The notes: generated by a model from the letters alone, not told the origin. Shown: positions 1 to 64,000, counted from the stretch's first letter. The stretch is DNA of 64,000 bases from Halosegnis rubeus (GCF_009184545.1 NZ_QJOW01000005.1:62001-126000), one strand, 5' to 3'. Translations and numbers: made by a program.

Positions 1-960
1 GACGAGGAGGGGGAATCGGTGTATCTGGCGGACATCTGGCCCGACGCAGCGGACGTGCAGGCAGCAATCCACGAGAACGTCTCTCCTGAGATGTTCGAGG
101 AGAAGTATGCCTCTGTGTTCGAGGGTGACGAGCGGTGGGCTGCTCTCGACGCGCCCACAGGTGACGTCTACGAGTGGGACGACAACTCGACATACATCCG
201 AGAGCCGCCGTTCTTCCAGGACTTCCCCCTCGAAAAACCCGGCGTCGCCGATATTGAGGATGCACGCTGCCTGCTGACACTCGGCGATACCGTTACGACC
301 GACCACATCAGCCCTGCTGGCCCCTTCGGATCTGACCTCCCTGCCGGCCAGTGGCTGCTCGATAACGGCGTTGAGCCGCACGAGTTCAACACCTACGGCG
401 CGCGCCGGGGCAACCACGAGGTGATGATGCGGGGAACGTTCGCCAATGTCCGCATCGAGAACGAGATGCTCGACGATGTCGAGGGTGGCTATACGATCCA
501 CCACCCAACCGACGAGCAGACGACCGTGTTCGAAGCCAGCCAGCGCTACCGCGAGGAGGGAGTCCCGCTCGTCGTGATGGCAGGCGAAGAGTTCGGTACC
601 GGCTCCAGCCGGGACTGGGCGGCGAAAGGAACGGACCTACTCGGTGTTCGCGCAACCATCGCCGAGAGTTACGAGCGCATCTACCGCGACAACCTCGTCG
701 GCATGGGTGTGCTCCCCCTGCAGTTCGATGATGGCGACTCGTGGGAATCTCTCGGTCTGGATGGGTCTGAGATCTTCACGATCCACGGCCTCGATGACGG
801 GCTCGATGTGATGGACGAACTGACCGTTATCGCCGAGCGCGCGGACGGGTCGACTGTCGAGTTCCCGGTCACAGCACAGGTCGGCACGCCGGCCGCCGTG
901 ACCTATATCGAACACGGCGGCATCCTCCACTACGTCCTTAGACGGCTCCTCATGCGATAA
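1..960 (+). CDS. acnA: aconitate hydratase, C-terminal part (cut by window edge)
   Basis: This is the last 319 residues of aconitase, the citrate-cycle enzyme that isomerises citrate to isocitrate in the cytoplasm. The frame is open from base 1, so the start and the [4Fe-4S] cysteines lie upstream of the window. Visible family motifs include DTVTTDHISPAG, YGARRGNHEVMMRGTFAN, GEEFGTGSSRDWAAKG and LGVRATIAESYERIYRDN, which form the swivelling C-terminal domain with the substrate-binding SSRDWA loop. No frameshift is visible. It is a housekeeping gene and marks the left side of the window as core sequence. The identification is very secure. Confidence 0.97.
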   Translation, partial: DEEGESVYLADIWPDAADVQAAIHENVSPEMFEEKYASVFEGDERWAALDAPTGDVYEWDDNSTYIREPPFFQDFPLEKPGVADIEDARCLLTLGDTVTTDHISPAGPFGSDLPAGQWLLDNGVEPHEFNTYGARRGNHEVMMRGTFANVRIENEMLDDVEGGYTIHHPTDEQTTVFEASQRYREEGVPLVVMAGEEFGTGSSRDWAAKGTDLLGVRATIAESYERIYRDNLVGMGVLPLQFDDGDSWESLGLDGSEIFTIHGLDDGLDVMDELTVIAERADGSTVEFPVTAQVGTPAAVTYIEHGGILHYVLRRLLMR

Positions 961-1028
961 TCTCTCTCAACTGACTCTATTTCTGGAAGCACAAGCAACA
1001 CGAAAAACTTTGAGTCCAAATTAGCGTT

Positions 1029-1529
1029 TCAATCGTGCGTAGACTCTGTTCGGATGATGCCCGCTACGTTATCCATCTGAGCTGAAACGTGTGCGCTCTC
1101 ACCAGCAACATGCGTAATTAAATCGTCCAGAGTGATCATCCCGATAACGCTCCCGTCTTCAACAACCGGGACGTGTCGAGCACCCGCTTCGTTCATTTGT
1201 CTCAGGACTTTTGGAATCTCAGCATCTGCTGGCACAGTAAGTGGGTCACGCGTCATCACGTCAGCAGCTCGTACGTCGTCTCCACTCGTCTCGGCTGTGA
1301 GCACACTTAACTCGCTTTCCTCGGTGAGCAGGTTAGCAATCAGGTCTCGATCGGTGATGATACCAGAGATCTGATCGGATTCTTCGACGACCACGTACCT
1401 GGCACACCGCGATTGGGAGATCATCGTGTGAGCGATCTCGGCAACCGTGGCGTCAGGCGTGACACGGGCGACCGACTCGTCAGCAATCCGCCCAATGTCC
1501 ATCCGGAGGTCAGTTGGTCTGGTACCCAT
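1029..1529 (-). CDS. tandem CBS-domain protein
   Basis: The 166-residue product is made almost wholly of two CBS domains (about residues 8-70 and 85-150). Each has the usual pattern: a V/T-rich first strand, a conserved G-I-I/G-M-I-T-x-D-D/R-L segment (SGIITDRDLIANLL; IGMITLDDLITHV), and the phrase ARHVPVVEDGSVIG in the second. A CBS pair forms a Bateman module that binds adenine nucleotides or S-adenosylmethionine. There is no fused enzyme or transporter domain, so the partner is unknown. The gene is convergent with acnA and stands alone. The start at 1529 gives a complete first CBS domain. Confidence 0.9.
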   Translation of the reverse strand: MGTRPTDLRMDIGRIADESVARVTPDATVAEIAHTMISQSRCARYVVVEESDQISGIITDRDLIANLLTEESELSVLTAETSGDDVRAADVMTRDPLTVPADAEIPKVLRQMNEAGARHVPVVEDGSVIGMITLDDLITHVAGESAHVSAQMDNVAGIIRTESTHD

Positions 1530-1747
1530 GCTAATCAGTACGATTCATAACAGGAAATAGCTTAGCATCAGCTGGTCGTCATAGAAATCCCCGGCTCTGT
1601 TGAAATCCTCAGTATTTGATAGTTTTGTACCCTCAATCGATCAGTACAGGTAATGCAGGTATCGATCCAGATGTGAGAGCGATCGAGACCCAAATACGGG
1701 TTTGAGCGTTCCTCACGACATTATGAACTGGAAACCTCTTTCCCCAC

Positions 1748-2335
1748 GTGAACCGACGGACGTACCTTGCATCTGTATGTGCTGCTGGCGTCGCCGCAAC
1801 AGCAGGATGTAGTACAATTTCGGGTAGCAAAACACTCTCTGAACCGACTGTAAATACGGAATCTAGCGGGAGGAAGGCTCTCATTTTCACAGAGAACGAC
1901 GAGGAGGTCGGTCACTTAAGTGTCGATGGAAGCGTGACATCCGGACGTATCGATCTATCGACCGAGATATGGCACCGGGGCGGGACGAACGTGGAATCGA
2001 TCAAACTGAGAGTTTGGATGCCCGAAACAGCAATGGAATCCCCCGCAGAGGTCGCCGTCGTCTCGCCAGTGGAAGGGGATAGCTCTCCACCACCATCGGT
2101 AGCACTCTATACGCCTGATCAAGCGCTCGGAACGATCATCGAGATCACCGATTTAGACGACCTCGCAGACGAAACCATCAGCACACTCAATCTCATCGTA
2201 ATTCCGGGGTCAGAAACGGCTACACGCCTCAATATCCACACAACCATCGAACTCTCGGGTGGCGGCACTCTCAGTAGTGACTACACGCTGGATGGCGAAC
2301 TCCAGTTAGTGTATCCACATCTCAGTGATAAGTGA
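1748..2335 (+). CDS. hypothetical haloarchaeal lipoprotein
   Basis: A 195-residue secreted protein of unknown function. It begins with a GTG codon and a lipoprotein signal peptide (MNRRTYLASVCAAGVAATAGC) whose lipobox cysteine is residue 21. The mature part is acidic and predicted to be beta-rich, with no motif I recognise. It contains phrases such as GRIDLSTEIWHRGGTNVESIKLRVWMP that suggest an immunoglobulin-like surface domain. It stands alone between the CBS gene and another small lipoprotein. The reading frame and signal peptide are convincing; no function can be offered. Confidence 0.7.
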   Translation: MNRRTYLASVCAAGVAATAGCSTISGSKTLSEPTVNTESSGRKALIFTENDEEVGHLSVDGSVTSGRIDLSTEIWHRGGTNVESIKLRVWMPETAMESPAEVAVVSPVEGDSSPPPSVALYTPDQALGTIIEITDLDDLADETISTLNLIVIPGSETATRLNIHTTIELSGGGTLSSDYTLDGELQLVYPHLSDK

Positions 2336-2523
2336 CGGACCGGCCCTCCACTGATCGAGAATCAGTTACCACCACTCGGATTGCAGACGCGGTCTTACCG
2401 CTGACTCGGTCGTTCAGATCTACAATCATCACCCGCAAATCGTTCAGGATAGGTAGTATACATAGGTGTATAGCCGGTTGAGTATCCGAATCACTATGAC
2501 ACTCCAACCGGGATAGCACCCAC

Positions 2524-2922
2524 ATGAAGCGGCGTGCCCTTCTCTTACTCGGTGTGACTTCGCTGTTCGGCGGCTGTCTCGAAATTGGCGAGAACCGGCC
2601 ACAACCACAGCTCGCATGGATTTGGTTACAGAACGACCGTGAGGAAGAGTACGAAGTTGACGTGGTCGTCGAAGAGGACGGTAAGTCGGTGTTTTCCGAA
2701 ACGTACCAGTTGGGAGCGACGTCGGATACTGCAAACATCAACGTGGAGGACCCTGTCGATGAGCCAGGTCACTACGTCGTCCGGACCATGATGGATGGCG
2801 AAACCCGTGAGGTCGATATAGCCGAGTTCGTTGACGGCGACGAGAACTGCGTCGGAGTTCGATTCTCGTTACTCAACAATGGAAGTGTAGAGTACTGGCC
2901 GAAATCCATGCAGCAATGTTAG
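2524..2922 (+). CDS. small hypothetical lipoprotein
   Basis: A 132-residue protein with a short signal peptide ending in the lipobox FGGC (cysteine 18). The mature domain is short and beta-rich (QLAWIWLQNDREEEYEVDVVV, then GHYVVRTMMDGETREVDIAEF), which resembles the many haloarchaeal surface lipoproteins with a single immunoglobulin-like fold. Two further cysteines (in DENCVGVRF and at the C-terminus, MQQC) could form a disulfide. It is on the same strand as the preceding lipoprotein gene but 188 bases away, so it is probably transcribed separately. The function is unknown. Confidence 0.65.
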   Translation: MKRRALLLLGVTSLFGGCLEIGENRPQPQLAWIWLQNDREEEYEVDVVVEEDGKSVFSETYQLGATSDTANINVEDPVDEPGHYVVRTMMDGETREVDIAEFVDGDENCVGVRFSLLNNGSVEYWPKSMQQC

Positions 2923-3119
2923 GTTTGCACTTTTCAGCGACCAGCTGTTTCGGACGAGTATGAGTCTGAAGAGAAGGATTTAAACAGAGCCAAACCCTCG
3001 ACTCTTCAACCCTGAGAGACGATAATCTCCAAACTTTGTGAAGTTACAAAAGGTGTTACCAGCTACGCCACTATCCAAGAGCGATGGTTATTATGAGTTA
3101 GTTTCTCCGGGGAAAGAGG

Positions 3120-3378
3120 ATGTACGACAAGATTTTGCTCTCAACTGACGGGGCGTTGCTTTTGAGGAGGCTGAATCTCACGCAATCGCGGTAGCAGAGG
3201 CCAGCCGACTGGCAGAGGTGATTGTACAGTATGCTGACGCCGAAGATATGGATCTACTTGTGCTCGGACGAAACACCGACCGGAAGAATACCGGGCTTTG
3301 CTTAGAAGCGTAACCGACCGCGTCCTGCGATTGACGACCCGCCCAGCAACCGTCGTGAAGACGGAAGTCGACGAGTAG
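3120..3378 (+). pseudogene. UspA-family universal stress protein, degraded remnant
   Basis: The region starts with ATG and the UspA N-terminus MYDKILLSTDG. It then shifts frame into VAFEEAESHAIAVAEASRL and VIVQYADAEDMDLLVLGR, the alpha-4 and ATP-loop region of the family, and shifts again into the family C-terminus SVTDRVLRLTTRPATVVKTEVD before a stop at 3376-3378. These pieces are in UspA order, but the segment between strand 1 and the middle helix is missing, and so are the G-2x-G-9x-G residues. The gene has therefore suffered at least one deletion and two frameshifts. No intact product is possible. Confidence 0.8.
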
Positions 3379-3389
3379 CGGAAGAACAG

Positions 3390-3788
3390 TCAGTAACGGC
3401 CGCCGTCAGGCGTGAGTCGAGCACGCCGGCGTTCGAACTCCTCGTCGTCGATTTCGCCACGAGCGTACCGTTCCTGGAGGACAGCGAGTGCGCTATCCTC
3501 GGTGGGGCCGTCCGATGACGACCGCGTTGTCAGCCAGTAGACGATGTAGACGGGGAGGGCGATTAGAAGTGCCATCCACAGCAAACCGATCAACATTATC
3601 CCCCAGCTCCATATTCCCCACCCGGCCATGTGACCATCATTCCACATCCCGTCATGCCAGTCCCACATAACTGTATCTGGAACAGCAGCATGCGTCAGGG
3701 TCATTCCAATGATGACGGCTAGCGTCAGTGCTCCGATGACGATGAGTCCCAGAGAACGAATCCCGCGTGATTGAATTGGATTTTGCAT
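3390..3788 (-). CDS. SHOCT-domain membrane protein
   Basis: A 132-residue protein with two predicted membrane helices (about residues 13-31 and 63-87). A His/Trp/Met-rich loop lies between them (DTVMWDWHDGMWNDGHMAGWGIWSWG), and a C-terminal SHOCT helix pair (ALAVLQERYARGEIDDEEFERRRARL) ends the protein. SHOCT domains are short helical modules found at the ends of many prokaryotic membrane proteins; their role is not settled. The loop between the helices could bind metal, which would suit the neighbouring copper genes, but that is inference. It lies 30 bases downstream of doxX on the same strand and is probably co-transcribed with it. Confidence 0.8.
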   Translation of the reverse strand: MQNPIQSRGIRSLGLIVIGALTLAVIIGMTLTHAAVPDTVMWDWHDGMWNDGHMAGWGIWSWGIMLIGLLWMALLIALPVYIVYWLTTRSSSDGPTEDSALAVLQERYARGEIDDEEFERRRARLTPDGGRY

Positions 3789-3818
3789 TATTGTACTCCT
3801 GAAGAGAGTTCGGCGTGG

Positions 3819-4379
3819 TTAGCCGAGGATGTATTCGAGGGCGGGGTAGCGCTCGACGAGCGCTTCTCCACCGATCTCGTACTGTTCGATGTACTGGTCG
3901 AGCCCGAGGATGCGGCCCGCGGCGAACGCGGCGACCGCGAGGAACACGAGCATGTACGCGAAGTCCCCGTTGATGAACCCGTGGCCCATGTCCCAGTTGC
4001 CGAAGTAGAACATGAGCATCATGAGCGCGCCGAAGAACGCCGCGAGGCGGACGAACGCGCCGACGAGCAGGCCCAGTCCGATGAACAGCTCGCCCCACGG
4101 GACAGCGACGTTGGCGAATTCGACGAACCACGGCGTCGAGCCCATCCACGCGAACAGGCCCGCGAGCGGGTTCCCGTTGGTCGCCGCGACGTTCGACAGG
4201 TAGCCGCCAGCGCCGAACTCGCCGGTGATCTTCGTGAACCCAGAGTACGCGAACGCGTACCCCATCATGAGACGGAGCGCGAGCACGAACCACGCACTGA
4301 GACTGTGAACTTTCCCGCCGACGGTCAGGCCGCCGACTCTGCTCTCGAGCTGGTTCATGCCGGAGTCAAGTGTGGACAT
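3819..4379 (-). CDS. DoxX/DoxD-family membrane protein
   Basis: A 186-residue polytopic membrane protein with about four helices, of the DoxX family. Family features are the N-terminal LALRLMMGYAFAYSGFTKI segment, the NVAVPWGELFIGLGLLVGAFVRLAAFFGALMMLMFYF core with its conserved GE, and the HGFINGDFAYMLVFLAVAAFAAG end. DoxD/DoxX proteins include a subunit of archaeal thiosulfate:quinone oxidoreductase and redox-linked membrane proteins, but sequence alone does not show which role this one has. It lies upstream of the SHOCT gene and divergent from the winged-helix gene at 4494. Confidence 0.85.
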   Translation of the reverse strand: MSTLDSGMNQLESRVGGLTVGGKVHSLSAWFVLALRLMMGYAFAYSGFTKITGEFGAGGYLSNVAATNGNPLAGLFAWMGSTPWFVEFANVAVPWGELFIGLGLLVGAFVRLAAFFGALMMLMFYFGNWDMGHGFINGDFAYMLVFLAVAAFAAGRILGLDQYIEQYEIGGEALVERYPALEYILG

Positions 4380-4493
4380 AGTTATTGCACCTTCAACTAT
4401 CAGTACGGAGGCAGAGACGATATAGTAGCGAGCCGGCGTTCTGAGTCAGAAAATCGGCGGGCTATATTACGCTCCTGTCGCGAGTAGAGACGT

Positions 4494-4844
4494 GTGACCG
4501 AGGAGTCCGACCCGTCGGAAATCTTCGCTACACTCAACGACGAGTACGCTCGCGACATCCTCGTGGCGACGAAGACCGACCGACTGTCTGCGAAGGAACT
4601 CAGCGAGGAATGTGACATGTCACGCCCGACCGTCTCACGCCGTGTCACCCGCCTCGTCGAGCAGGGCCTCCTCGAGGAGTATACGCACGTCGACCCCGGG
4701 GGACGACACTACAGCGAGTATGAGGCGCGCCTCGAACGCATCGAAATCCTCCTGCAGGCGGAGGGCTTCGACGTCAACATCGACATCCGGCCTGACCCCG
4801 CCGACCGGATTACGACCATCTTCGAGGAAATGCGGGGAGACTGA
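4494..4844 (+). CDS. winged-helix transcriptional regulator (ArsR-like)
   Basis: A 116-residue DNA-binding protein that starts with GTG. The winged helix-turn-helix spans about residues 8-75: EIFATLNDEYARDILVAT, then LSAKELSEECDMSRPTVSRRVTRLVEQGLLEE (recognition helix), then the wing strand VDPGGRHYSEYEARLERIEI. The shorter C-terminal part is likely a dimerisation helix. The gene at 4848 starts three bases after its stop codon, so the two form an operon with a membrane protein. The same pair recurs at 22831-23483. It may act on doxX, from which it diverges, or on its own operon. Confidence 0.88.
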   Translation: MTEESDPSEIFATLNDEYARDILVATKTDRLSAKELSEECDMSRPTVSRRVTRLVEQGLLEEYTHVDPGGRHYSEYEARLERIEILLQAEGFDVNIDIRPDPADRITTIFEEMRGD

Positions 4845-4847
4845 ATC

Positions 4848-5123
4848 ATGGACCACACGCTATTCGTCATCGGCAAACTGTTCACGACCGCGTTAGCACT
4901 GGTCATCGCATATCAGGCCTATCGCGGGTACCAACGACATCACACGCAGTTACTCCTGTACGTCGCCGCCGGCTTCGCATTGGTCGGGCTTGGCGGCCTC
5001 CTTGAAGGCGTCCTCTTCGAACTCCTCCAGGTGTCGATCTTCGAAGCAGGATTCGTCGCAGCACTCGTCACCGCAGCCGGGATGCTGTCTATCCTCTACG
5101 CCCTGTATGCCCCGAATCCATAA
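4848..5123 (+). CDS. three-helix membrane protein paired with a winged-helix regulator
   Basis: A 91-residue protein made of three predicted membrane helices (FVIGKLFTTALALVIAYQAY; LLLYVAAGFALVGLGGLLEG; AGFVAALVTAAGMLSILYALYA) joined by a basic cytoplasmic loop (RGYQRHHTQ). It belongs to a haloarchaea-specific family of unknown function. The product at 23205-23483 is a clear paralog, with the same helix order, the same K-A-Y-R loop and the same Y-A/S-L-Y end. Each is co-transcribed with a winged-helix gene. This could mean a membrane sensor that holds or releases the regulator, but no signal is known. Confidence 0.8.
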   Translation: MDHTLFVIGKLFTTALALVIAYQAYRGYQRHHTQLLLYVAAGFALVGLGGLLEGVLFELLQVSIFEAGFVAALVTAAGMLSILYALYAPNP

Positions 5124-5260
5124 GGATTCAGGACGCCCATTCGACAAGCGGCCTCTGCGCGTCGTGCCCGGTTCGAAGCCGCTACTGTTCGGACTCCCCT
5201 CGTTCTCGATAGTGTAGCGTCGTAGTGGGAGTTATATCCATATCGGTCGTACCATATCGT

Positions 5261-5656
5261 ATGATTCGAACACTCGTCGGTGTCCTCGGCGCTATCTCAG
5301 CGCTGTTCCCGGACGAAATCGTCGAGCTCTTCGAGAAACTCGCCATTTCGAATCCAGACGAGGGAACAGTGAGAGGGTGGATACGTCCAGCAGTCCGGTC
5401 GGAGGGTGTTCTGATAGCTGCGCTTTCACTCTTTAACGGGCGAGCATACGCATTGCTGATGAATCTTACCGGCGTGTTCGGTGCGATAGTCCTCTTATTT
5501 CCCGACCTGTATCAGAGATTTGCCACCGCGTTCCTGTACGAGCGTCCAGAGTCGATAGAATGGAACGAGCGATTCCGCTTGGGCATTCGGGCTATCGGCG
5601 CACTCTATGTCTTTTTAGCGGCGAAGACGTACAGAGAGCGTCACAACGATACTTGA
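5261..5656 (+). CDS. hypothetical membrane protein
   Basis: A 131-residue protein with about three hydrophobic segments (the N-terminal TLVGVLGAISALF, a middle YALLMNLTGVFGAIVLLFPDLY, and the C-terminal LGIRAIGALYVFLAAKTY). The ATG at 5261 was chosen over an in-frame GTG at 5225 because it leads straight into the first hydrophobic helix. The pattern of small hydrophobic helices with FPD turns occurs in uncharacterised haloarchaeal membrane proteins. It stands alone, 137 bases downstream of the previous gene. The function is unknown. Confidence 0.65.
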   Translation: MIRTLVGVLGAISALFPDEIVELFEKLAISNPDEGTVRGWIRPAVRSEGVLIAALSLFNGRAYALLMNLTGVFGAIVLLFPDLYQRFATAFLYERPESIEWNERFRLGIRAIGALYVFLAAKTYRERHNDT

Positions 5657-5802
5657 GCCACCTCGCTATTGACACCTGGCGCATCCGATGTCTAGTTCGT
5701 TACGGCCGCAGGTATCACTTTGAATCTAAAGTTTGAGCCCCACGATATCAGTATGATCGAAGGGGAAATCCGCTAAAGAGAGGAGGCCGTGTGTATCCCT
5801 GT

Positions 5803-6000
5803 ATGACGACGACGATCATCGTGGAAGGCATGACGTGCGGTCACTGTGAGCAGACGGTCGAAGAGGCCCTCGAAGAGGTATCCGGCGTGACTGACGTGAC
5901 CGTCGACAGGGAGAGCGAACAGGCGAGCGTCGATGGTGAGGCAAATGTCACAGCTCTCGTGGAGGCCGTCGAAGACGCCGGGTACACCGCTTACGCCTGA
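5803..6000 (+). CDS. CopZ-like copper chaperone (single HMA domain)
   Basis: A 65-residue cytoplasmic protein that is one complete heavy-metal-associated domain. It carries the copper-binding motif GMTCGHC at the first loop, followed by [13 protein letters not shown] and a C-terminal [13 protein letters not shown] helix. Such chaperones bind Cu(I) between the two cysteines and hand it to copper ATPases. The ATG at 5803 is preferred to the GTG at 5791 because it starts directly at the first strand ([10 protein letters not shown]). It lies 131 bases upstream of a CopB-type ATPase gene on the same strand. The ATPase has no HMA domain of its own, so this protein is its likely partner. Confidence 0.92.
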
Positions 6001-6131
6001 GAATCGCGCGGACCACTCCGAGACAACGGCCAACCGTTGTCTTTGAAGCTTCGCTACGCTGGTCCTGCTGTACAGTTCAGTGGGGAAGATTCAGGGGGCC
6101 AGCGGATCCACCTCTACAGAGAATATGGGCT

Positions 6132-8414
6132 ATGGACGACCACAAAGATACAAATGAGAATCCCCCTGGAGGGGAACACCAGCAGGACGACAGCAGTCAC
6201 CAGCACGAACACGGCGAGCAGGATGAATCGGACGCCGAGTCGGACGAGCAGCGGGTAGAACAGGAGCTACTGGAAGAAGAGGCACACCCTGCTGCGGAGA
6301 GTGAGACAGTGCTCGACGAGCAGCACGAGCACGCTGGACACGAGGGCGAAGGACACGACCACGGTTCCCATGAGAGCCACGGTGAGGGGCATGGCGGGAT
6401 GCACGAGGGCCACGAGCAGATGTTCCGCCGGCGCTTCTTCGTCTCGACGCTCCTGTCGATCCCAGTCCTGCTATACAGCGAAATGCTGCAGGAGTGGCTC
6501 GGGTTCTCCGTCCCCGCGTTCCCGGGCAGCGAGTGGATCAACCCCGTCTTCGCGGTCATCGTCTTCGCGTACGGTGGGATGCCGTTCCTCCAGATGGCGG
6601 TACCGGAACTGAAAGATCGGTCGCCGGGGATGATGACGCTCATCTCGATGGCGATCACCGTCGCGTTCGTCTACAGCCTCGCGAGCGTGGTCTTCCCGAC
6701 GCAGTCGGCGTTCTTCTGGGAACTCGTCACCCTGATCGACATTATGCTGCTGGGGCACTGGATCGAGATGCGGTCGGTGCGACGGGCCTCGAGTGCGGTC
6801 GACGAACTGGCGAAGCTGATGCCGGACACCGCCGAGCGGATTACCGACGGCGGCGACACTGAGGAGGTCCCGGTGAGTGAACTCTCCGAGGGCGACCTCG
6901 TACTCGTCCGGCCGGGTGCGAGTGTCCCTGCTGACGGCGTCGTCGAAGAGGGAGACTCCGACGTCAACGAGTCCATGATCACGGGCGAATCGAAACCGGT
7001 CTCGAAAGACCCCGGCGACGAGGTCATCGGTGGGACGATCAACGGCGACGGCAGCCTCCGCGTGCGCGTCGGTGCGACGGGCGAGGAGACGACGCTCGCG
7101 GGAATCATGCGCCTCGTCGAGGAAGCCCAGCAGAGCAAATCCAAGACACAGGTACTGGCCGACAGAGCGGCAGGCTGGCTGTTCTACGTCGCCCTCGCGG
7201 CGGCAGTCGTGACAGCAATCGCGTGGACGCTCGCGGTCTCATTCGACGCAACGGTCATCGAGCGCGTCGTCACAGTGCTCGTCATCGCCTGCCCGCACGC
7301 ACTCGGGCTCGCCATCCCCCTAGTGGTCGCAATCAACACGTCATTGGCGGCTCGCAACGGGATGCTGGTCCGGGACCGTATCGCGATGGAGGAGGCGCGG
7401 AACCTGGACGCCATCATCTTCGACAAGACGGGGACGCTCACCGAAGGCGAACACGGCGTCGTCGACATGGCGACCGTCGAGGGCGTGGAAGAGGACGACG
7501 CTCTCGCGCTGGCAGCAGCCGTCGAAAGCGATTCCGAACACATGATCGCGCGAGCCATACGCGAGGCCGCCGACGAGCAGGACCTCACCGCACCTGACGC
7601 GACCGACTTCGAGGCGATCAAAGGCCGGGGCGTCCGTGCGAACGTCGACGGAAATGAGGTGTACGTCGGCGGGCCAAACCTGTTAACCCAACTCGATAGC
7701 GAGATACCCGACCATCTCCGCCGCTTCGCTGACGAGGCGGGACAGAACGCTCAGACGGTGGTATACCTTGTTCGTGAAGGCGAGCTGATTGCCGCGTTCG
7801 CGATGGCTGACGTAATCCGTGAGGAGAGTTTTCGTGTCGTCGATACCCTCCACGATCTGGGCATCGAGGTGGCGATGTTGACTGGGGACTCCCAGGATGT
7901 CGCCAACGCTGTCGCCGACGAACTGGGCATCGACACGGTGTTCGCGGAGGTCCTCCCCGAAGACAAGGACGAGAAAGTTCAGGAGCTTCAGGACCAGGGC
8001 AAGCTCGTCGGGATGGTCGGCGACGGGGTGAACGACGCGCCGGCGCTGACGCGGGCCGACGTCGGTATCGCGATCGGGAGCGGCACCGACGTCGCCGTCC
8101 AGTCGGCCGACGTCATCCTCGTCCAGAACAACCCGATGGACGTCGTTCGGCTCGTGAAACTCAGTAAGGCGAGCTACCGGAAGATGCAGGAGAACATCGT
8201 CTGGGCGGCCGGCTACAACGTGTTCGCAATTCCGCTCGCAGCAGGCGTCTTGGCACCGATCGGGATTCTGCTCTCCCCCGCTGTGGGTGCGCTCCTGATG
8301 TCGTTGAGTACAGTAATCGTCGCGATCAACGCTCAGCTGCTCCGCCGCGTGGACCTGTCCATCCCCGAGCTTCCAAGCGGGACACCAGCGACTGACGCAC
8401 AACCTGCAGACTGA
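6132..8414 (+). CDS. copB: CopB-type copper P-type ATPase (CPH motif)
   Basis: A 760-residue P1B-type ATPase that exports copper across the membrane. The first 110 residues are cytoplasmic, acidic and very rich in histidine (repeats of [23 protein letters not shown]) and replace HMA domains. The membrane core has the metal motif CPH at residues 387-389 ([11 protein letters not shown]), which defines the P1B-3 group linked to Cu(II)/Cu(I). The phosphorylated aspartate is D431 in DKTGTLTEG. The TGES actuator motif (ITGESKPVS), the hinge [22 protein letters not shown] and the other catalytic motifs are intact. It follows the CopZ-like gene. Copper specificity is inferred from CPH and context. 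Confidence 0.95.
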
Positions 8415-8600
8415 AACGCTCCCGATCGCTTCGGAGCTTCTTTCAATTGAGTTCGGTTGATGGACAGCAAATGGCGACACTGCGTGATTTCGGTGGGTAT
8501 CGCTATGCAGTCACCGATTCCACAGTTTTCCCGAGGGATACGTAGTTTGGTATACACAGACGCTTCCTCTGATGGACTACATTGTTGCACCAGCACTAGG

Positions 8601-8606
8601 TTTATA
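8601..8606 (+). promoter_or_regulatory. TATA box for the 34-residue gene
   Basis: TTTATA is centred about 27 bases before the ATG at 8631. This is the spacing expected for a leaderless haloarchaeal transcript and the main support for the very short gene downstream. Confidence 0.55.
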
Positions 8607-8630
8607 CCGCTTGACGGACTTCTTTCCACC

Positions 8631-8735
8631 ATGAGCCTCGAAGAGACAGTTGACTACCTCGCCGAGGAACTCGACCTCGAGCGAAGTGAACACGTTCGCG
8701 AGGTCGGACAGTCGGTCGCCGAGCTTCGCGACTGA
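8631..8735 (+). CDS. 34-residue acidic peptide, possible partner of the Fic/Doc-like gene
   Basis: A short frame encoding MSLEETVDYLAEELDLERS and 15 further residues. It is highly acidic, predicted to be wholly helical, and shaped like the DNA-binding or toxin-binding helix of a small antitoxin. Its stop codon (8733-8735) directly abuts the stop codon of the Fic/Doc-like gene on the other strand. A TATA box at 8601-8606 is correctly spaced for a leaderless message, which argues that it is expressed. It could instead be the surviving N-terminus of a longer gene cut off by rearrangement. No function is proven. Confidence 0.5.
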   Translation: MSLEETVDYLAEELDLERSEHVREVGQSVAELRD

Positions 8736-9623
8736 TCAGAACATTTCTCTGAAGTCCCGTTCGACCAGTCCGTTCTCCAGATACGTGAGGAACTCTTGTT
8801 TCGTTGGTCCTTGACGGTCAAGTAGATCGTCCCGTCCTGCTCGTTCGAGAACTGCCTGCGCGAAGTCCGTACAGTGAGATTCGTGCTGCCCAGCATACTC
8901 TGTGAGGGCTTCTCTCCAGTGCATATCCAGCTCGAACTCGGCTAATCGGATTTGGATCCCGTCTTTCCGTTCGACGACGTCGACGTCCAAGTCTTCGAGT
9001 TGCTTGAAACGGAGGTTGTTCCGGCGGACAGTAATGAGCCGTTTGGAATCGACGATATAGGGATCGACCCACTCTCGCCAGGAATCGTCGTCGACGTGCG
9101 TTCGTGGCATCTCAAAATCCGGGTCCACACTCTCAATACAGAACTGCAGCATCGCGATGCCAGTTCGATGATTCGCATTCGGGAGGGAATGTCGGAGGAT
9201 CAAATTCGACATCACCTCTCCAGCGACGGTCGGAAGCGGTGCTTCCCAGGAGACGTGATCGAGTGCCTGCTGGATCTTTTGTGGTTCGAACTCCTTGTAG
9301 AGCCGGAACTCATCCTCATCTCGAACTTCGACCGCGGCTTCGAGCAACTCTACTAATCGGAATGCGACAACCTGCCCAGCACGGGGGAGGTCACGAATAC
9401 GATCGCTCAGCCATTCCTGATCAAAGTCGATATCTTGCGCTGATTCGATCTCTGAATCGCCTTCATAGAGCACATAGACCGGAGCTTCGAAGGGGTACCC
9501 GATGAGCTTTGTCGACTCGTCGGATTGCTCTTGCTGAGACCGGATCTCTGCTACCGATGCCGAGCTATATTTGAGTGAGAAATTCTCGGCCTGTGGGTGA
9601 TGATAGAAGACGAGCCGAGCCAT
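8736..9623 (-). CDS. Fic/Doc-like domain protein
   Basis: A 295-residue protein whose centre carries HSLPNANHRTG (H145 to G155). This matches the Fic/Doc active-site loop HxFx(D/E)(G/A)N(K/G)R, as in Doc toxins (HxFNDANKRT). The catalytic His, both Asn/Arg ends and the following hydrophobic helix (IAMLQFCIESV) are present, but the Mg-binding acidic residue is Asn149. Fic proteins transfer AMP, UMP or phosphate to target proteins; Doc inactivates EF-Tu. The residues before and after (1-120 and 170-295) match nothing I know. The gene is monocistronic and convergent with a 34-residue frame. It may be a toxin, a weakened one, or a domesticated relative. Confidence 0.6.
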   Translation of the reverse strand: MARLVFYHHPQAENFSLKYSSASVAEIRSQQEQSDESTKLIGYPFEAPVYVLYEGDSEIESAQDIDFDQEWLSDRIRDLPRAGQVVAFRLVELLEAAVEVRDEDEFRLYKEFEPQKIQQALDHVSWEAPLPTVAGEVMSNLILRHSLPNANHRTGIAMLQFCIESVDPDFEMPRTHVDDDSWREWVDPYIVDSKRLITVRRNNLRFKQLEDLDVDVVERKDGIQIRLAEFELDMHWREALTEYAGQHESHCTDFAQAVLERAGRDDLLDRQGPTKQEFLTYLENGLVERDFREMF

Positions 9624-9691
9624 CTCAATGCGTATTCGTGGGAAGTGGGTAAAGCAGTCCCGCTTTGATATTGAGTTCTACTCGCCTGGTT

Positions 9692-9988
9692 CTACGACGT
9701 AGTGGGTGCGTTCACGTCCTCTAAATACTGGCTTTCCCACTCACGTCGCGCCTCGATCTCCCGCACTCCGCGTTGTGTGACCGTGTACACGTTCGTCCGT
9801 TTGTCGAGTTCACCTTTCTCCAGGAGGCCTTTGCCGACGAGGTCGTCGAGGTTTGGATAGAGCCGCCCATGATTGATCTCTTGTTCGTAGTAGTCGTCGA
9901 GTTCGGCCTTTACTGCGAGCCCGTGTGGTTCCTCGAGCCCGGCGATAACGTACAAGACGTCCCGCTGGAACCCGGTTAGATCGTGCAT
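9692..9988 (-). CDS. PadR-family transcriptional regulator (copy 1)
   Basis: A 98-residue winged-helix regulator of the short PadR type: LTGFQRDVLYVIAGLEEPHGLAVKAELDDYY (helices 1-2), INHGRLYPNLDDLVGKGLLEKGELD (recognition helix) and RTNVYTVTQRGVREIEARREWESQYL (wing and C-terminal helix). It is almost identical to the product at 37748-38041, and the similarity continues into the promoter. Short PadR proteins usually repress neighbouring or own promoters and lack the long C-terminal dimer domain. The next gene upstream (10198) is divergent and encodes a P-type ATPase, so control of copper export is possible but unproven. Confidence 0.92.
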   Translation of the reverse strand: MHDLTGFQRDVLYVIAGLEEPHGLAVKAELDDYYEQEINHGRLYPNLDDLVGKGLLEKGELDKRTNVYTVTQRGVREIEARREWESQYLEDVNAPTTS

Positions 9989-10014
9989 CCGTCTGCTCCC
10001 TATTTTTGAGGGAT

Positions 10015-10035
10015 GGCATATGTTCTCTCTGGTAC
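10015..10035 (-). promoter_or_regulatory. conserved PadR promoter/operator element (copy 1)
   Basis: The 21 bases GGCATATGTTCTCTCTGGTAC (+ strand) start 27 bases upstream of the padR start and are identical at 38067-38087, in front of the second padR copy. The CATATG core sits close to TATA-box position. The identity outside coding sequence suggests an autoregulatory operator or a very recent duplication. Confidence 0.55.
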
Positions 10036-10197
10036 TCAGAAGCAGAGCTTCGGATCGAGGATATCTACCAGTACACTCGTCTCCAAACAGCGCTTAATAC
10101 CCATGCCTCTGTATCACCGGTAATGGCGCTTCGGCCGAGGTCGCCGTTGAGGTTCCATGGCTGTGCTCGGTCAGCTGTCAGCCGGTGGTAATCAATT

Positions 10198-12723
10198 GTG
10201 TCTTCATCTCAATCCTCATCTTCCACGTGCGCGCTTTGTGGTAGGGCTGTCCCTGACGATAGAGTCGTGGGTGAGAACGACACCGTCTTCTGCTGTGATG
10301 GATGTCGAAACGTCCATCGAGTACTCGGTGGCGATGGAGTCCACAGTCGGATGGACCCGACAGACGACCCCATGCGCGAGTCCGGTGCTGGGGCGGGCGA
10401 ACGCGATGCGGATACCCCTCGATTAGGGTCTGAGGAACGAGCTTTCTTTCAGGTCGACGGGATGCACTGTGCGACGTGTGAAGCATTTCTTGAATCAGTC
10501 GCCGAGGACTGCGAGGGTGTTGTAGACGTGGCAGCAAGCTACGTCACCGAGACGGTTCGTATCACATACGACCCTGATCGCGTCTCGAAGGAAACTCTCT
10601 GTGATACCCTGAGTACACTCGGCTATTCGGCAACCCTCCGTGCTGGAGGGAGCGATGACACACCGACTATAATCGGACAGTCGCGCCGGTCGGACGAGCC
10701 GAATGAACGAGGGATTGACGAGGTGCTGGGATTCCGTTACGCTGCTGGCGTCATTTTCGGGACGTTCATGCTCCTCCCATATGCGGTCCTCCTCTATCCG
10801 GCGCAGCTCTCGTCGTTCTTTGGTGAGGGGACGCTCGATATGTACGCGAGTACGTCCGGGATCGGCGGTGGAGATGGCCTGTTGATCCTCCCGCTCTTTC
10901 TCGTTCTGACGGGTGTCGTCCTCGTGTTTACCGGCCTGCCGCTGTTACAGGGTGCGTATGTCAGTCTGAAGATGCGACAGCCGAATACGGACTTTCTCGT
11001 CGCGATCACCGTGGTGAGCGCCTACGTGTACAGCACGATTGCCTTTCTCCTCGGTCGACTCGACGTTTTCTACGACCTCACGATCGTGGTTGCCGCGAGT
11101 GTGGTGGCCGCCATCTTCTACGAATCACTGAGCAAGCAGCGAGCGATGGATCGCCTGACGAATCTCACTATCTCCCACGTCACCGAAGCCAGGCGGTATG
11201 GCGCCGATGGGACGACGATGGTCGACGTACACAGTCTGGAACCCGGGGAACGGGTTCTCGTCCGTGAGGGCGAACGCATCCCAGTCGATGGTGTTCTCGC
11301 TGAGAGTGAGTGCACGGTCGATGAAGCGATCGTGACGGGCGAGTCGCTCCCGGTATCGAAACAAGCTGGGGACGAGGTCGTCGGCGGGGCGGTCGTCACA
11401 AATGGGGCTGCTGTCCTCACGGTGAGCGATGGGACAACCAGTAGTATCGATCGCCTCGTCACCTCTGTCTGGAATCTCCAGAGTGGGGATCACGGTGTCC
11501 AGCGGCAGGCCGATAAGCTCGCGTCAGTCATCATCCCGGTCGTCGTCGGTGGGGCGGTACTCGCTGGATTGGGGTCGCTTCTGGTGGGGACTGGTATTCC
11601 CGTCGCCGTCCTGACGGCGCTGGTAGTTCTCTTAGTGGGATGTCCGTGGGCACTTGGCCTGGCAACCCCGCTCTCGGTGGCAACCAGTATCGAACAAGCG
11701 GTAGAGCGGGGCATCGTCATCTTCGACGAGACAGTCTTCGAGCGCCTTCGGAACGTCGACGTCGTCGTCTTCGACAAAACAGGGACTCTCACGACCGGCC
11801 AGATGGATGTCCTCGAGGTGGATGCACCGTCGGATCTCCTTGAAACCGTCGCGGCCCTCGAACAGCGAGCATCCCACCCAGCGGCCGACGCAATCGTGAA
11901 TACGTTTGCACAAAGGAATCAGGAGGGCGATCGCTCAAGAGCCGATGGGGGGGTTGCCGATGGCAGTGACCACGAGTACGCAGCGGACATCACCGAATTC
12001 ACGAGCCACGCGACCGGCGTCGAAGGAGTCGTCGAGGACACGCGCGTTCTCGTCGGGAATCTCGATCTCTTCGCGGAACTTGGGTGGTCGGTGAGCGAGC
12101 AGATCGAGACGCGTGCCGCAGAGGCACGAACGGCCGGTCACCTTCCGGTCGTCGTCGGTCGTGACGGTCATGCAGAGGGCGTCGTCGTCGTGGGGGACGA
12201 ACCACGGGCAGGTTGGGATGACACACTCACGCAGCTGAATGACCGTGATATCGAGATCGTTGTTCTGACCGGTGATGACGAGGCTGCTACTGACTTTCTC
12301 GACAGTCATCCTGCCGTCGATCACGTGTTTGCGGGGGTCCCGCCGGCAGGCAAGACCGCGACGATCCGGCGGTTACAGTCCCGGGGACAGGTTACAATGG
12401 TTGGTGATGGAACGAACGATGCACCGGCTCTTGCGACCGCAGACCTGGGAATCTCGCTCGGTGGTGGAACGGCACTCGCGTCCGATGCCGCGGATATTTC
12501 TATCGTCGATGATGACCTCGCGGCGGTGGAGACGACGTTCGATCTCGCAGATGCAGCTCGTCGGCGTGTCAAACAGAACAACGGGCTAGCGCTGCTCTAT
12601 AATGGGGTCACGATGCCACTCGCAGCGACGGGGTTGCTGAATCCGGTGTTCGCGATGGGTGCGGTCGTGGCGACCGGCGGTCTCCTCGCAGCGAATTCGT
12701 TTCGAGACCTGCTTCACGAGTAG
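10198..12723 (+). CDS. heavy-metal P-type ATPase with CPW motif and N-terminal Cys cluster (CopA/CcoI-like)
   Basis: An 841-residue P1B ATPase starting with GTG. Residues 11-36 form a cysteine cluster (CALC, then FCCDGC). An HMA domain follows (GMHCATC, C91/C94). This arrangement resembles FixI/CcoI pumps, which load copper for cytochrome oxidases. Eight membrane helices are expected. The metal motif reads CPW at 482-484 instead of the usual CPC, so the second thiolate ligand is lost. The phosphorylated D526 (DKTGTLTTG), TGES and the GDGTNDAPALA hinge are intact. Metal specificity is therefore uncertain; copper is likely from context. It diverges from padR copy 1. Confidence 0.9.
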   Translation: MSSSQSSSSTCALCGRAVPDDRVVGENDTVFCCDGCRNVHRVLGGDGVHSRMDPTDDPMRESGAGAGERDADTPRLGSEERAFFQVDGMHCATCEAFLESVAEDCEGVVDVAASYVTETVRITYDPDRVSKETLCDTLSTLGYSATLRAGGSDDTPTIIGQSRRSDEPNERGIDEVLGFRYAAGVIFGTFMLLPYAVLLYPAQLSSFFGEGTLDMYASTSGIGGGDGLLILPLFLVLTGVVLVFTGLPLLQGAYVSLKMRQPNTDFLVAITVVSAYVYSTIAFLLGRLDVFYDLTIVVAASVVAAIFYESLSKQRAMDRLTNLTISHVTEARRYGADGTTMVDVHSLEPGERVLVREGERIPVDGVLAESECTVDEAIVTGESLPVSKQAGDEVVGGAVVTNGAAVLTVSDGTTSSIDRLVTSVWNLQSGDHGVQRQADKLASVIIPVVVGGAVLAGLGSLLVGTGIPVAVLTALVVLLVGCPWALGLATPLSVATSIEQAVERGIVIFDETVFERLRNVDVVVFDKTGTLTTGQMDVLEVDAPSDLLETVAALEQRASHPAADAIVNTFAQRNQEGDRSRADGGVADGSDHEYAADITEFTSHATGVEGVVEDTRVLVGNLDLFAELGWSVSEQIETRAAEARTAGHLPVVVGRDGHAEGVVVVGDEPRAGWDDTLTQLNDRDIEIVVLTGDDEAATDFLDSHPAVDHVFAGVPPAGKTATIRRLQSRGQVTMVGDGTNDAPALATADLGISLGGGTALASDAADISIVDDDLAAVETTFDLADAARRRVKQNNGLALLYNGVTMPLAATGLLNPVFAMGAVVATGGLLAANSFRDLLHE

Positions 12724-12786
12724 CGGCACCAACCCAGCGAAGCGGCAGATACCTGCTGTAACCGGGTGAAGACGATTCCTATCGCT

Positions 12787-12981
12787 TCATTCGAGCAATT
12801 CAAAGGCACCGAGCCCCGCGTACCCGACCGCAAAGCCCGCAACGATGATGCCTCCGGAGAGGACTTGGTAGAACGGCGTCGACGGGAGGAAGCCGGTTGC
12901 GAAGGTGCCGACAACGATCAGTACCGCTGCCAGTTCCAAAAACACGTACTGACGACGTTTTCCCCTCATATATTGAGGCAT
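12787..12981 (-). CDS. small two-helix membrane protein
   Basis: A 64-residue protein with two predicted membrane helices (FLELAAVLIVVGTFATGFL and VLSGGIIVAGFAVGYAGLGAFEL) after a basic N-terminus (MPQYMRGKRRQY). The ATG at 12981 is chosen because TAGGGGGACAA, a good ribosome-binding site, lies just before it. An in-frame GTG at 13008 would add nine residues. It is the last gene of an operon with the multi-helix protein at 13024-14235. The function is unknown. Confidence 0.65.
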   Translation of the reverse strand: MPQYMRGKRRQYVFLELAAVLIVVGTFATGFLPSTPFYQVLSGGIIVAGFAVGYAGLGAFELLE

Positions 12982-13023
12982 TTGTCCCCCTAGGTACCGT
13001 GAGATCACAGTAGATACCTTACC

Positions 13024-14235
13024 TCAGTCCGCCGGGATGATGGCAGCCGATTGATCGGGCTGTCGGGCTGCTTGGACCGAGTAGATTAGGCTCCCCGTGA
13101 AGAGGACGAAGCTTCCAACGATGAATACTGCACTGAGCGGCGAGGCCGAATCGACGAACACCCAGTAGAGAGGGGCGGCAATCGATGGCCCGGCAGCAAG
13201 TACCGCGATCTTCGCGACGAGTGGCCCACAGCATCCACAGGTACACGTCCCGACGATTGCAGCGCTTCCGGCGGTCCCTTCGGTCATGCCGGCTCGTTCC
13301 TCGACGCGCCAGTGACGGGCGATGAGAGCGGCGTTTAACCCGATGAGTGCGCTTAGCATCCCGACGACGATGACCTGGCCGGGTGACAGGGCTAGGAAGA
13401 ACGGGATATGTATGAACGGGAGATGCGGAATCGCGATTTCGAGCGTCGGCCACGATACTAGCTGATAGATTGCGGGTAGAACGACGACCGTCACCTCTTC
13501 GGGGAAGCCCTCCTCGGGGAAAAACGAGAGGTATCCTGTTATAGAGACGAAAAAGAGTGCTAACACGACACCGACGCCGATGCCGAAGCGACGCGCAACC
13601 GGATCACGCATGACTGCGCGAATGACACTCCCTGCGTCCTTCCAGACAACGTAGCCGACTAGAATTGGTGTTCCGAGGACGATTGCGTACCCAAGTGGGT
13701 GTGTATCACTTGCCAGTCCAGGAATGAGGTAGGGGTACGAGATCCACAATCCCATGAGGATGCCGAGGAACGTGTATCGTGGGCGGGATGGCCAGCGGAG
13801 CCACCCAACGATGAAGCTCGCGACCATGATGCCCAAGCCACTCAGTAGGGCCAACGGCTGATACCACGACCGGGGGAACGGCATCGAACTCGCAGTATAT
13901 GTCGGATCTGGGGAGAGCCCTTCGAAGAGAATTGCTCCGAGTGCCGTGATGGAGATCCCGACAAATACGCCGTAAAGGGCGGTTGTTGAGGTGATGCGAT
14001 CGGTCCGTTTGAGAAGGATGAAGCCGCCGAGAATAACGGCACCAACGAAAGCAAGAAGTACACCGTGTCCTTGCGAGAGTCCACCGCTTCCGGTTGTACC
14101 GTGGGCGGACGCGACGGGAACCTGAGTGAGCGTAACAATTGCGGCAAGAAGTACAGAGAGTGGCCGAACAGACCCGATTCGAGTGGTCTGTCCACGGGAG
14201 GGATCTCCACGTGGGTGACGCTCTTCCGGTGACAT
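13024..14235 (-). CDS. polytopic membrane protein with CTCGCC motif, possible metal-related function
   Basis: A 403-residue protein with a cleavable signal-like N-terminus (PLSVLLAAIVTLTQVPVASAHG) and about ten membrane helices. Just before the penultimate helix pair lies GTCTCGCCGPLVAKIAVLAAG, with four cysteines in six residues, a likely thiol metal site. Two His-containing loops (HGTTGSGGLSQGHG and IAIPHLPFIHIP) may add ligands. I do not recognise the family. The position between a P-type ATPase and a halocyanin, together with the Cys cluster, makes a role in moving copper plausible, for example delivery across the membrane. It heads a short operon with the gene at 12787-12981. Confidence 0.75.
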   Translation of the reverse strand: MSPEERHPRGDPSRGQTTRIGSVRPLSVLLAAIVTLTQVPVASAHGTTGSGGLSQGHGVLLAFVGAVILGGFILLKRTDRITSTTALYGVFVGISITALGAILFEGLSPDPTYTASSMPFPRSWYQPLALLSGLGIMVASFIVGWLRWPSRPRYTFLGILMGLWISYPYLIPGLASDTHPLGYAIVLGTPILVGYVVWKDAGSVIRAVMRDPVARRFGIGVGVVLALFFVSITGYLSFFPEEGFPEEVTVVVLPAIYQLVSWPTLEIAIPHLPFIHIPFFLALSPGQVIVVGMLSALIGLNAALIARHWRVEERAGMTEGTAGSAAIVGTCTCGCCGPLVAKIAVLAAGPSIAAPLYWVFVDSASPLSAVFIVGSFVLFTGSLIYSVQAARQPDQSAAIIPAD

Positions 14236-14363
14236 TATTCTGTCTTGGACAGAGAGGCACTTCTACCTGACTGATTTACCTCTGATATCCTGGGCTTGAC
14301 TGTCGTTAGATCCTGCTGGCTGTGGAAATATCCCCCTCCGAAAGTACGATCGGCACGGTGAAT

Positions 14364-14783
14364 TCACTCGCCGTCCAGAAATACGAGGAACTGTATATGC
14401 TTGAAGAACCAGACCGGAAGAACGGCTCCAACCCCTGCAGCGAGTAGGAGACTATTCGATGCTGTCCACACGATCTGTCCAAGTACGGTGCCAATAATCA
14501 AGACGCCGTTGTATGCAATCGCATTCACCGCTAAATCGCCTCTTGACTCAGCCCGGGGCCATTTGATGAGACTGGGCCTGATTGCTGACGTCCGGCCGGA
14601 TACTACTGCGATGAGAAGTCCGAGTAGGCCGGATACAAACCAGCCGAGTACAGCCGGTGGCCAGTTGTATACAACCGTTGCGGTGGCAAGAACAATCAGA
14701 CACGGACTGGTGATTGTACCGATCTCTACGGAGGCATAGCGGGTCAAAATGTGTTCCTCAGTCCCTTGTTGTGCGGTAGCCAT
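14364..14783 (-). CDS. hypothetical four-helix membrane protein
   Basis: A 139-residue protein with about four hydrophobic helices (ITSPCLIVLATATVVY; VLGWFVSGLLGLLIAVVSG; AVNAIAYNGVLIIGTVLGQIVW; LLLAAGVGAVLPVWFF). It ends with the aromatic segment KHIQFLVFLDGE. No motif that assigns a function is seen. It lies just downstream of the tRNA-Glu gene on the same strand and is separated from the 403-residue membrane protein by 128 bases. Confidence 0.65.
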   Translation of the reverse strand: MATAQQGTEEHILTRYASVEIGTITSPCLIVLATATVVYNWPPAVLGWFVSGLLGLLIAVVSGRTSAIRPSLIKWPRAESRGDLAVNAIAYNGVLIIGTVLGQIVWTASNSLLLAAGVGAVLPVWFFKHIQFLVFLDGE

Positions 14784-14823
14784 CTGTGAGGGTTATGGGT
14801 AGGGCAGTGGATCAGATCGGGGA

Positions 14824-14898
14824 TGCTCCGTCGAGGATTTGAACCTCGGTCCTCGACGTGAGATGCCGAGATGGTTGGCCGAGCTACACCAACGGAGC
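14824..14898 (-). tRNA. tRNA-Glu (anticodon CTC)
   Basis: The minus strand folds as a cloverleaf: acceptor stem GCTCCGT/ACGGAGC, discriminator A at 14824, anticodon stem TCGGC/GTCGA (one G-T pair) round the loop ATCTCAC with anticodon CTC, and T stem CGAGG/CCTCG with loop TTCAAAT. CCA is not encoded. The acceptor stem and discriminator match haloarchaeal tRNA-Glu. No second copy of the 3' end was noticed, so there is no sign that it is in use as an attachment site. Confidence 0.93.
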
Positions 14899-14996
14899 AG
14901 CTTCAACTTGGAGCTTCAGTACTTCAGGTCTGGTCGGTGTCCTATTCAGTGGGAATCCGCCGTTTCCCCTTATGTTGGGGTCTTTGATAATGTGGT

Positions 14997-15560
14997 ATGG
15001 AGCGTCGACAGGTTCTCAAGACAGCCGGAATTCTCGCAACAGGTGGCGTAACTGGTCTCGCTGGATGCAGTAGTTCGGGGAACGGAGACGGTGGCGGTGA
15101 GCCGACCACGACTGAAACGCAGGAGACAGCTGGTGGGTCTGGAGACTCGAATACTGTTATGATGGTCACTGACGGGAGCGAGTATTATTTCGATCCCATT
15201 GGTCTGTTCATCGAATCCGGGGAAACTGTGACATTCGAAATCCAGAGCGGCAGTCACTCGGCAACCGCCTACAAAGAGGGAACGAGCTCAGCATCAGTTA
15301 CCCGGATTCCCGAAAGCGCAGAAACGTTCAATAGCGAAACGCTGAGTGAACAGGGCGCAACGTTCGAGCACACGTTCGAGACCACGGGGACGTACGATTA
15401 CTTCTGTATCCCGCACAAGACTCTGGGGATGGTCGGTCGGATCGTCGTTGGCGAACCCGGCGGTCCCGCGGAGGGGAGTATGCCGCCGGACGGAGACGTC
15501 CCCGAAAGCCAGACCATCGTTGATCAAGGCAGCGTCTCGTACAGCTCGTTCTCCGGGTAG
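14997..15560 (+). CDS. halocyanin/plastocyanin-like blue copper lipoprotein
   Basis: A 187-residue surface cupredoxin. The signal peptide ends in a lipobox (LAGC, cysteine 24). A Gly/Thr/Glu linker follows, then one cupredoxin domain (about residues 52-153). The type-1 copper ligands are in place: H87 (SGSHSAT), C137, H140 and M145 (FCIPHKTLGM). Such proteins carry single electrons between membrane respiratory complexes on the outer face of the membrane. The C-terminal 30 residues are Pro/Ser-rich and unstructured. It is a monocistronic gene within the copper island and may serve the multicopper oxidase or terminal oxidase. Confidence 0.93.
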   Translation: MERRQVLKTAGILATGGVTGLAGCSSSGNGDGGGEPTTTETQETAGGSGDSNTVMMVTDGSEYYFDPIGLFIESGETVTFEIQSGSHSATAYKEGTSSASVTRIPESAETFNSETLSEQGATFEHTFETTGTYDYFCIPHKTLGMVGRIVVGEPGGPAEGSMPPDGDVPESQTIVDQGSVSYSSFSG

Positions 15561-15663
15561 GCGGCCGCGTATACTGCGAGCTGTGCGCTCCGGAATCGCT
15601 TGTACACCATATGGCCGACATTGACTGTGCTTCGGACCGACAGTATGGAGACATACGCTGTCG

Positions 15664-16416
15664 ATGACACTCGCACAAGGCCCGTGGCCGACATACACGG
15701 ATGCTGCCCTCGATAGTGTTCTACGAGAACGACGTGAGGTTGAGCGCGAATGTCAAGCCTTCCAACGGTTTCGCCAGCGTATCCAGACCGTCGACACACA
15801 GACTCCTCGGTTCGAACGGTCCGTTGTTGGAGTGGATCAGAACCTTACATCCGAAGAGAAGTCGGTCCGTAATACCATCGAGCCGTGGTATCATGATACT
15901 GTGATGGCGGTCGACCACTACGGCGACGTGTACGGTGATTCGTTCGAGGCGAGCCTCAGTGCCGAATTCGGGGCCGATGTGTTGCTCCTGATCTCAGAAG
16001 CGACTACGTTCTCACCGCTCATCAAACAACGGCTCCTCGAGGCCGCACAGCAGTGTATTGACAACCGCCGAGTCTTTCTGGAGAGCCTCCAGGATGAATT
16101 CACTACCCTCAAAGACGTGCAATCTACAGTTCAAGAGATTCGAGAGGCGATAGCAGAACTTGATTCTACGAAATTACAGGGGAACTCAGATATTGAACTA
16201 ACCGACCGATACGAGACGCTTCATACGTTGAATGATGAATGTAAGAGTTGGATCCAGCAACGGCAGGAGGAAATCCACGCTCATCGAATCGATCGGTCGG
16301 CAGACGTGGATGCCTACACTGACCTCTGTTCATATCTCTATGAGGGTCTGGAGGTTGATTATCCGGTATTGGCGACGTTTGTCGATATCTTGGAGATCAT
16401 CTCCCAATATGAGTAG
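15664..16416 (+). CDS. hypothetical helical/coiled-coil protein
   Basis: A 250-residue soluble, mostly helical protein. Long charged helices (LRERREVERECQAFQRFRQRI; LQDEFTTLKDVQSTVQEIREAI; CKSWIQQRQEEIHAHRIDR) suggest coiled coils. It has the look of a haloarchaeal family of unknown function that is often found next to transcription factors or surface genes. No catalytic motif is seen. It begins 103 bases after the halocyanin gene and could be read from the same promoter. No role can be assigned. Confidence 0.7.
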   Translation: MTLAQGPWPTYTDAALDSVLRERREVERECQAFQRFRQRIQTVDTQTPRFERSVVGVDQNLTSEEKSVRNTIEPWYHDTVMAVDHYGDVYGDSFEASLSAEFGADVLLLISEATTFSPLIKQRLLEAAQQCIDNRRVFLESLQDEFTTLKDVQSTVQEIREAIAELDSTKLQGNSDIELTDRYETLHTLNDECKSWIQQRQEEIHAHRIDRSADVDAYTDLCSYLYEGLEVDYPVLATFVDILEIISQYE

Positions 16417-16699
16417 TCCTCTCTTTTACCTCCTACTCTGTCTTGACGTCGTCCTATGGCTGAACAGTAGTTGCTGATTTGGCTGCGATTAGTGCTGGCA
16501 AACTCAGCGATGGAATCGAGGAACTCCGTGCACCGGGTGCACGGCTTTCAGAATCGGCGTGAGTGGGCGTCGAACATGTTAGATAATCGACTCCGGCAAT
16601 GACTGTGAAAGGGTGGGCTTCCGCTCGCACCGTGTCAATACCGGCTTCCAGCAAATCTACTTTGTTAACGGTTTTGTCTATCCGGTCACAACTGTACAT
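16417..16699. other. intergenic region with palindrome and possible decayed gene
   Basis: No intact gene is seen. A minus-strand stretch that reads as VDLLEAGIDTVRAEAHPF and continues to the end of the region could be the tail of a lost gene, but no start or family is recognisable. The palindrome at 16526-16544 is listed separately. Confidence 0.3.
16526..16544. repeat. perfect 9-bp inverted repeat
   Basis: CCGTGCACC and GGTGCACGG flank a single G. The palindrome lies 156 bases before the start of the small membrane protein at 16700 and could be a regulator site. A hairpin terminator for the preceding gene (stop at 16416) is less likely because no T-run follows. Confidence 0.5.
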
Positions 16700-16885
16700 A
16701 TGGAATTCGACTTTGTGCGCTCGGTGGCCCCCCTTGTCGTAATTGTCGCCGTCGCGGCGATTGCGCTCACGACCGTGATGACCTCCTCGACGGTCTTTAT
16801 GATGGTTCTGCCCTCGATGATTATCTTCTCGGTCATCGCGTTCTTCCTGGGAATGAAACATGGCGAGTTCCGCGCCAGTGCATAA
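16700..16885 (+). CDS. small two-helix membrane protein, MEFD...KHGE family (copy 1)
   Basis: A 61-residue protein starting MEFDFVRSVAPLVVIVAVAA. It has two predicted membrane helices and a conserved end, FFLGMKHGEFRASA. A paralog at 29416-29604 has the same start (MEFD), the same helix spacing and the same end (LEVKHGEYRANHT). The ATG at 16700 was chosen by comparison with that paralog. The two copies lie near copper and zinc ATPase clusters respectively, and a cofactor or sensor role for a metal pump or oxidase is possible but not shown. Confidence 0.75.
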   Translation: MEFDFVRSVAPLVVIVAVAAIALTTVMTSSTVFMMVLPSMIIFSVIAFFLGMKHGEFRASA

Positions 16886-17089
16886 TAGGCCGACCCAGTA
16901 GCCGGAATCCGCTGTGTTGCGGTCCATGCTAGCCCCCAGCTGTGTTGATTCAGATTATTTCGATGACCGGTTCGCAGTCCTAGCGACGGCTGTTTTAGCG
17001 GGGTGATGTCGAACCAACAGGAGTCCACCTGGGTTGGGTAACCCCTATCGTTCAGTTAGATCCTGTCCTGGTCGTGGTGTAGAGGGTCT

Positions 17090-18244
17090 CTACGTGGAGT
17101 AGCCAGCGTACTCCATAAGTTGGTTGAAAATGTCAGTATCCATGACGGACCGATAGACCACGCCGGTGAGCATCCCGCCGGGATAGAACGTGCCGTTCAT
17201 CACGTGGTTGACCTTGTGGCAGTGCATCAGGTAGATGCCGGGGTCTGCATCGGCAGTAAATTCGATCGTGTGTCGTTCAGCGGGGGCGACGTTCGTGACG
17301 TCCATGTCGTGGCGGGCAGCCTCTGGAATCGTCCCGCCGTCCTTTTCGACACGCTGGAAGCGGTGGTTATGGATATGCATCGGGTGCGACATGTATCCAC
17401 CGTTGACGAGGTGGATGCGAACTGAGTCGCCCTCGTCGACGATGATCGGTGAGCCTTCTTCGGGGTGCAGCGTTCGGGGTGCGCTCTTCCCGTTGACGGT
17501 GAACACGTCCGGATTGCGACTGGCCGAATTGTATGTGAAGTCCGCCTCACCGGCCCACTTCCGCGGAACCCGCGAATCCCAGTCCTTGATCGTCATGAAG
17601 TATTCGCGGTCCGCCGGTTCGTAGCCTTCGGGATCAACTCGGTAGATCCCGTACATGCCCATGTCGATATGCCGGTGGGTCTGGAAGTGGCAATGGTAGA
17701 AATGCGTTCCAGGGACGTTAGCGGGAATCTCGTAGGTGTGTGTCTCCCCTGGCGGGACCTGAATCCCGGTCGTCGTCGGGACGCCGTCGTTCTCCCACGT
17801 CTTGCGAATTCCGTGGAAGTGAATCGTGTGGGGACGTCGGCCATCGGTGTTGTCGAGTGTCACCTCCATCGCGTTACCCTCGGTCGTTCTGAGAATTGGG
17901 CCTGGGACGCTGGGGTCGTTGTCGTCGGCCTGGAACGCCCAGACGCGTGGGAATTCGACGGGCCCACCCATTGTATCGAGCGGGTGGACGGCGTGGCGGG
18001 CCTGTTGAGTCCGCATCGTCACTCCACCACCCTGCTCGTCGACGTTGACGACTGTTGGAGGGCTGGTGTAGGGGAGATTAGGCGAGTCAGTTTGTGTCTG
18101 CGTGGCCGTATCGCTCGTTGCTGCTGGCTCGTTAGCTCCGCCCGCCGAACAGCCTGCTAACGAAGCGATACCCGTCGCGCCAGTTGCCGCGAGAAACTCA
18201 CGCCGGGACAGTCCGGTTCCGGGTGCGCCGAAACGTGTGGTCAT
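17090..18244 (-). CDS. two-domain multicopper oxidase, Tat lipoprotein
   Basis: A 384-residue copper oxidase exported by Tat (RR at residues 14-15) and anchored by a lipobox cysteine (C32). Copper-binding segments are HFHG (142-145), HCHFQTHRHIDMGM (184-197, type-1 site with axial Met), HPMHIHNH (287-294) and HCHKVNH (341-347). This layout fits small two-domain laccase/nitrite-reductase-type enzymes, which work as trimers and oxidise Cu(I), phenols or nitrite with reduction of O2. In domain 2 the residue after HCHxxxHxxxG is Thr, so that site may lack an axial Met. It stands alone, with 168 bases free upstream. It is the likely Cu(I) oxidase of the island. Confidence 0.93.
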   Translation of the reverse strand: MTTRFGAPGTGLSRREFLAATGATGIASLAGCSAGGANEPAATSDTATQTQTDSPNLPYTSPPTVVNVDEQGGGVTMRTQQARHAVHPLDTMGGPVEFPRVWAFQADDNDPSVPGPILRTTEGNAMEVTLDNTDGRRPHTIHFHGIRKTWENDGVPTTTGIQVPPGETHTYEIPANVPGTHFYHCHFQTHRHIDMGMYGIYRVDPEGYEPADREYFMTIKDWDSRVPRKWAGEADFTYNSASRNPDVFTVNGKSAPRTLHPEEGSPIIVDEGDSVRIHLVNGGYMSHPMHIHNHRFQRVEKDGGTIPEAARHDMDVTNVAPAERHTIEFTADADPGIYLMHCHKVNHVMNGTFYPGGMLTGVVYRSVMDTDIFNQLMEYAGYST

Positions 18245-18412
18245 GATACACTCGGCATTTTGGTTGGCCTAAACATAGGGCGACTGCGGTGTCCCAATTC
18301 ACGGGACAGTGCGTGGATATGTTCGGCAAAAGGCGAATGGAGATGGCGGCTTTTTATTTATACTTGTTCGCCGTTAGGAGTCTGAAATTGAGACGACAAA
18401 GTGGTCAGATTT

Positions 18413-19138
18413 TTAGAGTCCGCCCGTCGCCGTCAGATAGGCCCCTGCAAACTGCACCGCGTTATACGTCCCGTGAATCACAGCCGGCACTGTGAGGTTG
18501 TCCGTATACTCGTACGCTGCTCCCAGTACTAAGGCCAGGACGAATGCGATACCGATGTACACCAGTTTGCCTTCCCCTGACAACGAGAAGAGATGGATCG
18601 ATGCGAACAGAGCGCTTGCGAGGATGATTGCACGAGCCGGATGGAGACTTTCACGGAGGGTGCCCTGTACGAGGCCCCGGAACAACAGCTCTTCTCCCGG
18701 GCCGACTAACAGGAATTGAAGGGGGATCAGAAGAAGGAATACACTCGGATTTTGTCGCCCGACCTCGACGATCTGATTCTGAGCCGAGTTCAGACCGAGG
18801 GCTGTGATTACTGAGGACGCCACAAAGAGCAACCCCAGGATCGCTATACTCCCGCCAACAATCACTGCTCCATCACGCTTGTCAGGTGAACGAACTGGAA
18901 CGAATCCCAATCCGAGATCACGGCCTTTGAGATAAAGGATGGCGATGCCCCCAAACGTCACTCCTTGGAGGAAGAACGTGCTCACAACCAGTCTGAGGGC
19001 TGGGCGCGACGCGAGGTCGACTCCGAACAACCCGACTACCGTCGCGACGGCAAGGATTACGATAGCCCCCGCGACGTATGATCCATACGTGAGACCAATC
19101 GCCGAGGCGACAGACCGGAAACGAGATATCGACGACAT
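18413..19138 (-). CDS. CPBP-family intramembrane metalloprotease
   Basis: A 241-residue membrane protein with about seven helices and the CPBP/Abi (type II CAAX protease-like) motifs. They are GPGEELLFRGLVQG (glutamate pair and arginine), FASIHLFSL (histidine) and VPAVIHGTYNAVQF (histidine and asparagine). These residues line an intramembrane active site. Members mature prenylated proteins, protect bacteriocin producers or have unknown substrates. The gene is monocistronic and no substrate is nearby. Confidence 0.9.
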   Translation of the reverse strand: MSSISRFRSVASAIGLTYGSYVAGAIVILAVATVVGLFGVDLASRPALRLVVSTFFLQGVTFGGIAILYLKGRDLGLGFVPVRSPDKRDGAVIVGGSIAILGLLFVASSVITALGLNSAQNQIVEVGRQNPSVFLLLIPLQFLLVGPGEELLFRGLVQGTLRESLHPARAIILASALFASIHLFSLSGEGKLVYIGIAFVLALVLGAAYEYTDNLTVPAVIHGTYNAVQFAGAYLTATGGL

Positions 19139-19236
19139 TAATCAGATGTGAGCGTAGGGCTCCACCCTACAAGCTGGCTTCGATAGGTCGATTCCGGCGC
19201 TATTCATTCCAAGACATCCCGCGGTAGTGATTTTGT

Positions 19237-19680
19237 TCATAGCTGACGTTCAGGTTCGACGAGGTTGGATCCAGCGAGGACTGTAATTATCACGAGCACG
19301 AACGCGATGAGTGAGAGATTCGGAATTGTAAGTCCGAGCACCGGAGCCTGCCACTGGACAACTGCACAGGGGCCAGCAAAGGTGCATGAGGCCGTCGTTG
19401 CTTGGAGTACGGAGTGATATCCCGCGATTGAAGCTCCCACCACGGATAGTGGCACGACTGTTCGCCAGATTGTGTTGTGGCTCTCGAGGGCGGCAACGCC
19501 GAGAACGACGACAAGCGGATACATGAGGATACGTTGGTACCAGCAGAGGGTACACGGAACGAGACCGAGGCCGAGACTGAACCAGAGGCTTCCCAGGGTT
19601 GCAATCGCCGCGACGCCTGCCCCGCCTGCAAGCCAGAATCGTCCGTCGGACATCCATGACTCAGTTTGATCCAGCTGCAT
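19237..19680 (-). CDS. dsbB: DsbB-like disulfide bond formation protein
   Basis: A 147-residue, four-helix membrane protein that re-oxidises DsbA with quinone. The first redox pair is PCTLCWYQR (C43, C46) and the second is C99/C105 in ASCTFAGPC, both on outside-facing loops as in DsbB. The start at 19680 overlaps the end of the dsbA gene by 20 bases. A second ATG at 19653 would remove the overlap and lose only ten residues. Translational coupling to dsbA and the matching functions make this pair very likely to work together in folding secreted cuproproteins. Confidence 0.92.
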   Translation of the reverse strand: MQLDQTESWMSDGRFWLAGGAGVAAIATLGSLWFSLGLGLVPCTLCWYQRILMYPLVVVLGVAALESHNTIWRTVVPLSVVGASIAGYHSVLQATTASCTFAGPCAVVQWQAPVLGLTIPNLSLIAFVLVIITVLAGSNLVEPERQL

Positions 19681-20647
19681 CTTCGATCAGCTGTCTTACT
19701 CGCTCTTCGTTTCCGAGTGGATTGACCGTCATGCCATCGATGAGGAGCGTGGGTGTGGCATCGACACCGACATCGCTCGCAGCCCTGTCAGTCGCCCGCA
19801 GCGCGTCGTCATACTGATTTTCTTGGATGGCCGTGCGGACCGACGCTGTCTCGGAGACGCCTGCGGCCTGAGCAAACTCGACCAATCTCTCGGCGGTCGC
19901 CCACTGGTCGCTCTCGGGTGGTTGATTCCCGAACACGTATTCGTGAAACGCCCAGTATGAGGCTGGGTCGGTGTTCCAGACGGCTAATCCGGCCTGACCG
20001 GCTGCCGGTGCATCGGGGCCCAAAAATGGGTCGCCACCGATATATGCCAGATTGCGGAACTCGAGCGCAATTGTTCCTGGTTCCACGTAGTCCGTCACGA
20101 GTTGTGAAAGCATCTCCGTACTGAACTGGGCGCAGTACGGACACTTCCAGCTCCCGAAGTATGTGACCATGACATCGGCATCAGCAGACCCCATCGTCGC
20201 ATAGCGGAAGTCTCCAGGCGAGTCGGGAATCGGGGCAGTGGTAACGGCACCCGTATCACCTCCAGCAGTCGCGCCGTCATCCGGCTCAGTGCTCGTATTG
20301 TTAGAGAGAGCGGTGGCGCCGATCACGAGACCGGCAGTGGCGGCACCACCACCGCCGAGGAGAAGCTGTCGGCGGGTTAGTCCTCCGACAGCAGCTCCAA
20401 CACCTCCCTCGGAGAGCCGCTCTGAGAACGTGAGTGAATCAACGGCTGTCTCAGCCCGTTTGTAATCCACACCTGAGAGGTCGTCGGGGTGCGCGACGAG
20501 CCAGTGTCTGTAGAGCTGCTCGTCAGTCTCGTCACCGAGTTGTTCGCCACAATAATGGCAGGCGCTGTGAACGTTCCATGTGTGGTCACGCGCTGCTCCA
20601 GCTGTTTCGAATTGATCTGTACAGATCGGGCAGGTATGGGCAGTCAT
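19661..20647 (-). CDS. DsbA-like thiol oxidase with N-terminal zinc fingers
   Basis: A 328-residue protein with an odd build. Residues 1-55 contain two C2H2-like fingers (CPIC with HTWNVH; CHYC with HWLVAH). Residues 90-115 hold a Tat-like RR and a hydrophobic helix (TRRQLLLGGGGAATAGLVIG). Residues 145-328 are a DsbA/thioredoxin fold with CPYC (C169, C172) and the cis-proline loop VDATPTLLIDG. It would sit in the membrane with the DsbA domain outside and the fingers in the cytoplasm. DsbA oxidises cysteine pairs in exported proteins. It is coupled to dsbB. The fingers may bind nucleic acid, protein or metal. Confidence 0.9.
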   Translation of the reverse strand: MTAHTCPICTDQFETAGAARDHTWNVHSACHYCGEQLGDETDEQLYRHWLVAHPDDLSGVDYKRAETAVDSLTFSERLSEGGVGAAVGGLTRRQLLLGGGGAATAGLVIGATALSNNTSTEPDDGATAGGDTGAVTTAPIPDSPGDFRYATMGSADADVMVTYFGSWKCPYCAQFSTEMLSQLVTDYVEPGTIALEFRNLAYIGGDPFLGPDAPAAGQAGLAVWNTDPASYWAFHEYVFGNQPPESDQWATAERLVEFAQAAGVSETASVRTAIQENQYDDALRATDRAASDVGVDATPTLLIDGMTVNPLGNEERVRQLIEDAAGSN

Positions 20648-20751
20648 TCGTGATCACTACTCCAAGTGTAGATTTCATAGGCTCCGTGTTCTGCTCTCAT
20701 AGTGAGCTGAATCGTCGGTATCTGTGGCATTGTGTTATACGCAAGGGGTCA

Positions 20752-21267
20752 TCAGCGGCGGAGATATGCGACGAGGCAGGTCGTCAGGAGACAGAGGAGA
20801 ATGAGAATTGCCACGCCCAGATGCGTCGTCACGATGGTCGGTTGGAGATCTTCCGTGACGGTCAATCCTCCGAGGATAACCTGTAACGGAAGGAGGACGA
20901 GAGCGGCCGTGGCCGACCATTTGACAATCGGGGTATTACGGTGTGTCACCCACGCTCCAAGGGTCGTGCCGACGATCAGAACCCCGGCCGTCATCGCCAG
21001 TCCACGGTGAGCCCACTCAGCGAAGATTTGGAGTGCAGAGTATGGCGAGTTAGCAATGATCTCGGGTTGAAGGAAGGGGACCCACGTCCCGTAGCAGGTC
21101 GGCCAATCGGGACAGGAAAGTCCAGCACCGATTGCACTGGTGTAGGCTCCAAGAAGCATCACAATATACGTCACTAGTAGCGTCAAACTGGCGATATGCC
21201 TGTACTCGACCGGAATCCTTGAAATCGCGGTTCGTATATCGTGCCTGCGGAGTCGGGCTTGAGACAT
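20752..21267 (-). CDS. ctaA: half-size heme A synthase (CtaA/COX15)
   Basis: A 171-residue, four-helix protein corresponding to one half of bacterial CtaA, which turns heme O into heme A for aa3-type oxidases. Visible family features are GAYTSAIGAGLSCPDWPTC (a loop with a cysteine pair), EWAHRG (Glu and His of the heme site) and TTHLGVAIL (second His). Half-size enzymes are known in archaea and are thought to dimerise. The ATG at 21267 was chosen because it precedes a typical N-terminus (MSQARLRRHD), while the in-frame sequence upstream is not protein-like. It stands apart from the dsbAB pair. Confidence 0.9.
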   Translation of the reverse strand: MSQARLRRHDIRTAISRIPVEYRHIASLTLLVTYIVMLLGAYTSAIGAGLSCPDWPTCYGTWVPFLQPEIIANSPYSALQIFAEWAHRGLAMTAGVLIVGTTLGAWVTHRNTPIVKWSATAALVLLPLQVILGGLTVTEDLQPTIVTTHLGVAILILLCLLTTCLVAYLRR

Positions 21268-21439
21268 AATATTGGGTAGGGACGTTGACTTGCGGTGTGA
21301 CGAGTTGATGTCTTGGAGACAAAGTGTTAAGCCGGATTCCCAGCGAGTGGGACACCGCCTGCTATTCATTGAGGAGCCGTCTCATGATACTGTTAAGAAG
21401 ACACACGGTTTGTAGGGAAAACCCCTATATGCCAATAGT

Positions 21440-22402
21440 ATGATGGCTCAAGAACATACCCAGGAACGGTCAATAGATGAACGCGACCGCGAGGTGAAGT
21501 CTGCCAACGACAACATCTGTCCCGAGTGTCAGGGTCATATTACACGGACTAGCGACAGCGGTGAGGCGACCTGCGAAAGCTGTGGGTTGGTTTTTGAAGA
21601 TAATCCAATCGACCACGGTCCTGAGTGGCGTGCGTTCACTTCAGAGGAACGCGATGAAAAGAGTCGGGTCGGGGCTCCGACGACGCAGCTGATGCACGAT
21701 AAGGGTCTGAGTACGACTATCGGCTGGCAGGACAAGGATGCCTACGGACAGGCTGTCTCTGGTCGCAAACGTGCTCAATTACAGCGCCTCCGGACGTGGG
21801 ACGAGCGGTTCCGTACGAAGGATGCTCACGAGCGGAATCTCAAGCAAGCGCTCGGGGAGATCAGCCGCATGGCGTCCGCTCTGGGACTTCCTGAATCGGT
21901 TCGGGAAACTGCAGGCGTCCTGTACCGGCGTGCTGTGGAGCAGAACCTGCTCCCCGGTCGCTCGATCGAGGGTATGTCGACGGCGTCGTTGTATGCGGCT
22001 GCTCGACAGCACGGAATGCCACGGCCGCTGACGGAGTTCGCCGATGTCAGCCGTGTCGAGAAAATCCGGATCCAGCGAGCGTACCGATATCTGTCCCGAG
22101 AACTTGGGCTGGAGATCGAGCCGGAGGATCCCATGCAATATATTCCACAATTCGCGTCATCGCTCGACGTGAGCGACGAAGCAGAACGGCGCTCTCGAGA
22201 ACTGCTTGAGGTAGCTACAGATAATGCCGTCCACAGTGGAAAGAGTCCAGCCGGGTTGGCGGCTGCCGCTCTGTATGCTGCGACCCACCTCACGAACGAA
22301 CAGCTCACACAGGAGACGGTGAGTGAGGTCGCCCACGTCAGTCGAGTCACGATCCGAAATCGATACCAAGAGCTTCTCGAGGTGTACGCGCAGTATGACT
22401 GA
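21440..22402 (+). CDS. tfb: transcription initiation factor TFB (paralog 1)
   Basis: A 320-residue complete TFB. The N-terminal zinc ribbon has CPEC (residues about 31-34) and CESC (about 50-53), followed by the B-finger/reader segment GPEWRAFTSEERDEKSRVGAPTT. Two cyclin-like repeats follow, with the GRSIEGMSTASLYAAARQ and GKSPAGLAAAALYAATHL signatures that mark each repeat. TFB brings RNA polymerase to TBP-bound TATA boxes. Haloarchaea carry several TFBs with different promoter choices. A second copy starts at 63172. ATGATG at the start gives two equivalent initiation codons. Confidence 0.97.
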   Translation: MMAQEHTQERSIDERDREVKSANDNICPECQGHITRTSDSGEATCESCGLVFEDNPIDHGPEWRAFTSEERDEKSRVGAPTTQLMHDKGLSTTIGWQDKDAYGQAVSGRKRAQLQRLRTWDERFRTKDAHERNLKQALGEISRMASALGLPESVRETAGVLYRRAVEQNLLPGRSIEGMSTASLYAAARQHGMPRPLTEFADVSRVEKIRIQRAYRYLSRELGLEIEPEDPMQYIPQFASSLDVSDEAERRSRELLEVATDNAVHSGKSPAGLAAAALYAATHLTNEQLTQETVSEVAHVSRVTIRNRYQELLEVYAQYD

Positions 22403-22462
22403 CCGGATAGCCCCTGCCGGGCGAAATCCAGCTACTGAGTGGGTCATGATACGATATTTACC

Positions 22463-22690
22463 ATGAGCGAGTTCTCAATACAGACCGAGGTCGAGATATT
22501 GGAGCTGCTCGTTGATGAGTCACCGTGCCATGTGATGGAGATCACTAACGCCGTCGATGGACACCCGATCACCATTGACCAAACGTGTGCTCACCTCCAT
22601 AGTGAGGGCTGTATTGTTCCACTGGGGAGGGGTCTCTACGAGATCACAGACGCAGGCGAACAACGACTCGAAATTCAGCACGATTCATAA
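22463..22690 (+). CDS. small winged-helix protein
   Basis: A 75-residue DNA-binding-like protein: IQTEVEILELLVDESPCHVMEITNAV (helices 1-2), HPITIDQTCAHLHSEGCIVPLG (recognition helix) and the wing YEITDAGEQRLEIQ. The layout resembles the small haloarchaeal winged-helix proteins related to PhiH-like repressors. The ATG at 22463 gives a natural start; an in-frame GTG at 22439 is less likely. It follows TFB by 60 bases on the same strand. The target is unknown. Confidence 0.75.
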   Translation: MSEFSIQTEVEILELLVDESPCHVMEITNAVDGHPITIDQTCAHLHSEGCIVPLGRGLYEITDAGEQRLEIQHDS

Positions 22691-22830
22691 TTGTGTCACC
22701 ATGTCTCCCCTCTTTCGATGGATCGACCGTCATGACTCTGGAACCACGATCCCGACTGAGTTCGTGGGACCAATGGGATGCCTCTCCAGCAATCGGACAC
22801 CATATCCCGAGGACCACGTATTATCGAATA

Positions 22831-23208
22831 ATGGGAGATGATTCAGTGTCGTCCGAGGACACTCCGGAGGTACAGGATGTCCTTGATGCGCTGGATGATC
22901 CCGCGTGTCGGGCTATTCTCCAGGAAACTATCGAACCAATGACTGCGAACGAACTCCTCGACGCATGTGACATCCCCAAGTCGACGCTGTATCGAAAATT
23001 AGAACTCCTCAGTTCCGCTTCCCTCGTTCGAGAACAGGAGACGATCAACCCCGGAGGTGGACGGGTTACCTACTACGAGCGGTCGTTCGAGGACGTCACG
23101 ATCTCTATGGACGACACAGGTACGTTTTCGGTGAGCGTCGATCGGCCGCCGAAATCTACAGACGAACGGCTTGCAGATATCTGGTCGATGATGGGGGACG
23201 AAGTATGA
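22831..23208 (+). CDS. winged-helix regulator of a membrane-protein pair (copy 2)
   Basis: A 125-residue ArsR-like regulator with a clear winged helix: VLDALDDPACRAILQ, then MTANELLDACDIPKSTLYRKLELLSSASLV, then a wing NPGGGRVTYYERSFEDVTI. It is similar in length and plan to the regulator at 4494-4844. The ATG at 22831 is preferred over a frame starting at 22693 because the upstream stretch is not protein-like. The stop overlaps the start of the next gene (ATGA), so the two products are translationally coupled. Confidence 0.87.
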   Translation: MGDDSVSSEDTPEVQDVLDALDDPACRAILQETIEPMTANELLDACDIPKSTLYRKLELLSSASLVREQETINPGGGRVTYYERSFEDVTISMDDTGTFSVSVDRPPKSTDERLADIWSMMGDEV

Positions 23209-23483
23209 ACGGCGTCATCACGGCGATTGCAGTCGTCAAGTTCGTAATCCTGCTTCTCGGTGGCGGGATTACCTATATTGCATTTAAAGCCTATCGACGT
23301 ACGGGTGCGGATTCGCTACGTGTCCTTGGTGTCGGGTTCGGTATCATCACACTCGGGGCAATTCTAACTGGCGTGGCCAACCAGTTCTTTTCTGTCGGAT
23401 TGGCCCTCGGCGTGCTCATCAACAGCCTGTTCGTCGCCCTTGGCCTCGCGGTCATCATGTACTCGCTGTATATCCAGAAATGA
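23205..23483 (+). CDS. three-helix membrane protein paired with a winged-helix regulator (copy 2)
   Basis: A 92-residue protein of three membrane helices (VVKFVILLLGGGITYIAF; VLGVGFGIITLGAILTG; LFVALGLAVIMYSLYI) and a short basic loop (KAYRRTGADS). It is a paralog of the product at 4848-5123. It starts within the stop of the winged-helix gene and its own stop overlaps the ATG of the next gene at 23480, so three genes form one tight operon. A sensor that tethers the regulator is a reasonable guess, without direct support. Confidence 0.82.
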   Translation: MNGVITAIAVVKFVILLLGGGITYIAFKAYRRTGADSLRVLGVGFGIITLGAILTGVANQFFSVGLALGVLINSLFVALGLAVIMYSLYIQK

Positions 23484-24802
23484 ACCCCGTTCCGAATGTT
23501 GCCGTTCCTGATCTCCGTCGGGGTAGCTACCTAATCCTTTTCGGCGTTGTTCTGTTCGTTCTCACGCTTGTTAGCAGTGCAATGCTCGCCCCTGCGATTG
23601 GGACGGCTTCGGAGACAGACCAGACGTCCCGAACCTTGGTCGGGTCTCAGGGGGGTGGCCCAGGCTGGCACGAATACGGCAGCGTCTATCTTCTCAACGG
23701 GACGAACACTACCTGGCGTGAATCGAGTGCTGATAGCTATTTTGACGTCACACAAACGGAGAACGGAACAGTGTTAGCCGGGTTCATGGACAGCGGGTAC
23801 GCTTCGTGCGGACCGTACGAGTCTCCCTGTACCCGAACGGGATTCCGAGTCATTGACCCCGGGAAAGACCTGCAGGTGGTTTCGGAGTATAGCTTCCCGG
23901 TGCGAACGAACAAGAACAGCGAAGTCCACGATGTCGAACGACTCGAATCGGGAGAATACTTGGTCACCGATATGGAGTACGAGCGTATCTTTACTGTCAA
24001 GAACGGCGAAGTCACGTGGCAGTGGAATGCGAGTTCGTTCTACGACGCCCCACAAGATCCGACGACGACCGACTGGCTGCACATCAACGACGTGGACGTC
24101 ATCGGCTCTGGGCGCTATCTCGTCTCAGTACGGAATGCCAACCAGCTACTCGTTATCGAGCGCGGCGAGGGCGTCGTTGAGGTTATCAATGAGGATACGA
24201 CCGATTCGAACGATGCCAATTGCCGGAAATCCGGCCAGTTGAACGACTATGACAATGATGGCGATATTCGATGCGGTGACCCCGACGTGCTCAACCACCA
24301 GCACAACCCCCAGTGGCTCGGGGATGGTGCCGTCCTCGTTGCCGACAGCGAGAACGACCGAGTCGTGGAACTGCATCGAACGGAGGGCGGTAAATGGGAG
24401 CCAGCGTGGGCTCTTGATCGGGCAGCGGGTGTCGAGCTCGATTGGCCCCGGGATGCGGATCGCCTCCCGAACGGAAACACGCTTATCACCGACACGCTCA
24501 ACCGGCGACTCGTAGAGGTCGACGAATCCGGGACTGTCGTCTGGAGCGTTCGAACAGAGCGTATCCCATACGAAGCCGACCGACTGCCCTACGGTGAGTC
24601 TGTCGGAGCCCCGAAGTACACGACTAACGGAAGCAGCGTCGACAGCCCTGACGCCGGCGTGCCGGTTCTCTCACTACTGCTGGTCGGGCTTCGGGCAGTC
24701 GTTCCGTCAACGCCATTCTGGTTCCGGGAACCACAACTTGGACTGACGCTTGTCTCTACACTCCTCATTGTCGTCGGCGGAGTTGATCGTATTCGTAACT
24801 AA
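23480..24802 (+). CDS. arylsulfotransferase-like beta-propeller membrane protein
   Basis: A 440-residue protein with an N-terminal anchor (YLILFGVVLFVLTLVSSAML), a propeller domain outside the cell (about residues 60-390) and a C-terminal helix (LGLTLVSTLLIVVGGV). Propeller blades show phrases typical of the arylsulfotransferase (ASST) family: LHINDVDVIGSGRYLVSVRN, NHQHNPQWLGDGAVLVADSEN and DWPRDADRLPNGNTLITDT. The His in HDVERL or NHQHN may be the sulfate-carrying residue. ASSTs move sulfate between phenols, but many archaeal relatives are simply propeller proteins. It is coupled to the regulator/membrane pair before it. Confidence 0.78.
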   Translation: MNPVPNVAVPDLRRGSYLILFGVVLFVLTLVSSAMLAPAIGTASETDQTSRTLVGSQGGGPGWHEYGSVYLLNGTNTTWRESSADSYFDVTQTENGTVLAGFMDSGYASCGPYESPCTRTGFRVIDPGKDLQVVSEYSFPVRTNKNSEVHDVERLESGEYLVTDMEYERIFTVKNGEVTWQWNASSFYDAPQDPTTTDWLHINDVDVIGSGRYLVSVRNANQLLVIERGEGVVEVINEDTTDSNDANCRKSGQLNDYDNDGDIRCGDPDVLNHQHNPQWLGDGAVLVADSENDRVVELHRTEGGKWEPAWALDRAAGVELDWPRDADRLPNGNTLITDTLNRRLVEVDESGTVVWSVRTERIPYEADRLPYGESVGAPKYTTNGSSVDSPDAGVPVLSLLLVGLRAVVPSTPFWFREPQLGLTLVSTLLIVVGGVDRIRN

Positions 24803-25206
24803 ATTTCCTCTCGAAGCCAGTCGAGAGCTCGCTCGCGTTTCTTGATGTCGAAATATCGCATTTCGTTGGGGGCGACTGGCCAGATCGGTCGGATTGCATA
24901 CCACCAGTCGAACAGGAGTTTTGCCCATCGTGTATCGCCGACTGCGGCGTACCGGTCGATATCGAACTCAGGGCCGTACCGGAGATCGGGAACCACCCCG
25001 TGGAGGTGTGTGAGAAACGCCCTGAACGTCCAGTTCGGAACTTCCTCGTACACGTGGATGTACCCGTGCTTATCGCTCTTTTCGACGAGGAGTGAGTACA
25101 GCTCTTGATAGCCTGTTCGCGTGCCCTTCCCGACGCGAATCGCAATGAGGTTCTCGTTCGTCTCGTCCAACACCTCGAACATTTGATCGGGTGCTGTGTG
25201 GGACAT
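24799..25206 (-). CDS. SpoIIAA-like (STAS-fold) protein
   Basis: A 135-residue protein resembling the SpoIIAA-like family: MFEVLDETNENLIAIRVGKG, a central HGYIHVYEEVPNWTFRAFLTHLHG, and VGDTRWAKLLFDWWYAIRPIW with KKRERALDWLREEI at the end. The family has a STAS-like fold, binds hydrophobic ligands and has no settled function. It is the last gene of the zinc/cadmium operon, two bases after the CDF gene. Its end overlaps the arylsulfotransferase-like gene by four bases on the other strand. Confidence 0.85.
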   Translation of the reverse strand: MSHTAPDQMFEVLDETNENLIAIRVGKGTRTGYQELYSLLVEKSDKHGYIHVYEEVPNWTFRAFLTHLHGVVPDLRYGPEFDIDRYAAVGDTRWAKLLFDWWYAIRPIWPVAPNEMRYFDIKKRERALDWLREEI

Positions 25207-25208
25207 CG

Positions 25209-26144
25209 TTAGTGGGAGTGATTCGTCGTACCGACAGGGTCAGTATCGGGATCGGTACGCCCGACGAGCTCCACGGTTGCGTGGTCGATTCCTCGATTCG
25301 TGAGATAGTCGTGAACCCGTGACTGGATTCTCCGTTGCTCCTCGAGTGTGGTCGACGTATCTGTCAGTCGGACGGTTGCGACGGTGAGTTGACTACAGAC
25401 TTGCCAGACGTGGAGATCCTCAATCTGGTCGACGCCATCGAGTGTCGTCAATTCATCCCGGAGTTCTTCGGACGACACCGGGCTCCGTTCCAACAGGATC
25501 GAGGTGCTTTCCCGGAGGACGTTCCCGGCCGACGCGAGCACCAGCAGCCCAATGAGTACGGCCGCCACAGGGTCTGCGATGGGGAGATCGAACACTGCGA
25601 CGGCGGCGGTCGAGACGATTACCGCAACAGAGCCACCGGCGTCACCGAGCAGGTGGTAGAACGCCCCGCGCTCGTTGAGACTCATCTCACCACCCTGCAA
25701 CACGTACACGGAGCCGATGTTTACCAGCAGGCCACCCGTAGCGATGATCAGCGTCAACTCGGGATTGATCGCCACTGGCTCAAGGAACCGCTGGTAGGAC
25801 TCCCAGACGATGTATCCGACCATTGGAAGGAGCAAGACGCCGTTCAGGAAGGCCGCAACCGGCTCCAGTCGGTGGAGACCGTACGACCACGCCTCGCCAC
25901 CCTCGAACCGTTCGGCGGTGTAGCTCGCGCCGAACGCCATCGCGTACGCCAGCATATCGAACAGCATGTGGAGTGCGTCGCTGATAAGCGCGACCGACCC
26001 GAACAGGAGTCCACCAGCCAGTTCGATGACGAATCCAAAGAAATTGACGACCGCGACGAGCGCAAGCCGACGCGTACTGCCACTTGATTTAGACGGGAGG
26101 TTGTGCTCTGCGGTCTCCTCATCAGTATGCTCGTGAAGGGTCAT
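25209..26144 (-). CDS. cation diffusion facilitator (CzcD/ZitB-like)
   Basis: A 311-residue zinc/cobalt/cadmium-proton antiporter. Six membrane helices are expected, with the metal site formed by SDALHMLFD in helix 2 (D, H, D) and YHLLGDAGG in helix 5 (H, D). The ends are histidine-rich (N-terminal LHEHTDEETAEHN; C-terminal TNHSH). The cytoplasmic C-terminal domain has the CDF pattern LDGVDQIEDLHVWQVCSQLTVATVRL. It lies in the efflux operon with a P-type ATPase upstream and a SpoIIAA-like gene downstream, consistent with export of the same metals. Confidence 0.95.
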   Translation of the reverse strand: MTLHEHTDEETAEHNLPSKSSGSTRRLALVAVVNFFGFVIELAGGLLFGSVALISDALHMLFDMLAYAMAFGASYTAERFEGGEAWSYGLHRLEPVAAFLNGVLLLPMVGYIVWESYQRFLEPVAINPELTLIIATGGLLVNIGSVYVLQGGEMSLNERGAFYHLLGDAGGSVAVIVSTAAVAVFDLPIADPVAAVLIGLLVLASAGNVLRESTSILLERSPVSSEELRDELTTLDGVDQIEDLHVWQVCSQLTVATVRLTDTSTTLEEQRRIQSRVHDYLTNRGIDHATVELVGRTDPDTDPVGTTNHSH

Positions 26145-26165
26145 AAGTTCACATTAGAGGGGGTT

Positions 26166-26603
26166 CTATTTCGAATCTGAGGATTCCGGTTGTTCCTGGG
26201 TAGATTCCTGGGCCCCGTCTTCACTCGTCACCATCGAATCCTGCGCCGTTGATTCAGTGCTATCCGAAGAGGTAATCTCCTCATCGGCTCCCTCCGGTTC
26301 TGGTTTGGACCGCTCCGATTCTTCGGAGAGTGATGTATCTTGGGCGGAGGAGCCCGCGAAATCGAGCGGACGAAGCCAGATGAACCAAACCACAAATACG
26401 GTTGTGCCATAGCCGACGATCCACACGAGGTCAGCAACTGCAGAGAGGTTCGCCTGTTCGAAGGTGTATACCAACAAACCGGGCCCGATGAGCCCAATGA
26501 GCACAACGAGGACGGCAAACTGCGGAGACGAGAGTCCGAACGGGTATCGTTGCTGATCTGCCTCCGTATGGGATGTTGCGTTTCCCTCATTCTCTGCACC
26601 CAT
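26166..26603 (-). CDS. two-helix membrane protein of the metal-efflux operon
   Basis: A 145-residue protein with two helices (FAVLVVLIGLIGPGLLVYTF and LVWIVGYGTTVFVVWFIWL) and a long, acidic, Ser/Glu/Gln-rich C-terminal tail. The tail is likely disordered and cytoplasmic. It begins one base after the ATPase gene ends. No family is recognised. It may help assemble or regulate the ATPase or the CDF exporter. Confidence 0.75.
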   Translation of the reverse strand: MGAENEGNATSHTEADQQRYPFGLSSPQFAVLVVLIGLIGPGLLVYTFEQANLSAVADLVWIVGYGTTVFVVWFIWLRPLDFAGSSAQDTSLSEESERSKPEPEGADEEITSSDSTESTAQDSMVTSEDGAQESTQEQPESSDSK

Positions 26604-26604
26604 C

Positions 26605-29292
26605 TTACCCCTCCGAAGCGCTGGTTTCGGTGTCTGTCTCCGGCGTGATTCGAGAGAGTCGCATCGCGTTCCCGGTGACGGCCGTCGTCATTCCGGCATC
26701 GCCAGCGAGGACGGCGAGCCAGATCGGGACGTATCCGAACGGGACTGCGACTGCCAGCCCGGCTTTGACAGCGAGACTCGACCAGATGTTCTGTCGGATG
26801 ACCCCGTTCGCATCGTGTGCGAGTTCGTAGAGGTACGGGAGCTTTGCGAGGTCATCACCCATCAAGGCGATGTCGGCGGTCTCCAATGCGGTATCAGTCC
26901 CGGCAGCCCCCATCGCCACGCCGACTGTGGCGGTGGCGAGCGCCGGTGCGTCGTTGATGCCGTCACCGACCATCGCAACGCCGTCGTACTCCTCGACGAG
27001 CTCCTCGATCGCCGTCACCTTGTCCTCGGGGAGTAATTCGGCCTGGTACTCGTCGACGCCGACCTGTTCGGCGATCGCGCGGGCAGTCCGCTCATTGTCA
27101 CCCGTCAGCATCACCGTTCGGGAGACGCCGAGTTGCTTGAGTCGCGTCACTGTTCGCTTCGCTTCGGGTCGGATCTCGTCGGCGACTGCGATGACGCCTT
27201 CGAGTTCGTCTTCGGTTCCAACGAGGACAACGGTCTTCCCTTCTGCTTGGAGTTCGGGAACGGTCTCGTCGAGAAGGTCGAGGCAGTTGTTCCGGTCGCA
27301 TATCTGCCGAGCTGTCTGGGTGACGACACCGCCGTCAGTGGTCGCGTGGACGTGTGATAGGTCGAATCCCAGCTCCTCGAACAGCCCCGGCTTGCCAGCG
27401 AAGTGGGGCGTCCCGTCGAGGTCGGCCCGGACGCCCTTGCCGGTGATGCTCTCGAAATCATCGATCTCGCGCTCGGCGACTCCCATGCTGCCGGCCTCAG
27501 CGACGATCGCCTCGCCGATGGGATGTTCGCTCCGTTGTTCGAGCCCGCGGGCACACCGGAGGACGTCTTCCTCCGAATTTTCGTTTAATGGAACGACGTC
27601 AGTGACGGTGAGCTCACCTTTCGTGAGCGTCCCCGTTTTGTCGAAGGCGACGACGTCGACGGCCCCCATCGCTTCGAGGTGGTTGCCGCCCTTGATCAGG
27701 ACGCCGTTCTTCGCGGCGCTCGTAATTCCCGACACGACGGACACGGGTGTCGAGATGACGAACGCACACGGGCAGGCCAGTACCAGTAACGTCAACCCGT
27801 AGACGACGGCCGTGGGCCAGGTCGTGCCGAGAACGTACGGGCTTCCCACCGTCGTCAAAATGGCGAAGGCAACGACGACTGGCGTGTAGTACGTTGAGAA
27901 GCGTTCGACGAATTGCTCGCGCTCGGTCTTGTTCGACTGGGCATCCTCGACCATCTCCACGATTCGCGAGAGCGTGTTATCACCGGCTTCAGAGGTAACC
28001 TCTACCTCAAGATAGCCCTCTTCGTTGATCGTGCCGGCGTATACCTCATCTCCCATCGTCTTGTCGACGGGTACGCTTTCGCCTGTGATGGGTGCCTGAT
28101 TGACGGCGCTTTCACCGTCGACGACGGTTCCGTCCATCGGGATCTTCTCCCCCGGTTTGACGACGACCACGTCGCCGACAGCGACCTCGTCGACAGGAAC
28201 TGTCTCCGTGGTATCGTCCCGTTTGACGGTTGCCTCATCCGGTGAGAGGTCCATCAACTCCCGGAGCGAGTTCCGAGCGCGATCCATCGAGTACCGCTCC
28301 AGCAGCTCGGCGATACTGAACAGGAACGCGAGGGTGGCCGCCTCGAAGTAGAGCGCCTCACCGAAGGCGAGGCTCGCAACGAGTGCTCCGAGGATAGCCA
28401 CCGACATCAGGAAGTCGATATCGAGGTTCAGATTCCGAGCGGAGTAGTAGCCGTTGCGGAAGATCTCCTGACCACCGGACGCGACGGCAACGAGGAACAG
28501 TACGTCGGCGACGAGCAGCTCCGTTCCGAGAAGGCTTGCAAGCTGTACATTCTGCCCGGTCAGGAAGAACTCGAAGAGCAAGCCGAGAGCGACGAATCCA
28601 CCGCTGATCCACGTCTTGAGTGCTCGTGGACTCGTCCAGATGCTCTCGCGTTCCTCAGTCGGGTCCTGCCGTCCTGATTCGTCGCTCGACGTGTCTGTAA
28701 CCTTGTACCCGGCACGTTCGATAGCGCCGATGATATCGGCTTCTCCAGTCCTCGAAGAATCGTACGTGACGACGACGGTTCCGGTCGTCGGCTGGGTTTC
28801 GAATGTTGTAATTCCCTCGACCCTCTCGAGAGCGTTCTCGATTTTGCCAGCACACGACGGGCAATCCATTTCCGGAACCGTGAATTTCGAGGACACTTCG
28901 CCGGTGTCCTCCACGGTGTACCCGGCCTTTTCGACCCGATTAGCAATCGCGGTGGCACTCGTTTGTTCGCCGTCGTATGAAACGGTCAGCGTCCCTTTCG
29001 TCACTTGCGGGTCGACGCTGCGGATTCCGTCCAGTTTTTCGACGCTGTTCTCTACCTTTCCTGCACAGGATGGACAATCCATCTCCGGGACCGCGAATTG
29101 TGCAACGTCCCCTTGGTCTATGGGTGGAGAAACGTCGTCGACGCCCTGTTCTGTGTGTTGGGCGTGTTCGTGATCACTGTGGTCGTGGTCATGCGTGTGA
29201 CTATGCTCGTGGGACCCTTCTTCGTGTTCGTGGGCGCGATCCGGTGGCTCACCACTCCTGTTGTGGGAATCGTCGTCGGGGGAGGTCATCAC
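26605..29292 (-). CDS. zntA: zinc/cadmium/lead P-type ATPase with two HMA domains
   Basis: An 895-residue P1B ATPase. The first 50 residues are His-rich (HEHEEGSHEHSHTHDHDHSDHEH). Two HMA domains follow, each with MDCPSCAGK (C73/C76 and C144/C147). The membrane core carries CPC at 507-509 in ACPCAFVISTP, the form typical of ZntA/CadA pumps for Zn(II), Cd(II) and Pb(II). D551 in DKTGTLTKGE is phosphorylated; GDGINDAPALATA is intact. A 40-residue insertion (about residues 655-695, with two Cys: CDRNNC) lies in the nucleotide-binding domain. It heads a four-gene operon with its own leaderless promoter. Confidence 0.95.
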   Translation of the reverse strand: MMTSPDDDSHNRSGEPPDRAHEHEEGSHEHSHTHDHDHSDHEHAQHTEQGVDDVSPPIDQGDVAQFAVPEMDCPSCAGKVENSVEKLDGIRSVDPQVTKGTLTVSYDGEQTSATAIANRVEKAGYTVEDTGEVSSKFTVPEMDCPSCAGKIENALERVEGITTFETQPTTGTVVVTYDSSRTGEADIIGAIERAGYKVTDTSSDESGRQDPTEERESIWTSPRALKTWISGGFVALGLLFEFFLTGQNVQLASLLGTELLVADVLFLVAVASGGQEIFRNGYYSARNLNLDIDFLMSVAILGALVASLAFGEALYFEAATLAFLFSIAELLERYSMDRARNSLRELMDLSPDEATVKRDDTTETVPVDEVAVGDVVVVKPGEKIPMDGTVVDGESAVNQAPITGESVPVDKTMGDEVYAGTINEEGYLEVEVTSEAGDNTLSRIVEMVEDAQSNKTEREQFVERFSTYYTPVVVAFAILTTVGSPYVLGTTWPTAVVYGLTLLVLACPCAFVISTPVSVVSGITSAAKNGVLIKGGNHLEAMGAVDVVAFDKTGTLTKGELTVTDVVPLNENSEEDVLRCARGLEQRSEHPIGEAIVAEAGSMGVAEREIDDFESITGKGVRADLDGTPHFAGKPGLFEELGFDLSHVHATTDGGVVTQTARQICDRNNCLDLLDETVPELQAEGKTVVLVGTEDELEGVIAVADEIRPEAKRTVTRLKQLGVSRTVMLTGDNERTARAIAEQVGVDEYQAELLPEDKVTAIEELVEEYDGVAMVGDGINDAPALATATVGVAMGAAGTDTALETADIALMGDDLAKLPYLYELAHDANGVIRQNIWSSLAVKAGLAVAVPFGYVPIWLAVLAGDAGMTTAVTGNAMRLSRITPETDTETSASEG

Positions 29293-29315
29293 TCTCCCCT
29301 AGCCACTACACATTT

Positions 29316-29330
29316 ATTAAATCGACTGCT
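29316..29330 (-). promoter_or_regulatory. shared BRE/TATA promoter element, site 1 (zinc ATPase operon)
   Basis: On the + strand ATTAAATCGACTGCT. With the adjacent AT bases (29312-29320) it sits 24-38 bases before the ATPase start, the BRE/TATA position for a leaderless message. Closely similar 15-mers occur at 29381-29395 and 30055-30069 (10 of 15 bases invariant). Confidence 0.55.
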
Positions 29331-29380
29331 ATAAAACACCCATTTTCTGCCAATACCTAATAAATACTTTGCCCTATATT

Positions 29381-29395
29381 ATTAACTCGGCCGTT
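29381..29395 (-). promoter_or_regulatory. shared promoter element, site 2
   Basis: ATTAACTCGGCCGTT on the + strand, 89-103 bases before the ATPase start. It could be a second operator or a second, distal promoter for the efflux operon. No gene begins at the spacing expected from it. Confidence 0.45.
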
Positions 29396-29415
29396 GTCTC
29401 ATCTCAAATGCAGAC

Positions 29416-29604
29416 CTAAGTATGGTTTGCTCGATACTCACCGTGTTTGACCTCGAGGAAGAGCGTAAAGACTCCAAACACGACGAGGCCGACGCTCACC
29501 ATCATGACTGTACTTTTGCTCGTCGGACTCATCATCGTCCCACCAATTATGAGGGTGAGCAGGACCCCGAACGCGATTACCGTTTTCGTGTTATCGAATT
29601 CCAT
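29416..29604 (-). CDS. small two-helix membrane protein, MEFD...KHGE family (copy 2)
   Basis: A 62-residue protein beginning MEFDNTKTVIAFGVLLTLII and ending LEVKHGEYRANHT, a paralog of the product at 16700-16885. Two hydrophobic helices fill the middle. The ATG at 29604 matches the paralog start; an in-frame ATG at 29628 would add eight residues and overlap the gene upstream. It is downstream of, and likely co-transcribed with, the gene at 29625-30029. Confidence 0.75.
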   Translation of the reverse strand: MEFDNTKTVIAFGVLLTLIIGGTMMSPTSKSTVMMVSVGLVVFGVFTLFLEVKHGEYRANHT

Positions 29605-29624
29605 CGATAGTTTGTTACTGAAAC

Positions 29625-30029
29625 TCAATCAGATGTTGTTTCCGACGTCTCTGCTGTCGATACCGTTGCGCGGGTCTTCCTTCGAACGAAGCCTACCCAG
29701 ACAAGTGCACCAACGAGACACAGGATACCAGCGATCGCAATCGATTGACCGCGGATTGTCGTCCCGGTCTGGTTCTGTGTGATCAGCAAGATACCGATGC
29801 CGAAGAGGACGAATCCTTGAACACCTGCTGCTTTCGCTGGTTCAGTAATATACTCCGCCTCTGTGAGAATGCCAGCAACAGATCCGACGAACAACAACAG
29901 TCCCGCAACAGAGACAGGACGAAGGCCGAGAACGACACCGACCTCCGAGAGAGCAAATCCAATAGCGACAAAGAGTGGCCATGGACTCGCTCCCGTGAAG
30001 GTTGAATCCGTGTCTTCGGAATCGCTCAT
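29625..30029 (-). CDS. four-helix membrane protein, resembling haloarchaeal cox-cluster proteins
   Basis: A 134-residue protein with four predicted membrane helices and charged ends: SPWPLFVAIGFALSEVGVVLGL, PVSVAGLLLFVGSVAGI, GVQGFVLFGIGILLI and IAIAGILCLVGALVWVGFV. The start (MSDSEDTDSTFTGASPWPLF) resembles small proteins annotated in haloarchaea as belonging to cytochrome-oxidase clusters, though no oxidase gene is in this window. Its leaderless promoter at 30055-30069 shares a motif with the zinc ATPase promoter. Confidence 0.75.
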   Translation of the reverse strand: MSDSEDTDSTFTGASPWPLFVAIGFALSEVGVVLGLRPVSVAGLLLFVGSVAGILTEAEYITEPAKAAGVQGFVLFGIGILLITQNQTGTTIRGQSIAIAGILCLVGALVWVGFVRRKTRATVSTAETSETTSD

Positions 30030-30054
30030 TATCTCGAGTTGAGCTTCACGATAT

Positions 30055-30069
30055 AATAAATCGGCTGTT
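30055..30069 (-). promoter_or_regulatory. shared BRE/TATA promoter element, site 3
   Basis: AATAAATCGGCTGTT on the + strand, with the AT-rich stretch 30051-30060 centred 26 bases before the start at 30029. This is the same arrangement as at the zinc ATPase gene. Confidence 0.55.
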
Positions 30070-30208
30070 ATTGATACCCCTATAGTTAATAGAAAATGGC
30101 TGTAATTCAGCCGTTAGTTAATATTGGTGCGGTATAACCTCACAGTCTGAAGCTGGTAATACTGCTTAGTCCCGATTCTCCGCGCTATCCCATCTTACGG
30201 TCAAATGG

Positions 30209-30215
30209 TTTTATA
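30209..30215 (+). promoter_or_regulatory. TATA box of the 49-residue gene
   Basis: TTTTATA is centred 28 bases before the ATG at 30240, the spacing of a leaderless haloarchaeal promoter. Confidence 0.55.
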
Positions 30216-30239
30216 GAGACGCTCTGCCTACTCTTTTTT

Positions 30240-30389
30240 ATGTGCATCTACTGCGACGCCTACGAAGAAGAGCGAGAAACGGAGAGTCAGTCTCCAGTCG
30301 AAGACAACCACTCTGAACAAAAGACTACTTCCACGCTGTCAAAGGGAGCGTTTGGACAACTTCGTTCTTCGCTAGCAGATCTGTTGTAA
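30240..30389 (+). CDS. 49-residue protein with an N-terminal CIYC motif
   Basis: A short frame encoding MCIYCDAYEEERETESQSPV, then a Ser/Glu-rich stretch and a hydrophobic end (GAFGQLRSSLADLL). The CxxC at the N-terminus could hold a metal as half of a site in a dimer. A well-spaced TATA box (30209-30215) supports expression. It is below the size usually reported and is easy to miss. It stands ahead of a gene for another CxxC protein at 30511. Confidence 0.5.
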   Translation: MCIYCDAYEEERETESQSPVEDNHSEQKTTSTLSKGAFGQLRSSLADLL

Positions 30390-30510
30390 CCGACCATTCT
30401 GGCCATTGATGACGCCACGTAGGTCGATACGCGAGCGGAGAAGTTCGAACGTCGAACCAGAACGGTTTCAACGCTGACTGGCCTACGGCCGAATAACAGC
30501 TTTCGAGAGT

Positions 30511-30777
30511 ATGTCATACGAAGGCACTACGGTTCCACGGCGTGACTCACCTGCAGGGGAGTGTGATTACTGTGGGCATCCGTTCCCGACGACCGACCGC
30601 CTCGTCCTCCACAAAGGCTTAGAACATCCCCAAGAGCTGGATGACGACGAGGAGGACGCATTCCTCTCTGCCCGAGCAGACGAAGAAGACGAGTTGCGTA
30701 CACTCCGTCTGAAAGCGCTTGGAGCCCTCGTGCTCCTGTACTTCGGTCTTCTATTCATGTATGCTATCTTTGCCTGA
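30511..30777 (+). CDS. zinc-finger protein with C-terminal membrane helix
   Basis: An 88-residue protein with one C2H2-type finger (CDYCGHPFPTTDRLVLHKGLEH, about residues 18-39), an acidic linker (EDAFLSARADEEDELRTLRL) and one C-terminal membrane helix (ALGALVLLYFGLLFMYAIF). The finger would face the cytoplasm. This build recurs in haloarchaea near respiratory and metal genes. Its last 17 bases overlap the start of the next gene, so the two are translationally coupled. Confidence 0.85.
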   Translation: MSYEGTTVPRRDSPAGECDYCGHPFPTTDRLVLHKGLEHPQELDDDEEDAFLSARADEEDELRTLRLKALGALVLLYFGLLFMYAIFA

Positions 30778-32272
30778 CTCAGATACGAACACCGGGGCAA
30801 GCGAAGAGGTACACATAGAGTCAGGTCCAGGGTCGAGGCTTCGTCATTGGGTCGTCTCGAACACGAAGCTCAGACTCTTCGTACAGTTTGTACTCTGGGT
30901 CTCGATACTGACGCTGTTTACCGAAACAGTCGCTGCCGGTAACGGGATGACGCTCTCGAAGCAGCCTCGGGATACCCTTGCCGTTCCCCGATGGCTGTAT
31001 CTTGCCACTGGCGGCGCCACGATCGGCGCCTCTGCCCTACTTGCGAGCTTCGTTACTGATCGAGCCTTTATCCGCTATCTCCACAACTGGTCACTCCCCG
31101 GTCCGACGGTCGACGACTGGTGGACACCGATTCGATGGATCGGACGTAGTTTTGGGATTGTCGTCCTTGGACTGGCAGTGTATCTCGGACTGACCGGACC
31201 GCAGCTCCCGACAGCAAGCTTCACCATTCTCGTCACATTTGTCGTCGTTCGAGCGGGCTTGCCGATGCTTACGTATCTTGGAGGGAACGTTTGGCCAGCA
31301 CTGAACCCCTGGCGAGGGATCGTCTCGCTTCTCCCAGCTGGACACAGAACGTATCCAAGAGAATTAGCCCGATGGCCAGCTGTCGGTGGCCTATTACTCC
31401 TTGTGTGGATTGAGGTGATTTTCCCTGTCAGCACGATTCCGTCAATTCTTTCGCTTGCGATCCTCGGCTACAGTGCCGTCACAATCGCAGGCGCAGTACT
31501 CTTCGGTCCTGACGCGTGGTTCGAGAACGCAGATCCGTTATCCGTCCTGTTCCGATTTTTCGGGGCTGTCGCCCCTGTAAAACGGCGGGACGGGAAGCTC
31601 ACTGTAAAACTGCCCGGTAGCGACCTGACTGACTCAGACTTAATCACGGACACCTCCGATGTTGCGTTCGTCATTGCGCTGATTTGGGAGCTCACGTACA
31701 GCGGCTTCATCACGACGCAGACGGGCGCAGCAACTACCGAGGCACTCGTCAGCCTCTCCAATATTGGAGTGGGAGCCGTACAGATTCGTGCGATCCTCAT
31801 CTACACACTCCTTTTCGTCAGTGGCTACGTCGTTTTCTTCGCCGCGTATTGGTATGCGGGCGTACTCTCTCGGCGACGGACCGGGACATACATCACAGCG
31901 AAACGTATCGCCTTTCGGTTTGCACCCTCGCTATTGGCCATCGCAGCGGGATATCACCTCGCCCACTACACCGGACTGGCTGTATCCCTCAGTCCGGCTC
32001 TAGGCATGGCAATTCTCTCTCCACTGTCGCCCCCAGCGAATCCCCTGACATTGTCTCCACCTGGGTGGTTCGAGGGTTTGAGTATCGCCTACGTGCTCAT
32101 CGGGCATCTCCTCGCTATCTGGGCAGCGCACGCGACCGCCTACGAACTCTTCTCGAGTCGTCTCGTCGCAATCCGGAGCCAGTACCCGTTCATCGGTGTG
32201 ATGATCGGGTACACCGTTATTAGCCTCTGGATTCTCTCACTTCCAGGAGCGACGCCCCCATATCTACCCTGA
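30761..32272 (+). CDS. large polytopic membrane protein (about 12 helices)
   Basis: A 503-residue membrane protein of unknown function. The ATG at 30761 is preferred because the frame before it is occupied by the zinc-finger gene. Conserved-looking loops include GGNVWPALNPWRGIVSLLP, FGPDAWFENADPLSVLFRFF, and YHLAHYTGLAVSLSPALG with two histidines. The number of helices and these Trp/Pro-rich loops suggest a permease or membrane redox protein. It does not show the RExxE motif of Ftr1 iron permeases. Given the P19-like and peroxidase-like neighbours, metal transport is a fair guess. Confidence 0.8.
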   Translation: MLSLPDSDTNTGASEEVHIESGPGSRLRHWVVSNTKLRLFVQFVLWVSILTLFTETVAAGNGMTLSKQPRDTLAVPRWLYLATGGATIGASALLASFVTDRAFIRYLHNWSLPGPTVDDWWTPIRWIGRSFGIVVLGLAVYLGLTGPQLPTASFTILVTFVVVRAGLPMLTYLGGNVWPALNPWRGIVSLLPAGHRTYPRELARWPAVGGLLLLVWIEVIFPVSTIPSILSLAILGYSAVTIAGAVLFGPDAWFENADPLSVLFRFFGAVAPVKRRDGKLTVKLPGSDLTDSDLITDTSDVAFVIALIWELTYSGFITTQTGAATTEALVSLSNIGVGAVQIRAILIYTLLFVSGYVVFFAAYWYAGVLSRRRTGTYITAKRIAFRFAPSLLAIAAGYHLAHYTGLAVSLSPALGMAILSPLSPPANPLTLSPPGWFEGLSIAYVLIGHLLAIWAAHATAYELFSSRLVAIRSQYPFIGVMIGYTVISLWILSLPGATPPYLP

Positions 32273-32332
32273 TTCTGGTGGTTTCGAGAGAACAACGGAT
32301 CGCACACTAAGGTCAGAACTCAACCAGAAAGA

Positions 32333-33403
32333 TCACTCGGCAGTGAACTCAATCGGGTCCATGTCGAGAAACGCGGTTTCGTAGCCGTCGTGGCGCGCCA
32401 GTTGGGGTGGTGTCTCTACAGTGATTCTGACCGTATCGCCAGTCTTGAGTTCATCAATACCCATCCCATAGAAACTCCCGAGGTCAGGATCAAGGGACGC
32501 TTGGAGTGTCCCTTGTGTGATTGTATCCCCTCCACGGTCGAGTGTTGCTGAAAGAGCCATCCTCGGGAGCATCACGCGATTGTAGGGTGTGCGTGGAGAA
32601 ACGATTAGGAAGGGTCCTTCAGTATCACTAAACCGATGGTCACCGTCAACGAGAGCAACCAGCATCGTTGCGTCACCGGATTGCCCTTCGTGGAGTAGTC
32701 GACCGGGAAGCTCGGATTTTGTCGGCACGACCGGTTCAGGAATCATTTCCATATCCATTAGATCGACTGTCCCACGGGTGCCTGCTTTGTCCCCTAACCG
32801 GCGAATCTCCAAATTGTACGTCTCATCCGTATCGAACGTGAACTGCATCGTGGCAGACTGTCCCTCTGTAAATCGCCCGTTGAATGGACTCGTACGAGCT
32901 GTCTGCAACGGGCCAACCTGGAGCGTCACATCGTACTGTCCTTCCCCCGGGAGAGCGATATTGTCGCCGTAGTGGAACCCCATATTCGGCGAGATCATCG
33001 GCCAGAGGTTGGTCGAGGACACTCGACCGTCGCTGTTACTGATTTCGACAGAGACGTCGACCGGGAGGATCGTCTCCGTCTCGGTGTCCCAGACACTCGC
33101 CATCAGATGCACCGAATCATCCGACTGAACGACGACTTTCGTCTTTCGTGAGCCAGTGAGGTTCCAGAAACGGTGCGGGAAGGAGTGCATCAGTGCAAAT
33201 CCGAGACTGCCTGCCGTCGTCGTTCCGTACATTCCCATCCCTTCGATGATTGCCGGATAGTAGACCGCGTCAGGTCGATCCTCCACGATCGGTGGATCAC
33301 GCCATGCAGACTGCGTCTCGAATCCGAGCCGCCCCAGGCAACCAGACAGTACCAGGCCCCCCGAGAGAGCAGTCCCCTGTTTGAGAAACGTTCTCCGATT
33401 CAT
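32333..33403 (-). CDS. P19/Tp34-like metal-binding lipoprotein (copy 1)
   Basis: A 356-residue Tat-type lipoprotein (signal MNRRTFLKQGTALSGGLVLSGC). The first half resembles the P19/Tp34 iron- and copper-binding fold: MGMYG near the start, DDSVHLMASVWD, then LWPMISPNMGFHYGDNIALPG and GQYDVTLQVGP, with Met and His residues as likely copper or iron ligands. The second half is a further beta domain ending in PPQLARHDGYETAF. A paralog of similar length lies 230 bases upstream. In bacteria P19 works with iron permeases. Metal identity is not known. Confidence 0.8.
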   Translation of the reverse strand: MNRRTFLKQGTALSGGLVLSGCLGRLGFETQSAWRDPPIVEDRPDAVYYPAIIEGMGMYGTTTAGSLGFALMHSFPHRFWNLTGSRKTKVVVQSDDSVHLMASVWDTETETILPVDVSVEISNSDGRVSSTNLWPMISPNMGFHYGDNIALPGEGQYDVTLQVGPLQTARTSPFNGRFTEGQSATMQFTFDTDETYNLEIRRLGDKAGTRGTVDLMDMEMIPEPVVPTKSELPGRLLHEGQSGDATMLVALVDGDHRFSDTEGPFLIVSPRTPYNRVMLPRMALSATLDRGGDTITQGTLQASLDPDLGSFYGMGIDELKTGDTVRITVETPPQLARHDGYETAFLDMDPIEFTAE

Positions 33404-33505
33404 GTTCTCCTCTGAGATACTATGTTTGGTAGATTCATTGAGTCGACCTCGCTGTCGTCAACCGGGGGTTTCTGTAACTGCCAGCCTCGGCCATTCTGTG
33501 ACTGT

Positions 33506-33592
33506 CTACGCTAAGCGAACGACGAATCCGGTGAGTACCAGGAGTGAGACAACGCCAAGTAACGTCGCCAGTAGGAGGTGCTTCTCTTCCAT
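33506..33592 (-). CDS. 28-residue single-helix membrane peptide
   Basis: A very short frame, MEEKHLLLATLLGVVSLLVL then TGFVVRLA, which is one membrane helix with an acidic/basic N-terminus. It sits between the two P19-like genes on their strand, 41 bases after the upstream one. Such small membrane peptides often stabilise transporters. There is no good ribosome-binding site, so it is only tentatively a gene. Confidence 0.4.
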   Translation of the reverse strand: MEEKHLLLATLLGVVSLLVLTGFVVRLA

Positions 33593-33632
33593 AGATTTGG
33601 CTTCGGTTGGAATTCTAAAGACACCTTTGGAA

Positions 33633-34694
33633 CTACAACGTCACCTGCACATCTGGCATATCAACGAAGGCTGTCTCGTATCCTTCATGGCGAGCTGTTT
33701 GTGGGGGCGAATCGACCGTGATCGTCAGCTCATCTCCCGTCTGTACATCTGCGACCGTCGCTCCGTAGTGATAGCGGAGCTCTGGATCGATGGTTGCCTG
33801 TAGAATTCCGTCGAACACTGACATCCCGTCACGGTGCAGTGTTCCCGAAAGCGACATCATCGGCAGCATCGTTCGATTGTAGGGTGTGCGCGGAGAAACA
33901 GCGAGATACCTCTGCTCCTCGTCCCCACCGAAACGTGACGCGTCTTCGAGGATCGTAACCACGAACTTCGCGTCCCCACTCGTCCCCGAGCCACGAACGT
34001 CCCCCGGGAGCGCGTCCGGTGTCGGCACTTGCGAACTCGGTAACATCTCCATGTCCATCAGGTCGACAGCACCCTTCGTGCCTTCTCTGTCGTCGGGAAT
34101 GTCCGTATACGAGATCTCGTTGAGCGTCGATTCGCTGAATTCGAACTCGAACGTGAACGAGGCGTTCCCCTGATTCTCGGCCAGCGACCCCGTCCGTCGC
34201 GTCGACGGCCCGCCGATGCTGACCTCGACAGTGTATGTGCCGTCGCCCTGGAGCTGTGCGTTATCGCCGAAGTGAAACCCCATCGGCTGGGAGAGCATCG
34301 GCCACGGTGCGAACTGGTCGACCTGCTCGCCGTCCTGTGTAATCGTGAGCTGTGGATTGATATCGGGTGGGATGATCCCCGTCTGTGTCTCCCAAACGAC
34401 CGGCATCAGGTGAATCGAATCTTCGGATTGAATCTCGACCTTCGTGATCCCATTCGGCTTCATCAGCCAGAACCGGTGCGCATACGAGTACGTGAGCGCA
34501 CAACTGTACCCGCCCTGTTCCTTCATTCCGGGCATTTTCATGCCCTCGTAGTGGGTCGGATAGTAGACTGCGTCCGGGCGGTTCTCGGGGAGCGGTGGTG
34601 CCCGCGCTGACCGCGTCTCAAACAGGCCGGTACACCCCGCGAGCCCCACGAGTGACGTGCCCCCGACCGCCCGAAGCACGTCACGACGATTCAT
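33633..34694 (-). CDS. P19/Tp34-like metal-binding lipoprotein (copy 2)
   Basis: A 353-residue lipoprotein with signal MNRRDVLRAVGGTSLVGLAGC and the same plan as the protein at 32333-33403: EGMKMPGMKEQGGY (Met-rich), SEDSIHLMPVVWE, FAPWPMLSQPMGFHFGDNAQL and GTYTVEVSIGGP. It differs at its N-terminal Met pattern (KMPGM against GMYG), which could mean a different metal or oxidation state. Its start overlaps the end of the DyP-like gene by 14 bases (34681-34694), so the two are coupled. Confidence 0.82.
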   Translation of the reverse strand: MNRRDVLRAVGGTSLVGLAGCTGLFETRSARAPPLPENRPDAVYYPTHYEGMKMPGMKEQGGYSCALTYSYAHRFWLMKPNGITKVEIQSEDSIHLMPVVWETQTGIIPPDINPQLTITQDGEQVDQFAPWPMLSQPMGFHFGDNAQLQGDGTYTVEVSIGGPSTRRTGSLAENQGNASFTFEFEFSESTLNEISYTDIPDDREGTKGAVDLMDMEMLPSSQVPTPDALPGDVRGSGTSGDAKFVVTILEDASRFGGDEEQRYLAVSPRTPYNRTMLPMMSLSGTLHRDGMSVFDGILQATIDPELRYHYGATVADVQTGDELTITVDSPPQTARHEGYETAFVDMPDVQVTL

Positions 34695-35988
34695 GCGTCA
34701 CCTCCTGTGCGTTCTCGACCGGTCGCGCAGGCGGCAGCGAACGCAACGACCGTGGGGGGACGAGGAAATTACCGCGACGCTCCGTTCGGATGTACTGCAG
34801 GATGCCGTTGTTGTTTCGCTGACCGACGGCCGACTGCTCGGTGACGTCAGTGCCATTCATCGCTTCTCTCGTGTCGACGAAGTCGGTGATCCGTCGCTGG
34901 AGCGCAAGGAAGTGGAGGCTGGCGGTTTCACCGTCGGTAGAATCGAAGTCGCGCCGAAGGATGAGAGGCGAGTCATCGTCATCGCGAGCGCGGGCGGATT
35001 TCTGGGAGTGACCGACGACGCCCATCTCGCGGGCCGTCTCATCCGTTGGCTGACAGTCGTCGATTTTGCTGCTGGTTCCGAGATTGTCTCCAGCGCCCTC
35101 GATTACGTCGTTCTCGGCGTGGTACGGACAGAACATCTTCGCCTCACGCTGCCAGCGATCGTCCTGATTGTACCACTGATTGAGATTGAGCTGGAGCTTG
35201 GAGATGTGCTGGGTCGTTCCACCGGCGAACGGCCCCGACTGGATTGTCACGCGATCTTCACTGGCCTGGTTCTTTTTGAATCCCGATTTGAATCCCATAA
35301 ACAGCGGCGCGTCCTCTGGGACCTTATCTGCCGGAACACCCTCTGCATCGTCAGCATTCTCCGCCGGCAACCCGTCCCCAATAAAGCCCGTCCGCCGGTC
35401 GGCGATTGAGAAAACATCGGTCAGTGTAGCGTCAGGCTGATCGACACCGTTGAGGGTTGATTTGTTCCCTTTGAGGGCTTCTTCGGCACCGAGCACCACC
35501 TGTGCCGTGTTACTCGCGAGATGGACGACTGCATCGGGCGTATCGAACTCGGGATCCTCAAACGGCGCAAGTGCTTCTGGATCAGGGAGGTCAACGTCTT
35601 CGGGAAGCGATTCGTCGAATCGGTCGAAGTATGCCGGAGAATAACTCACCGTGAGCAATAACCCGCCCCCGCTTCGCTCGTAGGCGTGTTCGATCCCACG
35701 GAGAGCTGTTTCAACTTGGTCACGGTCGTCTTCGTTCGGGGGCCCGTCTCGTCGGTAATTTAGATAGAGGAGCACACGATGGCTCGGAGCGACGACGTTC
35801 CCGTGGTCGTCCCGTGGGAGGGCCTCATTCCAAGCGTGCTGACGTTGTGGATACGACGAGAGATCATCCGGCCCTGTTGGGACGTCAACATCTTCACGGC
35901 CTAAACAGGCACTGAATGCCGCTGCGCCTCCGATAGCGACGGCCGACTTGAGGAATTCTCTGCGAGGGATACCTCTCTCATCAGTCAT
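34681..35988 (-). CDS. DyP-peroxidase-like Tat lipoprotein
   Basis: A 435-residue exported protein (Tat RR at 9-10, lipobox C28) related to the dye-decolorising peroxidase/EfeB superfamily. Matching segments are LLTVSYSPAYFDRF (residues 111-124), GFKSG (232-236), GHSQK with the likely proximal heme ligand H327, PLILRRDFDS (341-350) and ASLHFLALQRRITDF (356-370). DyP enzymes carry GFKDG; here the catalytic Asp is Ser235, so peroxidase activity may be weak or changed. EfeB strips or oxidises iron beside the P19-like EfeO. Coupling to a P19-like gene supports a surface iron/copper uptake role. Confidence 0.72.
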   Translation of the reverse strand: MTDERGIPRREFLKSAVAIGGAAAFSACLGREDVDVPTGPDDLSSYPQRQHAWNEALPRDDHGNVVAPSHRVLLYLNYRRDGPPNEDDRDQVETALRGIEHAYERSGGGLLLTVSYSPAYFDRFDESLPEDVDLPDPEALAPFEDPEFDTPDAVVHLASNTAQVVLGAEEALKGNKSTLNGVDQPDATLTDVFSIADRRTGFIGDGLPAENADDAEGVPADKVPEDAPLFMGFKSGFKKNQASEDRVTIQSGPFAGGTTQHISKLQLNLNQWYNQDDRWQREAKMFCPYHAENDVIEGAGDNLGTSSKIDDCQPTDETAREMGVVGHSQKSARARDDDDSPLILRRDFDSTDGETASLHFLALQRRITDFVDTREAMNGTDVTEQSAVGQRNNNGILQYIRTERRGNFLVPPRSLRSLPPARPVENAQEVTHESS

Positions 35989-36064
35989 TGACGACAGTTA
36001 GGAAGCCAACGGAAAAGGCGGTTCTGGTAGAGTTCTTGAATCCCCGCTCAAGGTCGGTAGTAGA

Positions 36065-36652
36065 CTATCTGGTGATGAGCTTCTTCACCAAGTTCCACCC
36101 GATAAATCGGGGGGCCCGCTTGCGGTATTGCTCGTATTCCTGGCCATACTGCTCTCGCAGCCACGGTTCTTCGGCAAACGGGAACAGTGCGTACACGAGG
36201 ATGGTCAAGATGCCGTGTACAGCCAGTTTCCGGGAGTTCACTGCAATGATCGCGCCGACGATGAACGTAATGAATCCCACGCTCTGAGGGTTGCGCGTGT
36301 ACTGGTAGATACCGTTCGTCCGAAGTTCCCCTTCTCTTCCACTGCTTTCCATCCACCCAAGTTCGAAGAGTGCTGAGAGGGCAAATCCCATCCCGAGTGC
36401 GGCGATACCGCTACCCGTGAGTTTGCTCCAACGTTCGGTGAAAATGAAGGAGTCCCGATCGAGCGCGCCCAGCACGGGAAACCCAGCGAACACGACGGAG
36501 AGCGCTGACCAATTGAACCACCACCGCCAAGAGCTGTCACCGATGGGCCACACTCGACGGTCAGGATGAACCGCACTGATGGCGTACCCGAGAATCAGCG
36601 TGACATCCGCGACGACCGCCGTCAGGAGCGCACGATCTGAGAACGAGGACAT
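36065..36652 (-). CDS. membrane methyltransferase (ICMT/PEMT-like)
   Basis: A 195-residue protein with about five membrane helices. The C-terminal half has the isoprenylcysteine/phospholipid methyltransferase pattern: TNGIYQYTRNPQSVGFITFIVG (SAM-binding helix, R-N-P-Q) and PFAEEPWLREQYGQEYEQYRKR (E-E-x-x-L...Y-x-x-Y). These enzymes methylate membrane-bound substrates with S-adenosylmethionine. The ATG at 36652 (MSSFSDRAL) was chosen because the sequence upstream is not protein-like. It lies 76 bases upstream of the DyP-like gene on the same strand. The substrate is unknown. Confidence 0.85.
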   Translation of the reverse strand: MSSFSDRALLTAVVADVTLILGYAISAVHPDRRVWPIGDSSWRWWFNWSALSVVFAGFPVLGALDRDSFIFTERWSKLTGSGIAALGMGFALSALFELGWMESSGREGELRTNGIYQYTRNPQSVGFITFIVGAIIAVNSRKLAVHGILTILVYALFPFAEEPWLREQYGQEYEQYRKRAPRFIGWNLVKKLITR

Positions 36653-36822
36653 ACGTGTATGTCGTGATAGTGAAGGACAAAAAAGTGAGACAATCTTGGG
36701 TTCGCATCTGGGTACTGCTCCCTCTGAAGAGGTTTGGAACCACCAACCACTCTCTACAATTCTAACATCCGGAGTAACTCGAATCGACGTTCTCAGGTAA
36801 CTGCGTTTCAAATTCAGCCCAC

Positions 36823-37161
36823 ATGGCGGGATTTGTCCCACTCCATAGCGGGTTTACCGGTTCGCAGTCCCTTCCGTTGCTCGTGGTGATCACCGCCGCG
36901 GCTGCGGGTACAGCGGTACTTCTGGGACTTGCGATCGGCGCGTTCGTTCAACGCCAATCCCGTCCATATCTGTTAATCGTCGCTGCATTGGCTGCCCTTC
37001 TTGGACGCTCTGCGGTTGCGGGGATCTCCATCGTAGGCCTGTTTTCACAAGCCGAGCATCACCTCCTCGAACACGGGCTTGATGTCATTCTTGTAGCGCT
37101 CGTTATTGCTGCAGTCTATCACTCCCGAACCATTTCGAACGAGACCAACTTCGATACATGA
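36823..37161 (+). CDS. membrane protein paired with a tandem winged-helix regulator
   Basis: A 112-residue protein with three or four membrane helices (LLVVITAAAAGTAVLLGLAIG; YLLIVAALAALLGRSAVAGI; GLDVILVALVIAAVYHS) and two histidines in EHHLLEH. Its stop overlaps the ATG of the winged-helix gene by four bases. This pairing mirrors the wHTH/membrane pairs at 4494-5123 and 22831-23483, in reversed gene order. The family resembles haloarchaeal proteins of unknown function. Confidence 0.8.
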   Translation: MAGFVPLHSGFTGSQSLPLLVVITAAAAGTAVLLGLAIGAFVQRQSRPYLLIVAALAALLGRSAVAGISIVGLFSQAEHHLLEHGLDVILVALVIAAVYHSRTISNETNFDT

Positions 37162-37676
37162 CACACCAACGTGACCGAATTCACGAGTATATTGCCACCC
37201 ACCCTGGAGAACACTTCAACGCGCTCACGCGGAGACTCGACCTCGCACCAGGACAGGTACAGTACCATCTCAGGAAACTCCAGAATCAAGAGAGAGTGGT
37301 CAACCTACCTCTCTATGGCCGGACCCACTATTACACACCGGAATATGATGCGTGGGAGCGGGGAGCAATCGCTGTCCTTCGCCGGGAAACAGCACGCGAC
37401 ATCTTATTCTGTGTTCTCGAACAGGGAACATCCAGCCCGAACGCTGTCACAGAGTCCCTCGGGATTGCTCGGGGAACCCTTGAGTGGCACTTGGATCATT
37501 TGACGGAACAGAATCTCATCGAGAAACACCGAGATGTCAATAATCACGTGACGCTGGTCGCAGCCGAGCGGACTGAGACCGCTCGCCTCCTCGAAGAGAT
37601 CTCCCCCTCGCTGTCCGATCGGATGATCGACCGGTTCACCCGCCTCGTCGATAACCTATTGGCGGATGGATCGTAA
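37158..37676 (+). CDS. regulator with two winged-helix domains
   Basis: A 172-residue protein with two consecutive winged helix-turn-helix units. Unit 1 (about 1-65) contains HPGEHFNALTRRLDLAPGQVQYHLRKLQNQ. Unit 2 (about 72-150) contains GTSSPNAVTESLGIARGTLEWHLDHLTEQNLI. The V-Q/E-W-Y/H-H-L pattern is typical of archaeal membrane-linked winged-helix repressors. It is translationally coupled to the membrane protein at 36823, which may control its activity. Confidence 0.9.
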   Translation: MTHQRDRIHEYIATHPGEHFNALTRRLDLAPGQVQYHLRKLQNQERVVNLPLYGRTHYYTPEYDAWERGAIAVLRRETARDILFCVLEQGTSSPNAVTESLGIARGTLEWHLDHLTEQNLIEKHRDVNNHVTLVAAERTETARLLEEISPSLSDRMIDRFTRLVDNLLADGS

Positions 37677-37747
37677 CGAGCCCTCGGATGTATTTCGTTG
37701 AAACGAGAACTTGATTGTTCGATTACTGCACCCACTTGGATAGAACG

Positions 37748-38041
37748 CTATGCAGTCCCTGAGTCCACGGTTCCCAGATACTGGGTTTCCCACTCACGAC
37801 GTGCCTCTATTTCACGCTGACCGCGCTGTGTAACTGTGTATACGTTCGTCCGCCTGTCGAGTTCACCCTTCTCGAGCAGTCCTTTGTCGACGAGGTCGTC
37901 GAGATTCGGATAGAGGCGCCCGTGGTTGATCTCCTGTTCGTAGTAGTCGTCGAGTTCGTCTTTGATTGCGAGCCCGTGTGGTTCCTTGAGCCCGGCCGTT
38001 ACATACAAGATGTCCCGCTGGAACCCAGTTAGATCGTGCAT
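37748..38041 (-). CDS. PadR-family transcriptional regulator (copy 2)
   Basis: A 97-residue PadR-type winged-helix protein nearly identical to the product at 9692-9988 over residues 1-85 (for example LTGFQRDILYVTAGLKEPHG and INHGRLYPNLDDLVDKGLLE); only the C-terminal ten residues differ. The ATG at 38041 matches copy 1, and upstream in-frame codons are non-coding. The 21-bp promoter element at 38067-38087 is identical to that of copy 1. Two such repressors could cross-regulate each other. Confidence 0.92.
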   Translation of the reverse strand: MHDLTGFQRDILYVTAGLKEPHGLAIKDELDDYYEQEINHGRLYPNLDDLVDKGLLEKGELDRRTNVYTVTQRGQREIEARREWETQYLGTVDSGTA

Positions 38042-38066
38042 CCGTCTGTTCTCTATTTTGAGGGGT

Positions 38067-38087
38067 GGCATATGTTCTCTCTGGTAC
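38067..38087 (-). promoter_or_regulatory. conserved PadR promoter/operator element (copy 2)
   Basis: The same 21 bases as at 10015-10035, 26 bases before the start of padR copy 2. See that entry for the meaning. Confidence 0.55.
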
Positions 38088-38141
38088 CCCGAGGCGATTT
38101 TGGCTTGACTGGGTCGGGATATCGCGTGAAAACTTCGAACC

Positions 38142-38149
38142 TTTATATA
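38142..38149 (+). promoter_or_regulatory. TATA box of the small histone-fold-like gene
   Basis: TTTATATA is centred 29 bases before the ATG at 38175, a canonical leaderless haloarchaeal promoter. Confidence 0.7.
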
Positions 38150-38174
38150 GTGGACAGGTGAATTCCGCGATGGA

Positions 38175-38342
38175 ATGTCTGACCTAATCGTCAAAGCAGC
38201 CGTGAAGGACGCACTCTCGGACAACAACGTCTCGGCAGATTTCTACGACACGCTCAACGAGGAGGTCGCCGAACTGCTCGACGACGCCGCAGAGCGTGCC
38301 GAGTCCAACGACCGGAAGACGGTCCAGCCCCGCGACCTGTAG
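38175..38342 (+). CDS. small histone-fold-like protein (DUF1931-like)
   Basis: A 55-residue protein, MSDLIVKAAVKDALSDNNVS and so on, ending in RKTVQPRDL. The helix-strand pattern with A-V-K-x-x-L, F-Y-D-x-L-N-E-x-V and the closing T-V-Q-P-R-D-L matches small archaeal proteins with a single histone fold, often labelled DUF1931. Such proteins may bind DNA or assemble as chromatin-like dimers. The strong promoter suggests high expression. It precedes xseA. Confidence 0.8.
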   Translation: MSDLIVKAAVKDALSDNNVSADFYDTLNEEVAELLDDAAERAESNDRKTVQPRDL

Positions 38343-38417
38343 GCCTGCGTAACGCAGCCAAGCCCGTCACTCGAACGTAGCTTTTTGAGGTTCCTGTACA
38401 GAAGTTAGGAAACGAAG

Positions 38418-39470
38418 ATGGCGGACGCACCGGATACTGAACGGCAGGCGGTCGAGCCTGAGGCAGGAGACGTCCTCAGCGTGTCACAGCTGAACGACCG
38501 AATCGCCTCGGTCGTCGAGGATGCGCCTGCCCTCGACGGTGTCCGCTGTATTGGCGAAGTCACGGATCTCCATCAGAACAGTACAGCGCTCTACTTCACG
38601 CTTACCGATGGCGACGCCGAGCTCCCCTGTATGATCTGGGCAAACCGCTATCGGAAGATGGACGCCGAGCTCGAGGACGGGACTGAGGTCATCCTGGAAG
38701 GCGATATCGACTACTGGACTGAAGGCGGGAAAATCGACCTCAAGCCGTGGGAAGTGATCGTCGTCGGCGACGGCGACCAAGCGGCCGCGGTCGAGCGACT
38801 GCGCAGCGAGCTCGAAGAGCGTGGCTGGTTCGACGACGAGCAGAAACAGCGCCCGCCAGCGTTTCCGGAACGGGTCGGTGTTGTGACCTCACTCCGAGGG
38901 GATGCTCGGTACGACATCCAGAGCGCGATCCACGAGCAAGACCCTACAGTCGACATCCTGGTGAAGGATGCGACCGTCCAAGGGTCAGAGGCACCGACGT
39001 CTATCGCGAACGGGATTCACCATCTGGACCGCTCCGAGGACGTCGATTCAATTATCGTCGGCCGCGGCGGTGGGAGCGATTCGAACCTTCAGGCGTTCAA
39101 CACCGAGCGGGTCGCGGAAGCGATCTTCACCGCGAACACCCCGATCGTCACGGCAATTGGCCATACTGACGACCGGCTAATCGCGGATCGGGTAGCGGAT
39201 ATGGCCGCGATCACACCGACAGCGGCCGGCGAGTACATCGCGAAGTCTCGGAATGACTTCCTGGCTAGCGACATTGGCCCGCTTGAGCAACAGCTTGAGG
39301 CCGCGTACGAGACCTTTGAACAGGAGCACGAACACGAACAGGAACTGGCCGAGGCAGTCGAAGAGGCGACCGCGCCTGAGGGCCTGTCGCCAGTTTACTA
39401 CAAGGTTGCAATTGTCGTGCTCCTAGTGCTGTTGCTGCTCATTACTGCACTCTGGCTGGGGGTGATCTAA
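38418..39470 (+). CDS. xseA: exonuclease VII large subunit with an extra C-terminal membrane helix
   Basis: A 350-residue XseA, shorter than bacterial forms (about 450). Residues 18-115 are the OB-fold (LSVSQLNDRIASVVED, IGEVTDLHQNSTALYFTLTD, LEGDIDYWTEGGKIDL). The catalytic part has PERVGVVTSLRGDARYDI, IIVGRGGGSDSNLQAFN and IVTAIGHTDDRLIADRVAD, the GRGGGS and GHTDD family signatures. The long bacterial coiled coil is shortened, and residues about 327-350 form a hydrophobic helix (KVAIVVLLVLLLLITALWLG) that would anchor the enzyme in the membrane. With XseB it degrades single-stranded DNA into oligonucleotides. Confidence 0.93.
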   Translation: MADAPDTERQAVEPEAGDVLSVSQLNDRIASVVEDAPALDGVRCIGEVTDLHQNSTALYFTLTDGDAELPCMIWANRYRKMDAELEDGTEVILEGDIDYWTEGGKIDLKPWEVIVVGDGDQAAAVERLRSELEERGWFDDEQKQRPPAFPERVGVVTSLRGDARYDIQSAIHEQDPTVDILVKDATVQGSEAPTSIANGIHHLDRSEDVDSIIVGRGGGSDSNLQAFNTERVAEAIFTANTPIVTAIGHTDDRLIADRVADMAAITPTAAGEYIAKSRNDFLASDIGPLEQQLEAAYETFEQEHEHEQELAEAVEEATAPEGLSPVYYKVAIVVLLVLLLLITALWLGVI

Positions 39471-39473
39471 TCG

Positions 39474-39656
39474 ATGGCAAAAGACACGGACATCAGGAGT
39501 CGGATGAACCGAATCGAAGAGATTATCGACCAACTCGACGCGGATGAGGTGTCACTTGATGAAGGGAGTGAGCTGTACGAGGAAGGGCAGGAGTTACTAA
39601 CTGAAATCCGCGAGCGACTCCACGAAGGCCAGGGCGAGGTCATCGAGATCAAATGA
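39474..39656 (+). CDS. xseB: exonuclease VII small subunit
   Basis: A 60-residue acidic helical protein (IRSRMNRIEEIIDQLDADEV, SLDEGSELYEEGQELLTEIRERL), matching XseB, which binds the coiled-coil region of XseA in a multi-copy complex. It starts three bases after the xseA stop, so the two are co-translated. The shortened coiled coil of XseA means the complex geometry may differ from the bacterial one. Confidence 0.92.
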   Translation: MAKDTDIRSRMNRIEEIIDQLDADEVSLDEGSELYEEGQELLTEIRERLHEGQGEVIEIK

Positions 39657-39803
39657 GGAACGGCAGCGGTATCGACTGTCTCTCCGCGTTAACCAACAGC
39701 CTGCCGTTGTTCACGAGCTTGTTGGTTAAGGTCGCTAGCCACGGTTACCCTTCAGGCTTATCTGCGATGTCCTCCCATTTCGAACCGTTCGACGGTAGTT
39801 CCA

Positions 39804-40178
39804 ATGTTCCATGAGACGGTTCTGATATTCGGCGTCTACCTACTCGCGTGTGGTGTAGCGTGGATCCTCCATGAGTCCGCACACTACGCCGTCCACAGGC
39901 TCTATGCGGAATCAGTCTCGTTCGGTGTCAATCGACGTGGCCCATACGTTGACGCCGTTTACGCCCCGTCTGCTCCGACGGTCGCTATCCGACTCGGTTC
40001 GATCGCGCCGACTCTCCTCTATACCCCTATTGTCGTACTCGGAATTGGAGCCTATCTCTCGTCGAATCCGGTTCCACAGTTGGATCCAGTCGGGTGGTCG
40101 CTTGTCGCCGTTCCTCTCGTGATTTTGACTTTTCCGACTGGTGCTGATATCCAAGCGTGTCTCAACGCCTCAGAATAG
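39804..40178 (+). CDS. membrane protein with HExxH zincin motif
   Basis: A 124-residue protein with three membrane helices. The first contains LHESAHYAVH (H23, E24, H27: HExxH), and the last ends in FPTGADIQACLN, where an Asp would be the third zinc ligand. This is the layout of small S2P/M50-related or DUF3267-type membrane metallopeptidases. There is no PDZ or other substrate-recognition domain. The gene is monocistronic. Protease activity is likely but not certain. Confidence 0.75.
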   Translation: MFHETVLIFGVYLLACGVAWILHESAHYAVHRLYAESVSFGVNRRGPYVDAVYAPSAPTVAIRLGSIAPTLLYTPIVVLGIGAYLSSNPVPQLDPVGWSLVAVPLVILTFPTGADIQACLNASE

Positions 40179-40301
40179 CGTTTCTTAACGTGTATTCGGT
40201 CGGCGTCAGACAAACACTTCATTAGTTACATAGTCAGATTTTAAGAAAGTCATTGGCCGTCAGTATTTAGTAGATAAGACGCAAGTATGTGCAAATGTAT
40301 C

Positions 40302-40586
40302 ATGGCACAAGCCAGTCCCCGCAGTACCCCCCGTGAAACTGATACGGACGAGCGGTCCTCCGTGTCAGTTGAAGCGTGGTTGGAGGCGGTCAGTAGAGAA
40401 CTGGATCCCGCCGAGTGTGAGGACCTCTCCGAACTCGGCATCTACTCGATCCACGAACACAGCAGCGCCCGCACGATCACCCTTCCTGAGGATGCGGACG
40501 AGTTCGAGGACGCGACGACGGTAAAGCAGTACTATTTCGAGGGCGAGGATTGCCCGCTTCTCATCGTTGCTCCGCTGCAGGTCTAA
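40302..40586 (+). CDS. small acidic hypothetical protein
   Basis: A 94-residue acidic protein beginning MAQASPRSTPRETDTDERSS. It has a predicted alpha/beta domain (VEAWLEAVSRELDPAECEDL, then TITLPEDADEF and CPLLIVAPLQV). The ATG at 40302 is used because it is nearer the expected distance from the AT-rich stretch at 40264-40269; an in-frame ATG at 40287 gives MCKCI in front. The function is unknown. It borders the T4SS element and converges with the RHH gene. Confidence 0.6.
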   Translation: MAQASPRSTPRETDTDERSSVSVEAWLEAVSRELDPAECEDLSELGIYSIHEHSSARTITLPEDADEFEDATTVKQYYFEGEDCPLLIVAPLQV

Positions 40587-40606
40587 GTCGCCCTGTGGGT
40601 CGCAGA

Positions 40607-40810
40607 TCAGCAGTCGGTGTCATCTTCTTTGTGGTCGGAATAGAACTGGATGAGGTACTGGAATCGGCCTGTATCACTCGTGAATGAGTCGAGTTCTTCC
40701 TGTAACCACTCGTATTTGTCCTGCGGGATTCGCATATTGATTCGGGCCACATCGTCGCTAACATCCGAGTCGGAGTTGCTGGCGCTGGTTGCTGTGTCCG
40801 CGTCTGACAT
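40607..40810 (-). CDS. ribbon-helix-helix regulator of the T4SS element
   Basis: A 67-residue protein whose middle, ARINMRIPQDKYEWLQEELD, is the ribbon-helix-helix strand and first helix; SDTGRFQYLIQFYSDHK is helix 2. The N-terminal Ser/Asp-rich arm and short length fit CopG/Arc-type repressors. The ATG at 40810 is supported by a TATA box at 40837-40842 (leaderless). It is divergent from the T4SS genes, with three GAGAACTT repeats between them, and it is the obvious candidate repressor. Confidence 0.85.
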   Translation of the reverse strand: MSDADTATSASNSDSDVSDDVARINMRIPQDKYEWLQEELDSFTSDTGRFQYLIQFYSDHKEDDTDC

Positions 40811-40853
40811 TAGTTCGACCCAGGCTATGCGGTCGCATATATCCCAGTAGAAT

Positions 40854-40883
40854 GAGAACTTCTCTAGAGAACTTGGAGAACTT
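40854..40883. promoter_or_regulatory. operator: three GAGAACTT repeats and a TCTCTAGAGA palindrome
   Basis: GAGAACTT occurs at 40854-40861, 40867-40874 and 40876-40883, with the perfect 10-bp palindrome TCTCTAGAGA at 40861-40870. Direct repeats of this length are typical RHH-protein sites. They lie just upstream of the RHH gene's own TATA box (40837-40842) and about 70 bases before the first T4SS gene. Confidence 0.65.
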
Positions 40884-40949
40884 TGAAGATCTACAAATTC
40901 ATTCAAATTTTCTGACCTCTTTTGGTCGTGCTATCCTTTCCCACAAACG

Positions 40950-41372
40950 ATGTGTGCTAAGGTCCCCTCCGGCGAGACGCCGGCCAGTACTGAGGAATCG
41001 ACGTCCGTCATTCGGATCATCCACAGGTCCATCGGCCCGATTCTGCTGGCGCTCCTCCCGCTGATCCTGTTCGTGGGGACGGCGGCCGCACAGTCGGATC
41101 CGGGGAGCGCATTCTGCGACTCGAACATGGCCGACACCATCCAGAACATCTTCACCATCATCCAGTTCGGTGGGCCGCTCATCGGCGGCGTCCTCGCGCT
41201 CGGCGCGACGGTGGCGATCCCGTTCACCCGTCGCTCGGACTGGAAGAAGGAGATGAAATCTGTCCGGAATCAGGGCCTGCTCTGGGGCGTGATCGTCGCC
41301 CCCCTCGGGACGGAGATCGTCCAGTTCATCCTGAACAACATCGTGGTCGGTGGCACGAGTTGTGGATTCTAA
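40950..41372 (+). CDS. VirB2/pilin-like membrane protein
   Basis: A 140-residue protein with a signal-like N-terminal helix ending in TAAAQSD (about residues 28-50), then two further membrane helices (IIQFGGPLIGGVLALGATVAI and LLWGVIVAPLGTEIVQFIL) separated by a basic loop (TRRSDWKKEMK). Size and layout match VirB2/TrbC-type pilins of type IV secretion. It is the first gene of the transfer operon, opposite the RHH regulator. Three cysteines could form disulfides. Confidence 0.7.
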   Translation: MCAKVPSGETPASTEESTSVIRIIHRSIGPILLALLPLILFVGTAAAQSDPGSAFCDSNMADTIQNIFTIIQFGGPLIGGVLALGATVAIPFTRRSDWKKEMKSVRNQGLLWGVIVAPLGTEIVQFILNNIVVGGTSCGF

Positions 41373-43053
41373 CCACGCACCAGGATTCGCACTCGTCATG
41401 TCCGCCGTCCTCGTCGCATCGACAGCCGCCGTTCCAGTGGGCGCCCATCCCCCGAATAGTACTGACCACGGCGTTCCGGAGGAGACCTTTCACAAACTGT
41501 GGTCGGGGGATCAAGACGGTGCGACCGACGGTGCGAATCTGAGTAACGGGTCGGCGGTCGAGCAGCTTGGCGAGGGGACCGATGTCCCGTTCGATTCGCC
41601 CCCGCGTGCAGTTGAGCGATGGAACCGTGGCGACCACTCGGAGTTCCCGGCGACCAACAGCTCCGTGTCGATCCATCCACCAGATGCGGACCTCACCAGC
41701 GACCAGTTCATCAAGGAAGCCTATACTGAGGTGTTCGCCGTTCAGCCGTCCACCCGAGCGCGCCTCTCGTCGTCTAGACAGCCGCTTTACGTCGCTCCAG
41801 ACGGGACGCTCCGCGGGACCGTCGATTACCGGGTGGCGGTGCCGCCTGACGACACCTCCGGCGATCGACGTGTCTACTGGAGTCTGGAGAGCCATCAGGT
41901 TGAGGAGACGAGACTCCTCGTCGACGGCGACGAGGAGACGACGGCTGGTGGTTCCCACACGCCGGCACTGTCGTACTCCTTGGATGGATACGCCGGCGAG
42001 GACCACCAGCTCACGCTCCAGGCGAATATCTCGGTCCGACTTCGGAAGGAGGTCGAAGTTTGTACCGCTCACAACGACGAAGGCGATTGTACCAACTGGG
42101 AGAGTTCCGTTTCATACCCGACCGAGACCGTCACGGTAACCGATTCCATCGAGGTCACGAAGTATGACCTCGCGGTATCAGGGTTCATCGCGGAGTATCC
42201 GAACGGTGATCTCGGCCTCGTCGTTTACAAGAACCAGCCGTGGCTCGGCTACCAGTTGCCCAACGGTGATGTCCGAGGTGTCTGGCGGTTCTACTCAGCC
42301 CGAGACAAGGACTGGGATACGCTGGTCTACAGCTCGGACGACGGACAGCGGACCGCCCACTCACCGCTCCATCCACTCCAGGTGAACGCGTACCCCATCG
42401 AGACGGGGCCGACGCCGTCGCCCCGCCGGAACGTGACGATACTGGATGTGTACGGGACGTCGACGTCGCCGCCGACGCTCCCGTCGAACGTTCACCTGGA
42501 TGTTCTCACGGAGTCGTACACGGCCAGCTACGGCATCGCGACGCGGGCCACGACCGACGAACAGCCCGAGACTGTCCGTGCGTGGGGGCTCGTCAGAGGG
42601 GTTGAGGCAGAACGGCCCGCCGATGAGTTCGCTCGAATCCAGATCGACGAGAGCAACCTCTCTCTGGAGGTGGTGAACCAGACCGAAGATACGGTCACCG
42701 TCCGGGTGACCCTCCAGAACGCGAACACCGGCGCACCAATCAATACCGACGAACGGGACGGCTACGTCGTCGTCAACGGGCAGCGGGTGAACACGACCGG
42801 GAACGGAACCGTCACGACGACGATTGAACGTTCCCCTGGCGGTGTGTCGGCCCGATACGAACCCGGCCACTGGTGGCTCAATCCTCCCGGCTATACCGGC
42901 GACTCGGATACTGTCCTGCTGCAAGGCTCAGTGCTCCAGTTGGTGTCGACGCTGTTCCGGATCGGCGTTCCCGTCTCGCTGTTCCTCCTTGCAGTGTTCT
43001 TCATCGATCGGATTACAGGGTGGCGTATCTGGCCCCCGTGGAGGTCACTATAA
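41350..43053 (+). CDS. large surface protein of the T4SS locus
   Basis: A 567-residue protein with a signal peptide (FALVMSAVLVASTAAVPVGA) and one C-terminal membrane helix (FRIGVPVSLFLLAVFFI); everything between is outside the cell. The external part is acidic with many N-glycosylation-type sites (NST, NGS, NTT, NVT). A late segment (RVTLQNANTGAPINTDERDG) looks like an immunoglobulin/CARDB fold. The GTG at 41350 overlaps the end of the pilin-like gene by 23 bases; an ATG at 41398 is an alternative. It may be an adhesin or a conjugation surface factor. Confidence 0.75.
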   Translation: MARVVDSNHAPGFALVMSAVLVASTAAVPVGAHPPNSTDHGVPEETFHKLWSGDQDGATDGANLSNGSAVEQLGEGTDVPFDSPPRAVERWNRGDHSEFPATNSSVSIHPPDADLTSDQFIKEAYTEVFAVQPSTRARLSSSRQPLYVAPDGTLRGTVDYRVAVPPDDTSGDRRVYWSLESHQVEETRLLVDGDEETTAGGSHTPALSYSLDGYAGEDHQLTLQANISVRLRKEVEVCTAHNDEGDCTNWESSVSYPTETVTVTDSIEVTKYDLAVSGFIAEYPNGDLGLVVYKNQPWLGYQLPNGDVRGVWRFYSARDKDWDTLVYSSDDGQRTAHSPLHPLQVNAYPIETGPTPSPRRNVTILDVYGTSTSPPTLPSNVHLDVLTESYTASYGIATRATTDEQPETVRAWGLVRGVEAERPADEFARIQIDESNLSLEVVNQTEDTVTVRVTLQNANTGAPINTDERDGYVVVNGQRVNTTGNGTVTTTIERSPGGVSARYEPGHWWLNPPGYTGDSDTVLLQGSVLQLVSTLFRIGVPVSLFLLAVFFIDRITGWRIWPPWRSL

Positions 43054-43955
43054 TGATCAGAGAACATTCAGAATCCCATGACCGGAATTCGGAACGGTGG
43101 ATTAGTCGACGCCGTCTTTTGGCTTCGTCTGGAACAGCCCTGCTTGCAGGAGTAGCAGGGTGTTCCGGAACCGATGGTCCCGGCAACCAGACTGAATCCC
43201 CAACAGGTTCGTCCTCTACGTCGCCGTCTACAGATTCGGTATTTGAGGAAATCAGCTTCGCGGGACCCAACCTTGTGGTGACGCTGGCTGATGATCACGA
43301 TGTCGACCAACTCAATCTGATTGGTCCAGATGGTACTACGTTCGAACAGTCAACCGTTGCACAGGGAGCTACAAGAGTCGAAATACAGATTGTCTTCAAG
43401 ACTGGTGGGACGTACTCTGCCGGCGAGTACGAGTTAGTCGCCGTTTCGGGCGAGACATCTGAGTCGATGTCCCTGGAGCTTCGGCCCGATATCCAGATCG
43501 TCGATGTCGAACCGGAGTTCGATGAAGATGATGGCTACAGTAGCGGTCGGCTCTTTGTGACGGTCGAGAACGTCGGTACTGGTCCCTCTTGGGTGTATAA
43601 TATTGGCTTCCGGAATGCGCCGTATCGGAACGCACCTGAGGTAATCGAAGGAGACGGCGTTGCTGATACCACGTTCGAGCGTCCGGAGGCGAGCGAAGAA
43701 TTCCTCAGCCCCGGTACTGAACGGGAATTCCTGAAACAACGGGGTGTTCTCGTCATCGATGACAACGACGATGTCTCATGTGAGAGTGATACTGCAGAAT
43801 TAACCGTTGTTGTTCAGACCCCACACGGAGATATTGAGCAACCGATTCGGGCGGAACTGTCCGGTGGATACCACATCGACGATCAAGGCGCAATCCAACA
43901 CCCGTGTAAAGACGTCCAGATTGAACTACTGGACGGGGGTGGAGACAATGCGTAG
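43053..43955 (+). CDS. Tat lipoprotein with CARDB-like domain
   Basis: A 300-residue lipoprotein (RRRLLASSGTALLAGVAGC). It starts inside the stop of the previous gene (TAATG) and ends inside the start of the next, so it is fully built into the transfer operon. The C-terminal half contains RLFVTVENVGTGPSWVYNIG, typical of CARDB/archaeal immunoglobulin-like domains. Two conserved-looking Cys (VSCESD and HPCKD) may pair. The coding sequence looks less GC-rich than the T4SS ATPase genes. Confidence 0.75.
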   Translation: MIREHSESHDRNSERWISRRRLLASSGTALLAGVAGCSGTDGPGNQTESPTGSSSTSPSTDSVFEEISFAGPNLVVTLADDHDVDQLNLIGPDGTTFEQSTVAQGATRVEIQIVFKTGGTYSAGEYELVAVSGETSESMSLELRPDIQIVDVEPEFDEDDGYSSGRLFVTVENVGTGPSWVYNIGFRNAPYRNAPEVIEGDGVADTTFERPEASEEFLSPGTEREFLKQRGVLVIDDNDDVSCESDTAELTVVVQTPHGDIEQPIRAELSGGYHIDDQGAIQHPCKDVQIELLDGGGDNA

Positions 43956-45321
43956 TCCCGTCCGATTCCTAGTTCGCTCTATCTTCGTCTTTTTCGGGCT
44001 ACTGACTACGGGCACTGCTCCGGTTTTAGCTCAAAGTGACGGAGGCAGCGATGGAGGTGCTCTTGGAGACATTATCATCAGCGCTATCCAAGAACTCCTT
44101 GAGATACTCTTCAGCCCTATAGAGACCGTCATAGAGAATCACGGTGATGCAGTCTTGCGGACAGTGGTGGGTACTCCCCATCCAGATTCGGTGTTCAATC
44201 AGCCGACGAACGCAGCGTGGCCCGGAATTTATGACTACTACTGGGAGATGATTATCCCGCTTTCGCTATCGCTGTACGGCCTCTCGATTGGAATCGTCAT
44301 TTTCCTTGAATCGACGAGCCACTTGTTCAACGGATACCATCGCTCGAAGCTCAAGAAACGCGCCTTCGCTGGACTGCTCGGTATCTTGTCGTGGTGGTGG
44401 ATCTCAGCGCTATCGTTGCGGTTTATGGATGCATTGGCTGGGTTCCTCGTCCCCTCGGTGTCAGAAATCTCGCTATTCCAGACGCTGTCGTTCACTGGGA
44501 TGGGCGTGCTCGGCACGGTCGTCGCTCTCTCAACGAATTTGCTCCTATTCGTGTTGATCGGCCTGATTTACCTAGCGAGACAACTGGCACTCTACCTATT
44601 TGTGTTCCTGATGCCACTACTCATTGTATTCTGGATCCCTGGCGTCGGGCCGTTCGCCCTAGTCTCGAAATTCATGAAGAAGTTGGCCGGGTTCTACGTC
44701 CCTTTCCTGTTTATGACGGTTCCAGTTGCTCTCCTGTTCCGTCTCGGGGACATCTTGGGGACGAGCTTCGGCCCCTCAGCCGGTGAGTTCGGGGCTTGGT
44801 TGACGGCACTCGTTATCCCGCTTCTCGCCGTTGCCTCTCCGTTTGTTTTGTTCTGGCAGGCCGGGGCGTTGTTCTTCATCGCCGACAGGGCGGCCAGGCA
44901 TATGTCTGCTGAGAAGGCCCGTAGTCGGTTGTCTAGAGGGCGTGAACAAGTCCAATCGGCCAAACAGGGTGGGAGAAACTTCGTTCGAGGAGTGCGCGAT
45001 GAGCCCGCAGTCAAGAGCGGTGGCCAATACGTCTTGAACTCTGGTGATTCGAGAGCCCACTCTACCGGCCAACGACTCAATACGACTGGCTCTCGCCTCC
45101 GTGAAGCGATCACCGACGGCAGCGGTGGAGGGGGAGGAAACAGCGGAGGCGGAAACCTCGGCGGCGGAAATGATGATTCTACGGCCGGCTCCACCACCAG
45201 CGAGGATAGTAGTGGGAACGACGGAGGCGAGGAATTCGATCGAGACGATGCGTTCCGGGACCCCCAGACTCGGAACCGGAATCCAGATTCAGCAGATGAC
45301 CCGCCACGCTATATCCACTAA
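43948..45321 (+). CDS. VirB6/TrbL-like polytopic membrane protein
   Basis: A 457-residue protein with a signal-like N-terminus (SIFVFFGLLTTGTAPVLAQ), six or more membrane helices (residues about 90-310) and a Gly/Ser/Asp-rich C-terminal tail (GGGGGNSGGGNLGGGNDD). This is the architecture of the VirB6/TrbL/TraG channel component that sits in the membrane of type IV secretion systems. The ATG at 43948 overlaps the lipoprotein end by eight bases. No catalytic motif is expected. Identity rests on architecture and operon position. Confidence 0.72.
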   Translation: MRSPVRFLVRSIFVFFGLLTTGTAPVLAQSDGGSDGGALGDIIISAIQELLEILFSPIETVIENHGDAVLRTVVGTPHPDSVFNQPTNAAWPGIYDYYWEMIIPLSLSLYGLSIGIVIFLESTSHLFNGYHRSKLKKRAFAGLLGILSWWWISALSLRFMDALAGFLVPSVSEISLFQTLSFTGMGVLGTVVALSTNLLLFVLIGLIYLARQLALYLFVFLMPLLIVFWIPGVGPFALVSKFMKKLAGFYVPFLFMTVPVALLFRLGDILGTSFGPSAGEFGAWLTALVIPLLAVASPFVLFWQAGALFFIADRAARHMSAEKARSRLSRGREQVQSAKQGGRNFVRGVRDEPAVKSGGQYVLNSGDSRAHSTGQRLNTTGSRLREAITDGSGGGGGNSGGGNLGGGNDDSTAGSTTSEDSSGNDGGEEFDRDDAFRDPQTRNRNPDSADDPPRYIH

Positions 45322-45327
45322 CAACCC

Positions 45328-46341
45328 ATGAGCTCCGCAACTGACCCCGCGAAACGAATTCCGAAGTCACTCGGTACCGACACCCAGTTCCTCGGGAAGT
45401 ACTCGCTGACGGACCTCGCCGTCGCCGGTCTTCCCGGTGTACTGGTAGTCCTGGTGACGCAGGTCGTTATCCCACCGTCACTCACCGTTCGTGGCATTCC
45501 GGTGTCCGCCCTCACGATCCCCCTCGCAGCGATTGCGATCGCCTTCGGTGGGCTGTTCGTCTACCTCACGCCCGGCTACACCAACAGTCTCGACTGGCTC
45601 GGTCTGTTCGTGAACTTCCACCGCAGCGAGACGGAGATCGCCCACGAGGAGGCGAAGGAGTACACTCACGTCGAGCGCGTCTACCCGCGACAAGACGCCA
45701 TCGAGCGGACGGACCGGGCTCTTGTCGGAGCCGTTCAGGTGTCGCCACCGACGATGGCGCTCGCGACCGACGAGGAGTGGGCCCAGAAGGCGGAGGCCTT
45801 CCAGGACTTCGTCAATACGACCGTCGAGTTCCCGATCCAGATTTACTCGACGACGCAGGCGTTCCCCGCCGACGAGTACGTCGGGCGGTACGAAGACCGG
45901 TTGAGCGACCCGGACGTCAAATCGAACGAGAAACTCCAGGCGCTCATCGAACACTACGTCGACTGGTACGACCGGGAGCTGGCGCAGCGTCAGATGACCA
46001 TTCGCGACCACTACGTCCTGATTCCGGTACGACCTGAGGAGGTCCGATACGAACGGGCCAGCCTCCTCGAAAAGCTCGCTAGGATCCCCGTACTGGGCAT
46101 CCTCATCCAGATTGTCACGGCGCCGCCGGAGGAGGAAGAGCGAGCCGCGATGCTCGAGGAACTGGACGAGCGGCGCCGGCGGGTCGAGCGCGGCCTCCGC
46201 GGCATCGAGGGGTGTGACACGCGCCCCGTTGATGCGGCCGAACTCACCCGCCTCATCGCGGAATACTGGACCGGCACGGAAATCGAGTACGGCGACCCCG
46301 AACAGGTGCTTCGAACGTCCCCCGTCATCAACAAGTCATGA
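45328..46341 (+). CDS. VirB3/PrgI-like membrane protein
   Basis: A 337-residue protein. The first 90 residues hold two closely spaced helices (LAVAGLPGVLVVLVTQVVI and IPLAAIAIAFGGLFVYLT), preceded by GKYSLTDLAVAG, as in PrgI/VirB3 proteins. The remaining soluble part (RVYPRQDAIERTDRALVGAV, HYVLIPVRPEEVRYERASLL) matches the N-terminal domain of VirB4, which in other systems is fused or adjacent. It overlaps the VirB4 gene by four bases (ATGA). Confidence 0.8.
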   Translation: MSSATDPAKRIPKSLGTDTQFLGKYSLTDLAVAGLPGVLVVLVTQVVIPPSLTVRGIPVSALTIPLAAIAIAFGGLFVYLTPGYTNSLDWLGLFVNFHRSETEIAHEEAKEYTHVERVYPRQDAIERTDRALVGAVQVSPPTMALATDEEWAQKAEAFQDFVNTTVEFPIQIYSTTQAFPADEYVGRYEDRLSDPDVKSNEKLQALIEHYVDWYDRELAQRQMTIRDHYVLIPVRPEEVRYERASLLEKLARIPVLGILIQIVTAPPEEEERAAMLEELDERRRRVERGLRGIEGCDTRPVDAAELTRLIAEYWTGTEIEYGDPEQVLRTSPVINKS

Positions 46342-48422
46342 TTGGAAACCTGCTGCCCTTCACCGGCTCGGATAGTTCAGAAACTGACGACGAGGCGACC
46401 GCAGACGAGGCCCCCGACGAAGAGGGGGAAGATGCTGAATCACAGTTTACCGTGGACTACGAGGCCGACGGTGAGGCAGTCGACGGCATCCCCGAGATCC
46501 ATCAGACCGTCGTCTCGCCGTCGAGTATCGAGCGAACGCCCAGCGCCCTCCGGACTGACACCCAGTGGGCGCAGAGTCTGTGGGTCGGTGAGTATCCCGA
46601 TGCTCCGATGGATGGCTTCCTCGAAAAACTGTACGCGGCCGCCGAGACCCAACAGACAGATGTCAGCATCCACATCGATCCTCGTGATACGCGAGAGACG
46701 TTGGATTCGCTGGAGAACAAGATCGAGGACCTCGAAGCCGACTACGAGTACCTGACCGAGAAGCATCGTGCGAGCGCCCGGGGCGTCGAGAAAGACCTCG
46801 AGGACCACCAGGAGATGTACGACGTCCTTCGGAACACGACGATGCAGGCGTTCGACGTCTCGATGTATCTCACGGTCAGGGGCAACGATCGCGAGAACAT
46901 CGACGCCGAGTCGGTGTCGACGACAGCCCGACAAGCGCCTGCGAATCTGACGCCGGTGACGCCCCGGTGGTCACAGCTGAAGACGTTCACCTCAGCGAGC
47001 CCGATCGCCCTGGATCAGTTCAACGAGACGCTCGACAGCAAGACGCCGATGCTCGGCGGGGCAGTCGGCGCGATGTTCCCCTTCGTTTCCGGTGCGTTTG
47101 CGGAACCCGGTATCGAATACGGGACGTACGCGCTGAATTCGAGTCCACTCATCCTCGACCGATTCAAACGGCAAACCGGCTACTGTATGATGGTTATCGG
47201 CCGGCTCGGCGCAGGCAAATCCTTCGCGACGAAGCTCCGGCTCGTGCGGCGGGCGATGTTCGACGAGGATACGGTCGTCATTATGCTCGACCCGATGCGG
47301 GGGTTCGCCGGCGTCAACGAGGCGCTCGATGGCGAGCGGATCACGGTCGGTGGCCGGCGGGGGCTGAACCCGCTGGAAATCAAACCGACGCCCGACCACG
47401 TCCTGCAGGAGGTCGACGACATCGACCCGTGGGGCGAGCAGATCAACTGGGTGATGACCTTCTTCGCGACGTTCTTCGAGCACGTCGCAGACCATCCACT
47501 CGGCGAGCGCAACCAGACGCTCCGGCGGGCCGTCCAAGAAGCCTACGAGAAGCGCGGGATCACCCGCGATCCAGAGACGCACACCCGGGACTCGCCCACC
47601 ATCCACGACGTCATCACGGTCCTCGAAGAGATGGTCGAAGACCCCGAGGAGTACGGCTACGTCACGGATGGGGAGCAGGAAGCCGTCCAGTCCGATGCTC
47701 AGTCGCTACTCAAGGACCTCCGACCGTCATTCCGCGAGGGCGGTGAACTCGAGAATCTGGCTCGCCCCTCCGAGTTCGACCTCGATTCGAAGGTCATCTA
47801 CCTCGATCTCCACCAGGAGGAGGGGACCCGTGGCCGGGCGGAGACCAGCCTGATGATGCAGGTGCTGTTCAACAGCGTCTACGAGCGGGTCAAACAGACC
47901 GACAAGCGCGTCGTCTTCTGTATCGACGAGGCGCACTACCTGATGAACGACGCCGTCTCGTTGGACTTCCTGGAGACAGCCGTCCGGCACAGCCGCCACT
48001 TCGATCTGAGCCTCGAATTCATCACGCAAACGGGGGGTGAATTCGCGCTGACGCCGGAGGCACGCACCATCGCGAACCTCTGTTCGTTGACCGTCCTCCA
48101 CCGCGTCAATGAGGAGAAAGAGAAGATCGCCAAGTGGTTCGACCTCAGCGAGCGGCAGGTGAACTGGGTTACCTCCGCGAAGGCCGGGGAAGACGAGGAC
48201 GGCTACTCTGAGGCGCTCGTCGGTATCGACCAGGAGGGATGGTTCCCACTCCGAATTCGGGCAAGTGACTACGAGGCTCACGTTATCGACGGCGGCGCTG
48301 CGGACGTGGCCGAGCTTGAACCCGAGCCGACGACGAGCGTGACGAATCCAGATAGCCGACCCGCCGGAACGCGTGCCGACGGCGGTGAACCAACTAGCAC
48401 TACCACTCAGGAGGATGACTGA
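46338..48422 (+). CDS. VirB4-like type IV secretion ATPase
   Basis: A 694-residue ATPase. Walker A is GRLGAGKSF (residues about 288-296), Walker B is VVFCIDEAH (about 524-532), and LITQTGGEF-type sensor residues follow (FITQTGGEF). The N-terminal 280 residues match the VirB4 membrane-interacting domain. VirB4 powers pilus assembly and substrate passage. The gene lies between the VirB3/PrgI-like and coupling-protein genes, with ATGA overlap at the start and an eight-base overlap at the end. The C-terminal tail (after about 655) is disordered. Confidence 0.93.
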   Translation: MIGNLLPFTGSDSSETDDEATADEAPDEEGEDAESQFTVDYEADGEAVDGIPEIHQTVVSPSSIERTPSALRTDTQWAQSLWVGEYPDAPMDGFLEKLYAAAETQQTDVSIHIDPRDTRETLDSLENKIEDLEADYEYLTEKHRASARGVEKDLEDHQEMYDVLRNTTMQAFDVSMYLTVRGNDRENIDAESVSTTARQAPANLTPVTPRWSQLKTFTSASPIALDQFNETLDSKTPMLGGAVGAMFPFVSGAFAEPGIEYGTYALNSSPLILDRFKRQTGYCMMVIGRLGAGKSFATKLRLVRRAMFDEDTVVIMLDPMRGFAGVNEALDGERITVGGRRGLNPLEIKPTPDHVLQEVDDIDPWGEQINWVMTFFATFFEHVADHPLGERNQTLRRAVQEAYEKRGITRDPETHTRDSPTIHDVITVLEEMVEDPEEYGYVTDGEQEAVQSDAQSLLKDLRPSFREGGELENLARPSEFDLDSKVIYLDLHQEEGTRGRAETSLMMQVLFNSVYERVKQTDKRVVFCIDEAHYLMNDAVSLDFLETAVRHSRHFDLSLEFITQTGGEFALTPEARTIANLCSLTVLHRVNEEKEKIAKWFDLSERQVNWVTSAKAGEDEDGYSEALVGIDQEGWFPLRIRASDYEAHVIDGGAADVAELEPEPTTSVTNPDSRPAGTRADGGEPTSTTTQEDD

Positions 48423-51400
48423 ACAGACCCCGTCAGAAATCCCGTCAGTGGCTAACGGCGACGAGTACATCCGGATCACTCCCTCCCGGAGCGATCTCGC
48501 GCCGGAGACCGTAGTCCGTCAACTGGCCGGCCTCCACGGCCTTGACGCTGGCAACGACGGACTTCTCGCAAGTATCGGTCCCTTCGGCGATCCGCCACCG
48601 GTGTTCGAGTTCCTCGCAGTGAGTGAGGGGGCAGACGAGCCGGTCGAGTTCTATTACGGGGCCGACCGCCGGTTAGATGCCTTCGAAGAACGCCTCCGGA
48701 CGCTGTATCCTCCGACCGTCACGTTCGAGCGGGTCACCCTTGACTTGGAAACGAAGCTACTCCCATCGACAGCAGACCCGTCTCAGGACCACAGTGCCGG
48801 AGGTGACGATAGCCACGGAATGAACCCCAGGACAGCTGAGGAATTCTCCGGAGACCCGAATTCGGATTCAGAGCCCGTGACTCTCTTCGATTCGACGGGG
48901 CAGGAACCGGTCGGTGATGGCGGAAGTGTGCTGTCGGAGAGCACTATGTCGCAGGACGAGGACGAAGTCTTGTTCGAGGCCGATTCGAGTGACGAGTCCA
49001 CAGCGGCTGGTCCGTCCGACTCCGAACTCGATGCCGATCACCAGCCGGCTCATACGCAACCGACCGTCGATGAGACGACCCCACTCGGAATCAGTTGGCA
49101 CGGGCAGGCTACCCGGCGGGAAGACTGGATGACGACACTACCCCAATTCACGAATACGGAAGACGACGATGACGATCACGCTCGGGCCCCGCTCGCGTCA
49201 CTCATCGATCAGCTGACCCGGGCCGAACACCCGATCGCGTTCCAGGTACTCTTTCAGCGGAAATCGGACTGGACGCACGAGGCACGAGAGCGCCAGCGGA
49301 AGCTCCGTGAAGGCGAAGACCGGGTCGTCGACTGGTTCTTCGGAGAACTCCTCGGAAACACAGAGAACGAACCACAGAGTCCGTCGAACACCGGGCGACA
49401 GCGTCGGTATCTCGACATCGGTGGGCGAGAGCGGGTCGAGGCTATCGACGAGAAGGAGCCACAGCACACGTTCACGGTGAATATGCGGGCACTTTCGCTC
49501 GTGACCTCCGACCGACAACGAGAGCGGGTTGACCATCGTCTCGATGATATCGGGTCGGTATTCGATCACCTGAACGGACCGCACTATCGGCTCCGACCGA
49601 AGCGCATCCGCCGTGGGCTTCGAAAGGGGCGGCGAGCCAAGAAGCACGCCGACCGGGTACTCAACGCTACGTTGGCTACCAAGAGCGACTGGCGGAAGAC
49701 CCGCCCCGATCTCGTCCTCGGGCCGGCTGAGTTGGCGAACTTCGTGGTCGTTCCGCCGGCAACTGACCTCACGACCGAGGGCGGGCGGGGGTCCGACGCC
49801 GAACCCGAGAGCCGGACGCCCCTGCCACTCCCGGCGCAGGACCACATGGATGCGTTCACGGACGCCGGGATGGCGATCGGCCGCGGTCTTGGGGAAGACG
49901 GTACGCCCACGTCGGAGCCGATGCGGATTCCCCCGCATCTACTTCCGTTCCACGTCGGCCGGTTCGCGAAGAGCGGCGCCGGCAAATCGGTCGCGCTTGA
50001 AAACGACGCCCTCTCGCTGTACGACCAGACGAACGGGCCAGTGTTCATCATCGACTCCAAGGGCGGGAATTTCCCCGAGAACTATATGCGGGCTCACGCG
50101 AAGCGCTTCGGCACCGACGACCTCGAGGAGAACGTCCTCCACTTCTCGGTGCCCGACATCCTGCCTGGCTTCGCGTTCTTCGACATCACGCCGGCATTGG
50201 AGGACGGCGTCCGACGCGTCGACGCGATTCAGGACAAGGCCGACCACTACGAGGAGCTCATCAAGCTCGTGATGGGGCCGGAGCGGTACGAGGACGCCAT
50301 CGCCTCGCCGACGCTCATCAAGTACCTCATCAAGGCGATGTACGACGAGGAGTACGGCCTCGAAAACGGACACTTCCGGCAGGATACAAACTACTTCACC
50401 CACGACCAGTTTGAGCAGGCGGTGACCCAGTTCCACGCCGCCGGGCCACCAGATTCGACACCCGAAGATGCACCGCGAGCCAGCGACCCGCAGGTCGCCG
50501 AGAAACTGGAGCGACACCTGCGCTCGAACCCGGCGACGTTCTCGAACGTCGTGAGCGGCATCAGCAACCGGATGGACTACATCACGCAGGACGCCCATCT
50601 CCGGCGGATCTTCAACAATACCGAGTCACAGTTCGACTTCCGCGACCTCCTCGACGAGGACAAAGTAGTCATCTTCGACCTCGGCGATCTCCGCGACGAG
50701 GCCGCCCGTGTGATGACCGGCGTCATTCTGACGCAGCTCTACGATGCTGTCAAGCGTCGCGACGGCGACGAGCTGGCCCGCAAGCCAGACGACTACGTGG
50801 CGAACCTGCTCATCGACGAAGCGTCGTCGGTCGTCGTCTCTGATACGCTGACGACGCTGCTCGAAAAGGGGCGGGAGTTCCGGCTATCCATCGAACTCGT
50901 GACGCAGTTCCCTGAGCAGATGAAGGAGGCCGGCAACCGCGAGGTCTACCTGAACGTCCTGAACAACATCGGCAGTCCGCTCGTCGGGAAGATCGCCGTC
51001 GACGCCGACATCGCCGAGGCACTCTCACACGAGGCAATGGATCCCGTCGAGTTCAAGAATCGGATCAGTTCCCTCCCGCGTGGCGAGTGGATCGCACAGC
51101 TCCCGAGCCCAGAGTTCGGCGAAACCGGCCCCGACCCGTTCAGTATCGAACCCCTTCCGATTCCACCCGGTCATCCCGATAGCGAGCAGCCACTGACCGG
51201 GACGCAAGAAGAGCGATTCCAAGACGCCTTGGACGCCGTCCACGAGCATACCCGCGAGGAGTACGGGGTCGCCGGCGGGACGACCGTGGAGAGCCGTGAC
51301 GCTGCGACTGACGTCGCTCTGGAGAACGCGGATGACCTACCGTTGGAAGTCGCGATGGCCCGTGCGATTCGCGCCGTCCAGCTGTCGAACGACGTACGTG

Positions 51401-52785
51401 AGACGAACGGCTGGGTCTCCGTCGAGGACGTCGATGAGGAACTGCTCTCGCGCATCGAGGAAGACACCATCGAGGCGCAGGGCTACGAGACACTACCAGA
51501 AGTGAGGGAGGCGTCCTCGCTCATCGAGGTCGATCTCCCGGACGGTGGTTCGTCGGTGCAGTGTCGGCTCACAGACGAGGGTGAGCAAGCAGCCGCGCCC
51601 GACACGTCGACATCACCGACCGGCGGGGGCGAGCACCACGATGCAGTCCTTGAAACGGTCGAGCAATCCCTCGCAACTGCGGGGTTCTCCGTGGAGGTCC
51701 TCGATCAGAACGGGGAGTCCCGCCCCGATGCCATCGCGACGCATCCGGATCTCGACCGGGAGCTCCAGGTGGAGGTCGAAACCACCACCCACGTCCGGCC
51801 GGCGAAGGTCCTCACGAACCTCCGGAAGGCCCAGGAACAGGAGCGAATCCCGCTGTTCGTCGTCGCAGACCACGACGATCAGCCGGCTGACGAGATTGCC
51901 GACCGGCTTGCGAAAATCCTCAGCGAGCCGCGAAATCAGCTCTCCTCCGGGGAAACACGGCTGTATACGATGAACCACAACGTCACATTCAACGGTGGTG
52001 CGCGAGCCGCGGATGGAGTGACGGCCGTCCGACCGGCCACTGGTGGTAGTCGCCACACCCGCTGGTTCGAGCGGGACGGTGCGTTCGTCCTCGAGGATAG
52101 TGCCGGAGACCAGCACGCCCGGATCGACTCCTTCGACGCTGTGTCGAAAGATCAGTTCCCGGCGACGTACAGCTACGACGCCGAGAGCGAGTCATACACC
52201 GTCTTTAGGCCGGGAGAACTTCCCGAGTCCTACGAGTCACGTGAGGCGTTCGAAGCGGATTGGGTACCTGTCAAGCGCCCGTTCGTGCCCAGTACCGACC
52301 TACCCGTTCCGGAGTACACGGATGATTCGTATGCGATAGGTGTCATCGAGGATGAGCAGAATCTCGAGCTCTACACTCGAGACTCTGACGCGACCAAAGA
52401 CCTTGCTGGGCTCATTGAGGCGATCGAAAACAATGAACTCCATCTGGCAGGTGTGGAGCCAGACGAACCTGCCGATAAGCAATCTATGAAGCAGGAAGAC
52501 CACGAGAACGATCCGTTCGGCATCCAAGCATTCGTCCGCGATAGCATCGTTAAATCCGGCGACGGGGTCGTCGCGGTCGCTGAGGTCTACGATGCGTACG
52601 AGCAATATGCGACGGCCGAGGAGTACGAGGTGAAGCCAAAAAACCGGTTCACACGTACGCTTCGCGACCACGTTGCGTTCGAGCGTGACAAGAAGTGGTT
52701 GGACGGTCAGACGCGACGCTGTTACGTCGGAATCGAGCTGGACGACGCCGGCGACCAGGAGGAACCGAATGATGCCAGTGCGTAG
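48415..52785 (+). CDS. VirD4/HerA-like coupling ATPase with C-terminal nuclease-like domain
   Basis: A 1456-residue protein, about twice the usual coupling-protein size. Walker A is AKSGAGKSV (about 518-526) and Walker B is NLLIDEASS (about 796-804) in a HerA/TraG-type ATPase (residues about 480-940). The first 400 residues are acidic and variable. Residues about 1078-1180 have RPDAI (D1105), LQVEVETT (E1120, E1122) and RPAKVLTNLRKA, a pattern like a PD-(D/E)XK nuclease fold. The start at 48415 follows GGAGG and overlaps virB4. In conjugation such a protein recruits DNA to the T4SS; the extra domain may process it. Confidence 0.88.
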   Translation: MTEQTPSEIPSVANGDEYIRITPSRSDLAPETVVRQLAGLHGLDAGNDGLLASIGPFGDPPPVFEFLAVSEGADEPVEFYYGADRRLDAFEERLRTLYPPTVTFERVTLDLETKLLPSTADPSQDHSAGGDDSHGMNPRTAEEFSGDPNSDSEPVTLFDSTGQEPVGDGGSVLSESTMSQDEDEVLFEADSSDESTAAGPSDSELDADHQPAHTQPTVDETTPLGISWHGQATRREDWMTTLPQFTNTEDDDDDHARAPLASLIDQLTRAEHPIAFQVLFQRKSDWTHEARERQRKLREGEDRVVDWFFGELLGNTENEPQSPSNTGRQRRYLDIGGRERVEAIDEKEPQHTFTVNMRALSLVTSDRQRERVDHRLDDIGSVFDHLNGPHYRLRPKRIRRGLRKGRRAKKHADRVLNATLATKSDWRKTRPDLVLGPAELANFVVVPPATDLTTEGGRGSDAEPESRTPLPLPAQDHMDAFTDAGMAIGRGLGEDGTPTSEPMRIPPHLLPFHVGRFAKSGAGKSVALENDALSLYDQTNGPVFIIDSKGGNFPENYMRAHAKRFGTDDLEENVLHFSVPDILPGFAFFDITPALEDGVRRVDAIQDKADHYEELIKLVMGPERYEDAIASPTLIKYLIKAMYDEEYGLENGHFRQDTNYFTHDQFEQAVTQFHAAGPPDSTPEDAPRASDPQVAEKLERHLRSNPATFSNVVSGISNRMDYITQDAHLRRIFNNTESQFDFRDLLDEDKVVIFDLGDLRDEAARVMTGVILTQLYDAVKRRDGDELARKPDDYVANLLIDEASSVVVSDTLTTLLEKGREFRLSIELVTQFPEQMKEAGNREVYLNVLNNIGSPLVGKIAVDADIAEALSHEAMDPVEFKNRISSLPRGEWIAQLPSPEFGETGPDPFSIEPLPIPPGHPDSEQPLTGTQEERFQDALDAVHEHTREEYGVAGGTTVESRDAATDVALENADDLPLEVAMARAIRAVQLSNDVRETNGWVSVEDVDEELLSRIEEDTIEAQGYETLPEVREASSLIEVDLPDGGSSVQCRLTDEGEQAAAPDTSTSPTGGGEHHDAVLETVEQSLATAGFSVEVLDQNGESRPDAIATHPDLDRELQVEVETTTHVRPAKVLTNLRKAQEQERIPLFVVADHDDQPADEIADRLAKILSEPRNQLSSGETRLYTMNHNVTFNGGARAADGVTAVRPATGGSRHTRWFERDGAFVLEDSAGDQHARIDSFDAVSKDQFPATYSYDAESESYTVFRPGELPESYESREAFEADWVPVKRPFVPSTDLPVPEYTDDSYAIGVIEDEQNLELYTRDSDATKDLAGLIEAIENNELHLAGVEPDEPADKQSMKQEDHENDPFGIQAFVRDSIVKSGDGVVAVAEVYDAYEQYATAEEYEVKPKNRFTRTLRDHVAFERDKKWLDGQTRRCYVGIELDDAGDQEEPNDASA

Positions 52786-52824
52786 TCGTTTCGCTCCCGC
52801 TCAGGAGGTGCAGGAGCACACGAA

Positions 52825-54840
52825 ATGACGCTCTCCGAGGCAGCCATCCGCGAGCACTACCGTCGTGCCAAACCCATCTACGAGGCGCTGGCGACTGTCA
52901 AGAACTATCCAACCATCGGGTTGAACGACTTCGTCGGATGGTACATCAAACGCGACCACGACGACGTCGAGGCGATTAAGGCCGGGTATCCGCAGCGCGG
53001 ACGGGTTGCCCGCCTCGATCGTGACTACGACGAGATTCACGACCGCCTCAACCGGACCCTCTATGCCGTCACCACCTACAAGACACCGACCGCCTTCCAA
53101 CAGTGGGAACCCTGTCGCTACGACGAGTCTGAGGGGACGACCGTTTGGCAGGATGAGCCCCCAACCCCCGGGTATGCCGACCTCCGGGCAGTTCCCACCT
53201 GGGGCGATATTGACCTCGCCGACGACATCAAGCCGCAGCGAGGCGACCTGGATGGCGAGACGCGTGCCCTCGTCGAGCGTACCCTCGACGCCTACATCGA
53301 CGAGTATGCAACGCTCTACGGCACGCGGAAGGCGGTGTATGCGCTGGACTCCGTCGGGGGCGCGTACGTCTTTGGGGCCCCGGAGGCCACACTACCAATT
53401 GCGGACCACTTCAATGACGATCCGGATGCGCTCGAACGGGTGTTCAACGAGTTCCTCGACCGCTCGAACGCATGGCTCCAGAAGGCAGAGGCCCGCGTGA
53501 ACGAGCGCGTCGACGGCGCCGGCGACGTCATTCAGCCCGATTGGGTGAACAACAAGAACCGCCAGTACAAGCCGCCACTCTCGATCCACGCCGACCACGA
53601 TGCCGTCGTCACGCCCATCGCGACCGACAACGTCCGCTACGAACTCCGTCCGTTCGAGGGTGTCGACGACGCACTCCTCGAGCAGGCGGTCAGTTGGGCC
53701 GATGACCTCACGCGAGTCGAGCACACGGACTGCGTCGACTCGCTTGTCGCGACGCTCTGGCCGGACCTGTACGAGGACCACGGGGGGTGGCAGGCCACGC
53801 TGGAGGAATGGGTGGAAGCGGAGCGTGAGCGGGAACGGGAGCGCCAGCGACAGCGTGAGGCAGCGCTCCAGCGACGCGAAGAGCGAATGGCAGAACTCGA
53901 CGGTACCCTCGAAGGCCGTCCCGTTACGCCGTTCAAAGAGGACGTCTACGAGGCTGTCGAGGATATCGACATCACCGAGATTGCCCGTCACTACGCGAGC
54001 GATGCCTACGATACGGATCCGAACCAGCCGCGGCCGCAGTTCGACCCGTGCTGGCGCCACAGTGAGAGCGGGCAATCCTGTTTCGTCGACGAGCAGGCCA
54101 ATACCTTCGGCGATTCGAAGGTTAACGCCGGGGGCGGGCCGGCGAAGCTGATGGCGCTCGCGACGGGGATTATCTCCGCCGCCGATGCGGACCTCGACGG
54201 GGAGGACTACTGGGCTGCCGTCGACGAACTGCGGAGCGCCGGCTACGACATTCCGGTGTGGGTTCCAGAGGCCGGATCGGACCGCGTCGACGGCGGGACC
54301 TACGACCAGATGCCGTTCTGGGCCGTTCGGAAAGCGGCTGTCGCGCTCGAGATTTGTCCGGAGAATGCGTTCGTCGATCGTGAGGGCGAGGAAGGAACCT
54401 ACGAGGGATTCCCCGGGTACGAAACCTACAACGAGACGCTAGAAGCCATCGAAGACACGGACCTGAACCACGGGCGCGAGCGGGTCACGCCCGAGGAGAA
54501 CGCAGCTGACGATGAATCGAAGTCACCCCCCGAATCTCCTACGAGTGACGATCGACCTGGTGACTTGGACCGGGCTCACCTTCGCGAAAAGAACCGTCTG
54601 TTGACAGCGAAAATCAAGCGTCTCGAATCTGAACTGGAGGAGAAATCGGAGCAAATCGAGGGGCTGGAAACAAAGGTCAACCATCTCCAATCGGAGCTCG
54701 CTACCGTCCGCTCTGAACGTGATCGGCTAGAGGCTGCTCTCGAAGAACGTGAGTTCGAGCAAGAGCCAAATCAGGGAAACCAGGACGAGAATCGATCCCC
54801 ACTTGACAGGGCGAGAAGGTTCATTTCATCCAATCGGTAG
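52825..54840 (+). CDS. replication/primase-like protein with C-terminal coiled coil
   Basis: A 671-residue protein. Residues 1-330 (LNDFVGWYIKRDHDDVEAIK; YALDSVGGAYVFGAPEATLP; KNRQYKPPLSIHADHDAVV) resemble haloarchaeal plasmid replication proteins and may be an archaeo-eukaryotic primase relative, with S-x-H in LSIHAD. Residues 385-500 (FDPCWRHSESGQSCFVDEQA then AGGGPAKLMALATGII) match the zinc-less primase-linker region seen in phage and plasmid primases. Residues 590-650 are a long coiled coil. Catalytic acids are not clear. It starts 39 bases after the coupling protein and likely replicates the element. Confidence 0.6.
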   Translation: MTLSEAAIREHYRRAKPIYEALATVKNYPTIGLNDFVGWYIKRDHDDVEAIKAGYPQRGRVARLDRDYDEIHDRLNRTLYAVTTYKTPTAFQQWEPCRYDESEGTTVWQDEPPTPGYADLRAVPTWGDIDLADDIKPQRGDLDGETRALVERTLDAYIDEYATLYGTRKAVYALDSVGGAYVFGAPEATLPIADHFNDDPDALERVFNEFLDRSNAWLQKAEARVNERVDGAGDVIQPDWVNNKNRQYKPPLSIHADHDAVVTPIATDNVRYELRPFEGVDDALLEQAVSWADDLTRVEHTDCVDSLVATLWPDLYEDHGGWQATLEEWVEAERERERERQRQREAALQRREERMAELDGTLEGRPVTPFKEDVYEAVEDIDITEIARHYASDAYDTDPNQPRPQFDPCWRHSESGQSCFVDEQANTFGDSKVNAGGGPAKLMALATGIISAADADLDGEDYWAAVDELRSAGYDIPVWVPEAGSDRVDGGTYDQMPFWAVRKAAVALEICPENAFVDREGEEGTYEGFPGYETYNETLEAIEDTDLNHGRERVTPEENAADDESKSPPESPTSDDRPGDLDRAHLREKNRLLTAKIKRLESELEEKSEQIEGLETKVNHLQSELATVRSERDRLEAALEEREFEQEPNQGNQDENRSPLDRARRFISSNR

Positions 54841-54883
54841 ACATCTCACTCACTCAGCATCAAATCTTAAACTACCTCAACAG

Positions 54884-56863
54884 TCACGTCTCCGGCGAAT
54901 CCTCTCTATCAAACGCCCCCTCAGACACTGGGAAGATATCGATAACGTGCTTATCAAAGGTTCCCCACATAGTCTCGTGCCCGAAACGAATCCGATGACT
55001 AAACTCCGATTCAGCCTCCTCCCTATCAACCTCCGAACGCTGGAGCTCACCGACCGTCTCCCCATACCCTTCTCGCAGCTTATCAAGTAACTCATCAGGT
55101 GTATACTTCGTCGACTCAGGGTGTGTCCAGCGTACTTCCCCAGGAAAACGTTCCATATCATCCGCATCCTGAGATTCGCTCAAACCCATTATAGCACGGA
55201 GCTCGCCTAAATCCTCAGCGTGTGCCGGCTCATCCTCATCAACATCTACATCCGAGAAATCACCCTCCCAGACAGCAACACCCACTAATGACCGCCGAAC
55301 CTTTTCACCTCGCTCCTGAAGCTCAGAAAGAATCTCCTCTGCTGTATCAGAGTCCAAATCGGAATCCTTGTAGTCATCGTACACCTCCCGATGCTTCTCC
55401 GTGATAAACTCCGGAAGAGGAATCCGAGTATCCGTCGCCAACCCCACACGTTTCACAAACTCGAGGATATCACGATCCTCGGGCTCAGGTAAATCGATAC
55501 CTTCGAAAGGCTCCTCAAGCCGCTGCTGATACGTCTTATCCGAATCTGGGAATTCAAATTCTACCCTCCGGATATCATCCTTATCCTGGATTTTGAGCAT
55601 CTCAAAGTATTGCTCAACACTCAGATCATCAGGATCAACATTAAAATTGAACTGGCCTTCTCCGAATTCGTGGATATCATCGGCAGTCTTCTCCCAATTA
55701 ATCTCAACGTGGATTGGATGCTCAGGTGTAGGCTCCGAACCAAACTCTACCTCAAACTCCAGCGTGTCGCCGGCAAGAGACCAATTACCGATCCACTCTA
55801 CTGTTGACTTTTCTGGAACCTGCAAATCCTCAATTACATCCGGCATTACATTTCTCGGCAATAGAATCCGAGAATCAGGATTAGCGATATGTATCAAATC
55901 ATTCTCATCCTGGCCACCACCACCGGTGGACTTCCAGAAGCTGAGATTAATCTCTTCACCCTCATCTAAAGTCGCCACATCATATGCCTGGGTATAGAGA
56001 GTATACACATCTTCGACGACATTCAGAGTCTTCTCTTCCAGAATCGATCGAGGAATAGTCAGCAGATACGGCTCACCATCCTGTGAATCAGCAGAGTACT
56101 TACACAGGAACTGAATGACTTCATCATCGAGAACAATTCGATCATCGAGTAACTCGTCATTCCCGAGCTCAAACCCAGTACTGTCACCAACCGTAACCCG
56201 ATTGCCGTGTTTAACGGCGTTGTACGCCTCTCGGAAATTCAAATAGAAGACAGCAATATTCTTGAGTTTATTTCTCAGATTCTCAATCGAATCCTCGACT
56301 AACAACTCCATCTCCATCGACTCAGGGATATCCTCACCCTCACCTTCGTGAATCTCTATATCAGCCAACCCAACATCAACTGGAACATCTTCCAGTTCTT
56401 CCTCTGAGAAACTAATCGCTCCCTCTCGCACCGCCTGATACCCAAAGATCAAACTCAGAACCTCATTCGAGTCAGCCTCAACATCTCGTTTATCAAGATA
56501 CCCATCAAGTTCCTCCTCCAGAATAGCCTCAAAGAGTGGCCGTATATCTCCGCTTGAAGTCCGGATAATCTCATTAATATAGGATTCCTTATTCAAAATG
56601 AGATATCTGAAATAGGATCCAAACTCCTCGATATACTGCATCGTTGCTCGGAAAAGATCCACGACCGAGTACACCTTTACAGTATCCCGCTGGTCCTCAG
56701 GTACCGCATCCAACCCTGCGTTGATTGTCCCTGCGATTTTACATATGTGAGCGTACGCTATCTCCGGGTCTTGACGATCCTGAATAACCTCTTCGGGATC
56801 CTGAGTCTCTGAGTCAGAATAAAACTCGGTATACTCGAAGAAGCTTTTCTCATTTTCAGACAT
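54884..56863 (-). CDS. unrecognised 659-residue acidic cargo protein
   Basis: A long intact frame on the minus strand, acidic and clearly AT-richer than its neighbours, with codons ending in A/T that they avoid. I recognise no family. A helical N-terminal region (1-230) ends in REAYNAVKHGNR (residues 211-222); this Y-N-x-x-K-H-G-x-R pattern resembles helical HEPN-like proteins, but the Rx4-6H motif is not seen. A central beta-rich part (WIGNWSLAGDTLEFEVEFGS) and a helical C-terminal part follow. It is convergent with the primase-like gene, is not coupled to any other gene, and is probably horizontally acquired cargo. Confidence 0.8.
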   Translation of the reverse strand: MSENEKSFFEYTEFYSDSETQDPEEVIQDRQDPEIAYAHICKIAGTINAGLDAVPEDQRDTVKVYSVVDLFRATMQYIEEFGSYFRYLILNKESYINEIIRTSSGDIRPLFEAILEEELDGYLDKRDVEADSNEVLSLIFGYQAVREGAISFSEEELEDVPVDVGLADIEIHEGEGEDIPESMEMELLVEDSIENLRNKLKNIAVFYLNFREAYNAVKHGNRVTVGDSTGFELGNDELLDDRIVLDDEVIQFLCKYSADSQDGEPYLLTIPRSILEEKTLNVVEDVYTLYTQAYDVATLDEGEEINLSFWKSTGGGGQDENDLIHIANPDSRILLPRNVMPDVIEDLQVPEKSTVEWIGNWSLAGDTLEFEVEFGSEPTPEHPIHVEINWEKTADDIHEFGEGQFNFNVDPDDLSVEQYFEMLKIQDKDDIRRVEFEFPDSDKTYQQRLEEPFEGIDLPEPEDRDILEFVKRVGLATDTRIPLPEFITEKHREVYDDYKDSDLDSDTAEEILSELQERGEKVRRSLVGVAVWEGDFSDVDVDEDEPAHAEDLGELRAIMGLSESQDADDMERFPGEVRWTHPESTKYTPDELLDKLREGYGETVGELQRSEVDREEAESEFSHRIRFGHETMWGTFDKHVIDIFPVSEGAFDREDSPET

Positions 56864-57388
56864 ACTATACAGTATATAAAAGAGGGTGAAAAGCGTTTGT
56901 CACCAGAATTTCTTTCACTTTCTTCAGAGTTCGACAGGGCCATTTCGGTTAAATCGTCCGAACAGTTAACCTGACACCAGCGACGACCTCCCCTAGACAC
57001 CAGGTATGCTGAGAGTCGTGCTGAGTCAACAAATCGTAGGACGGCAGCACTAGACACCAGACTCACCGACGAGGGAGTTCCCGGACAGCCCCCGAAATCT
57101 GGTGTCAGGTATTGCTGTCTTGCGATTTGGAGGCGAATTGTGCCACTAGACAGCAGGAAAATCAACCGATATGTGGTGGGGGTGGCGGCCCAAAGTTATG
57201 TTCGCGGCCACCAGGGCCGAGATGCCAGGCCGCTGGCCAAGCGAGAGTAGGCTGCCACCCGGACGATGGCGTGGGGCGTGGAGGGTGAAGGAGCAGATCG
57301 ACATCGTGACTGAGAATGGTGACTGTGGCGACTGTTTATTGTGCCCCCGAGTGGGTGCGGGGCGGTTCCTGTGCTGCCCCTGATTTGT
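56864..57388. other. 525-base intergenic region with repeats
   Basis: No gene is seen. The left part (56864-57160) holds the iteron-like repeats given separately; the right part (57170-57388) is GC-rich with no clear feature. It separates the AT-rich cargo gene from the small zinc-ribbon genes. Confidence 0.6.
56971..57157. repeat. iteron-like repeats, CTAGACACCAG
   Basis: Copies of GACACCAG occur at 56973-56980, 56996-57003 and 57053-57060, one inverted (CTGGTGTC) at 57099-57106, and one imperfect (GACAGCAG) at 57149-57156. The longer form CTAGACACCAG occurs at 56993 and 57050, and CTAGACAGCAGG at 57146. Such spaced copies resemble iterons of plasmid origins or binding sites for a replication or transfer protein. 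Confidence 0.65.
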
Positions 57389-57679
57389 ATGTCTGGTCCG
57401 GATAGATACGACGATACGGCAGACGATCACGAACGGTTCGAAGCGGAATTGCTCGCTCAGGATCGGGATGCGCGGTCACCATCGACGGCGGATCTTGACG
57501 ACGAGACGGCCCGCCAGCTGGTTCGAGAGCTACTCGATGCCGGGACAGTCACACCGGTCGTCGACCAGCGGCTCCTCGTTCACGAGCCCAGCAACACAGC
57601 GTTCGAATCGATGCAGCAGCTCGCCGTCTTCCACACAGGCTGGACGGCCGCCCGGGACGCCGGCGAGGGTGATGGGTGA
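57389..57679 (+). CDS. small acidic hypothetical protein
   Basis: A 96-residue acidic protein (MSGPDRYDDTADDHERFEAE and so on) with a helical middle (DDETARQLVRELLDAGTVTP) and LLVHEPSNTAFESMQQLAVFHTGW. It belongs to the set of small genes that follow T4SS loci in haloarchaeal elements. The ATG at 57389 begins a normal acidic N-terminus; the frame upstream is not protein-like. It overlaps the next gene by one base (TGATG). The function is unknown. Confidence 0.7.
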   Translation: MSGPDRYDDTADDHERFEAELLAQDRDARSPSTADLDDETARQLVRELLDAGTVTPVVDQRLLVHEPSNTAFESMQQLAVFHTGWTAARDAGEGDG

Positions 57680-58005
57680 TGCAGCAGACGCTGGCCGGCT
57701 GTGCCTTCTGCGAGGCTCCATCCGGGATAGAGACTGGGATCGCCTACACGTGGGGGAAGGAAGAGCGGGTCAACCACCCGATTTGCGTCGACTGTGCGAT
57801 CCAAGAGACGCCGGATCCCGATGATCGTGATCACTACGCCTGTGACAGCTGTGGCCTCGTCGTCAACGCGCTCGCAGCGCTCACACGGTTTCGAATCGAA
57901 CTCGGCCATCTCGAAGGCCCGATACAGGTCTGTGCGCGGTGTAGTCCAGGCGGGCCAGCAACGTACTGGACACGCGACCTCGAGGCACACATCGTCTCTG
58001 ACTGA
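57679..58005 (+). CDS. zinc-ribbon protein with four CxxC motifs
   Basis: A 108-residue protein with four CxxC knuckles: GCAFCEAP, HPICVDCAI, YACDSCGLVV and VCARCSPGG. These make two zinc ribbons. The rest (LAALTRFRIELGHLEGPIQ) is helical. Proteins like this in haloarchaeal elements may bind nucleic acid or partner proteins. The ATG at 57679 overlaps the previous stop; a GTG directly before it is an alternative. Confidence 0.8.
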   Translation: MQQTLAGCAFCEAPSGIETGIAYTWGKEERVNHPICVDCAIQETPDPDDRDHYACDSCGLVVNALAALTRFRIELGHLEGPIQVCARCSPGGPATYWTRDLEAHIVSD

Positions 58006-58155
58006 CCCGCCGAGCGGTCGTCGACGCGAGTGGTACGGCGACCACTGCGGGAGGGTCACAGTTGTCCGTAGCTGTCCCACCCCGCGAACTCAGCAGCGCT
58101 GGTTGTGTCGCTGTCTCGTTGCTCCGCTATCTTCAACAGACGGGCGCTCCTCGGG

Positions 58156-58512
58156 ATGACTATGGACTGCCCCGCGTGCGGGTCCCCCGTCACCCTCGAG
58201 GTCGGACCAGACCGGCCCCTGTCGACGTCGCTGTCCGACGCCGTCCTCGCAGCGGAAGAGGACGAGCAGATCGAGGTGACCCGCGATTGTTGGGACTGTG
58301 GCTGGCACGAAACGCGGGCGCTTCGCGTCGCATCGATCGACAGGACCGCCGGCGACGAGACTGCCGTCGAGCGAGCCGCACTCATCGACGAGATTGCCGA
58401 TGAGCTCGCAGCGATCGGCTGTGTGGGTACGCTTGAGGAGACGCTGGCTGCAATCCGTGAGCAACGAGAAACCGACTCGGCGACGACCGATACGGACGAC
58501 GCGGCGGAGTGA
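58156..58512 (+). CDS. zinc-ribbon protein with acidic helical tail
   Basis: A 118-residue protein with an N-terminal ribbon (MDCPACGSPV with CWDCGWHETRAL) and an acidic helical C-terminus (ALIDEIADELAAIGCVGTLEETLAAI). The ATG at 58156 is preferred; one two codons later (58162) is equally good. It follows the four-CxxC gene by 150 bases and is followed closely by the 109-residue gene. The function is unknown. Confidence 0.75.
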   Translation: MTMDCPACGSPVTLEVGPDRPLSTSLSDAVLAAEEDEQIEVTRDCWDCGWHETRALRVASIDRTAGDETAVERAALIDEIADELAAIGCVGTLEETLAAIREQRETDSATTDTDDAAE

Positions 58513-58518
58513 CTCGCA

Positions 58519-58848
58519 ATGCCTGATACAGAGGCCAACTATAATGTTCGTGAGCAAACCGGGAATCCCGAGCACGCATCGGTCGACGATGTGGTTGACC
58601 TCGTGATCTACCGGGCGCAGAACCCGCGAACCGAGCACGAGGATGCACATTTCGATACGGCGGTCGCGGCTCTCGTCGACAGATACGGAACGGAGTCGGT
58701 CCGGACAGTCATCAACCGCATCCTCGTCGACGACGAGCCGTTCCGGACCGCCACGAACGGCCTTGAGATGCGCAACGTCGACGGCGTTCGGATCGGAACC
58801 GCAGCCAGCTGGTTTCTCGAGGAGCTAAACGCACAGGACGACCACTGA
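58519..58848 (+). CDS. hypothetical 109-residue protein
   Basis: An acidic, helical protein (VDDVVDLVIYRAQNPRTEHE, FDTAVAALVDRYGTESVRTVI, GTAASWFLEELNA). No motif assigns a function. It starts six bases after the previous stop, so the two are one operon. The set of four small genes (57389-58848) is a typical haloarchaeal element cassette. Confidence 0.7.
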   Translation: MPDTEANYNVREQTGNPEHASVDDVVDLVIYRAQNPRTEHEDAHFDTAVAALVDRYGTESVRTVINRILVDDEPFRTATNGLEMRNVDGVRIGTAASWFLEELNAQDDH

Positions 58849-58932
58849 GGGACCGGTTGAAAGGCCGCAGCGACAGGCCGTCGAGCCCCCATTTTTAACT
58901 CCTGTTCGTCCTATCTACCCGTCGAGGCCATA

Positions 58933-59190
58933 ATGGCACCCTCCACCCCGAGAGACTCAGATCCATCCCCCGATCTACTCGTTGAAATCGTCGAGACACT
59001 GGAAGCCCACGGGCTCCCCACCGACTCGTATCAGCTCCACGACGCTGTTGACGTCGAGGCACTCGAGCAGCTTCTCGCATCCTCAGCCGGGGACGTGGAA
59101 GTCCGGTTCACCGTGGAGGGGATCCAACTCGCCGTCACCCACGACGGCGTCGATGTCCTTCTCGACGAGCCAGCCGGGGCACCGGATTAG
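58933..59190 (+). CDS. HalOD1-domain protein
   Basis: An 85-residue protein with the halobacterial output domain 1 pattern: LVEIVETLEAHGLPTDSYQL (helix), LHDAVDVEALEQLLASS (second helix) and VEVRFTVEGIQLAVTHDGVDVLL (strands). HalOD1 domains are common in haloarchaeal signalling proteins and also occur alone, as here; their molecular role is unknown. It begins 84 bases after the previous gene. Confidence 0.85.
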   Translation: MAPSTPRDSDPSPDLLVEIVETLEAHGLPTDSYQLHDAVDVEALEQLLASSAGDVEVRFTVEGIQLAVTHDGVDVLLDEPAGAPD

Positions 59191-59777
59191 TAGCGCGATC
59201 GAATTCGTCGACAGCGACACTCCCTGAAAGCCCTCGGCCGCTCGGCATCCCGCGACCACCGCTGCGCTCCTCGTCCCTGCGGTGCTTGCGGGGTCGGGGG
59301 ACGACCGAGGCGGCCTCGCCCTTTCTGAGTCCGCCAGGACGGTGAATGACCATCCGAGCGGCGCAGCCGGGTGGACAGGTGTGTCCGTACCGGCCCGCCC
59401 CGCTCGCCGCTGCCGCCCTCCGCGTCGCTCGCGACCGACCATTCCGGGCTGCCTGCCTGCGGTAGCGGGCGGGCTGCCGGGCTAAAGTGAATGTGCCCTC
59501 GGCGCCAGCGGGAAAGCGCGGGGGGTTGCGCGGCGTGGCTGCTCACCCCCCACGCTTTCTCCGCTGGCCGCTCGCTCCGGGCGGGTCGGCGCGCGGTGCT
59601 GGTTGGGGTCGCCGCACTCGGGCGCGCTCTCGCTCGCGCCCGGTAGGGCGCTCGCGAAGGCGCGAGCGAGAGCGCGCAGTCGGTGCTATCGGTCGTCGAC
59701 GTCGTCGGAAAACCGCGATGTTAGGGGCATCGCGGTGGCGGCGCACGAGCGCCTTCAGTGGTATCTGGAGGATACCA
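59191..59777. other. 587-base GC-rich intergenic region
   Basis: No convincing gene. The sequence is very GC-rich and repetitive, with the perfect 19-bp inverted repeat at 59622-59677. Frames across it give arginine/proline-rich products without family features. It precedes the RPA-like gene and may hold an origin or transfer site. Confidence 0.6.
59622..59677. repeat. perfect 19-bp inverted repeat with 18-base spacer
   Basis: GCGCGCTCTCGCTCGCGCC (59622-59640) is repeated as its exact complement at 59659-59677; the spacer is CGGTAGGGCGCTCGCGAA. A hairpin this strong before a gene for a single-strand-binding protein suggests a replication or transfer initiation structure; an attenuating hairpin is another reading. 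Confidence 0.75.
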
Positions 59778-60638
59778 ATGTCAAGTAACAACTCGAGTCG
59801 CAAGGTCGTTACGGTGGATGAACAGGCATTCGAACGAACCGAAGACGCCGGCGTCGACGAGGACGGCTTCAAGGTCGTCGACGACAAACCGGAGTTCCGA
59901 GCGACGGTTCAGCAGGAAAAGCAGGCGAAGGTGGATTCCAACCACCCAGACGGCATCGTCCAGGACTTCTCGCACCTGCCCCTCGCGCAGGAAGAGAAGA
60001 TTCGCGCCCGGGAGGCCGAACTGGACCACATCAGCGCCCAGGCGGAACTCGGCACCCAAGACGGGCGGGCGAAGCGAACTCGCAAGGTCGTCACCGAACG
60101 GCGACAGCGTAAGCGGGCGGAACGCACCCCGGACCGGACGGATCCGCGAGAGCGTCTCTCCCGGATGGAGCTGGCGAAGGTGAACCAGGAAGCAGACCGG
60201 ATGGCACAGCGGCTTCGCACCGGTCACAGTCGGGCGGCCGTCTCGCGGGCGCTCGCAAAGCGGGTCGCCAAGGGGCAAGACATCACCAAAGCAGTGTTCG
60301 ACACGATGGATGCACTCAAGGCGGCCCCCGGCGCCATCTGCCCGATCGAGGACGTCCCGGACGTGCAGACGGATGAGGTGAGCATCGAAGGAGAAGTCGT
60401 TCAGCTCTGGGATGCTTCCAGCCGGAAGATCGCTCAAGTGGGCTTGGTCGCGGACGACACCGGGAAAATCAAGTTCACCTCGTGGCGAAAATCGGAGCCT
60501 GCCTTCGTCCAAGAAGGGGACACCGTCCGAATGCGGGCGGTTAAGAAGAACTGGTACGAGGGACGATGTTCACTCGCCGTGACCTACGACAGTATGATCG
60601 TCTTCCCAGAACGCGACCGCCGCTGGTGGGAGGAGTAG
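59778..60638 (+). CDS. RPA-like OB-fold DNA-binding protein
   Basis: A 286-residue protein. The N-terminal 180 residues are charged and helical (REAELDHISAQAELGTQDGR; RKVVTERRQRKRAERTPDRT), rich in Arg/Lys and likely DNA-contacting. Residues about 190-280 form an OB-fold (VSIEGEVVQLWDASSRKIAQ, DTGKIKFTSWRKSEP, DTVRMRAVKKNWYEG), as in archaeal RPA/SSB. It would bind single-stranded DNA during replication or transfer. The ATG at 59778 starts a normal N-terminus; the long frame upstream lies in the GC-rich intergenic region and is not coding. Confidence 0.85.
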   Translation: MSSNNSSRKVVTVDEQAFERTEDAGVDEDGFKVVDDKPEFRATVQQEKQAKVDSNHPDGIVQDFSHLPLAQEEKIRAREAELDHISAQAELGTQDGRAKRTRKVVTERRQRKRAERTPDRTDPRERLSRMELAKVNQEADRMAQRLRTGHSRAAVSRALAKRVAKGQDITKAVFDTMDALKAAPGAICPIEDVPDVQTDEVSIEGEVVQLWDASSRKIAQVGLVADDTGKIKFTSWRKSEPAFVQEGDTVRMRAVKKNWYEGRCSLAVTYDSMIVFPERDRRWWEE

Positions 60639-60647
60639 GGGCAACGC

Positions 60648-60660
60648 CCTTTCTTTTTTC
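60648..60660 (+). terminator. T-rich terminator after the RPA-like gene
   Basis: CCTTTCTTTTTTC lies ten bases after the stop codon at 60636-60638. Archaeal transcription ends at such T-runs. Confidence 0.6.
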
Positions 60661-60869
60661 GTGAGTGCCGGACCGGCCCAGGCCCCACCGCCCCACCCAC
60701 CGCTCCGTGCTCGCTCCCGCTGGTCGCTGCGCGCGCAGCCACAACCTCAAGAACCGAGCTGAGATGTATGTCAGAATTCGGGAATTCGCTAACCGCGTGT
60801 ATCCGTCCGAAATAAAAAGCAACTACCGCCTAGAGAGGTTTTTAGGCTGACTAGAAACATAGAGGGAAT

Positions 60870-62207
60870 ATGGTTAAATCGGGAGACGTGGATCAGCGGT
60901 GGCAGGATCTATTGCGTAATCCACGAGAAGAGGTCCATCGTGAAATCAAAAGCTGGCTTGATCTGTCTGATAATGTGGACAAGGCAAACGTAGCAAAAGC
61001 GATGCTCGCATTAGCGAATTCTGGTGGGGGTCAGATTTTGATTGGATATGAGGAGGTCGGTGAATCATGGGAACCGGATCCATCTCGACCACATCCGATT
61101 GACCACTACGATCAAGATACGATTAATGGGATCGTTGAGAAGTTTGCTGAGCCCCAGTTTCACTGTGAAGTATACCATATTGAACATCCAGAATCTGGTG
61201 AAGTCTTTCCAATTATCGATGTACCGGGAGACCATCGGGTGCCGATTCGATCAGACAGTGCTGGCCCTGAAGACCAACACGTTACCTACAACACATATTA
61301 TATTAGGCGGCCAGGGCCAGAAAGTGCAGCACCGAAGACAGGACGTGAGTGGGACGAATTGATTCGGCGGTGTGTCACTGCCTCACGTGATGATCTGTTA
61401 GATCGAATGCGAACCGTACTGACGGGGTTCGAAAAAGGAGCAAGTGAAGAAGAGATTGATCCGCTGGATCAGCTTGCTTCGTGGACTGAGGCTATGCGGG
61501 AAGACTGGGAAGCCAACGTGATGGACGAGTACGGAAATATGGATAATTCACCCTATCGTCACGGGTACTGGTCATTTGCTTACAGTCTGGATTCTGAGTT
61601 TGATCAGCCATCTCTCTCTGAGTTCTTAGATCTACTACGGGAGGTGAAAGGTCATGAAACGGGGTGGCCGGCGTGGCTGATCAGCGAGGATCAGGTACAT
61701 CCCCGCGATGAGACAATCGAAGGGTGGTATACCGGCGGAACATTCGATGACCCAGCGCACGCAGACTACTGGCGTGCATCCCCAGACGGGATGCTGTTCT
61801 TGCTTCGTGGCTATCAGGAAGACAGCAAAGATGAACTTGAGCCAGGTACAGTTTTGGATTATATTCTCCCAATCTGGCGAGTCGGTGAATGCTTGCTACA
61901 TGCGAAGCGGTTGGGGCGAGAACTCGGTGAGGAAAACACGTCGGTCACCGTGCAAGCCCGATGGACGGGACTAGAGGGACGAACACTGGGCTCAATTGAA
62001 AATCGCCGTGGACTTTTCCCTCCGATTGAAAGAGAATCACATCAAGCGACAGTTACGGCCAGTCAACGCTTCACTGTTCAAGATTTTGAAGACGCTCTAC
62101 CGGAAGTGGTTGAGACCTTGACCCAACCGCTATACCAGATCTTTGATTTCTACGAGCCGCCATCCGATCTAATCCAGAATGAGCTGGACCGGATGCAAAG
62201 CCAGTAA
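60870..62207 (+). CDS. AlbA_2/Schlafen-type DNA-binding protein
   Basis: A 445-residue protein whose N-terminal part (about residues 15-140) is an AlbA_2 (Schlafen AlbA_2) domain: EEVHREIKSWLDLSDNVDKA, KAMLALANSGGGQILIGYEE and GEVFPIIDVPGDHRVPI. AlbA_2 domains bind nucleic acid and appear in transcription regulators and phage-defence proteins. The C-terminal 300 residues match nothing I know and lack the usual ATPase or winged-helix domains. The gene is AT-richer than the T4SS genes. A TATA-like TTTTTAGG at 60838-60845 gives a leaderless start. Confidence 0.75.
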   Translation: MVKSGDVDQRWQDLLRNPREEVHREIKSWLDLSDNVDKANVAKAMLALANSGGGQILIGYEEVGESWEPDPSRPHPIDHYDQDTINGIVEKFAEPQFHCEVYHIEHPESGEVFPIIDVPGDHRVPIRSDSAGPEDQHVTYNTYYIRRPGPESAAPKTGREWDELIRRCVTASRDDLLDRMRTVLTGFEKGASEEEIDPLDQLASWTEAMREDWEANVMDEYGNMDNSPYRHGYWSFAYSLDSEFDQPSLSEFLDLLREVKGHETGWPAWLISEDQVHPRDETIEGWYTGGTFDDPAHADYWRASPDGMLFLLRGYQEDSKDELEPGTVLDYILPIWRVGECLLHAKRLGRELGEENTSVTVQARWTGLEGRTLGSIENRRGLFPPIERESHQATVTASQRFTVQDFEDALPEVVETLTQPLYQIFDFYEPPSDLIQNELDRMQSQ

Positions 62208-62212
62208 CAACG

Positions 62213-62962
62213 CTACTCTAGATGTTCATCCAATTCCCACGCACCTTCATCATCGTAATAGAAACCGGGATGATATCCGAACTGAGAGTTTGATAATGGT
62301 CGGAAAAGCGGTGTGAGTTGGTCACGGATACCGTCTTCATCGGACAGACTGAGAGGTGTGAGGCGCGAGGTGCGGTTAGGTTCAGGAAATGCTTCAACCC
62401 GGTCAACCTGCCGATGTTGGTCTATTGTCGCGTTCGTGAGATTTGTCCCACTGAGGATTGCATACACCTTCTCGCTGTGTTCATCAGGAAGGACGTCACG
62501 ATAGAACTGGAGGACGGTGACGAGACTTAATTCAAGATCCTGTGAACTGACTGCATAGTCACAGTCGTATGAATGACCGGTTGGATAGCAGAGCCCGCTC
62601 CCCCGGGCCTCATATATGCCAGTATCATACAGAGTTGCCACTGAACTCAGGTCTTTTCGATTCTCGTAGCGAGCGACAATATGGTTCCATGTCGGATCCG
62701 CGTGTTCAAACAGTCTATCGGGCCGAAACGATGGTCGACACGTCGCGGGAACAGGCAGTTCCTCAAGTTCTGTGATATCGACAAGACGCGATCCATCAAG
62801 AGCACTTTCAGGAACAATATGGAACAAGAGCTGTGGAATTGCATCCTCTGAATTAAGCATATCGAAGCGCTGAAGGTGGTATTCGCGATATAATGTCGAC
62901 CGATCAACCGCCGGATATTCACGGTTGAGTTCATGGAGACGCCGAAGATGTGAATCACTCAT
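62213..62962 (-). CDS. hypothetical protein convergent with the AlbA_2 gene
   Basis: A 249-residue soluble protein of unknown family (LRRLHELNREYPAVDRSTLY, IVPESALDGSRLVDITELEE, DYAVSSQDLELSLVTVLQFY). It ends five bases from the AlbA_2 gene on the other strand. Base usage is like that of the AlbA_2 gene, so the two probably arrived together. Segments such as LLFHIVPESALDGSR recall the middle region of some Schlafen-AlbA_2 proteins, which would make this a detached partner, but this is speculative. Confidence 0.65.
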   Translation of the reverse strand: MSDSHLRRLHELNREYPAVDRSTLYREYHLQRFDMLNSEDAIPQLLFHIVPESALDGSRLVDITELEELPVPATCRPSFRPDRLFEHADPTWNHIVARYENRKDLSSVATLYDTGIYEARGSGLCYPTGHSYDCDYAVSSQDLELSLVTVLQFYRDVLPDEHSEKVYAILSGTNLTNATIDQHRQVDRVEAFPEPNRTSRLTPLSLSDEDGIRDQLTPLFRPLSNSQFGYHPGFYYDDEGAWELDEHLE

Positions 62963-63125
62963 ATGCTCCCCCTCTCACCTTAGATAAATATGTATTCGGT
63001 CCCCTGTTGTGGCCTTGAGTGCCGCCCCAGTTCCTGCATAGCCAGTTCATTGGTATAAGAATCAGACTCGGTCGCTGTACGCCATCGGTTCCGAGATATC
63101 TGAACCGTCTTGTAGAGGTTTATTC

Positions 63126-63140
63126 CACCCATAATGGGTG
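63126..63140. promoter_or_regulatory. palindrome between TATA box and tfb start
   Basis: CACCCAT and ATGGGTG flank a single A directly after a TATA-like TTTATT (63119-63124). A regulator bound here would block initiation at the tfb gene. Confidence 0.45.
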
Positions 63141-63171
63141 AAGGATTCGCTGTACTGGCGAGTTCCTGAAC

Positions 63172-64000
63172 ATGGTGAGAACGATGACTACCAGAGACAT
63201 CTACGAAACTGGCTTCGACGAAGACGTCCAAACAGAGTCGAGCGCTACCCAGTGTCCAGAGTGTGACGGCCGGGTCACTACGAATGCGGTCGAAACGATC
63301 TGCGAGGACTGTGGACTTGTTATCGAGGAACAACGTATCGATCACGGGCCGGAGTGGCGGGCGTACGATGCAGACGAGCGCGAGCGAACAGGCGCACCAC
63401 TCACTACAGCCCGTCACGATCGAGGCATCTCGACCGAGATCGGCCACGGAACCGACGCACACGGGAACGAACTCTCTGGTCAGAAACGCCGGCAGCTGGC
63501 CCGGATGCGACGTGAGCAGACCCGTGGTCGCTGGCGGTCCAAAGCGGAACGGAATCTCGCACACGGGTTGGGCGAGGTACGCCGGCTGGCGAGTGCGCTC
63601 GAGCTCTCTGAGTCGATTCGTGACCAGGCGTGCCAGCTCTTCCGGAGCGCTCAGAGCGAGGATCTGCTTCGAGGCAGATCCATCGAAGCCATCGGTGCAG
63701 CGAGTATCTACGGTACCTGTCGATGTAACCAACACCCGCTTCTCCTCGAGGATGTCGTCGACGCCGCCCGAGTCGAGTCCGCTCGTGTCACCAACGCCTA
63801 CCGAACACTGAATCGCGAATTAGAGCTCCCAGCACCACCAATGCGCCCGACGTCGTTCATTCCACGCCTGATCTCGGCGCTGGAGTTAGACCACGACATT
63901 CGTCGGCGCGCGAACGAACTCGCAGAACGCGCCGAGGGGACAACCCTCACGAACGGCTGTCAGCCATCGGGCGTCGCGGCCGCCTGTGTCTATCTGGCTG
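63172..64000 (+). CDS. tfb: transcription initiation factor TFB (paralog 2, cut by window edge)
   Basis: The first 276 residues of a second TFB. The zinc ribbon reads CPECDGRV and CEDCGLVIEE, followed by the B-reader GPEWRAYDADERERTGAPLT and the first cyclin repeat (GRSIEAIGAASIYGTCR). The frame runs off the right edge in the second repeat. It is clearly diverged from the TFB at 21440. The start is ATG 63172, with ATG 63184 in frame as an alternative. A long minus-strand frame over the same bases is only a shadow. Confidence 0.95.
   Translation, partial: MVRTMTTRDIYETGFDEDVQTESSATQCPECDGRVTTNAVETICEDCGLVIEEQRIDHGPEWRAYDADERERTGAPLTTARHDRGISTEIGHGTDAHGNELSGQKRRQLARMRREQTRGRWRSKAERNLAHGLGEVRRLASALELSESIRDQACQLFRSAQSEDLLRGRSIEAIGAASIYGTCRCNQHPLLLEDVVDAARVESARVTNAYRTLNRELELPAPPMRPTSFIPRLISALELDHDIRRRANELAERAEGTTLTNGCQPSGVAAACVYLA

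Follow-up and report, generated by a model that had tools for sequence, protein, structure and literature searches.

Bacterial P19, and in other systems EfeB, are iron-uptake proteins encoded beside the permease FTR1. The EfeUOB and FtrABCD systems combine an FTR1/EfeU permease with an extracytoplasmic metal-binding protein and, in EfeUOB, with a DyP-type haem protein. The iron (Mn) site of P19 consists of Glu3, Glu44, Asp46 and Asp92 (PMC9174327), and the distal Asp of DyPs deprotonates H2O2, according to a review (PMC7611857). Haloarchaeal copper and iron acquisition is poorly known, and a near-universal haloarchaeal pair, a P19-like lipoprotein (P19b) with a DUF7405 protein, lacks a named function.

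A locus of Halosegnis rubeus (GCF_009184545.1, NZ_QJOW01000005.1:62001-126000) was analysed within a window of 64,000 nucleotides, the whole stretch of DNA to which all positions refer. It resembles EfeUOB and FtrABCD in its putative extracytoplasmic metal-binding proteins and, for EfeUOB, in its predicted DyP-type haem protein, but differs from them in that no FTR1/EfeU permease was found in 147 genomes of the order and a 12-helix orphan membrane protein (O3) accompanies only some copies. The EfeO domains (cupredoxin and M75) gave no Pfam match in ten proteins of the locus. An earlier note had proposed a counterpart of the EfeUOB or P19 iron systems lacking a known permease; the P19 and DyP relationships and the absence of FTR1 stood, but iron became the less likely metal, carboxylates of the site being replaced. 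The reading favoured here, tentatively, is a haloarchaeal extracytoplasmic soft-metal module, with Cu(I) the likeliest metal, in which two usually separate units were joined by a mobile metal-resistance plasmid; for this module we infer the metal, its direction of movement and the function of O3. Pfam already listed the families as DUFs, and their members are publicly annotated as 'iron transporter' and 'Dyp-type peroxidase domain-containing protein'. What is new is the division into two units, the loss of both the DyP Asp and the P19 iron site throughout the families, an order sample without FTR1, and a membrane protein that belongs to no known family and has a conserved His/His/Met set.

Gene content and distribution of the two units

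The features listed in the earlier note (a 12-helix protein, two P19/Tp34-like lipoproteins, a DyP-like Tat lipoprotein, a methyltransferase and tiny ORFs) were all recovered in place. The first, a 49-aa MCIYC ORF (30240..30389, plus strand), is of uncertain coding status: its coding score was weak (0.6), making it the weakest gene of the locus, and homologues with 71–100% identity were found in seven island copies, with none detected in L129 and L130, two of the three island copies compared. It is followed on the same strand by a DUF7410-like peptide with a C2H2 zinc finger and one transmembrane segment (30511..30777; PF24166, E 0.0026, below cut-off), the end of which overlaps the start of O3 (30761..32272); DUF7410 was a recurrent partner of O3, with 14 members in the survey. 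The minus strand encodes P19a, a lipoprotein with a Tat-type signal (32333..33403), a 28-aa single-helix peptide, MEEKHLLLATLLGVVSLLVLTGFVVRLA (33506..33592), which is kept in six island copies (L126–L130 and L184), P19b, a lipoprotein of the DUF7405-linked group (33633..34694), the DUF7405 protein, a Tat lipoprotein with a DyP fold (34681..35988), and a membrane methyltransferase of the PEMT/ICMT type (36065..36652; PF04191, 4.4e-13). Both P19-like proteins carry PF10634 and a C-terminal DUF7350 domain. On the plus strand follow a DUF7471 small membrane protein, the recurrent neighbour of DUF7405 (36823..37161; PF24283, 2.8e-28), and a winged-helix regulator with an HVO_0163-type N-terminal domain (37158..37676; PF24266, 1.8e-35), co-conserved with DUF7471 and DUF7405. 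In most comparisons of locus genes with diverged island copies dN/dS was well below 0.2, and the DyP-like gene gave a dN of 0.026 and a dS of 0.31 against such a copy. The locus genes were taken to be real because of these low ratios and because their linkage is far over chance.

Among 147 genomes of the order, DUF7405 was found in 127, DUF7350 in 121 and O3 in 105, and all 35 DUF7405-bearing genomes of a phylum-wide sample came from the same order. FTR1 (EfeU) scored above cut-off in none of the 147 (four bacterial controls were positive), as expected from the proposal that the standard permease is lacking. Linkage within 6 kb was observed for DUF7405 with DUF7350 in at least 75/150 cases and for O3 with DUF7350 in 37/139, about 0.3% being expected by chance, so that the gene association seen in the window is kept in other genomes. 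Oxidase genes lay within 6 kb of DUF7405 in 0/150 cases, and most DUF7405 copies were without O3 nearby.

In a tree of 148 DUF7350 lipoproteins, P19a belonged to a 33-member clade (support 0.99), as did 21 of the 22 DUF7350 copies adjoining O3 alone; P19b fell outside it. Context changed 14 times on this tree, against 39 times for shuffled labels (minimum 34). Judged from this phylogeny and from gene context, the lipoprotein pair of the locus is the product of two merged units, P19b with DUF7405 and the P19a clade with O3. A single paired P19 system, as the word 'paired' in the earlier note implied, was rejected, since the two lipoproteins belong to separate tree groups with different partners. 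Unit 1 comprises P19b and DUF7405, often with the DUF7471/winged-helix pair, which recurs with DUF7405, and is order-wide; unit 2 comprises P19a, DUF7410 and O3, and is present by itself on other plasmids, some of which have a P1B ATPase gene in the same run. The methyltransferase had also been counted as a member of the module; it is confined to the island copies and L180, and was discarded as a core part in favour of an island accessory outside the conserved core. A membrane protein of the NnrU family, encoded in divergent orientation, was observed beside rhizobial P19-cupredoxin-FTR1 loci (L207 and L210) and may parallel the PEMT/ICMT methyltransferase of the island.

P19-like lipoproteins and the DyP-like protein

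PF10634 (Iron_transport) scored 38.4 bits with P19a and 29.7 bits with P19b (gathering cut-off 21), and DUF7350 scored 188 and 192 bits, respectively. With the lipoprotein profile, structures of FtrA and of P19 were matched at E values down to 1.8e-7, and the profile–profile alignment of the DUF7350 lipoproteins with nine bacterial P19s scored 72, against 14–18 for reversed or column-shuffled controls, which bears out the P19 relationship of both lipoproteins. The likeness to P19, FtrA, FetP and Tp34 extends to the PF10634 domain, the aligned metal-binding core and the export of a metal-site protein. Unlike P19, the DUF7350 lipoproteins end in an additional domain, DUF7350, in which R335, H336 and E340 do not vary, and they lack an FTR1 partner.

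The residues H95, M97, M133, M138 and H141 (P19b numbering) were invariant in 148/148 DUF7350 lipoproteins, and the bacterial motifs HLEAD and DGPH aligned with HLMxx and MGFH. The copper-side ligands of P19 are said, from work by Chan et al. in 2010, to be His42, Met88, His95 and His132; the first three align with H95, M133 and H141, which we take to be the copper-side positions of the DUF7350 lipoproteins, and a counterpart of His132 was not seen in the alignment with the nine bacterial P19s. The iron side differs: Glu44 is replaced by Met97 and Asp92 by Met138, where all nine bacterial P19s have Glu and Asp, and the position of Asp46 is occupied by a non-acidic residue (S/T/V/A/I at 99). 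A His2Met3 soft-metal site, suited for example to Cu(I), is predicted from these residues, and through it the lipoproteins may bind metal at the cell surface by His95, Met97, Met133, Met138 and His141, as the alignment with bacterial P19 suggests. Ligands of this kind would suit a soft metal, Cu(I) for instance, better than iron. Alternatively, Met at these positions may reflect adaptation to high-salt conditions.

The same positions bear on uptake of iron in the manner of EfeUOB or FtrABCD, in which O3 would be a new permease replacing FTR1, the P19-like lipoproteins would bind ferrous iron and DUF7405 would act as an EfeB-type haem protein. The role of bacterial P19 and EfeB beside FTR1, the public label 'iron transporter' for the lipoproteins and the kinship of DUF7405 with DyPs are all in keeping with such a system, and EfeB-like proteins may draw iron from haem, for which a different active site may be needed. 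However, with two of the P19 iron-site carboxylates replaced by invariant Met (97 and 138) and a third by a non-acidic residue, an iron system becomes less likely, and O3 is missing near most DUF7405 copies and is found with oxidases or P1B ATPases instead. Iron uptake of this kind was consequently judged unlikely, and the system is probably of a copper type or otherwise altered, to go by its residues, and not a standard iron importer. If P19b and DUF7405 do handle copper, the label 'iron transporter' on haloarchaeal DUF7350 proteins is misleading.

The DUF7405 profile scored 549 bits with the DyP-like protein, and PF20628 (Dyp_perox_C) 19.5 bits, just under its cut-off of 20. The AF2 model (pLDDT 84) matched DyP structures with an E value of 4.8e-17 and a probability of 1.00, confirming the suspected DyP relationship of this Tat lipoprotein, and the best 50 PDB matches were all DyP or EfeB proteins, including Sphingomonas EfeB. 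The sequence-profile match to deferrochelatase structures was weak (E 0.04), and the DyP homology is based on fold and residue alignment for that reason. Both folds that the earlier note staked its case on, P19 and DyP, were thus recovered, and the genes were found linked, not unrelated, in other genomes.

D235, H329 and R347 of E. coli EfeB aligned with S235, H327 and R345, and the GFKSG noticed earlier indeed stands where EfeB has GFKDG. The loss of the catalytic Asp extends beyond this protein to the whole family: Asp was present in 0/88 DUF7405 rows, drawn from two alignments of 37 and 51 with partly overlapping lineages, and position 235 was S or A in 85 of them and G, N or V in the others. 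The predicted haem ligand H327, together with the distal R345 and with R346, was invariant in both alignments. DUF7405 therefore shares with type A DyPs of the EfeB kind the fold, the Tat signal, the proximal His and the distal Arg, and differs from EfeB in that the Asp of GXXDG is nearly always Ser or Ala, and never Asp, and in its additional conserved FxPxH (H290) and H359. Because the acid–base Asp is missing, DUF7405 would not be an ordinary H2O2-cleaving DyP, and since this is the residue that deprotonates H2O2, it would hardly run through the usual cycle of a peroxidase. From its fold and residues it is predicted to bind haem by His327 and may serve as a redox or haem-linked partner of the lipoproteins. 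Should the copper reading be true, a DyP relative without the catalytic Asp would be an example of the re-use of a haem fold.

The membrane protein O3

No match to O3 was found in Pfam, in NCBIfam, in the PDB profile search or by fold comparison, and the candidates FTR1 and other known permeases were discarded on these grounds. The AlphaFold model (mean pLDDT 81) is almost wholly helical. Among archaeal and bacterial homologues, His402, His449 and Met481 were conserved in 36/36 and His457 in 34/36; all four fall within the last three helices, where the helix limits taken from the model put His402, His449 and Met481 at comparable depths. Given the lack of a known fold match, a new transport system at the locus is possible.

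COX1 lay within 6 kb of O3 in 22/139 cases, where chance would likewise give about 0.3%, and O3 was also found near genes for plastocyanin and for a NosD-domain protein. Archaeal relatives adjoin the haem-copper oxidase genes COX1, COX2 and COX3, with O3–DUF7410 pairs in several chromosomes, and in this they resemble haem-copper oxidase accessory genes; O3 differs from these, assembly factors included, in matching no known family or solved fold. One bacterial homologue (L215) has the gene of a PCu(A)C copper chaperone as its neighbour, and several others lie in clusters with no obvious copper enzyme, with nicotinate dehydrogenase or methanol dehydrogenase; a role confined to copper is weakened by these nicotinate and methanol clusters.

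The most likely role of O3 is as a path across the membrane for metal or for electrons, either one. In the favoured soft-metal reading, O3 would pass metal, or electrons to the metal, across the membrane by way of His402, His449 and Met481, and might supply cuproenzymes such as the terminal oxidase; if so, it is a concrete candidate for the movement of copper (or electrons) to terminal oxidases. A more specific version, which we consider unlikely, makes the locus an FTR1-less variant of the P19 and EfeB systems, in which the Met-substituted P19 and the Asp-less DyP haem protein would handle Cu(I) at the surface and O3 would be the founder of a new family of membrane transporters for metal (copper), with members in bacteria too, that feeds haem-copper oxidases and other copper enzymes. 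O3 might instead not be a transporter but carry electrons across the membrane, with haem b or a quinone link at His402, His449 and His457, so that the metal, or the haem of the DyP-like protein, is reduced or oxidised on the outside. Three conserved intramembrane His in archaeal and bacterial homologues would suit such a carrier, as would the differing kinds of oxidoreductase cluster in which the bacterial homologues occur, but O3 resembles no known cytochrome family in sequence or fold, and the conserved Met at similar depth also suits a copper site; we regard the carrier as improbable.

On alpha-proteobacterial plasmids (L226, L227 and L215), O3 homologues were seen together with genes for nicotinate/6-hydroxynicotinate catabolism and for a liv transporter. 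On two mycobacterial plasmids (L217 and L223), an O3 homologue lies near genes for a copper hydrocarbon monooxygenase of the pmo/amo type.

Plasmid island and neighbouring metal genes

The window segment is part of a plasmid that resembles pNG600. Its O3 and DUF7405 proteins recur unchanged on Haloarcula marismortui pNG600 and on a Halobaculum roseum plasmid. Over 23636-44694 (21 kb) its DNA is shared at 100% identity by contigs from Haloarcula japonica, Haloarcula amylovorans and Halorussus marinus, and pieces taken close to either end of the window also match two or three of those genomes at 100%. Since 21 kb are 100% identical across genera, the segment probably moved between genera very recently; contamination of the assemblies is a less likely source of the identity.

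The same metal island encodes a CDF efflux protein (25209..26144, minus strand; PF01545, 3.8e-46) and a P1B-type heavy-metal ATPase with two HMA domains and a His-rich N terminus (26605..29292, minus strand; PF00122/PF00702/PF00403). P1B-2 ATPases are defined by CPC in TM6, K in TM7 and DxG in TM8. The island ATPase has the PIB-2 (Zn/Cd/Pb-class) motifs CPC and K843...DAG and neither MxxSS nor YN of the Cu class, and as a Cu exporter it was rejected on these motifs. With Zn/Cd-type efflux genes on its own segment, import can be no more than a possible direction for the module. On one plasmid each of Haloferax mediterranei and H. larsenii, homologues of P19a, DUF7410 and O3 stand on one strand in a run with an annotated heavy-metal P-type ATPase, and the ATPases of such O3 operons resemble the island ATPase at the C terminus. 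In sharing a segment with the ATPase, and in these two Haloferax runs, the locus is akin to P1B-2 ATPase/CDF plasmid loci; P19-like, DyP-like and O3 proteins are not known to belong to such efflux loci.

These neighbours would be explained if the module were an accessory of metal resistance, with the P19-like lipoproteins buffering, outside the cell, whatever metal (Zn, Cd, Pb, Ag or Cu) the P1B ATPase and the CDF protein export, and with O3 assisting export. The common segment, the Haloferax runs and the spread of near-identical copies between genera are consistent with it; however, the P19b–DUF7405 unit is near-universal in the order, unlike a typical resistance gene, and usually has no adjoining ATPase, so that we hold such an accessory role to be quite unlikely. 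Confidence in the copper-type reading is itself limited by the Zn/Cd/Pb class of the ATPase and the CDF gene beside it, both of which speak against copper, as do the missing counterpart of His132 and the lack of oxidase genes near DUF7405, and because a search of the literature at hand found no expression or biochemical data on these families and no mention of DUF7405. That search found nothing direct on the 12-helix protein or on haloarchaeal P19, and a paper on the haloarchaeal silver-stress transcriptome did not discuss these genes.

A DUF7541 small membrane protein with a sub-threshold Cyt_c_ox_IV match (29625..30029, minus strand; PF24396, 2.9e-37) is encoded between the ATPase and the locus. 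A homologue adjoins DUF7410, O3 and COX1 on the chromosome of a relative (L113), and for this reason an oxidase-linked set seems to have been copied onto the plasmid. Genes for the large and small subunits of exonuclease VII (38418-39656; xseA and xseB in the pNG600 annotation) adjoin the metal island, an arylsulfotransferase-like protein is encoded beside it (23480-24802; PF14269/PF05935), and the same plasmid carries a TrbL/VirB6-like conjugation protein (43948-45321; PF19590).
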